From: a virus | Strand: one strand, 5' to 3' | Virus record (IMG/VR): IMGVR_UViG_3300028115_000111 | Location: 1-24,311 of that record | DNA length: 24,311 nucleotides | Shown here: in pieces, positions 1 to 24,311 of the stretch | How positions within the stretch are numbered: position 1 is the first letter of the stretch | Layout of the letters: the number at the start of each line of letters is the position of its first letter | Position numbers and translations under genes: made by a program | Notes under the pieces: model-generated | Seen by the model: the letters and a program-made list of their open reading frames with translations, nothing else | Database searches by the model: none | What the model was told of the DNA's origin: nothing

Positions 1-268
1 TGGCTTCTAAGACTGTTAGGAGTAATGCACAGGGGCCAGTAACTGAGCCTCTTAGATAAGAGGCCTTGAAGGCAGATATGTTTGAGTTCAGTAAAGATAC
101 TAGTTCCTCCTCTGTGATACGGAGGTATCCTATTAACCTCTGTATACGATTTCGGTTCCAAACCTTGTTTACTCCAACCTCGTTATAATGAGCTTTGATT
201 ATTAGACTTGCAGGAGAGTACTTATCAAGACTCCTCTTCTTCGTCCTCTTCCTCTTCGTACTCATCAT
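1..268 (-). CDS. Small conserved phage protein, C-terminus beyond left edge
   Basis: A minus-strand reading frame is open from inside the acidic gene (ATG codons at 263-265 and 266-268) to the left edge, giving at least 88 residues. It begins with a basic segment (STKRKRTKKR) and continues through NRIQRLIGYLRITEEELVSL to GPCALLLTVLEA. No ATG or GTG exists in this frame after the acidic gene ends, so the start must lie within that gene's Glu/Asp codon repeat, which reads as Met/Thr/Arg in this frame. Several in-frame ATGs are possible. From memory, a small gene with an RxxRLIGxLxLTxEEL core and a GPxALLLTLLEA end is common downstream of phage terminase genes; its function is unknown, though a helical DNA-binding fold is possible. 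I am fairly sure the frame is coding because its composition is protein-like throughout. The exact start is unsure. Confidence 0.6.
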   Translation of the reverse strand, partial: MMSTKRKRTKKRSLDKYSPASLIIKAHYNEVGVNKVWNRNRIQRLIGYLRITEEELVSLLNSNISAFKASYLRGSVTGPCALLLTVLEA

Positions 269-500
269 CCTCGTCATCATCCTCGTCATCATCCTCGTAA
301 TCATCCTCATCTTCCATTTCGATATCGTCTTCTGAACTCACATTGTCATGGACTTCATCGATAGTAGCAATGAACCTTTCGTCATCTAACTCTGAAACCG
401 TAACTTCGAGGGTAAGCTTTACTTTACTTCCTGCTGAAATTCCCTCAAATAATTCAGAGACTTCAGGTTCGGATATATTCAATTGTACTAAGTCTTGCAT
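225..500 (-). CDS. Small protein with a beta-rich domain and a long acidic tail
   Basis: This 91-residue protein has two parts. Residues 1-55 resemble a compact alpha/beta domain (core SKVKLTLEVTVSELDDERFI). From about residue 56 to the end it is almost only Asp and Glu with a few Tyr, Met and Ser. It lies directly downstream of a 66-residue gene, with one base between stop and start, and is followed by a gene whose start overlaps its acidic tail. I do not recognise a named family. Acidic-tailed small proteins near packaging genes could be DNA mimics or chaperones for positively charged partners, but that is only inference. The tail is encoded by GAT/GAC/GAG/GAA repeats, so it may vary in length by slippage. 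Confidence 0.75.
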   Translation of the reverse strand: MQDLVQLNISEPEVSELFEGISAGSKVKLTLEVTVSELDDERFIATIDEVHDNVSSEDDIEMEDEDDYEDDDEDDDEDDEYEEEEDEEEES

Positions 501-501
501 C

Positions 502-702
502 TTAATTTACGGTTATGTTATCGACTGAGAATTCTGCACCTGCTTGCCCGATTATGTAAGACTCTATAGTTCCAGCCTCAGTTGTTACCTTTCCATCCAC
601 ATTAGCAGTCAAAGTAATTGTAATATTGTCATTATGCTCTAATGAAGGAAGCGCATTAATTGCCTCTTCGTCTAATTCTCCAGTAATAGTAATAATCGGC
701 AT
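502..702 (-). CDS. Small beta-rich hypothetical protein
   Basis: A 66-residue protein with alternating hydrophobic and polar residues (PIITITGELDEEAI, then NITITLTANVDGK and AEFSVDNITV), which suggests a small beta-sandwich or beta-barrel. It has no cysteines, membrane segment or recognisable motif. It starts with ATG 32 bases after the terminase nuclease fragment and is followed one base later by the acidic-tail gene, so the two are very likely co-transcribed and perhaps co-translated. Position suggests a structural or packaging accessory role, but nothing in the sequence proves it. Confidence 0.7.
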   Translation of the reverse strand: MPIITITGELDEEAINALPSLEHNDNITITLTANVDGKVTTEAGTIESYIIGQAGAEFSVDNITVN

Positions 703-733
703 AGTGTTACTTAATCTTTTGGGTTACAAAAGG

Positions 734-1324
734 TCAAGCATTTATTTCTATTATTGAGGATGTCCTTACATTGGGCGTAGGCATAGTTGTCTTAACATCA
801 TAAAACATAATGGGATAGGTCAGCGCATCAAATGAATGAATGTATACACTTCTCTTTGGCTTCATAGCCAAGCTAGGATCGTATTTGCCATCTTTACTCT
901 TATCAGAAGAAAGATTCCTTACACTCTTGATTACATCCGTGCATTGTGCAGAAAATACAATTTCCTCCTGAACTAACTTTGATATTAGTAGCCGTACTCG
1001 GCCCTCAACAGACCCCGAAAACTTTGGTGCTGCCTTCATTCGAATAGGCTCCAAGCCGAACACTTCACATTTCTCCTTAGATATATCCTCAAAGTCCTTC
1101 ACGTCATAAGAGCCTGTCTTTGCACGATACTGATTGAATGCAGAGTTGTCTGAGATGTGGATGTATTTGAAGTCTGTACCCACCAAATTATTCCAGTATT
1201 TCATCTTCCGGTACAAATACGGAACAATTTTCGTGTAAGGAATCTTTTGATTAATAAAAATCAATTCATCGAACACTATCCACATGCTTTTTTCCTTACC
1301 AATTAGGCACTGCATAAACACCAT
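734..1324 (-). CDS. Terminase large subunit, C-terminal nuclease portion (frameshifted fragment)
   Basis: This is the C-terminal, RNase H-like nuclease part of a phage terminase large subunit. The listed start is the first ATG, but the frame is open well upstream. From about 1425 it reads LHVKGDAKSGIIPNPSFP and then PIIIGYDPGSVNNAMVFMQC, which is the expected beginning of the nuclease domain, with Asp in IGYDPG as the first metal ligand. WIVFDEL follows as a second acidic segment, and IHSFDALTY near the end supplies the last acidic residue. The missing N-terminal half is the adjacent upstream gene, which stops at 1384 in a different frame. The pair together would make a normal terminase of about 510 residues. 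I infer one ancestral gene split by a single-base deletion or a sequence error. An independently translated nuclease subunit is less likely, because the domain start lies upstream of any good start codon. Confidence 0.8.
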   Translation of the reverse strand: MVFMQCLIGKEKSMWIVFDELIFINQKIPYTKIVPYLYRKMKYWNNLVGTDFKYIHISDNSAFNQYRAKTGSYDVKDFEDISKEKCEVFGLEPIRMKAAPKFSGSVEGRVRLLISKLVQEEIVFSAQCTDVIKSVRNLSSDKSKDGKYDPSLAMKPKRSVYIHSFDALTYPIMFYDVKTTMPTPNVRTSSIIEINA

Positions 1325-1383
1325 AGCATTATTTACTGAGCCTGGGTCATATCCAATTATTATAGGGAAACTAGGGTTAGGGA

Positions 1384-2271
1384 TTATGCCTGATTTTGCA
1401 TCTCCCTTAACATGAAGAGGTTCGAAAAGTAGGGAGCTAATAAAGCATCGCCCGATGGTCTATCTATCCATTCACCCTCTAGCATCCTTTTCGCCTCGAT
1501 TGGGTCATTTGAAACAGCCTGCATTACTCGCGAGTAATAACCCTCAGGAAGGTTTTTTTCGTTCTCTGCTATCTTTACATGTACTACATGATAATCGTGA
1601 TTATAATTACCTTCATCGTCTAGCGGTGATTCAAAGAATCTTTTATACACCCAATGACTTGGCCCGTCAGGGTTGCATGCAGCGCAATACTGTTGGATTC
1701 CCTCAATGCCTTGCCTACGACCAAGTTGTTGAACCACAGCCTCGAAGTAAGAGGGAGAATCTAGGTTAGTAAGCTCATCGACAAAGACATAACTAGGTTC
1801 AAAACCTTTGATCCGGTCAATAAGCATTGTCCCGAATGGAGCAGACATAAGACTTATCCTCGACCAACCACCATATCGATTCTGAATATCAATATATGGA
1901 GCTTTCTGTAAGTCCATCTTTTCGTCTGTATAGTCTATCCCTAAACCCTCTTTCCACTCGGGTAGTACTTCGGTCTGCAATTTGTGCCAAACTCCACCCT
2001 GTGTGGCTTGTGACTTAACTCCAACTATAATTAGTGCCAAGGCATTAAAGTTTTCGTAGCAATGCCTAACAAGCTTATGCCCACCCAATACAAAAGTCTT
2101 ACCCGAAGCACGTTCTCCATACGCTAAAATGTACTTTGATGTAGAATTAAAAAGTTCACTTTGGGATCCCGACAAAGAAGGAGACCATATTTCTTCTTCT
2201 GCTCCAACCTCTTCATCCTCGGTAAAGGCATCGAGGAAAGCTTTAGGATCAATCTTCTTTAGCCTCGGCAC
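1384..2271 (-). CDS. terL: Terminase large subunit, ATPase portion
   Basis: The packaging motor ATPase drives DNA into the procapsid. Residues 52-59 (GERASGKT) form a deviant Walker A of the terminase type. Residues 161-170 (YVFVDELTNL) contain the Walker B Asp and catalytic Glu. CNPDGPSHW at about 197-206 fits the coupling motif, and GYYSRVMQ and MLEGEWIDRPSGDA end the ATPase domain. The start is a GTG preceded by a good ribosome site (AAGGAG, 8 bases upstream). It overlaps the terminase small subunit by 23 bases, as co-translated packaging genes often do. After GDALLAPYF the frame diverges into residues that do not look like terminase and stops at TAA. The expected continuation lies in another frame, so the gene appears broken at the run of four A's at plus-strand 1425-1428. 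The identification is strong; whether the break is real is unknown. Confidence 0.88.
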   Translation of the reverse strand: MPRLKKIDPKAFLDAFTEDEEVGAEEEIWSPSLSGSQSELFNSTSKYILAYGERASGKTFVLGGHKLVRHCYENFNALALIIVGVKSQATQGGVWHKLQTEVLPEWKEGLGIDYTDEKMDLQKAPYIDIQNRYGGWSRISLMSAPFGTMLIDRIKGFEPSYVFVDELTNLDSPSYFEAVVQQLGRRQGIEGIQQYCAACNPDGPSHWVYKRFFESPLDDEGNYNHDYHVVHVKIAENEKNLPEGYYSRVMQAVSNDPIEAKRMLEGEWIDRPSGDALLAPYFSNLFMLREMQNQA

Positions 2272-2917
2272 TTTGCATCTCCTTCAAAGGTCTGAATCCA
2301 GGCTTTTTCTTTTCTTTAACTTTATCCCTTTCTGACATTTTAATCATCAAGTCTAAACCATGAAGTAACCTGTCGTAAAATTTACCTTGTTGCTCGGTCG
2401 TCTGCAGAAATAGCTTAGTCCTTAATATCTCCTCCTCGGGATCCAATATCCCACTAGAAATATCGTCTCGTAGCTTTTCCCCTACTTCAAATAAAGCCAT
2501 ATTCTGTCGAATGGCTATTTTCTGAGTTACATCCAAGGCATTAGACATTAGTTGCCCGATGCCACCCTTCAGGTTCTGAAATACTTTTAACTTCTCAATG
2601 TTCTCAGGGTTCCTAAGCATTGTCTCGAGTTCACCCATGAACTCTTCCTTACCATTTTCCTTTAATGCTCCTAGAAACTCTTTGTGGTCTGGCGCAGGTG
2701 GAGGGTCTTTCCTGACCATAAGTTCAACATCGGAAGGCTCGTGTCCTTGGTTCCCGGCTACTTGCCAAATACTTTTAACCCTTGGATCCTTACGAACACG
2801 CTCTCGCATATTCCCCTCAGTCATGCCTAACTCTTTAGCTGCATCGGCATAGTTGCCGTCATGACGTCGCATCGCAGTAGCTAACTCCTCGGTACTATAC
2901 TTTTTTCGTCTGGGCAT
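2249..2917 (-). CDS. Terminase small subunit-like protein with N-terminal HTH
   Basis: A 222-residue protein encoded directly before and overlapping the terminase ATPase gene. Residues 9-45 form a Fis/terminase-like helix-turn-helix: TEELATAMRRHDGNYADAAK followed by ELGMTEGNMRERVRKDP. This is typical of proteins that recognise the packaging site. The rest is mostly helical and charged, with a central region (about 85-190) that could form an oligomerising coiled core, and a basic C-terminal tail (KVKEKKKPGFRP). Terminase small subunits bind DNA as rings and regulate the large subunit. The function is assigned from the HTH, size and position, not from a specific family match. Some phages have an unrelated HTH regulator here, but I consider that less likely. 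Confidence 0.72.
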   Translation of the reverse strand: MPRRKKYSTEELATAMRRHDGNYADAAKELGMTEGNMRERVRKDPRVKSIWQVAGNQGHEPSDVELMVRKDPPPAPDHKEFLGALKENGKEEFMGELETMLRNPENIEKLKVFQNLKGGIGQLMSNALDVTQKIAIRQNMALFEVGEKLRDDISSGILDPEEEILRTKLFLQTTEQQGKFYDRLLHGLDLMIKMSERDKVKEKKKPGFRPLKEMQSAEAKED

Positions 2918-3287
2918 TGAAAAATGACATTAGCATTGGTTTATATTTTTTAATCCAATCAGGACTACTTCGAAGATACGCAAAGCTTCCATTTGAAGCT
3001 AATGCATAAGCACCATTTCTCACTTGCCAGTCAAATAAATCGAAGTTGCAGCCTTGGCAAAACCTTTTAGCCTCACCAACGCTTATATCAGACCAGTCGT
3101 GCATCTGTGAGATAGATTGAACATCAAATAGATCCATGCCTGAATTGATCGCAATTTCTTCATCAGTGAGAACTCTAACTGCACTAGTTTTTCCGTTCTT
3201 GTTGCGAATCTTTTCTCGTGCTAAAAGCCTTACGAATATCGGTGGAAACTCGTCAAAGCATGCCCAGCCTTTACGTATTTTTCTCAT
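2895..3287 (-). CDS. Hypothetical protein, possible HTH, upstream of terminase
   Basis: A 130-residue protein starting with ATG at 3285-3287 and overlapping the terminase small subunit start by 23 bases, so translation is probably coupled. It starts MRKIRKGWACFDEFPPIF, followed by a basic stretch. Residues 39-62 (VLTDEEIAINSGMDLFDVQS) resemble a helix-turn-helix, and SVGEAKRFCQGC then FDLFDW follow. Four cysteines are scattered and do not form an obvious metal site. I do not know a named family. The position at the head of the packaging operon and the HTH-like segment suggest DNA binding, perhaps during packaging initiation or late regulation, but this is inference. Confidence 0.72.
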   Translation of the reverse strand: MRKIRKGWACFDEFPPIFVRLLAREKIRNKNGKTSAVRVLTDEEIAINSGMDLFDVQSISQMHDWSDISVGEAKRFCQGCNFDLFDWQVRNGAYALASNGSFAYLRSSPDWIKKYKPMLMSFFNAQTKKV

Positions 3288-3486
3288 TTTCTCTTTTAAT
3301 CATTCTAGCTATCTGTCGATGCAAAGGTCTTAGCTTAAGATTTTCGTTAAATTTTTCCTTAGGACAACCCATGTCTCCGATGCAACTAATCTCACCATCG
3401 TCTGCTTTAAATCCAACTAACAGAAATGTTGAATAGTACTCTTTAAGTTTTGGTTCGACCTGATTTAGAATATCTTCATCCTTCAT
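3271..3486 (-). CDS. Small hypothetical protein at the head of the packaging operon
   Basis: A 71-residue charged protein (core YYSTFLLVGFKADDGEISC, then PLHRQIARMIKRE). The longest open frame begins at 3645, but its first 17 residues are an antisense translation of the tRNA fragment. Such antisense-tRNA peptides are a common annotation artefact, so I reject that start. The ATG at 3484-3486 has GGAG nine bases upstream. An ATG at 3508-3510 is the alternative and would add 8 residues. It overlaps the next gene by 17 bases. The function is unknown. Confidence 0.6.
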   Translation of the reverse strand: MKDEDILNQVEPKLKEYYSTFLLVGFKADDGEISCIGDMGCPKEKFNENLKLRPLHRQIARMIKRENEKNT

Positions 3487-3594
3487 ATTTTGATTCTCCA
3501 ATACTGACATTGGAAACAACAACCTGTAAACAAAATAATTAAGTAACACAATGAAAATTCCCTTCTTGAACCTATTCAAAAAGGGGGTTCCAAG

Positions 3595-3644
3595 CATGCA
3601 TGACACGCATGAGGTCGGCAGTTCGAATCTGCCATCTCCCACCA
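3595..3644 (+). other. attP: 3' portion of tRNA-Val(GAC): phage attachment site attP core
   Basis: These 50 bases are the 3' part of a tRNA. They comprise anticodon stem CATGC/GCATG closing loop ATGACAC (anticodon GAC, valine), variable loop AGGTC, T-stem GGCAG/CTGCC around TTCGAAT, the 3' acceptor strand ATCTCCC, discriminator A and an encoded CCA. The matching 5' acceptor strand (GGGAGAT) and the D-arm are not present upstream. A tRNA 3' end directly upstream of a tyrosine integrase is the classic attachment core: integration would restore the host tRNA 3' end. Phage genes on both sides indicate attP in the unintegrated form. The core may start a few bases either side. Confidence 0.85.
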
Positions 3645-3682
3645 CTCATAAGCCTCAAGAGGCTAATGGGTTATGCAATAAT

Positions 3683-4477
3683 GTGAGCATTATTGATGCA
3701 TACCTTATGTATATGAAGGCATGCGGTCAAAGGAACCTCCGTAAAGCAAGCTTGATGACCTATAAAACTAGGCTTACTAGCTTCCTAAATTGGACAGATT
3801 GTAAAACTGTTGACCAAATAACTAGGCAAGATGTCAAACGGTTTGCTGAAAGTTTCGATGGGAGATGGTCTAGGATCGGTCACAGAAATGATGTTTGTGG
3901 CTTTCTGAATTGGTGTGGAGACCAAGGCTTCTGCCCCGAAAGAAAGTTTACCAATGTTAAAATCCTTGAGGTTTTACAAGATGAGAACCCCATTGAGATT
4001 CTGTCAGTTAACCAGGCTAAGGATCTACTTAATAAAATGCCCGATAAGTTTAAAGGCAGAATAGCCATACAACTTTTCGCAGGTGTCAGACCATACGAGT
4101 CCTTGAAAATCGAAAGTAAGGATTTAGATTTGCAAGGTAAGAAGCTCTATATCCTCGGTGCAAATTCTAAGCTTCGGACGACTCGGGTACTCCATGATCT
4201 TCCTGATAATCTAATATCATGGGTTAGGAAATATGGGATAAGGGAAAAATTCACCTACAATGCCTACCGAATCGCAAGGCGCAGATATTTCGGTAGAATT
4301 GCCCATGATGCGATGCGTCATACCTTCTGCACCTATGCATACTTTACCATGGGTATGGAGCAGACTATGAGGTACACAGGTCATTCAAATTATAAAACTT
4401 TTCACCGACATTACTGCAGTTCTGTAGCCGAGAAAAAAGATGCAGTAAACTTTTTCAAGATTCGGCCTGTAGGCTAG
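3683..4477 (+). CDS. int: Tyrosine integrase
   Basis: A site-specific tyrosine recombinase expected to join attP with the host tRNA-Val gene. With a GTG start it has 264 residues. Residues 1-95 form the helical core-binding (SAM-like) domain (YLMYMKACGQRNLRKASLMT). The catalytic domain follows: Arg136 in LFAGVRPYESLKI, probable Lys163, His208 and Arg212 in HDAMRHTF, His234 in TGHSNY, and nucleophile Tyr244 in HRHYC. All key residues of the family are present. The open frame extends upstream to 3551, but that part reads through the tRNA fragment (MHDTHEVGSSNLP), so it is probably not translated as protein. The GTG at 3683 is my choice; ATG at 3596 or 3707 is possible. At about 264 residues it is short because the N-terminal arm-binding domain is reduced or absent. 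Excision may be helped by the small HTH protein encoded at 5536. Confidence 0.9.
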   Translation: MSIIDAYLMYMKACGQRNLRKASLMTYKTRLTSFLNWTDCKTVDQITRQDVKRFAESFDGRWSRIGHRNDVCGFLNWCGDQGFCPERKFTNVKILEVLQDENPIEILSVNQAKDLLNKMPDKFKGRIAIQLFAGVRPYESLKIESKDLDLQGKKLYILGANSKLRTTRVLHDLPDNLISWVRKYGIREKFTYNAYRIARRRYFGRIAHDAMRHTFCTYAYFTMGMEQTMRYTGHSNYKTFHRHYCSSVAEKKDAVNFFKIRPVG

Positions 4478-4497
4478 ATAAATACTGACATTCAAGC

Positions 4498-4545
4498 CGA
4501 TGGCTAAAGCCGGCCCCCTTTAGCCATCGCTTGCAAATTTTTATA
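4498..4545 (+). terminator. Intrinsic terminator after the integrase
   Basis: A perfect 12-bp stem (4498-4509 with 4518-4529; arm CGATGGCTAAAG) with an 8-base loop lies 20 bases after the integrase stop. It is followed within about 8 bases by the T-rich stretch TTTTTAT. It would end integrase transcription and protect the repeat-rich region beyond. Confidence 0.8.
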
Positions 4546-4547
4546 TA

Positions 4548-4601
4548 TCTGAATCTGATTCTGTATCTATGACTATGTCTATATCCTATGCCTATACCTA
4601 T
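4548..4601 (+). repeat. Degenerate hexanucleotide tandem repeat
   Basis: Nine consecutive six-base units of the general form NCTATN can be read without a gap: TCTGAA, TCTGAT, TCTGTA, TCTATG, ACTATG, TCTATA, TCCTAT, GCCTAT, ACCTAT. The strand is pyrimidine-rich. It sits between the integrase terminator and the iterons in a stretch with no gene, and could be a DNA-unwinding or protein-binding region. The function is unknown. Confidence 0.55.
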
Positions 4602-4630
4602 ATAACAAATTCCAACTACCGAAATTAGTG

Positions 4631-4660
4631 GATTACGTATGAACTACGTTAAAACTACGT
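4631..4660 (+). repeat. AACTACGT iterons, 11-bp period (cluster 1)
   Basis: Two perfect copies of AACTACGT start at 4642 and 4653. A degenerate copy, GATTACGT, starts at 4631. All are in the same orientation with exactly 11-bp spacing. The same octamer with the same spacing occurs four times at 17885-17925. One copy per helical turn suggests binding sites for a protein that polymerises on one face of the DNA, such as an initiator, partition or regulatory protein. Confidence 0.7.
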
Positions 4661-4686
4661 TAAAGTTCCGATTGGGTATTTTGTGA

Positions 4687-4714
4687 ATGAGTAAAAGCGT
4701 ACGGATTTACTCAT
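4687..4714 (+). other. Perfect 9-bp inverted repeat in the int-distal intergenic region
   Basis: ATGAGTAAA at 4687-4695 pairs perfectly with TTTACTCAT at 4706-4714 around a 10-base loop containing the palindrome CGTACG. It lies 26 bases after the iterons. It could be a cruciform at an origin, an operator or an RNA hairpin. The 343 bases between 4478 and 4820 contain no credible gene and hold the terminator, the hexamer repeat, the iterons, this dyad and two G8 runs. Confidence 0.5.
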
Positions 4715-4741
4715 CTTCCGACTTGGCATGGAACCATCAAA

Positions 4742-4763
4742 GGGGGGGGACTATAGGGGGGGG
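4742..4763 (+). repeat. Two G8 homopolymer runs
   Basis: Eight G's at 4742-4749 and eight at 4756-4763 are separated by ACTATA. Each is long enough to give two G-tracts, so together they could form an intramolecular G-quadruplex on the plus strand. Such runs also slip easily during replication. They lie between the convergent integrase and 4821-5138 genes. Confidence 0.6.
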
Positions 4764-4820
4764 ATTTAAGGAGGCAATGCCTTGGGTAAAGTAAGTACTA
4801 TACTTTTAAGTTAAGTATAA

Positions 4821-5138
4821 TCATTCAAAATCTAGTACAGGGAAATTGGGAGAATCATATTTCTTTTCCAATCTTTTATGTTCACGGCACCAATGCAATC
4901 CATGATTTAACATGAGTTTAGCAGTAGCCTTAGGTATACACCGATGAGTGAGAGGATCATATACCAATCCTTTAGGTTTTGAATATATATGTCCGATTAA
5001 AAGCCCCACAAAAAGAGCAGCTAGAGGGATATACGATTTCAAGTAATATTTAGAATTAAGAATCTCGACTGACTTTACAGGTTCATCAAATTCTAATACT
5101 TGTTTATCACTAGCAAGCTGCACTTCAATTCGGTTCAT
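4821..5138 (-). CDS. Small single-pass membrane protein
   Basis: A 105-residue protein with one clear hydrophobic segment at residues 36-53 (YIPLAALFVGLLIGHIYSK). It is preceded by a charged N-terminal domain and followed by a C-terminal part with Cys and His (THRCIPKATAKLMLNHGLHWC). There is no signal peptidase site, so it is probably anchored. The ATG at 5136-5138 overlaps the stop of the upstream regulator as ATGA, which is why I prefer it over the longer frame to 5192. It is co-transcribed with that regulator. The function is unknown; a superinfection-exclusion or lysogenic-conversion role is possible from its position beside a regulator and the integrase, but unproven. Confidence 0.7.
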   Translation of the reverse strand: MNRIEVQLASDKQVLEFDEPVKSVEILNSKYYLKSYIPLAALFVGLLIGHIYSKPKGLVYDPLTHRCIPKATAKLMLNHGLHWCREHKRLEKKYDSPNFPVLDFE

Positions 5139-5359
5139 TTCAATTTGTTTCCTATTGTAAATTCCAATGAATAACGACCTACTGCTATCCACTTCGGTGT
5201 TGTTAAAGTTTTTGATTCAAGCATTTCGATGCAAGTCTCAATCGAATTTTGTGCGAAATTATTAATTGGTATTCCCCCAAGTCTTTCGCACATCTCTTGG
5301 ATTTTTTGGTAACATTCGTCAGTAACGCGAATGCCTATTGATTTATCTGATTTATTCAT
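5135..5359 (-). CDS. Ribbon-helix-helix/CopG-like small regulator
   Basis: A 74-residue protein beginning MNKSDKSIGIRVTDECYQKI. The N-terminal strand with alternating residues (SIGIRVTD), then helix (CYQKIQEMCERLG), turn and helix (PINNFAQNSIETCIEMLES), matches the ribbon-helix-helix plan of Arc/CopG repressors, which bind DNA as dimers. It is divergent from the HTH gene at 5536 and the replication operon, with 176 bases between. This is the usual place for a lysogeny or copy-control repressor acting on both promoters. It ends in an ATGA overlap with a membrane-protein gene. The family is assigned from pattern only. Confidence 0.65.
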   Translation of the reverse strand: MNKSDKSIGIRVTDECYQKIQEMCERLGGIPINNFAQNSIETCIEMLESKTLTTPKWIAVGRYSLEFTIGNKLK

Positions 5360-5535
5360 AGGGATTTCTGGAACTAATTAATTGTTAAGACCTACTAAAG
5401 GAAATATTTTTTTACTAAAGTCAATACATTATTTTCACCCTATTACACCAAAATTAACAGATTGCTAATTTTTTTTGCACTTTGCGAATATTATCTATTG
5501 ACCGAGGTGTCATTAACCGCCAAAAGGGTAACTCA
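5360..5535. promoter_or_regulatory. Divergent promoter/operator region
   Basis: AT-rich 176-base gap between divergently transcribed regulatory genes. It contains an 8-bp direct repeat TACTAAAG at 5393-5400 and 5413-5420, spaced by 20 bp (about two helical turns). It also has long T-runs and a possible -10 element TATTAT at 5489-5494, but no convincing -35. The repeat is a candidate operator for the adjacent regulator. Promoter positions are uncertain. Confidence 0.4.
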
Positions 5536-5745
5536 ATGAGTGGTACAAAAGTGAATGGGATAGTGCGATTGAACGAAACCTACAGCCTTACCGAGGCAGC
5601 AACCAAGCTAGGTTTCGACTCATTTCGCAGTGTGAAACACTTGGTCAAAAAAGGAGTTTTGAAATCCTATAAGACTAAGTTTTCGAAATATCAGCGCGTC
5701 CTCAAAAAAGAAGTTGAGGCACTAACAGAATTGGAGGAAGCCTAA
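5536..5745 (+). CDS. Small HTH protein (MerR/excisionase-like)
   Basis: A 69-residue protein starting at the ATG at 5536, which has AAGGG 7 bases upstream. A longer frame from a TTG at 5482 is less likely. Residues 16-50 (YSLTEAATKLGFDSFRSVKH and onward to a KKGVLKSYKT wing) fit the winged helix-turn-helix of MerR-type excisionases and AlpA-like regulators. Such proteins bend DNA to promote excision or activate transcription. As first gene of the replication operon and divergent from a repressor-like gene, it could act as Xis or as a Cro-like switch protein. It overlaps the next gene by one base (TAATG). Confidence 0.65.
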   Translation: MSGTKVNGIVRLNETYSLTEAATKLGFDSFRSVKHLVKKGVLKSYKTKFSKYQRVLKKEVEALTELEEA

Positions 5746-6212
5746 TGGATATTTATCAAGGATTGAAGGCTCCGTTCGAGGAGAAGGTAGTACACTGGCG
5801 CGTTGGTCAAATGACTAAAGATGGAAAAAAAGGTTCAGCATTAGCTTACATTGATGCAAGAGACGTAATGAAACGACTCGATGATGTGGTTGGGTTTGAG
5901 AATTGGTCAGACGATTACTACGAAACCAAAACGGGCAGGCTTCTATGCACTCTTTCTTTAAATATTGGTGATGGATGGGTGTCTAAAGTCGATGGGGCTG
6001 GAGACACTAACATCGAGGGTGTTAAGGGTGGAATCAGTGATGCATTTAAACGTGCAGCTGTTAAGTGGGGAATCGGAAGGTATCTTTACTATCTTCCTGT
6101 GAAGTGGGTAGCTGTCGAAAATCGTAGGATTGTTACTCCACCTACATTACCTAAATGGGCATTACCTAAGCCTAAAACTGACAAAGTGGCGGATTTGTCG
6201 GGATGGGAATAG
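5745..6212 (+). CDS. Rad52/Rad22-like single-strand annealing protein
   Basis: A 155-residue phage recombinase of the Rad52/22 type, which anneals complementary single strands. Typical features are an N-terminal KAPFEEKVVHWRVG segment, YIDARDVMKRLDDVVGFENW (the conserved RxVxxRLDxVxGxxNW signature), GAGDTNIEGVKGGISDAFKR (the family's SDAFKRAAVKWGIGRYLY signature follows) and a strongly basic groove. Its length matches phage members. It is followed, with a 10-base overlap, by a RecB-type nuclease, giving the classic annealase plus exonuclease pair for double-strand break repair and replication-linked recombination. This is a confident assignment. Confidence 0.88.
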   Translation: MDIYQGLKAPFEEKVVHWRVGQMTKDGKKGSALAYIDARDVMKRLDDVVGFENWSDDYYETKTGRLLCTLSLNIGDGWVSKVDGAGDTNIEGVKGGISDAFKRAAVKWGIGRYLYYLPVKWVAVENRRIVTPPTLPKWALPKPKTDKVADLSGWE

Positions 6213-7285
6213 TAAAAAACGAGCGAGCTTGGAAGGGTGTCCCGAAGATGTCGGGTTCATCAGTCTACGAAAATATGCTGTGCAAAGCTCGCTTTAAAGC
6301 CTCACAGAAATTTAAGGATTACGACACATCCGATGCAACCCAAGGCACAGAATTGCACTCTTATATGGAAAACGGAACTCCGATTGATGATATACTTGAT
6401 TCTAGTCATGCGTTCATCATTCAAGAGTGCCGAAGAATGGAGGCAGAAGTAACCAAGATTTTTGGGTTGCAGGGTGAAGTGATTAGGGAACTTAGGTTGT
6501 GGTTACTCAATGATGAAGGCATTGGTGTCCTCTCTGGTCAGATCGATTATCTAGAAATCGATGGAGAGGATGCCAGCGTCATCGATTACAAAATGCTCTA
6601 TGGTCATTACGAAGAGGCGTCGAAGAATAAGCAGTTGCAGGTTTATGCTACACTTGTGATGCAAAACTACCCCCAGGTGAAACGCGTGAGGGTAGCTCTT
6701 CTACAACCTGCCATTGGAAAGTGGACTCAGGGAGTAATGGGTCGTGATCTATCTGACATGCTAGCAATTAAACTAAGAAAGTTAGCTATCGAGGTAGAGG
6801 CAGAGGATGCACCGATGACCGCAGGTCACCTACAATGCAAGTACTGCAAGGCTCTAGCACACTGCCCTGCTGCATTTAAATTAATTAAAGATGAAATTGA
6901 TAAAGAAACTGATATGGAAAATATTTCAAACGAAGAATTGGCTGAAAAAATGGAGCGGGTCGGACTTATTGAAAGGTTTGGCAAAAGCGTTAAATCGACT
7001 GCGAAAGGTCGTCTTGAGAGTGGTATTGATATTCCTGGTTGGAAGCTGCGTAATACTGGAAGTGTTACTTCCTTTGATGCTGTGGGTGCGTCTGAAATTC
7101 TGTTTTCTGCGAATCTACCTGTTAAGGAATTCCTCCAAGCTACGAAGATTTCTGAACCAGACCTAATAAAGATATGGGCTGAGCATACTGATCAGTCTAA
7201 GGGGGATGCAAAGAAGGATCTTCGCACACGGTTGGAACAGGTCATGTTCCGTAAGGAAAAAGCAAAGTCGGTTTCGGCAGCATGA
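6203..7285 (+). CDS. PD-(D/E)XK (RecB/Cas4-like, DUF2800-type) exonuclease
   Basis: A 360-residue nuclease of the PD-(D/E)XK fold. GTELH at residues 48-52 supplies the RecB-type His. GQIDY at 112-116 gives the metal-binding Asp115, and VIDYK at 126-130 gives Asp128 and Lys130. QLQVYA near 144-149 is the following Gln-Tyr helix. A cysteine group QCKYCKALAHC (212, 215, 221) follows, similar to the Fe-S-anchoring cysteines of RecB/Cas4 nucleases, though a fourth is not clear. The extra C-terminal domain (about 235-360) is typical of phage DUF2800 proteins. Expected to resect DNA ends for the adjacent annealing protein, as in lambda Exo/Beta. It overlaps RusA by 4 bases. Confidence 0.85.
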   Translation: MGIVKNERAWKGVPKMSGSSVYENMLCKARFKASQKFKDYDTSDATQGTELHSYMENGTPIDDILDSSHAFIIQECRRMEAEVTKIFGLQGEVIRELRLWLLNDEGIGVLSGQIDYLEIDGEDASVIDYKMLYGHYEEASKNKQLQVYATLVMQNYPQVKRVRVALLQPAIGKWTQGVMGRDLSDMLAIKLRKLAIEVEAEDAPMTAGHLQCKYCKALAHCPAAFKLIKDEIDKETDMENISNEELAEKMERVGLIERFGKSVKSTAKGRLESGIDIPGWKLRNTGSVTSFDAVGASEILFSANLPVKEFLQATKISEPDLIKIWAEHTDQSKGDAKKDLRTRLEQVMFRKEKAKSVSAA

Positions 7286-7719
7286 AGGCATTTACCATTA
7301 GATGCAATCCACCGAGATCCACTGCACAATCATCAAAACGAGTAGGAGTTAAAAAGAATGGAATCCCATTTTCGTATACCACCGCCAAGGGAAAGCAACA
7401 GGAAGCAGACTTTGCTAGCCTCCTCATGCCTTATGTTCCTGAGAGACCTCTGGAAGGCCCTTTGGCACTTACAATCATTTATAAGTTCCCTTTTCTTAAG
7501 TCTGAGAAACGAGCAGTCAAAGATAAGGGTTGGACTTGGCACTTTACTAAGCCTGATGCTGACAATTTGGTCAAAATGTTTCAGGACTGCATGGGCAAGT
7601 TGCTTTTTTACAACTCGGATGCTCAAGTCGTGGATCTGCAGATTCAAAAGATAAGATCACAGAATGCAGGTATTTATATTTGGCTAAGGGAGGTGGAAGA
7701 TGAAGCGCTTAGAAATTAG
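7282..7719 (+). CDS. rusA: RusA-type Holliday junction resolvase
   Basis: A 145-residue endonuclease that cuts four-way junctions. The signature is TKPDADNLVKMFQDCMGKLL (residues 89-108), with Asp92 and Asp94 plus Asp102 as metal ligands. FYNSDAQVVDLQIQK follows with Asp113. The N-terminal CNPPRSTAQSSKR and the basic surface are also usual for the family. It lies between the recombination nuclease (ATGA overlap) and the primosome candidate. It completes a repair set of annealase, exonuclease and resolvase, useful for resolving branched replication products before packaging. Confidence 0.88.
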   Translation: MKAFTIRCNPPRSTAQSSKRVGVKKNGIPFSYTTAKGKQQEADFASLLMPYVPERPLEGPLALTIIYKFPFLKSEKRAVKDKGWTWHFTKPDADNLVKMFQDCMGKLLFYNSDAQVVDLQIQKIRSQNAGIYIWLREVEDEALRN

Positions 7720-8242
7720 ACTATCTCCTAACATTGAAGCTAGGCTTGATGCTTTGTCTGACTTTAGTGGTCTAGATCGACAAGGTTTGTTTCTTGCTGC
7801 ACTAGCTAGCTACCATCCTGAGATTAAGGTTGAAGTTAAGCCACAGCGTACTCGTAAGCCAAGGGCTGAGAAAACATTGGGTGAAGGAAATAAGCCTAAA
7901 AACTTAGAAGAGGTAGTTAAGTTTTTTAAATCAAAGGACATTCCTGAGCCAGTTGAACCTAAAGCTCAACTTTTCTTTAGCCACTATGAAGCTAAAGGGT
8001 GGGTCATGGGGAAAAACCCCATAAAGCAATGGGGGCAGTGCCTTACCTCATGGATTAGAAATAATGCTGAATGGAGGCCTGTCATCAGTCACAAAAAAGA
8101 AAATGTGTCCATCGATGAGTTCATGGATTGGGCTTCAAATAACAGAAAGCCTGTATTTGAGAAATACAGAGGCACTACAGACATTAACGAAATTGACCAA
8201 CTTTATATAGATGAATTTTGCGACAACAGAGATAAAAACTGA
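7700..8242 (+). CDS. Probable helicase loader/primosomal protein
   Basis: A 180-residue protein directly before, and overlapping by 32 bases, the DnaB-type helicase. Residues 1-40 look like a short ribbon-helix-helix or dimerisation segment (RLEIRLSPNIEARLDALSDF), followed by a basic linker (QRTRKPRAEK). The C-terminal part has FFSHYEAKGWVMGKNPIKQW and CLTSWIRNNAEW, a helical motif of the kind seen near the C-terminus of phage primosomal/DnaD- or DnaT-like proteins. Its position makes loading of the helicase on the phage origin likely, but the family match is from memory of the motif only. Confidence 0.6.
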   Translation: MKRLEIRLSPNIEARLDALSDFSGLDRQGLFLAALASYHPEIKVEVKPQRTRKPRAEKTLGEGNKPKNLEEVVKFFKSKDIPEPVEPKAQLFFSHYEAKGWVMGKNPIKQWGQCLTSWIRNNAEWRPVISHKKENVSIDEFMDWASNNRKPVFEKYRGTTDINEIDQLYIDEFCDNRDKN

Positions 8243-9482
8243 TTACCAAGCTGAGAGGGGTCTTATTAGCACCATGTTGAAAGATGCTAATTTGATTGAT
8301 GACTGCATTGATGCTGGTGTTTCCACGGAGTGGTTTTCTGACCCTCACTGCCAACAACTTTGGCTGGCTGTTCAGGACTGCGACAAAACTAGTGAAGTAA
8401 TCGATGTGGATATTATGCTTCAATTTGATTCCGAGGAGCGGTCGTGGGTGACTGACATCATCCATTCTTGCGACACTAGCACAGGATTTAATAGATATTT
8501 TGAGAAGTGCAAAGACGACTTTAGGCGTAGGCAACTCCGTAAAATCGTTCTTGAGGTCAGTGACCTCATCGATGAGCAAGTTCCCACTGACTCTATTATA
8601 GAGGCAGCTGATCGTGACTTAACTAGCATGAGTCTCGAAACTAAGGATCCGACTCGATCAGCTTCCGATGTCGTGGATTCTATGTGGGTAAACATAAAAA
8701 AACGAATGGAAGTTGATGGTATGTCGGGGATCCCTTCAGGTATAGGCGAATTAGATCGCATGACATTTGGTTGGCAGCCAAGTGACCTTGTAGTTTTGGC
8801 AGCACGAACTTCGGTAGGTAAGACTGCATTTGGATGCGAACTAGCATTATCTGCACTTAAAAACAGCAAGAATGTTTTATTCTTTAGTTTAGAGATGAAG
8901 GCAGAAGCAGTCATGCAAAGACTCATATCTAATGTATCTGAAGTTCCATTAGGATACATAATAGACAAGACAGCAAGACCTGAGGACTTAAACAAGTATC
9001 AGGAAGCTATGATGTGGATGAAGTCTAAGAATTTTTGGATCGATGACAGAGGTATGATCAACTCAGCCCAAGTAAGATCCAAAGCTAGGAAGCTAGCGCG
9101 TAAAGGATTGGATTTTATCGTAGTAGATTATGCGCAAAAGATGTCAGCTATTGATCCTCGCATGCCTCGTGAACAACAGGTTGCCGAGATCGCAGGATCC
9201 ATGAAGGCACTAGCAATGGAACTTAATATTCCGATTATAATGCTCAGTCAGCTAAATCGGGGTGCAGATGAATTAAATCGTAAGCCTAGGCTTTCCGATA
9301 TTCGGGAGTCGGGAGCCATTGAGCAGGATGCAGATGTGGTTGCTCTTCTATGGAGGCAGAATGATGACCCCGATCAAACAGTAATTTCAATAAGTAAGCA
9401 GCGCCAAGGACGGTGTGGTGACGTCGAGGTCTGCTTTAAACCAAAAATCCAAAAATTCACACCACGACCCAAATTATCATGA
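8211..9482 (+). CDS. dnaB: Replicative DnaB-type helicase
   Basis: A 423-residue hexameric helicase that unwinds DNA ahead of the fork. The N-terminal domain (about 10-110) resembles DnaB-N, which contacts primase. The RecA-like ATPase has GIGELDRMTFGWQPSDLVV, Walker A ARTSVGKT (198-205), SLEMK with catalytic Glu228, Walker B FIVVDYAQ with Asp306, SQLNRG and RLSDIRESGAIEQDADVV. It ends with an arginine finger-like ISKQRQGRCG. Walker A has T-S-V where most DnaB proteins have P-S-M, which is a tolerated change. No primase domain is fused. The stop overlaps the SSB start (ATGA). Confidence 0.92.
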   Translation: MNFATTEIKTDYQAERGLISTMLKDANLIDDCIDAGVSTEWFSDPHCQQLWLAVQDCDKTSEVIDVDIMLQFDSEERSWVTDIIHSCDTSTGFNRYFEKCKDDFRRRQLRKIVLEVSDLIDEQVPTDSIIEAADRDLTSMSLETKDPTRSASDVVDSMWVNIKKRMEVDGMSGIPSGIGELDRMTFGWQPSDLVVLAARTSVGKTAFGCELALSALKNSKNVLFFSLEMKAEAVMQRLISNVSEVPLGYIIDKTARPEDLNKYQEAMMWMKSKNFWIDDRGMINSAQVRSKARKLARKGLDFIVVDYAQKMSAIDPRMPREQQVAEIAGSMKALAMELNIPIIMLSQLNRGADELNRKPRLSDIRESGAIEQDADVVALLWRQNDDPDQTVISISKQRQGRCGDVEVCFKPKIQKFTPRPKLS

Positions 9483-9880
9483 GTTCTTACTCCAAAGCAC
9501 AATTCATGGGACGGTTAACAGCCGATCCTACAACTAAAACGATTGGCGATGCTACCCTGTGTACCTTCAGCCTAGCCATTAACGAAACAGTTAAAGGTGA
9601 GCGGACTGCTTCCTTTTATGATTTCGAGGCATGGAGACAGGCTGGTGACTACATCGCTAAGTATGCCAAAAAGGGCGATGCTGTTTATCTAGATGCCGAC
9701 ATCAAACAGGACAAGTTTGAGGGCAAGGATGGTAAACCACAGCGTAAAGTTAAGTTCGTTGTGAAACCAATGAGCTTCGGCTTTGCAGCTGGTAATAAGG
9801 ATGATAATGCTGCTGCACCTAAGGCTCCTGCTAAGGTAGCAGTTAATGTCCCTGAAGATGACGAGGATGTACCCTACTGA
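9479..9880 (+). CDS. ssb: Single-stranded DNA-binding protein
   Basis: A 133-residue SSB with one OB-fold (residues 1-105). Conserved elements are FMGRLTADPTTK, FSLAINETVKG, YDFEAWRQAGDYIAKYAKKG and VKPMSFG. The linker is Ala/Pro/Lys-rich, and the acidic tail EDDEDVPY corresponds to the DDDIPF-type tip that recruits replication and repair partners. It protects single strands made by the helicase and nuclease encoded just upstream. It overlaps DnaB by 4 bases and the next gene by 1 base, so coupled translation is likely. Confidence 0.92.
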   Translation: MSSYSKAQFMGRLTADPTTKTIGDATLCTFSLAINETVKGERTASFYDFEAWRQAGDYIAKYAKKGDAVYLDADIKQDKFEGKDGKPQRKVKFVVKPMSFGFAAGNKDDNAAAPKAPAKVAVNVPEDDEDVPY

Positions 9881-10068
9881 TGGCTACAAAACTTCTCAAA
9901 AACCTATCGAGAGAAACTAACTCTGATGACGGCAATGGGCGTGACTTAATTGTCACGCTCAATGCCGAGCTTCAGACCATTGATTTCAAACCGAAAGGTA
10001 GGACAGCAAAAGCTATAGTTAGGCTACCAATCTCGAAAATTTATCAACTAGTAAAAAACGCACAATGA
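9880..10068 (+). CDS. Small hypothetical protein after SSB
   Basis: A 62-residue basic protein starting on the last base of the SSB stop (TGATG) and ending in an ATGA overlap with the next gene. The sequence DLIVTLNAELQTIDFKPKGR suggests two beta strands, and the rest is short and basic. No motif is recognised. Its tight position in the replication operon suggests expression with SSB and the helicase. Confidence 0.65.
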   Translation: MATKLLKNLSRETNSDDGNGRDLIVTLNAELQTIDFKPKGRTAKAIVRLPISKIYQLVKNAQ

Positions 10069-10304
10069 GCGAAGAAAAAACAGAAGAACAAACTGCAGAA
10101 GAAGAAGCAGCTAAAAAGTGGGACTCACTCACTTTGGAGCAAAAGCTTAATGTTGTTGGAAATAATGCCATGTCTCGAAGCGAGGCGTATCAAAGACTTG
10201 AGTCTATTTTGGAGAAAATTGAGGCAATTGCCACCAAGGTAGAAAACCTAGAGCTTAAAAGTAAGCTTCAGGTAATCGAAGGTGGACAAGAATCTACTTC
10301 ATGA
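10065..10304 (+). CDS. Small acidic coiled-coil protein
   Basis: A 79-residue, mostly helical protein. The N-terminus is Glu-rich (SEEKTEEQTAEEEAAKKW). Residues 40-70 form a probable coiled coil (RLESILEKIEAIATKVENLE). It starts in an ATGA overlap with the preceding gene, and its stop lies at the base of a GC-rich hairpin pair. The function is unknown; it may be an oligomerisation partner of replication proteins. Confidence 0.65.
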   Translation: MSEEKTEEQTAEEEAAKKWDSLTLEQKLNVVGNNAMSRSEAYQRLESILEKIEAIATKVENLELKSKLQVIEGGQESTS

Positions 10305-10521
10305 CCTTGGGGTAGGGTCATATGGGGCGGGGGAAATTCCCCTGCCCCTTTATTTCTCGCCCGGGGAGTTTCACAAAATAAGGTTAGAGATTGATCAAGC
10401 AGTAGATAAATTCTGGGCAAAAGATCAAATCCGCGGTTGGGATAAAAATGGCGAAAGAATAGGAACAGGTATTCCCAGAGTGAAACCTAGTTTTCTAAGA
10501 AACAATGAGTACTCAATTTGA
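10282..10521 (+). CDS. Hypothetical protein spanning a hairpin region
   Basis: A 79-residue frame with a GTG start at 10282, overlapping the previous gene by 23 bases and the next by 17. The C-terminal half (FHKIRLEIDQAVDKFWAKDQ and onward) looks like genuine protein. The N-terminal part is encoded by two adjacent hairpins, one of terminator type, and may be untranslated leader; no ATG exists in the frame. So either the gene starts at GTG and carries a structure inside its coding region, or the true start is a non-ATG codon further in. No family is recognised. Confidence 0.5.
   Translation: MDKNLLHDLGVGSYGAGEIPLPLYFSPGEFHKIRLEIDQAVDKFWAKDQIRGWDKNGERIGTGIPRVKPSFLRNNEYSI
10301..10357 (+). terminator. 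GC-rich hairpin pair, terminator-like
   Basis: ATGACC (10301-10306) pairs with GGTCAT (10316-10321). Directly after it, GGGGCGGGG (from 10324) pairs with CCCCTGCCCC (to 10348) around GAAATT, with one mismatch. TTTATTTCT follows, as in an intrinsic terminator. It sits just after the stop at 10304 but inside the next open frame, so it may be an attenuating terminator between the replication genes and the distal genes. Confidence 0.55.
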
Positions 10522-10750
10522 GGTACAATATCTTGAGGCACAAAGGTTTCTCTTAACATCACTCCAAAACCCACAAAATGTACATCTAGTGGATCTAGAA
10601 GAATATGACGGATTCGGTGAATGTTCATGTGAGTATTTCCATTTTAAAATTGGCCCTAAACTAAAGGCAGGAAAAAAACCATTTAAAGTATGCAGACATA
10701 TAAGATCAGTGAGGCAGTTAATTCAGAAGAATTTACCCTCCCCTCAGTAA
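10505..10750 (+). CDS. SWIM-like zinc-finger small protein
   Basis: An 81-residue protein with Cys40-Cys42 (GECSCEYFHF), a basic loop (KLKAGKKPFK) and Cys63-His65 (VCRHIRSVRQ). This CxC...CxH arrangement is that of a SWIM zinc finger, a small domain linked to DNA or protein binding in recombination factors and other enzymes. Similar stand-alone SWIM-like proteins occur in phages beside replication genes. It overlaps the kinase gene by 61 bases. The zinc-site residues are all present; the partner and role are unknown. Confidence 0.7.
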   Translation: MSTQFEVQYLEAQRFLLTSLQNPQNVHLVDLEEYDGFGECSCEYFHFKIGPKLKAGKKPFKVCRHIRSVRQLIQKNLPSPQ

Positions 10751-11223
10751 TAGGACTTACCGGCCCCAAAGGTGTTGGTAAAACAACATTCGCGCAAAAG
10801 ATTGGCGGAGAAATTTTAAGTCTTTCTTTACCGATTAAGAAGATGCTGGAGGTAATCATACCCTCAAAGTATTTATACAACTTAAAGGAAGAACAGATTC
10901 CAGGGTTCCCCGAGGGCATAACAGCTAGGCACTGTTTACAGACCTTGGGGACTGAGTGGGGACGAGCGATGCATCCAGACATATGGATCGCTCCTGTTCA
11001 CGACAGGATCGCAGACCTAATAGCCTGGGCAAGTGCTACAGATCACCAATGTTTCAGATGCGTAGTAGATGACATCCGATTCCCGAATGAGGCAAAGATG
11101 ATCCACGATTTAGGGGGAGAGGTATGGAGAATCAAGAGAGATAGCTTTAAGCCATTAGAAGATAGTCACTCAAGTGAGTGTGGGTTACCAGAGGATCAAA
11201 TTGATAAGGAAATAATAGTTTGA
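10690..11223 (+). CDS. Deoxynucleoside monophosphate kinase
   Basis: A 177-residue P-loop kinase expected to convert dNMPs from degraded host DNA to dNDPs for phage DNA synthesis. GLTGPKGVGKTT (residues 22-33) is the Walker A. LQTLGTEWGRAM and DIWIAPVHDR are the substrate-site segments of T4 gp1-like/AAA dNMP kinases. CVVDDIRFPNEAKMI is the highly characteristic Walker B-like segment, and GGEVWRI follows. The length is a little shorter than usual for the family. The ATG lies inside the preceding gene (61-base overlap). The stop overlaps the next TTG start. Confidence 0.85.
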   Translation: MQTYKISEAVNSEEFTLPSVIGLTGPKGVGKTTFAQKIGGEILSLSLPIKKMLEVIIPSKYLYNLKEEQIPGFPEGITARHCLQTLGTEWGRAMHPDIWIAPVHDRIADLIAWASATDHQCFRCVVDDIRFPNEAKMIHDLGGEVWRIKRDSFKPLEDSHSSECGLPEDQIDKEIIV

Positions 11224-11687
11224 AACTAGAGCTTACAGAAGCAGAGTACAACCTCTGCCAAATCCTAGGCAGGATGAGGAGCCTTATAAGTAGAGGCACA
11301 GGCGTAAAGGATGCCAAGATGGGGAAACAAGATGGCTCGGAAGCAGATGTAATGGGAGCAGTAGCTGAGTATGCATTCGCTAAGAAGTTTAATTGCTTCC
11401 CTGACTTTGCTCCCGAAGCTAGAAGCGGAAGTTACGATGGAGTTCTTAAAGGGAATAGGTATGATATAAAATCATCTAACTACCCTAATGCTAGGCTTCT
11501 AAGTACACTTAAAGTTAACCAAGATATTGACTTCTATGTACTCGCAATAGTCGATGGAAGGTCGGTAGACATTAAAGGTTGGGCATGGAAGAAGGACTTG
11601 ATTCGACAAGAGAATATTAAGGACTTGGGTCATGGGAAAGGATACTGCCTAGACCAAAGGAATCTGAAGGCATTTAATGTTACTTAA
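11220..11687 (+). CDS. PD-(D/E)XK-fold nuclease-like protein
   Basis: A 155-residue protein starting with TTG at 11220, overlapping the kinase stop. GAVAEYAFAKKF (Glu), YDGVLKGNRYDIKSS (Asp...Asp-Ile-Lys) and the following strand FYVLAIVDG fit a minimal PD-(D/E)XK nuclease core, E...D...(D/E)xK. GWAWKKDLIRQENIK then resembles the C-terminal part of small phage nucleases that cut or nick DNA. The function could be host DNA degradation or a repair role. It is the last gene before the fibre gene. The fold is inferred from motif spacing only. Confidence 0.65.
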   Translation: MKLELTEAEYNLCQILGRMRSLISRGTGVKDAKMGKQDGSEADVMGAVAEYAFAKKFNCFPDFAPEARSGSYDGVLKGNRYDIKSSNYPNARLLSTLKVNQDIDFYVLAIVDGRSVDIKGWAWKKDLIRQENIKDLGHGKGYCLDQRNLKAFNVT

Positions 11688-11728
11688 TATACTTGATAAC
11701 AGATTCGCTTAAGCTTAAAATAAACCTT

Positions 11729-12787
11729 ATGGGAATTAAATACAATGGGGTCGACGTCACAAGTTTGACTTACAATGGGAATACGGTAAACGAACTAGTT
11801 TACAACGGATCATCAGTATACACTTCAGCCCCCGCCGGAGAACACTATGCATTTAACACAAGTAATCTTAGTGCATCACAGATAGACGACATCAATGCAG
11901 GAAATACTGTAAGTGTTCCTATTACTGACACTACCGAAAGTATTCGTTTCAGTCCTGCGACATTTGGTCTACAAAAGGAATTCACAGTGGAACCAGATGG
12001 AACCGTCTTCTTTCCAGGTCATGTAACTGCGAACAATGCTGGCTCGCCTGCTCAAAACAGTATCAACCTCCTTTCAAATAAAGGAATTGGAGAAGAGTAT
12101 ACCTCCGTGGGAAAACAAGTGCCAAAATCTGGATCTATTTGGTTTAAGCCAAACTTAGGCCTTGCTGATGGACTCGATCATAGTACGAGAAGCCAGTATC
12201 TCCTTTGCGATAGTCTGCGAATAAATGGGTATTTTTCTACCCTCAATAATGGCATTTTAGTATCAATGGAACCTTTGAGCAACTTTGCTAGTATGGGTTC
12301 TTATGACACCGTATTTTCGCTAACCTGCTATAAGTACAACCCTCACGGTTTTCGCACAACATTCACTGGGGCAGGTGTACAGATGAGTGGAAACAGTAAT
12401 GCCGTCACAGCAAAAGTTTTAAAAACACAATTAGCTAGTGATTTTGTCGTAGATTCATGGCACCATATGGCTTGGAGCATAGATCCTGGTAATTCACTTG
12501 GATCTATTGATCTATGGCTTGATGGACAATATGAGTCAAAGACAACTATAACTGCAGGTCTCACTGACGAGGAGAGGTTGAGACCTTACATAGGGAGAAC
12601 TGATACTACCTTTAACTGGTATAATAATGATGTTTTTATGATTGGAGGCAGACAGTATTACACTCTCAAGGGTGTAAACTTTCATGGTCACATTGGGCAG
12701 GTAGATGTATACACGAATAAAGCTTTAAGCGCTGCAGAAGCTTTATCTATCTACGACACTCAAAAAGGAACTTACGGGATAACTTAG
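11729..12787 (+). CDS. LamG/concanavalin-like phage fibre or receptor-binding protein
   Basis: A 352-residue protein. The N-terminal segment has three YNG motifs (IKYNGVDVTSLTYNGN and LVYNGSSVYT), a repeat often seen at the virion-attached end of phage tail or fibre proteins. The C-terminal ~200 residues look like a LamG/concanavalin A jelly roll: DSWHHMAWSIDPG, IDLWLDGQYES, RPYIGRTD, HGHIGQVDVYTNKALSAAEA and a closing LSIYDTQKGTYG. Such domains bind sugars or surface proteins, so host recognition is likely. A longer frame starts at a TTG (11693), but the ATG at 11729 directly before the YNG repeat is better. No ribosome site is obvious. Being in the replication operon rather than a tail operon is odd. 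Confidence 0.75.
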   Translation: MGIKYNGVDVTSLTYNGNTVNELVYNGSSVYTSAPAGEHYAFNTSNLSASQIDDINAGNTVSVPITDTTESIRFSPATFGLQKEFTVEPDGTVFFPGHVTANNAGSPAQNSINLLSNKGIGEEYTSVGKQVPKSGSIWFKPNLGLADGLDHSTRSQYLLCDSLRINGYFSTLNNGILVSMEPLSNFASMGSYDTVFSLTCYKYNPHGFRTTFTGAGVQMSGNSNAVTAKVLKTQLASDFVVDSWHHMAWSIDPGNSLGSIDLWLDGQYESKTTITAGLTDEERLRPYIGRTDTTFNWYNNDVFMIGGRQYYTLKGVNFHGHIGQVDVYTNKALSAAEALSIYDTQKGTYGIT

Positions 12788-12816
12788 TAACCTATTTATC
12801 TTGATTACTTTAGGTA

Positions 12817-12843
12817 AATTGGTTATTGTATTGATAACCAATT
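12817..12843 (+). promoter_or_regulatory. Perfect 10-bp inverted repeat between the fibre gene and a small gene
   Basis: AATTGGTTAT at 12817-12826 pairs perfectly with ATAACCAATT at 12834-12843 around a 7-base loop. It is AT-rich with no T-tract after it, and ends 6 bases before an ATG. It could be an operator or a hairpin that occludes the start of the next gene, more than a terminator. Confidence 0.5.
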
Positions 12844-12849
12844 ATCTAA

Positions 12850-13050
12850 ATGACGTATGCATTGACATATGGGGATTATGCTCCCGACACCCTTGGGGTG
12901 ACGGTACAGGATCGAATTCACTCGTTAGAGCAATGGCGTAACTTATGTATCGATGTCGAATCTGATGCTCGGCAAAAAGCCGTTCAAGCAACAGAAGATA
13001 TCAGAAGGCTCAAAGGCACTTCCCTAGAGGAAGATGATAATGAGCTATGA
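12850..13050 (+). CDS. Small hypothetical protein
   Basis: A 66-residue acidic, mostly helical protein (TLGVTVQDRIHSLEQWRNLC) ending in EEDDNEL. The ATG follows a 10-bp inverted repeat, and no ribosome site is visible. It is the last plus-strand gene before a convergent minus-strand block. The function is unknown. Confidence 0.6.
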   Translation: MTYALTYGDYAPDTLGVTVQDRIHSLEQWRNLCIDVESDARQKAVQATEDIRRLKGTSLEEDDNEL

Positions 13051-13092
13051 ACATGTATGAGCTGTGAACATATAATTCTATACATGGTTACA

Positions 13093-13398
13093 TTATTGAT
13101 TTTTATCGACGTATCGATCTAGTATAAAGCCTTTTTCCCTAGCCCAAGTCGGATTCCTGTGAATCCGATCATGGCATCCTCGGCATGTTGCAAGCCAAGT
13201 ACCTTCATCTAGGTAATACTTGCCTCTTCCCTTTCGGTGATGAATGTCTGTACTTTTTGATTTTGCACAGACCTCGCATAATGGCAATGTGGCTAGGAAG
13301 CTCGAGCGTTTCCTCGAATATTCTTTGGACTCTGCTTGCCTCTTCTTGGATACCCTCCTCATCGGCTTTTTTCTTTTTAGTGGAGTGTTTCTTTTCAT
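13093..13398 (-). CDS. HNH endonuclease-like protein
   Basis: A 101-residue protein with a basic N-terminus (TPLKRKKPMRRVSKKR) and an HNH-type core. Cys41-Cys44 (CEVC), the IHHRKGRG segment with His53-His54, and Cys72-Cys75-His76 (CRGCHDRIH) give two Cys pairs for structural zinc plus the catalytic His. NPTWAREKGFI closes the fold. Small phage HNH proteins of this type act as nickases linked to packaging, or as homing-like endonucleases. The absence of an intron or terminase beside it leaves the role open. It lies at the 3' end of a minus-strand block and overlaps the previous gene by 4 bases. Confidence 0.82.
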   Translation of the reverse strand: MKRNTPLKRKKPMRRVSKKRQAESKEYSRKRSSFLATLPLCEVCAKSKSTDIHHRKGRGKYYLDEGTWLATCRGCHDRIHRNPTWAREKGFILDRYVDKNQ

Positions 13399-13586
13399 TC
13401 TTCTGCATGTATATCTATGAAGTTCCTAAGGTGTGGCATAACAGCAAAGACATATTCATGTCCTAACTCATAAAGGTGAAAAAAGGTTCTCCAGTCGAAG
13501 TTTTGTCCTTTGACTTCCGCGATGATGAGCGTTTCTTCTGACTGCCATATGAATGTATGGATTCCTTTCTTAACCACTTGTTCCAT
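13395..13586 (-). CDS. Small hypothetical protein overlapping its upstream gene
   Basis: A 63-residue protein with a strongly protein-like pattern (GIHTFIWQSEETLIIAEVKG then FFHLYELGHEYVFAVMPHL), suggesting alternating beta strands. Its ATG lies inside the 13463-13780 gene, giving a 124-base overlap in another frame. The frame is open further upstream without an ATG, so a frameshift joining the two genes cannot be excluded. It ends in a 4-base overlap with the HNH gene. No known family is recognised. Confidence 0.55.
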   Translation of the reverse strand: MEQVVKKGIHTFIWQSEETLIIAEVKGQNFDWRTFFHLYELGHEYVFAVMPHLRNFIDIHAEE

Positions 13587-13780
13587 GCCTCTAACAATAG
13601 CGTAGCATCTGCCATATTGTCGGCTTTTGTAGGGATATTTGGCAATTTGCCTGTTTTGCTTAATCTAAGCCCGATATTTTGATAACCCATGAGTTCAGAG
13701 TAGTACTTTAAATAAACTTCCCCCTCCCCTTCTACTGCTCTTATTTCCCTGATGTAATCGGGAGCATTCAGACCCTTCAC
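13463..13780 (-). CDS. Hypothetical protein with Ser/Lys-rich C-terminus
   Basis: A 105-residue frame with a GTG start overlapping the upstream stop (GTGA). Residues 1-75 look like a normal folded domain (EVYLKYYSELMGYQNIGLRL and NIPTKADNMADATLLLEAW). The end (KKRSSSRKSKDKTSTG) is low-complexity and coincides exactly with the start of the overlapping gene, so it may be a by-product of the other frame. It is either a true dual-coding region or one gene split by a frameshift. The function is unknown. Confidence 0.55.
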   Translation of the reverse strand: MKGLNAPDYIREIRAVEGEGEVYLKYYSELMGYQNIGLRLSKTGKLPNIPTKADNMADATLLLEAWNKWLRKESIHSYGSQKKRSSSRKSKDKTSTGEPFFTFMS

Positions 13781-14031
13781 TTGGCGTCTAACTGTATACT
13801 AACATCATATAAACCCTTAAGGTCTTCGGGTGCATTTGCCTCAACCTCGAGCCTCAAGCAGTCCTTTACTGCCTCTTCTAGGCTATCAAATAGTCCAGTC
13901 TCGTTTCTCCACTGATCCCCTTCGAGAGATACCTCTCTGTCCATTACGAATACGGACAATCCACGACTCGTGATCATGGACTGACCACCCGATAGCTTTT
14001 CCGTAGTTAATTCTTCCCCAGCATTCATCAT
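13777..14031 (-). CDS. Hypothetical protein
   Basis: An 84-residue acidic protein. Its C-terminal half (GLFDSLEEAVKDCLRLEVEA) is helical and protein-like, and GLSVFVMDREVSL forms a strand pair. It starts at ATG 14029-14031, inside the cysteine-rich gene (146-base overlap). Internal ATGs at 13977 and 13944 would shorten the overlap. The stop overlaps the next GTG by a few bases. The function is unknown. Confidence 0.5.
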   Translation of the reverse strand: MMNAGEELTTEKLSGGQSMITSRGLSVFVMDREVSLEGDQWRNETGLFDSLEEAVKDCLRLEVEANAPEDLKGLYDVSIQLDAK

Positions 14032-14302
14032 AAACTAAGTTCGAGAAAGGAGTGTAGCATCCACACCCTTGCTCTGAGTTACCGTAAGGTCTACACCTCT
14101 TAAGTTCGGGATCGAATACAGGGCAGTTATAACATACCTTGTACCTCCTCATCCATTCAAGCTTCTCGGGCTTTTTGGCAAGATACCAATAAGGCAACAG
14201 CTTTATAGTAAGCCTTGCTAAAACTAGTATTGCAGAAGGTAGGCTAATAGACCCACGCTCCTCCCTAACAACTCTTAAGAATTCCTTAATCCTTTTCACC
14301 AA
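13886..14302 (-). CDS. Cysteine-rich phage protein
   Basis: A 138-residue protein with a basic, hydrophobic N-terminus (SISLPSAILVLARLTIKLLP), possibly an amphipathic or membrane-touching helix. A compact cysteine cluster follows: YKVCYNCPVFDPELKRC, then GCGCYTPFSNLVYDECWGR. Six cysteines here could bind zinc or an Fe-S cluster. Similar CxxCPxFDxxxxxC...GCGCY proteins occur in tailed phages beside structural genes; the function is unknown. The C-terminal 45 residues overlap the next gene in another frame and are less protein-like. It overlaps the large upstream gene by 17 bases, so it is probably in the same late operon. Confidence 0.65.
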   Translation of the reverse strand: MVKRIKEFLRVVREERGSISLPSAILVLARLTIKLLPYWYLAKKPEKLEWMRRYKVCYNCPVFDPELKRCRPYGNSEQGCGCYTPFSNLVYDECWGRINYGKAIGWSVHDHESWIVRIRNGQRGISRRGSVEKRDWTI

Positions 14303-16577
14303 TCAAAGGCGCATCATTGTCAAATATATCCAAGTTTTCGCTCCCGGTAGAAGTAGTAGGTAATGCAGGAGCAGCTTTAGTTTTTCTAACAGATCCATTA
14401 GCTAACTTGTCTATAATGTTTTCTATGCTCTCGACTTGGGCAGTCTTCTTTACCTTAGGTTTTTCACCACCCTGTTTTTCTTCAAATTTTTCGGCTAAAG
14501 AACTTCTGTCTACATCAGTAGATCCAATCGGGTCATCAGCAGTACCTGAGCTAGGCCCTGCACCAGGAGAATTACCCATACCTACGAGACCCCTAATTTG
14601 ATCATCGGACAATAAACTACTGCCACCAGTTTGAGCAATAGCGTCAGCAAGTGTGGGAAAGTCAGAATCATTAAGGAGCGATTTTTGACCACTAGCAGTA
14701 GACATATCATACTCATTGCCTGCATATCCTACCGTAGACCCGCTCACTGAACTGATGCCCTCCCTAGAGTTTCCTGAGCCAAGTACCCTGCTTATCTTCT
14801 TTCTCTGTGGAGCTTGACGACTAGGCATCCTGCGACCCCCACCGCCTCCACCGCCTCCGGAACCACCACCAACACTAAGTGATATATCATCCACCCCAAA
14901 TACATCTTTAGCAATCGCAACAGGAACGCTTATCGCATTACCTGCTAATTCAAAGGGAGCAGCAACCAATCCTTTTAATCCTTGCTTCGCAACGTCCCAA
15001 TTCCCTGAAAGCCCACCTGCAACCGTTTTGGTAAGGTTATCGGGTACATTGAAAACAGTGCCTAATAAACTATCTCGATCACCACTACCAAAAAGATAAT
15101 CACCTGTGTTGTCTACGATGTTACCAAAGCTCGAGAAGCCTCTACCTATGGGGTTGTTACCCAAAGCACCACCTATGGCATCCAAGCCACCTCCAATGCC
15201 ATCAGAAAGCCAATTAACTGGCTTAAGGAGCATTCCGGCTCCGTTACGAAGATAATCAGTGAATGTGTCTACACCCTGGATGACCGATCCAGCTGCGTTC
15301 GGTGTAGCCTGAAAACTCATTCCCTGTAAAGCAGGGTTAGTCCTCATGTCTACTGGCTCACCATAAATATTAAATTTGCCACCTGTATTGCCATATATCT
15401 GGCTATTCTTTGCAGCATTGCCTTCGTTAATGTAACCAGCACTGAGAGAGTTTAGCTTACTCTCTTCATAATCCGGATCACCAGAGAACAAGAACTTATT
15501 GCTGAAATCAGTGCCTACTAGACCGACCGAGCCGCCCTCACCTGCGAGCGCAGATGATGGCTGATCTGCTATATCAATGCTAAATGCATCCAAGCCTAAA
15601 TCTTCAGCAGCAAGAATTTCATTTCTTAAACTAGTCAGATTAGTAATTTCTTCATCTGAAAGATCCCCTCTATACTCAATTAACTGATCCTCAATCTGCC
15701 TAAGGGCATTCTGTGAATCAAAGTCAGTTACTGCACCATCTTCATTAATTTCAATCGCTCCAACACTCTTAAGAATATCTAATTCTTTTTCATCGAATGT
15801 GCTAACATCTTGTGCTGCAAACTGAGTAGATGCATCGTAATTACTAAAGTCGTCAGAATTAATATCTACTCCGTCAAGATAATCGAAGGTCTGCCCGATA
15901 TCTAGACCTGCATCAAAATCACCTCCGTATGAATTGTCTATGATTGATTGACTAAAGTCAGTATCGATGGCGTCTGTGCTTAAATCAATATATGTGTTGG
16001 GGTCAAAGTAGTCCGAATCGTATGTGTCTAGAAAGTCACTTACATTATCCGAGTAGTTGTAGTTATCTAATGCTACTGAATTTGCATAGTTTGATGCAGT
16101 ATCAAAGGCATCATAAGTGTTTATCGTATCTAGGTAATCAAAGGTATCAAATGATGGTGTGTATGTGTCGTATGAGGGAGCCGAATAAGTATCGGTGTAG
16201 TTGTATGATGAACCATAATCACTTCCATAATTATCGTTAAAGTCCCTAAAACGATCAGATGCATTAAAATCCATATTCTTATCTGCCTCCTGCTGAGCTA
16301 CCCTTGCTGCCTCTTGCTGAGCTTGCTCTGTTGCAATACGCTTAGCTTCCTCTGCTGCCTGTAGTCTTGCTTGCTCTGCTGCTTGGTTTTTTGCATGGTC
16401 TATTGCTGCCTGTCTTGATGCCTCTATTACTTGCTGCCTAGCAGCCTCGTTGGCTGCTCTTTGTGCAGCTTCTCGAGCAGCATCGCTTGCTGCTTGCTGC
16501 TGTGCCTTCGCCTGTGCTGCAATTCTGGATGCCTCTGCCCTGGCTATAGCTCGTGCCTGTTCTATTGCTGGATTCAT
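14286..16577 (-). CDS. Large low-complexity virion-type protein: Ala-rich coiled coil, acidic-aromatic tract, Gly-rich segment
   Basis: A 763-residue protein, the largest in the window. Residues 1-105 form an Ala/Gln/Arg/Glu-rich helical coiled coil (AEEAKRIATEQAQQEAARVA). Residues 114-263 hold 150 residues without a Lys, Arg, His, Cys, Met or Trp and with almost only Asp as charge, studded with Tyr and Phe (YTDTYSAPSYDTYTPSFDTF). Residues 264-560 are more ordinary, with Gly/Ala-rich hydrophobic stretches (GIGGGLDAIGGALGNNPIGR). A Gly run at about 569-582 is followed by a basic, Ser-rich tail. No enzyme motif is seen. Size, modular low complexity and an upstream late-type minus operon suggest an internal virion, head-fibre or tail protein, but the family is not recognised. 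The ATG is preceded by no clear ribosome site. Confidence 0.7.
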   Translation of the reverse strand: MNPAIEQARAIARAEASRIAAQAKAQQQAASDAAREAAQRAANEAARQQVIEASRQAAIDHAKNQAAEQARLQAAEEAKRIATEQAQQEAARVAQQEADKNMDFNASDRFRDFNDNYGSDYGSSYNYTDTYSAPSYDTYTPSFDTFDYLDTINTYDAFDTASNYANSVALDNYNYSDNVSDFLDTYDSDYFDPNTYIDLSTDAIDTDFSQSIIDNSYGGDFDAGLDIGQTFDYLDGVDINSDDFSNYDASTQFAAQDVSTFDEKELDILKSVGAIEINEDGAVTDFDSQNALRQIEDQLIEYRGDLSDEEITNLTSLRNEILAAEDLGLDAFSIDIADQPSSALAGEGGSVGLVGTDFSNKFLFSGDPDYEESKLNSLSAGYINEGNAAKNSQIYGNTGGKFNIYGEPVDMRTNPALQGMSFQATPNAAGSVIQGVDTFTDYLRNGAGMLLKPVNWLSDGIGGGLDAIGGALGNNPIGRGFSSFGNIVDNTGDYLFGSGDRDSLLGTVFNVPDNLTKTVAGGLSGNWDVAKQGLKGLVAAPFELAGNAISVPVAIAKDVFGVDDISLSVGGGSGGGGGGGGRRMPSRQAPQRKKISRVLGSGNSREGISSVSGSTVGYAGNEYDMSTASGQKSLLNDSDFPTLADAIAQTGGSSLLSDDQIRGLVGMGNSPGAGPSSGTADDPIGSTDVDRSSLAEKFEEKQGGEKPKVKKTAQVESIENIIDKLANGSVRKTKAAPALPTTSTGSENLDIFDNDAPLIGEKD

Positions 16578-16726
16578 TCATCAATGCTGTTACTTAGTTT
16601 ACTAGGTTTCTTTCATTCGGTCAAATCCTATAAACCCGAATCGGATCAGATCCCAGAAAGTTCAGAAAGGGTGTATATAATTGTATAAGACGCCAGGTTG
16701 CTTCCCCCCGGCACCCCCCTTTGTAA

Positions 16727-16790
16727 CCTAATGGTCATTAGGTAACACTTATGCCATAAGTCATTGATAATCAATGGGTATGCATGGCAT
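16727..16790. promoter_or_regulatory. Nested dyad symmetries in a divergent promoter region
   Basis: CCTAATG-GT-CATTAGG (16727-16742) is a 16-bp dyad. CATTGAT-A-ATCAATG (16762-16776) is a 15-bp dyad, flanked by outer arms ATGCCAT (16751-16757) and ATGGCAT (16784-16790). The region lies between divergent genes starting at 16577 (minus) and 16846 (plus). The arrangement looks like operators for a dimeric regulator controlling both directions. No confident -35/-10 pair is visible. Confidence 0.55.
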
Positions 16791-16845
16791 TAAATAGTAT
16801 GTCAATTATGGCGCAAATATTAATCAATCAAATATCAAAATAACA

Positions 16846-17277
16846 ATGAGCAACCTATCCTTAATTCAATCCCATACCCAAGCACGTCGTGAAGTCTTAA
16901 ATAAAAACGGCAAAGTAATACGACACGAAGTTGTATTCGGCAAGCAAGGTGCTAGCGCTTCAGAAATAAAAGCAAACCTTCGCAAAGCAAATCCGCTCTT
17001 GAAAGGCAAAGCTTTAACTGCAGCCGTTCATAATGTTCTAAGCGGTGAGAAAACCATGCGAGACGCGGTTACAATTGCAATGGTAAACAAAGCTTTGCAA
17101 GACGGCGTGACTGACAAGATCTCTGAGACGTCTAATAAGCTAAATATCTCTATCAATAAGCCCAAGATCACAAAGCAAGACGTGATTAATAAACAAGCTA
17201 CAAGGCTAGATCAACTCGAGAGAATTGTAGCAAACCTTACCCCCGAGCAACGCGAGGCAATGGGCTTAGAATTCTAA
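16846..17277 (+). CDS. Hypothetical protein, isolated gene
   Basis: A 143-residue protein with a basic, helical sequence (QARREVLNKNGKVIRHEVVF, then SEIKANLRKANPLLKGKALT) and a C-terminal coiled-coil-like part (TRLDQLERIVANLTPEQREA). No motif is recognised. It is alone, between a divergent operator-like region and a long non-coding stretch. Its stop codon is the first unit of a TAACC tandem repeat. It could bind nucleic acid because of its basicity and could control the flanking operators, but this is inference. The leader CAAAATAACA before the ATG has no Shine-Dalgarno. Confidence 0.65.
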   Translation: MSNLSLIQSHTQARREVLNKNGKVIRHEVVFGKQGASASEIKANLRKANPLLKGKALTAAVHNVLSGEKTMRDAVTIAMVNKALQDGVTDKISETSNKLNISINKPKITKQDVINKQATRLDQLERIVANLTPEQREAMGLEF

Positions 17278-17304
17278 CCTAACCTAACCTAACCTAACCT
17301 AGCC
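17275..17304 (+). repeat. TAACC tandem repeat
   Basis: Five perfect copies of TAACC start with the stop codon of the upstream gene and are followed by one variant, TAGCC. Another CCTAACCTAGG lies 30 bases further. A pentamer tract of this kind slips easily and could be a length-variable spacer. It stands at the start of the non-coding region. Confidence 0.75.
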
Positions 17305-17884
17305 ATGATATATAAACCACCTTAGCAAACTAAGCCTAACCTAGGCTAGCGTGAGACGCACAGATTGTGCTTAGTGTCTCGGTGAGACGTGCAACGCATC
17401 AATGCCTAACTTCGTTTTTTAGTTCTCATGGTTTTCTGCTTTTCCATTTCAAAAAAGTACCTGTGCCAAGGGTGAAAAACTGAGGCTGTCAATTCGGGAT
17501 TACGGACGTAGACCATGCTCTAGCTCTTACAAAGCTATGCACATGTGAGCGGTTCGATTTCGAGCAGGCAAGTACCATACAAGGCGAATGTGTAGCCTAG
17601 TCACAAAGCGAGTAGCCAACCGAAGTGGTTCGGGGTGAGTCGTGGAAGCAGACGAAGCGTGTAAGGAGCCGTGAGGATATTCATGTATGCGAAAGAGTGT
17701 GTAATCTGATCGATAGGAGGCGTGCCTCGGATTTAGTTTGTCAATGACTACTCGGAACAAACTAGGTCTCTCTGTCATGGAGCGAAGGGGTTAGAATAGT
17801 CAACACATGGAAGCAGTATAGTATGTATTCCCTAGAGGATGTTCATACTTATCGCAATGCAACCCGATGTAGCTCATCCGTTAG

Positions 17885-17925
17885 AACTACGTGTGAACTA
17901 CGTCATAACTACGTTAAAACTACGT
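17885..17925 (+). repeat. AACTACGT iterons, 11-bp period (cluster 2)
   Basis: Four perfect copies of AACTACGT begin at 17885, 17896, 17907 and 17918, exactly 11 bp apart. The three-base spacers between them are GTG, CAT and TAA. The same octamer and spacing occur at 4631-4660. The cluster lies 20 bases before an intrinsic terminator and inside the candidate RNA. It is a good candidate for a binding array of a phage initiator, partition or regulatory protein. Confidence 0.8.
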
Positions 17926-17944
17926 CACCTAGACGTAAACTTTC

Positions 17945-17990
17945 AGCCCATGTCCGAGGCTTATTCCTTGGGCATGGGCTTTACTTTTTA
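17945..17990 (+). terminator. Strong intrinsic terminator before the accessory operon
   Basis: A 15-bp stem (17945-17959 with 17966-17980; arm AGCCCATGTCCGAGG), fully paired when two G-T pairs are counted, with the 6-base loop CTTATT and then TTACTTTTTA. It ends about 40 bases before the start codon at 18032, so it could separate the upstream RNA from the operon or act as an attenuator. Confidence 0.85.
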
Positions 17991-18031
17991 AATTCGACTC
18001 AACGTTAACCAAACAACGAAAGGAAATAACT

Positions 18032-18172
18032 ATGAACTACTTAACATTCCTCGCCATATGTGGTGAGTTCTTTATTGATCCCGATATTGCCATGGAAAAT
18101 GGCATGGTTGTGGATGCAATCAAACGTAACGATGAAGCTGAAGTGAGGAGGGTCTTACATGAAGAATGCTAA
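18032..18172 (+). CDS. Small hypothetical protein, first gene of the accessory operon
   Basis: A 46-residue peptide, MNYLTFLAICGEFFIDPDIA followed by a helical charged end (DAIKRNDEAEVRRVLHEEC). A good ribosome site (AAAGGAAA) stands 7 bases before the ATG. It overlaps the next gene by 14 bases, with that gene's AGGAGG site inside its last codons, so the two are translated as a pair. The function is unknown. Confidence 0.65.
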   Translation: MNYLTFLAICGEFFIDPDIAMENGMVVDAIKRNDEAEVRRVLHEEC

Positions 18173-18275
18173 TGACCCTCAGTTCATGGGTAGTACCATG
18201 GACAAAATTGTTTTAGGTGGAGGCTTCCTAGTCTGCATCATCGCGGTAGTACTAGAAATGTGCTGCATAATCTAA
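18159..18275 (+). CDS. Tiny single-pass membrane protein
   Basis: A 38-residue peptide with a perfect AGGAGG site 8 bases before its ATG. Residues 17-38 (IVLGGGFLVCIIAVVLEMCC) form a single hydrophobic helix with a Gly patch, after a short polar N-terminus. It could be an inner-membrane peptide acting on host membrane proteins, or a holin-like peptide, but there is no positive evidence for either. It overlaps the upstream small gene. Confidence 0.65.
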   Translation: MKNANDPQFMGSTMDKIVLGGGFLVCIIAVVLEMCCII

Positions 18276-18299
18276 AAGTAACCTATATATCTATATAAC

Positions 18300-18737
18300 A
18301 TGGAAAATTTATTTACAAAATTAGAGGATGGAGAAGACAGAGGATACTTCGGATCTATCTTCATAGATGATGGGAGTGGTAGGTGTTATGTAAAGACTCC
18401 TTACTTCAAGGTTAAGTTAGATGCCGAGAAGTATACTCGTGAGTTATGTGAAGCTAACGGAGTAAAGTATCAATACGAAACCAACATATGGTATCACCGA
18501 GGGGAATGGGATTATACACGCAAGCTCAAGGAAATCCTTGGTAAGGATGTACGTGGGATGGTGTATGACTATGTGGGTGATGGTTGGCAGATTGATCTAG
18601 ATCATGGGCGTATGGGATTCTTACATAAAGATGATGCCCCATGGGATGGAGTTAAAGTTGGTGATGAACTAATGTTCCATGTCCGCGACTATAACCCTAC
18701 CAAACTTCAACTAAACGTAACCTATTATACTAAATAA
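18300..18737 (+). CDS. Hypothetical protein with S1/OB-like C-terminal domain
   Basis: A 145-residue protein. Residues 84-142 (VRGMVYDYVGDGWQIDLDHG, RMGFLHKDD, VKVGDELMFHVRDYN) have the strand order and hydrophobic pattern of an S1 RNA-binding OB fold: G-x-V, then a GFLH signature, then VGD, then a final strand. The N-terminal part (1-80) has mixed strands and Trp/Tyr and is unknown. If correct, it may bind phage or host RNA. No clear ribosome site; the ATG follows ATATAAC. Confidence 0.6.
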   Translation: MENLFTKLEDGEDRGYFGSIFIDDGSGRCYVKTPYFKVKLDAEKYTRELCEANGVKYQYETNIWYHRGEWDYTRKLKEILGKDVRGMVYDYVGDGWQIDLDHGRMGFLHKDDAPWDGVKVGDELMFHVRDYNPTKLQLNVTYYTK

Positions 18738-18741
18738 CATT

Positions 18742-19512
18742 ATGAGTGAAAATAATATCAAACTTGAAGGTGCTGAGCTTGATGCCTATCTTGCTAAGCG
18801 CTTTCCTTCTACCAACCTACCTAAGCTAATTGATGAACTAGGCAGTCCAAGTGCCTTCGATTCTTGGAGCAACTACATGGGCGAGAAGCCTAGTGATACC
18901 TTGTATTGTGTACTCGGTAGGAATCGTGACTCATCTATGCTCACCAATTCTAATTGGGATTGTGCGGTGCAGATGTTTGAAGATGCCGAGCTACCCTATG
19001 ACATTACTCGTGTGGGTCATTGGTTATGTGGGTGGATTGAGTATCTATCTGTAGATATCAATGACAAGGAGGCATTCAAGATGGGTGAGGAGATTGAAGC
19101 ATCGCTAGCCAATTATCCTTGCCTAGATGAAGAAGATCACTCGAGGCGTGAGTACGAGGATCTCCTTCAACTGATTGAATTGGAGTACGATGATGACTTC
19201 AATGTCGGTGAGGACTTCGATGATTGGGATGACATTGCATTCTATCTCAATGAGAATGGGTACTACCATAGCGAGGGTTGCTACCCATCATCTGCCGAGA
19301 TTCAGAAAGCTATGTGGGAATGCTATGTCAAGGATAGGGTCATCGATATTGCTAGGGATCTAGCAGTCGGTGAGTCAATCATCGAAGGATCATGGGAGAT
19401 ATCACGCATCACTGATGCCGAGGCTACTGCACACTTCGACTGCGAGGATGAGCCTCGCATGCTCTATGTCTTTAGGGATCACCCTAATCAAATGAAATTA
19501 ACACTCAACTAA
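18742..19512 (+). CDS. Acidic hypothetical protein
   Basis: A 256-residue, strongly acidic protein with many Trp and Tyr residues (FDSWSNYMGEKPSDTLYCVL, VGHWLCGWIEYLSV, DFDDWDDIAFYLNENGYYHS). No enzyme motif is visible. Its overall acidity and aromatic content suggest a protein-binding or nucleic-acid-mimic surface. It starts with ATG 4 bases after the previous stop (TAACATTATG), without a Shine-Dalgarno, and is followed by an AAGGAGG site for the next gene. Confidence 0.7.
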   Translation: MSENNIKLEGAELDAYLAKRFPSTNLPKLIDELGSPSAFDSWSNYMGEKPSDTLYCVLGRNRDSSMLTNSNWDCAVQMFEDAELPYDITRVGHWLCGWIEYLSVDINDKEAFKMGEEIEASLANYPCLDEEDHSRREYEDLLQLIELEYDDDFNVGEDFDDWDDIAFYLNENGYYHSEGCYPSSAEIQKAMWECYVKDRVIDIARDLAVGESIIEGSWEISRITDAEATAHFDCEDEPRMLYVFRDHPNQMKLTLN

Positions 19513-19521
19513 GGAGGTAAC

Positions 19522-20244
19522 ATGACTGAAGAATACAAATACAAACCTTACCCAAAGATGACCTTGCAAACCAAGGCTATCAAACTTACACGCAAGATGC
19601 TTAGGCACTTAGACTATGTCAGTTCATCACAAGCTCGTGACTTAAGTGCCGAGGAGTGCATGGATGTTATCAATGACTATATCGTTGAGTTCCAATACTA
19701 CATTGGGACTACTTGTGGGGATAAAGCCACTCATTGGTTTGGCTTTCCATATGATGAGCATCTACTCGAGGCTCACAAGGATCGCAATGCCGATGATAAA
19801 CTAGATGATGCCTTAATCATGGGCAACGATGCCATACTCGAGGGTGAGTGTGGCTTGTTCAAGTGGGTCAACAACCTCATTGCTTATGGTGAGAGTTGTT
19901 TCGGTGACCCTCAGTACTTAGCTAGTTCCTTTCACCCCAATCATCTAGATTTTCATGGTGAAAAGGTTCGATTGCTTATGGAGGAAAGGCTCGGGCTTGT
20001 AGCCAAGCGCTTTCCAGAGTGGGCAACATGGAATAAAGATACTGAAGGTTGGGTCTACACTGCTATTGATGCTCGAGGGGCTGAGTATGGAGAGTGGTGG
20101 TTCTCTATCGGCAGTGAGTATATCGAGGTAACCAAGTGGTTTAGTAGAGCTAATAGCAAGGGGAGTGGGAGTGGAGGCAAAGCCTTCAATATGAAAGTAC
20201 CAATCGGTGACTTTTACACCTTCTACAAGGAGGTGGTAGCATGA
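19522..20244 (+). CDS. Hypothetical protein
   Basis: A 240-residue protein with a strong AAGGAGG site 5 bases before its ATG. The N-terminal half is helical and acidic (KAIKLTRKMLRHLDYVSSSQ, ECMDVINDYIVEFQYYIG). A middle segment has CFGDPQYLASSFHPNHLDFH. The C-terminal half is Trp-rich with likely strands (EYGEWWFSIGSEYIEVTKWF), ending KVPIGDFYTFYKEVVA. No family is recognised. It overlaps the next gene by four bases (ATGA). Confidence 0.7.
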   Translation: MTEEYKYKPYPKMTLQTKAIKLTRKMLRHLDYVSSSQARDLSAEECMDVINDYIVEFQYYIGTTCGDKATHWFGFPYDEHLLEAHKDRNADDKLDDALIMGNDAILEGECGLFKWVNNLIAYGESCFGDPQYLASSFHPNHLDFHGEKVRLLMEERLGLVAKRFPEWATWNKDTEGWVYTAIDARGAEYGEWWFSIGSEYIEVTKWFSRANSKGSGSGGKAFNMKVPIGDFYTFYKEVVA

Positions 20245-20441
20245 TTGAGACTAATGCTCAAATGGATCAGAAGGTGGATAACTATGTGTACTACCTAGGC
20301 AAGATAGCCAAGCACAAGTATCCAAACATTAAGCCTTGGCAAATAGCTATCGTCACCCATTCCAAGCGTGGGCTTATCAATACATTCAACTACGAGGATG
20401 CTCGTGAGTACTACCATAAAGTAACCAAGAATAATAAATAA
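20241..20441 (+). CDS. Small basic hypothetical protein
   Basis: A 66-residue protein, translationally coupled to the preceding gene (ATGA overlap; site AAGGAGG 8 bases upstream). It is Lys/His/Tyr-rich (DNYVYYLGKIAKHKYPNIKP) with one predicted strand (WQIAIVTHSKRGL), and is unusually basic for this operon. It may partner an acidic neighbour. The function is unknown. Confidence 0.65.
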   Translation: MIETNAQMDQKVDNYVYYLGKIAKHKYPNIKPWQIAIVTHSKRGLINTFNYEDAREYYHKVTKNNK

Positions 20442-20444
20442 CAT

Positions 20445-20891
20445 ATGAATCCTACATACTACATAGAGACAATATCTGAGACATTAGCCGAAGGGTTAAA
20501 TGAGAATCTTATGCTCATCGAACTTGGGTGTATTCATAAAGATTACATGCACGACAAGCATGTCAAGGGCATGGAGTTGGTAACCGAATACTCTCACCAT
20601 AATCGATTGATGGATTCGATTGATCGGATCTTTGATTACTTCGCTTGGCAAGAGTGTGGGCTGAATGGTGATTGGTCTGTGCAAGCATACCATTACGGAT
20701 TCAGAAGACCTAACCTTTGGGAAGGTGACTACTATGTAACAGACCAAGAGGATGGAACATTCGATGTAGTCAAGTACTACCCTGACAGAGAAGAGGACTG
20801 CGTGGAATCCATCTATCGTGGATTCAGTTCACTAGAAGATGCAAAGGCTTACACCAAAGGGCATGCGGGCATTCATTATCACAACAAATAA
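20445..20891 (+). CDS. Hypothetical protein
   Basis: A 148-residue acidic protein that begins with a helical region (YIETISETLAEGLNENLMLI). His, Trp and Tyr-containing segments follow (DYFAWQECGLNGDWSVQAYH, WEGDYYVTDQEDGTFDVVKY), and it ends in SLEDAKAYTKGH. The C-terminal part has the strand-helix look of small phage proteins that display a value and a range, but no domain can be named. The start codon follows AATAACAT without a Shine-Dalgarno. Confidence 0.65.
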   Translation: MNPTYYIETISETLAEGLNENLMLIELGCIHKDYMHDKHVKGMELVTEYSHHNRLMDSIDRIFDYFAWQECGLNGDWSVQAYHYGFRRPNLWEGDYYVTDQEDGTFDVVKYYPDREEDCVESIYRGFSSLEDAKAYTKGHAGIHYHNK

Positions 20892-20906
20892 AGGAGGAAA
20901 ATAATT

Positions 20907-21221
20907 ATGATACAAACAATAACACAAGGACTATTCGTTAACGCATTCGATCAGCGAGCAAGGGGAAGCTCTTGGTCTCTAAGAGGACTCGAGGCTCTAT
21001 ATGATTTCCTCGAGGACGTAGACCCTAACTATGAGTTAGATGTAGTGGCACTTGATTGCCAATACTCTGACTACAATTCGATAGGTGATCTGCAAAATGA
21101 TTACGAGCATCTCTTTGATGAAGATGAAGAGTATGATGATGATGAAATCATTGATATCTTAAGTAATCATACGACAGTCATTAGCTATGATGGTGGAGTA
21201 GTTATAAATACGGAGTTCTGA
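20907..21221 (+). CDS. Hypothetical acidic protein
   Basis: A 104-residue protein with an AAAGGAGG site 8 bases before its ATG. Residues 1-50 contain SSWSLRGLEALYDFLEDVDP, followed by strands (ELDVVALDCQYSDYNS) and a very acidic middle (EHLFDEDEEYDDDEIIDIL). The pattern resembles phage anti-restriction proteins of the acidic type only in general charge, so I do not assign that. The stop overlaps the next ATG (TGATG). Confidence 0.65.
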   Translation: MIQTITQGLFVNAFDQRARGSSWSLRGLEALYDFLEDVDPNYELDVVALDCQYSDYNSIGDLQNDYEHLFDEDEEYDDDEIIDILSNHTTVISYDGGVVINTEF

Positions 21222-21394
21222 TGACTATCGAAGTATCAATTATCAAGGACAAGCAACTCGTGTATTCTTTCAGCTACATAGCTAAGAAGTCAGACTCTGA
21301 TGCACACGAGAGGGCTACACAAATAGCAGTAAACCAAGCAAAGAAGCATGGGATAACCTATGACTTCATTAACACTAAACTAAAGGAGGACTAG
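21221..21394 (+). CDS. Small hypothetical protein
   Basis: A 57-residue protein whose ATG overlaps the preceding stop, so translation is coupled. It has two likely strands (TIEVSIIKDKQLVYSFSYIA) and one helix (SDAHERATQIAVNQAKKHG), a beta-beta-alpha shape. It is basic overall, in contrast to its acidic neighbour. Its end codes for the AAAGGAGG site of the next gene. The function is unknown. Confidence 0.65.
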   Translation: MTIEVSIIKDKQLVYSFSYIAKKSDSDAHERATQIAVNQAKKHGITYDFINTKLKED

Positions 21395-21398
21395 AATT

Positions 21399-22106
21399 AT
21401 GTATGTAAAAAATTCATTCACAAGTGGTGGGCATTGTATCTATGAGGACGATGACTATGTAGCTATCGTTACTTGGAAGTCAGCTAATGCTAAGACAGGT
21501 AACATGGCTCAGATATGGATCTTAAATAGATTCACCAATCCTGTTGAGTCTGTTGCAACAGGACTAGATGCTAAGACTAACTGCAATGGATGCCCATTCG
21601 CTGATGGCAATGGGTGCTATGTCAATGTAGGGCAAGCACCTATGGCTGTGTACAAGTCATACCATAAGGGTAGCTATCCTTTCCTTGCCCTTGGTGCATA
21701 TAAGGTAGCATTCCGTAATCGGTATGTGAGGTTCGGTGCTTATGGTAACCCTAGTATCATTCCCTTGCAGAAGATTAAGATGGTGACTGACCATTGTGCC
21801 GGTTGGACAGGATACTTCCATGATTGGCATATGATGTCCCCTACCCTAGCTACTGAGTATGGTAAGTACTTTATGGCTAGTACTGAGACGGAGGATTCTC
21901 GCAAGGCTGCAAAGTCACTTGGTCTTAGATACTTCCATGTCTCACCTGTACGCCCAATCGATACAATCGAATGCCTATCCGATACGCATGGCAAGGAGTG
22001 TAAGGATTGTGGACTGTGTGATGGCAACAACAAGAACGCTAAGTCTGTGTGGATCAACCCACATGGTGCTAAGAAAAACAAAGCTATCGCTATGGCGTTA
22101 GCGTAA
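21399..22106 (+). CDS. Phage protein with two cysteine clusters (metal or Fe-S binding candidate)
   Basis: A 235-residue protein. NCNGCPFADGNGCYVNVGQA holds Cys62, Cys65 and Cys73. KECKDCGLCDGN holds Cys201, Cys204 and Cys207, with Cys192 just before. Between them are VRFGAYGNPSIIPL and CAGWTGYFHDWH, with conserved-looking Gly, Trp and His. From memory, related proteins with the same NGCP...CYV and RxGAYGxP segments are frequent in tailed phages (annotated DUF7227-like), with unknown function. Two Cys groups could hold one or two Fe-S clusters or zinc. The strong AAGGAGG site, 9 bases before the ATG, suggests high expression. Confidence 0.75.
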   Translation: MYVKNSFTSGGHCIYEDDDYVAIVTWKSANAKTGNMAQIWILNRFTNPVESVATGLDAKTNCNGCPFADGNGCYVNVGQAPMAVYKSYHKGSYPFLALGAYKVAFRNRYVRFGAYGNPSIIPLQKIKMVTDHCAGWTGYFHDWHMMSPTLATEYGKYFMASTETEDSRKAAKSLGLRYFHVSPVRPIDTIECLSDTHGKECKDCGLCDGNNKNAKSVWINPHGAKKNKAIAMALA

Positions 22107-22115
22107 CCTAGATAT

Positions 22116-22565
22116 ATGAATAACATGAGTGATCCAAGTAACATTAAACTTAAAAGGATTCCAGGCTTACACGCTGTGGAAAGAAAACCAATCAAGTCAC
22201 AAGACCCCGAGATGGGTGGTAGCATGAGCAATGGTGAGTATCTCAGATACCTTTGCAACTACACTAACCCGATGATCGGGCCATTCATCATCCAGGCAAT
22301 CAATGAGTTTGCCGATCAAGTGATTGCCAAGGAGGAAGAGATACTAGCCGAAGAGAAGAAGCGACTAGAGCATGATGGATCTCGTGAGTCATTCACTATC
22401 CCTCTCATATCTAATGAGCTATGGATTGAGTGTGCCAAGTTCCTTCGCAAGCAGAACTACTACCACTATGAGGAGGGAGGCACGGCATCAGATGAGGGTG
22501 AGGATGAGGATGAGGAGTCGGGCATCGAGGTAGCAGAAGCAAGGGAGGGTATACACAATGACTGA
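22116..22565 (+). CDS. Hypothetical protein with acidic C-terminal tail
   Basis: A 149-residue protein. The N-terminus has KRIPGLHAVERKPIKSQ. The middle is helical (GPFIIQAINEFADQVIAKEE), and the tail is acidic (SDEGEDEDEESGIEVAEARE). Start codons at 22116 and 22125 both fit; neither has a clear ribosome site. It overlaps the next gene by 8 bases. The function is unknown. Confidence 0.65.
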   Translation: MNNMSDPSNIKLKRIPGLHAVERKPIKSQDPEMGGSMSNGEYLRYLCNYTNPMIGPFIIQAINEFADQVIAKEEEILAEEKKRLEHDGSRESFTIPLISNELWIECAKFLRKQNYYHYEEGGTASDEGEDEDEESGIEVAEAREGIHND

Positions 22566-22764
22566 GTGCGAGTGCAAGTGCAAGCCGAGTAATAGATGGG
22601 CGATAGTTCTTACCTGCCCATTCGATGGTAGCCTCAAAGGCGTGATCGGTATGTTCAAAGAGCAAGAGGGTGCCTTCGATTATGCAGCATCAGACAAGCA
22701 GTGTAGCTCTGATTACCATTACTTCGTAACCCAATACTTCGACAAGGAGGATGAAGACAGATGA
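22558..22764 (+). CDS. Small hypothetical protein with N-terminal Cys motif
   Basis: A 68-residue protein starting MTECECKCKPSNRW, with three closely spaced Cys residues (CECKC) and two further Cys residues in the body (Cys20, Cys49). AIVLTCPFDGSLKGVIGMF suggests strands and a loop, and the end is acidic. The Cys arrangement could bind a metal, but no family is recognised. It is coupled to both neighbours by short overlaps. Confidence 0.6.
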   Translation: MTECECKCKPSNRWAIVLTCPFDGSLKGVIGMFKEQEGAFDYAASDKQCSSDYHYFVTQYFDKEDEDR

Positions 22765-23012
22765 GTGCTGAAGAATTAGCCAAAAAACTAACTGGAACCA
22801 TTGAGTATCTCTTCGATAGGTGGAGAGATGAATGGATGTACGAGGATTGGTCTGACTATGAAGATCATGCTCGCAAAGCAGTAGAGAAGGATGGCGGTGA
22901 GTTCATCCATTTCAAAAAGAAACCTTTCGTCCTCCGATTCAAGAAGGACGATATAACCCTTGATATTAAATGCAATACAAGGGAACTAAGTGTAACCCAA
23001 ATAACCAAATAA
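22761..23012 (+). CDS. Hypothetical protein
   Basis: An 83-residue protein overlapping the previous stop (ATGA), with AAGGAGG 10 bases upstream. A helical, Trp-rich first half (LFDRWRDEWMYEDWSDYEDH) and a second half of strands (FIHFKKKPFVLRFKKDDITL). The pattern suggests a small alpha/beta fold. The function is unknown. Confidence 0.65.
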   Translation: MSAEELAKKLTGTIEYLFDRWRDEWMYEDWSDYEDHARKAVEKDGGEFIHFKKKPFVLRFKKDDITLDIKCNTRELSVTQITK

Positions 23013-23030
23013 CATAAGAAAGATATAACC

Positions 23031-23825
23031 ATGAGTGATCAAAATAACCAAGAAACCGCAGTAGTTAACGCAAGCTCTGAAGAGCTACTTAAACAAGCCG
23101 AGGAAGCGAGGATAAGAGAAGCCAACGAATCGAGGCTCAGGGAAATAGCCCAAGCTGAGAAGGCATGCCGAGAGTATGGCTTGACTCTTACCGCAGAGGA
23201 ACGCAAGGGCATCGAGGATTACATCGACGCACAAGATAATGCTTCTAGAAAGTACAACGACCTAGAGGAAGCATACGATGAACTAGAGTCTTGGTACTCC
23301 GAAAAGGCTTGTGAGTATAATTGGGCTAGAGACAAATTCACGAGTGCATGTGAAGAACTAGAGCAGAGTAGAGAAGAGGTAGATGGTATACTTCAGAAAT
23401 TCCAGTATACACTAGAGAAAGAGACATCCGATAAGATTACCCCAGACCCTCTTAGGCAACTACTTGTCAATGCAACGGAGTCAGGGGAAGGAGACTTCGA
23501 ATTCTGTGAGCCTGATGCTATAGAGGAGTGCCTTGATGTCTCATCACCCGATAGTGACCTTTGCGATGCCGAGAATCTTAGCTGTCACTTTAGGGATTTA
23601 GCAAAACTACTACCCGAGGAAACAATCCCCGAGGAACTCAAGGATGAGATTAAGGCATGGGGCAACAACTATACCGTGTTTCAGTTGCACACCGAGCTTC
23701 TATCTTGGGAAAATCATAGTGCAAGAGATGAGGCTATACGCTTTGCCCTCACCTACTACGAGAGCAGTTCCACATGGGACAAGATGTTCGAAGAGTTAGC
23801 AGCAGAGTTTAATATTCAGGGATAA
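23031..23825 (+). CDS. Acidic coiled-coil hypothetical protein
   Basis: A 264-residue, Glu-rich protein. Residues 15-60 and 70-135 are long helical coiled-coil segments (EELLKQAEEARIREANESRL and YNDLEEAYDELESWYSEKAC). The second half is also helical, with a Cys-containing segment (CLDVSSPDSDLCDAENLSCH). No enzymatic motif is visible. It could act as a scaffold or a binding partner of host proteins. A 47-base GC/AT hairpin follows the stop. Confidence 0.7.
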   Translation: MSDQNNQETAVVNASSEELLKQAEEARIREANESRLREIAQAEKACREYGLTLTAEERKGIEDYIDAQDNASRKYNDLEEAYDELESWYSEKACEYNWARDKFTSACEELEQSREEVDGILQKFQYTLEKETSDKITPDPLRQLLVNATESGEGDFEFCEPDAIEECLDVSSPDSDLCDAENLSCHFRDLAKLLPEETIPEELKDEIKAWGNNYTVFQLHTELLSWENHSARDEAIRFALTYYESSSTWDKMFEELAAEFNIQG

Positions 23826-23831
23826 CAAACA

Positions 23832-23879
23832 CCCCCCTAGTAGTAACCTAGTTCTCTAGGTTGCTACTACGGTTGGGGG
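23832..23879 (+). other. Long hairpin between genes of the accessory operon
   Basis: TAGTAGTAACCTAG (23838-23851) pairs with CTAGGTTGCTACTA (23856-23869) with one T-G pair around loop TTCT. Outer CCCCC (23833-23837) pairs with GGGGG (23875-23879). No T-run follows, so it is probably not a simple intrinsic terminator. It may block exonucleases, be an RNase site, or weaken transcription into the next genes. Confidence 0.65.
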
Positions 23880-23902
23880 CGATGATAGGAAGGATCAAAT
23901 AT

Positions 23903-24037
23903 ATGAATATACAAGAGAAACTAGAAGCTGAAGCTGAATCTATGTGGAGAAAGAATGAACTTACCACAGAGGAGTACTACGCAGCTAGGCACTTCATCAG
24001 AAGATACACAGAACTACTAAAGGAGGAAAATAAATGA
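23903..24037 (+). CDS. Small helical hypothetical protein
   Basis: A 44-residue peptide (NIQEKLEAEAESMWRKNELT then YYAARHFIRRYTELLKEENK), probably one or two helices with mixed charge. The possible AAGGA site lies 11 bases upstream. Its last codons form the AAAGGAGG site of the next gene, whose ATG overlaps its stop (ATGA). The function is unknown. Confidence 0.6.
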   Translation: MNIQEKLEAEAESMWRKNELTTEEYYAARHFIRRYTELLKEENK

Positions 24038-24311
24038 CACCATATAAACACGCAGAATCATCAGCAAAGAAGTTCGGAGGAGAACCCGATGAATATCTTT
24101 ATGTACATAACTGGTTCGATGAGACCAAAGCCTTTACAGGTGATTGGACTCATCGCGCATTAAGACATCATAGCGCCGGGATTGAGTGGTGCTGTAGCAT
24201 ACTCGGTCACGAGATATTAATTGATCAAGATGATAATGGAGACAAATTCAGAATAGTACCTACCAAGCTAGTTGCCGAGCAACATGTGATGGAGGACTGC
24301 GGATTTATCCC
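24034..24311 (+). CDS. DUF6915-like protein, C-terminus beyond right edge
   Basis: At least 92 residues beginning MTPYKHAESSAKKFGGEPDE. Conserved-looking segments are HNWFDETKAFTGDWTHRALR, HHSAGIEWCCSILG and VAEQHVMEDCGFI. This matches what I remember of the DUF6915 family (HAxxSAxxFGG...HxWFDxSKA...HRAxxHHxxGI...GEQHVxEDxG), small proteins of unknown function in bacteria and phages, with many conserved His residues that could bind a metal. Start ATG with AAAGGAGG 7 bases upstream, overlapping the previous stop. The gene is nearly complete, as family members are about 90-100 residues long. Confidence 0.75.
   Translation, partial: MTPYKHAESSAKKFGGEPDEYLYVHNWFDETKAFTGDWTHRALRHHSAGIEWCCSILGHEILIDQDDNGDKFRIVPTKLVAEQHVMEDCGFI

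Follow-up and report, generated by a model that had tools for sequence, protein, structure and literature searches.

Which product, if any, is specified by the 0.7-kb stretch that separates a small orphan gene from an accessory operon in the phage DNA analyzed here? The window, the whole stretch under analysis, is a 24-kb IMG/VR record (24,311 nt). In an earlier note, made from its letters, a new large structured RNA of a temperate phage was proposed for this locus. The proposal was followed up by structure prediction, by comparison with related phages and by searches for known RNAs.

The noncoding block of the window

The locus was delimited by the following features.

16846 to 17277, plus strand: 143-aa orphan ORF, type A; relatives in L004 (81-83%), G007 (50%) and G009 (30%)
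17278 to 17990, plus strand: putative large structured noncoding RNA of ~713 nt; no reading frame, relatives at the same position, no Rfam match
17289-17295/17788-17794 and 17303-17310/17773-17780, plus strand: predicted long-range closing helix; mean pair probability 0.86 and 0.97
17729 to 17769, plus strand: 13-bp hairpin; mean pair probability 0.97
17945 to 17989, plus strand: intrinsic terminator with a 15-bp stem (17945-17980) and a T tract, from the fold and from terminator prediction
18033 to 24037, plus strand: accessory operon, the genes being small and for the most part without a known family, from the ORF list

The block had been placed at 17330-17990 in the earlier note. Its end was kept and its start was moved to 17278, directly after the ORF stop. 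The described lack of a coherent reading frame was borne out, the longest stop-free stretches (76 codons on the plus strand, 87 on either strand) being no longer than in shuffled sequence (mean 85). Similarly, 17330-17990 is locally GC-richer as described, the excess being mild (0.461 versus 0.423 for the window). Where at least six hairpins had been counted, at least eight local helices with a mean pair probability of ~0.8 or higher were predicted, including those at 17615-17636, 17729-17769, 17820-17849, 17866-17904, 17921-17937 and 17945-17980; the last of these is the 15-bp terminator already recognized. The operon, said to begin 40 bases past this terminator, does adjoin it, with its first ATG at 18033, ~45 bases after the T tract. 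No known RNA class had been recognized, and a search of the window against Rfam 15 was in agreement (no covariance-model match, E up to 10).

Folding energies of the window block were compared with those of shuffled sequences in two runs, giving z-scores of -1.35 and -1.37. Taken alone, the fold of the window is thus not beyond chance, and the reality of its RNA rests on the relatives. Gene direction and GC skew switch near the block. The accessory operon was compared with Pfam, and nothing scored over the cut-off; among the operon genes tested, the clearest match was that of the gene at 21399-22106 to phrog_2554 (unknown function, E 3e-41).

Relatives of the locus

Searching with the orphan protein yielded L004, an 81-83%-identical relative, and two contigs that do not differ from the window. 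Relatives of the exonuclease encoded at 6203-7285 were used to reach whole records. Contig L004 ends 96 nt into the RNA; over these 96 nt it is 96% identical to the window, and over the ORF-bearing stretch ~78%. The sole stem change in the 96 nt, C17359-G17369 to U-A, is compensated. This change, the only testable one of its kind, lies in the hairpin 17358-17370, nested in the first of two pairings that had been named for GTCTC at 17376-17380. Both partners, GAGAC at 17353-17357 and at 17384-17388, are located as described. That the two pairings are exclusive states of a switch is possible and drew no support.

A noncoding block of 1.10-1.26 kb was found at the same place in G006 and G007 (identical over the locus), G009, G010 and G015. 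The locus runs in these relatives from a divergent long gene through a conserved start region that holds an inverted repeat, a small ORF, the noncoding block and a strong terminator to the accessory operon. Position and order are common to five distinct phages (the window, G006/G007, G009, G010 and G015), and only these five distinct full-length sequences entered the family comparison. Against 24 dinucleotide shuffles each, z-scores of -4.0 (G007), -3.9 (G009), -7.7 (G010) and -6.1 (G015) were obtained for the relatives' blocks, all four folding far more stably than chance would give. Rfam 15 covariance models gave no large-RNA match in the four relatives' loci (E up to 5). A conserved protein frame was searched for among the relatives and none was shared, and compensating changes, the test that the earlier note had suggested, were present. 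The proposal of a new large structured RNA is supported by this comparison, since position, terminator site, 3′ domain and compensated pairs are common to the relatives.

Used as queries, the orphan protein, two proteins of the downstream operon and the exact DNA pattern of the 5′ element returned only near-identical or truncated contigs and chance matches. The orphan protein had no match in GTDB genomes. For the window block, only short weak matches were obtained among isolate phages and plasmids; the G010 block gave no match in isolate phages, and the G007 block none in plasmids. On these comparisons, the blocks apparently represent an undescribed family of large folded RNAs (0.7-1.26 kb) in related uncultured phages.

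Some other features of the genomes were recorded. Inside the start of the integrase ORF of the window (3551-4477), positions 3596-3643 hold the 3′ part of a tRNA gene, comprising an anticodon arm (CATGC-ATGACAC-GCATG) that reads GAC (valine), the T arm and the acceptor end; it is probably the attachment site of the phage in a host tRNA-Val gene. In L004, compared with window 5141-17368, the replication module has the opposite orientation with respect to the structural and RNA part. An indel near the start of the orphan ORF of L004 (10001 region) deprives it of an in-frame ATG, which may reflect an alternative start, a frameshift or an assembly error. In record G010 (75.6 kb), L059 1-212 and the end of L060 share nearly the same 210 bases; the record could represent a complete genome that is circular or has terminal redundancy.

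Start region and exchange of the ORF with the RNA 5′ half

Two elements were located upstream of the ORF.

16656 to 16700, plus strand: conserved block with a TATAAT-like element, GGAAAGTTCAGAAA-GGTGYATATA; at the same place in the window, L004, G005-G010 and G015
16727 to 16742, no strand assigned: inverted repeat CCTAATG-GT-CATTAGG, a possible operator; in all relatives, re-paired in G015 (CCTTATG/CATAAGG)

We infer from its conservation and TATAAT-like element that 16656-16700 is the promoter region of an ORF-RNA transcript; a sigma-70 scan made no call on this block. The block could serve the divergent minus-strand gene too.

In G010 and G015, the ORF is of a second type (type B), unrelated to type A. 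The two type B ORFs share 51% identity and the RNA 5′ halves of the two phages 63%. As the type B ORF and the RNA 5′ half are common to G010 and G015, and type A is carried by the window, L004, G007 and G009, the ORF and the 5′ part travel together. Between G009 and G010, identity is 96% in the 2.5 kb that lead up to the ORF start and 94.5% in the final 451 nt of the RNA; between those stretches, their ORF, ribozyme and RNA 5′ half are unrelated. At the level of sequence, these two phages have swapped ORF, ribozyme and RNA 5′ half as one cassette, with the 3′ domain kept. Contigs L004, G005, G008 and G016 break within or just before the RNA locus, which would fit mixed ORF-RNA alleles in one population. 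AlphaFold models of both ORF types were poor (pLDDT 64 and 46).

The conserved 3′ domain

A 3′ domain made up of a signature (GRTGTTCAY-N5-YCGCARNGCAA), ACGT hairpins and the terminator is common to all five sequences, the hairpins preceding the terminator in every relative as they do in the window. The window elements are as follows.

17833 to 17869, plus strand: conserved 3′ signature; 86% identity with G007
17886 to 17937, plus strand: four AACTACGT repeats with 11-bp spacing, located by position, then a hairpin TACGTC/GACGTA (probability 0.98)

The terminator region (17946-18025) is 82% identical to that of G007. In IMG/VR, the exact signature was found in this family only, apart from chance matches inside long ORFs. 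Following inspection, 23 matches in GTDB genomes and four extra viral matches were dropped, every one lying inside a long ORF. In the alignment of the 3′ domain, 15 of the 56 predicted pairs are altered on both sides, a count reached by none of 500 shuffles, and controls with slid partners gave lower scores; as this alignment had also supplied the structure, and the terminator was included, these changes are support and not proof. The ACTACGT direct repeats of the domain (17886-17925, 11-12-bp spacing) also occur at 4634-4664, near the replication module, and similar sites are present in G008-G011; repeats at both places are possible operators of one phage regulator.

Ribozyme motifs at the 5′ border

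Short distances past the ORF stop, motifs of self-cleaving ribozymes were detected in the relatives, every Rfam score among them lying below the gathering cut-off. In G009, an HDV-like motif begins 31 nt past the stop (RF02682, E 0.0043; RF00094, E 0.07; in 201 nt). It consists of P1 GCCAAGC/GCTTGGT, P2 ATGGAAA/TTTCCAT, P3 GCC/GGC, GGGTAAC and CTAA, and has the HDV double-pseudoknot core of P1, P2 and P3 with the catalytic C in J4/2. A descriptor of this core matched G009 as its sole hit in 1.24 Mb and nothing in 3.7 Mb of shuffled sequence.

In G010, ~50 nt past the stop, a match to twister-P1 was obtained (RF03160, 32.6 bits, E 8.2e-6 in 143 nt; gathering 67.2, P1 weak). The corresponding element of G015 keeps the twister-like core letters GGCAAGCCC...GTGAGTCA and is re-paired relative to G010 in P2 (ACGU/ACGU to ACAA/UUGU) and P4 (AUGG/CCAU to GCGG/CCGC); it gave no match to the Rfam twister model and, judged by core and re-pairing, is probably a twister. 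In G006/G007, the core letters and all three stems of a type-I hammerhead are present 12 nt past the stop, CCCCA-CTGACGA-[TCGAC/GTCGA]-GAAA-[CCCACC/GGTGGG]-TA-TGGGG, with a U.U at 10.1/11.1. This element had no Rfam match. A hammerhead descriptor run on the 1.24 Mb returned G006/G007 and one weaker match (stems 4/4/5, bacterial contig L104), and none in 3.7 Mb of shuffled sequence. Three ribozyme classes (HDV-like, twister and hammerhead-like) thus appear, by these motifs, to occupy one border slot of one RNA family.

In the window, the slot is taken by another element.

17278 to 17380, plus strand: 5′ element with TAACC repeats, an AGCCTA/TAGGCT hairpin and a GAGAC-GCACA hairpin; in the relatives' ribozyme slot, 96% identity in L004 (96 nt)

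Within 17272-17430, no model of a known ribozyme (E up to 10) and neither the hammerhead nor the HDV descriptor gave a match. Fitting the element by eye to twister, twister-sister, hairpin, pistol, hatchet, HDV and permuted hammerhead was unconvincing. It is a doubtful proposition that this element is a self-cleaving ribozyme of an unrecognized class and that, together with this, the ORF and the RNA 5′ half form an allele-matched protein-RNA pair exchanged as one cassette.

Proposed working and alternative explanations

The preferred reading, which we give a probability of about two in three, is that 17278-17990 specifies a phage RNA that is large, folded and free-standing, belongs to a new family, is co-transcribed with the ORF, is cut by a ribozyme in the relatives and ends at the terminator. 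At the level of sequence, the comparison establishes that the family exists and is noncoding, that its members have the 3′ domain in common, that the relatives carry ribozyme motifs and that the cassette was exchanged. Transcription would start upstream of the small ORF, placing ORF and RNA on one transcript. In the relatives, the border ribozyme would then cut the RNA from the upstream mRNA, leaving a 5′-OH end that is expected to resist 5′-end-dependent decay. In Nus antitermination, boxA lets polymerase traverse long untranslated RNA, as in rRNA operons. A boxA-like site is present early in the RNA of G007, G010 and G015 (background 0.003 per 250 nt; rare elsewhere in the genomes) and may let polymerase cross the long untranslated RNA in the same manner; none was found in the window RNA. 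As the window variant is shorter and has neither boxA nor a known ribozyme, its 5′ end may come from a host nuclease or an unrecognized ribozyme. The terminator would fix the 3′ end. The product would build up as a stable structural RNA whose putative allele-matched partner is the product of the small ORF; in the RNA, the 5′ part varies and is inherited with the ORF, and the 3′ domain is conserved.

The block might instead be, as the earlier note also considered, a very long regulated leader of the operon, in which boxA/Nus-type antitermination or refolding sets terminator read-through; we consider this unlikely, while giving it more weight than the remaining alternatives. The terminator stands ~45 bases before the operon, and no clear or consensus promoter was called between them, so some read-through is favored and the leader explanation is kept alive. 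Boxes of the boxA type in three relatives and the constant position of the RNA before the operon in all relatives also speak for a leader. However, 0.7-1.26 kb with strong global folding is large for a leader, a leader has no need for a cutting ribozyme upstream of its structured part, and the window lacks boxA. Moreover, the block swaps with the upstream ORF, whereas the downstream operon diverges separately. A leader role and a free-standing RNA could coexist.

That the locus is a control or replication region acting at the DNA level, with repressor or iteron sites and a structured look arising by chance, is very improbable. The AACTACGT repeats with 11-bp spacing (17886-17925), their recurrence near the replication module (4643-4660) and the nearby switch in gene direction and GC skew are of the kind expected for it, but the repeats span only ~40 bp, and the strong strand folding of the relatives, the two-sided pair changes and the one-strand ribozyme motifs at the 5′ border are RNA signals. 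Hardly credible at all is a small protein gene concealed in the 3′ part of the RNA. Translated in one and the same frame, the signature does give LEDVHTYRNATRC for the window and LEDVHVCRNATRC for G007, with 13 similar residues (window ORF 17823-18008). There is no common start or stop, though: the window frame crosses the terminator, and the G009/G010 frame stops a few codons past the signature. In 5/5 sequences, GTT, CGC and GCA have invariant third bases while the linker residues vary freely, and the longest frames equal those of shuffles; on this frame evidence, the coding reading of the signature was rejected.

Relation to known phage RNAs and ribozymes

GOLLD is a large noncoding RNA of phages and prophages with a conserved 3′ part, a variable 5′ part and an unknown role (PMC12286853). 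The present RNA resembles it in the same division, G009 and G010 sharing 94.5% identity in the 3′ part and none in the 5′ part, an analogy and not membership. It differs in giving no model match (E up to 5-10), in its place downstream of a small ORF and upstream of an accessory operon, in having no tRNA gene nearby in the window and in the ribozyme motif at the 5′ border in relatives of the window phage. Similarly, ROOL, a phage and prophage RNA (659 nt in one example) with an elaborate fold (PMC12286853), is comparable in size, in being phage-encoded and in its elaborate fold, but no ROOL model matched and the window has no tRNA island. The family is probably of the GOLLD/ROOL kind and separate from both, distinguished by the ribozyme slot and the ORF-RNA cassette.

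Phage theta ribozymes are mostly located at tRNA 3′ ends (PMC10879173). The G009 element has the HDV core and no clear P4, like minimal HDV-like ribozymes (PMC10879173), but borders a large RNA on its 5′ side and is not at a tRNA end. For prophage hammerheads flanking genes, processing of long transcripts was proposed (PMC3088659), and the gene contexts shared by twister and hammerhead ribozymes are the basis of RAGATH searches (PMC11061315). Here too, different classes are found in comparable gene contexts, with the difference that three of them apparently share one slot bordering one RNA family.

Phages are known to encode large ornate RNAs, GOLLD and ROOL among them, and what these do is not known. 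New handles are offered by the family described here: a built-in site of 5′ processing for which several ribozyme classes are used, an ORF-RNA cassette that recombines as a whole and a short, conserved 3′ signature. If ribozyme classes do replace each other at one site, it would be the cut, and not a particular ribozyme, that is under selection. Were the cut selected, the question of what purpose phage ribozymes serve would become directly testable.
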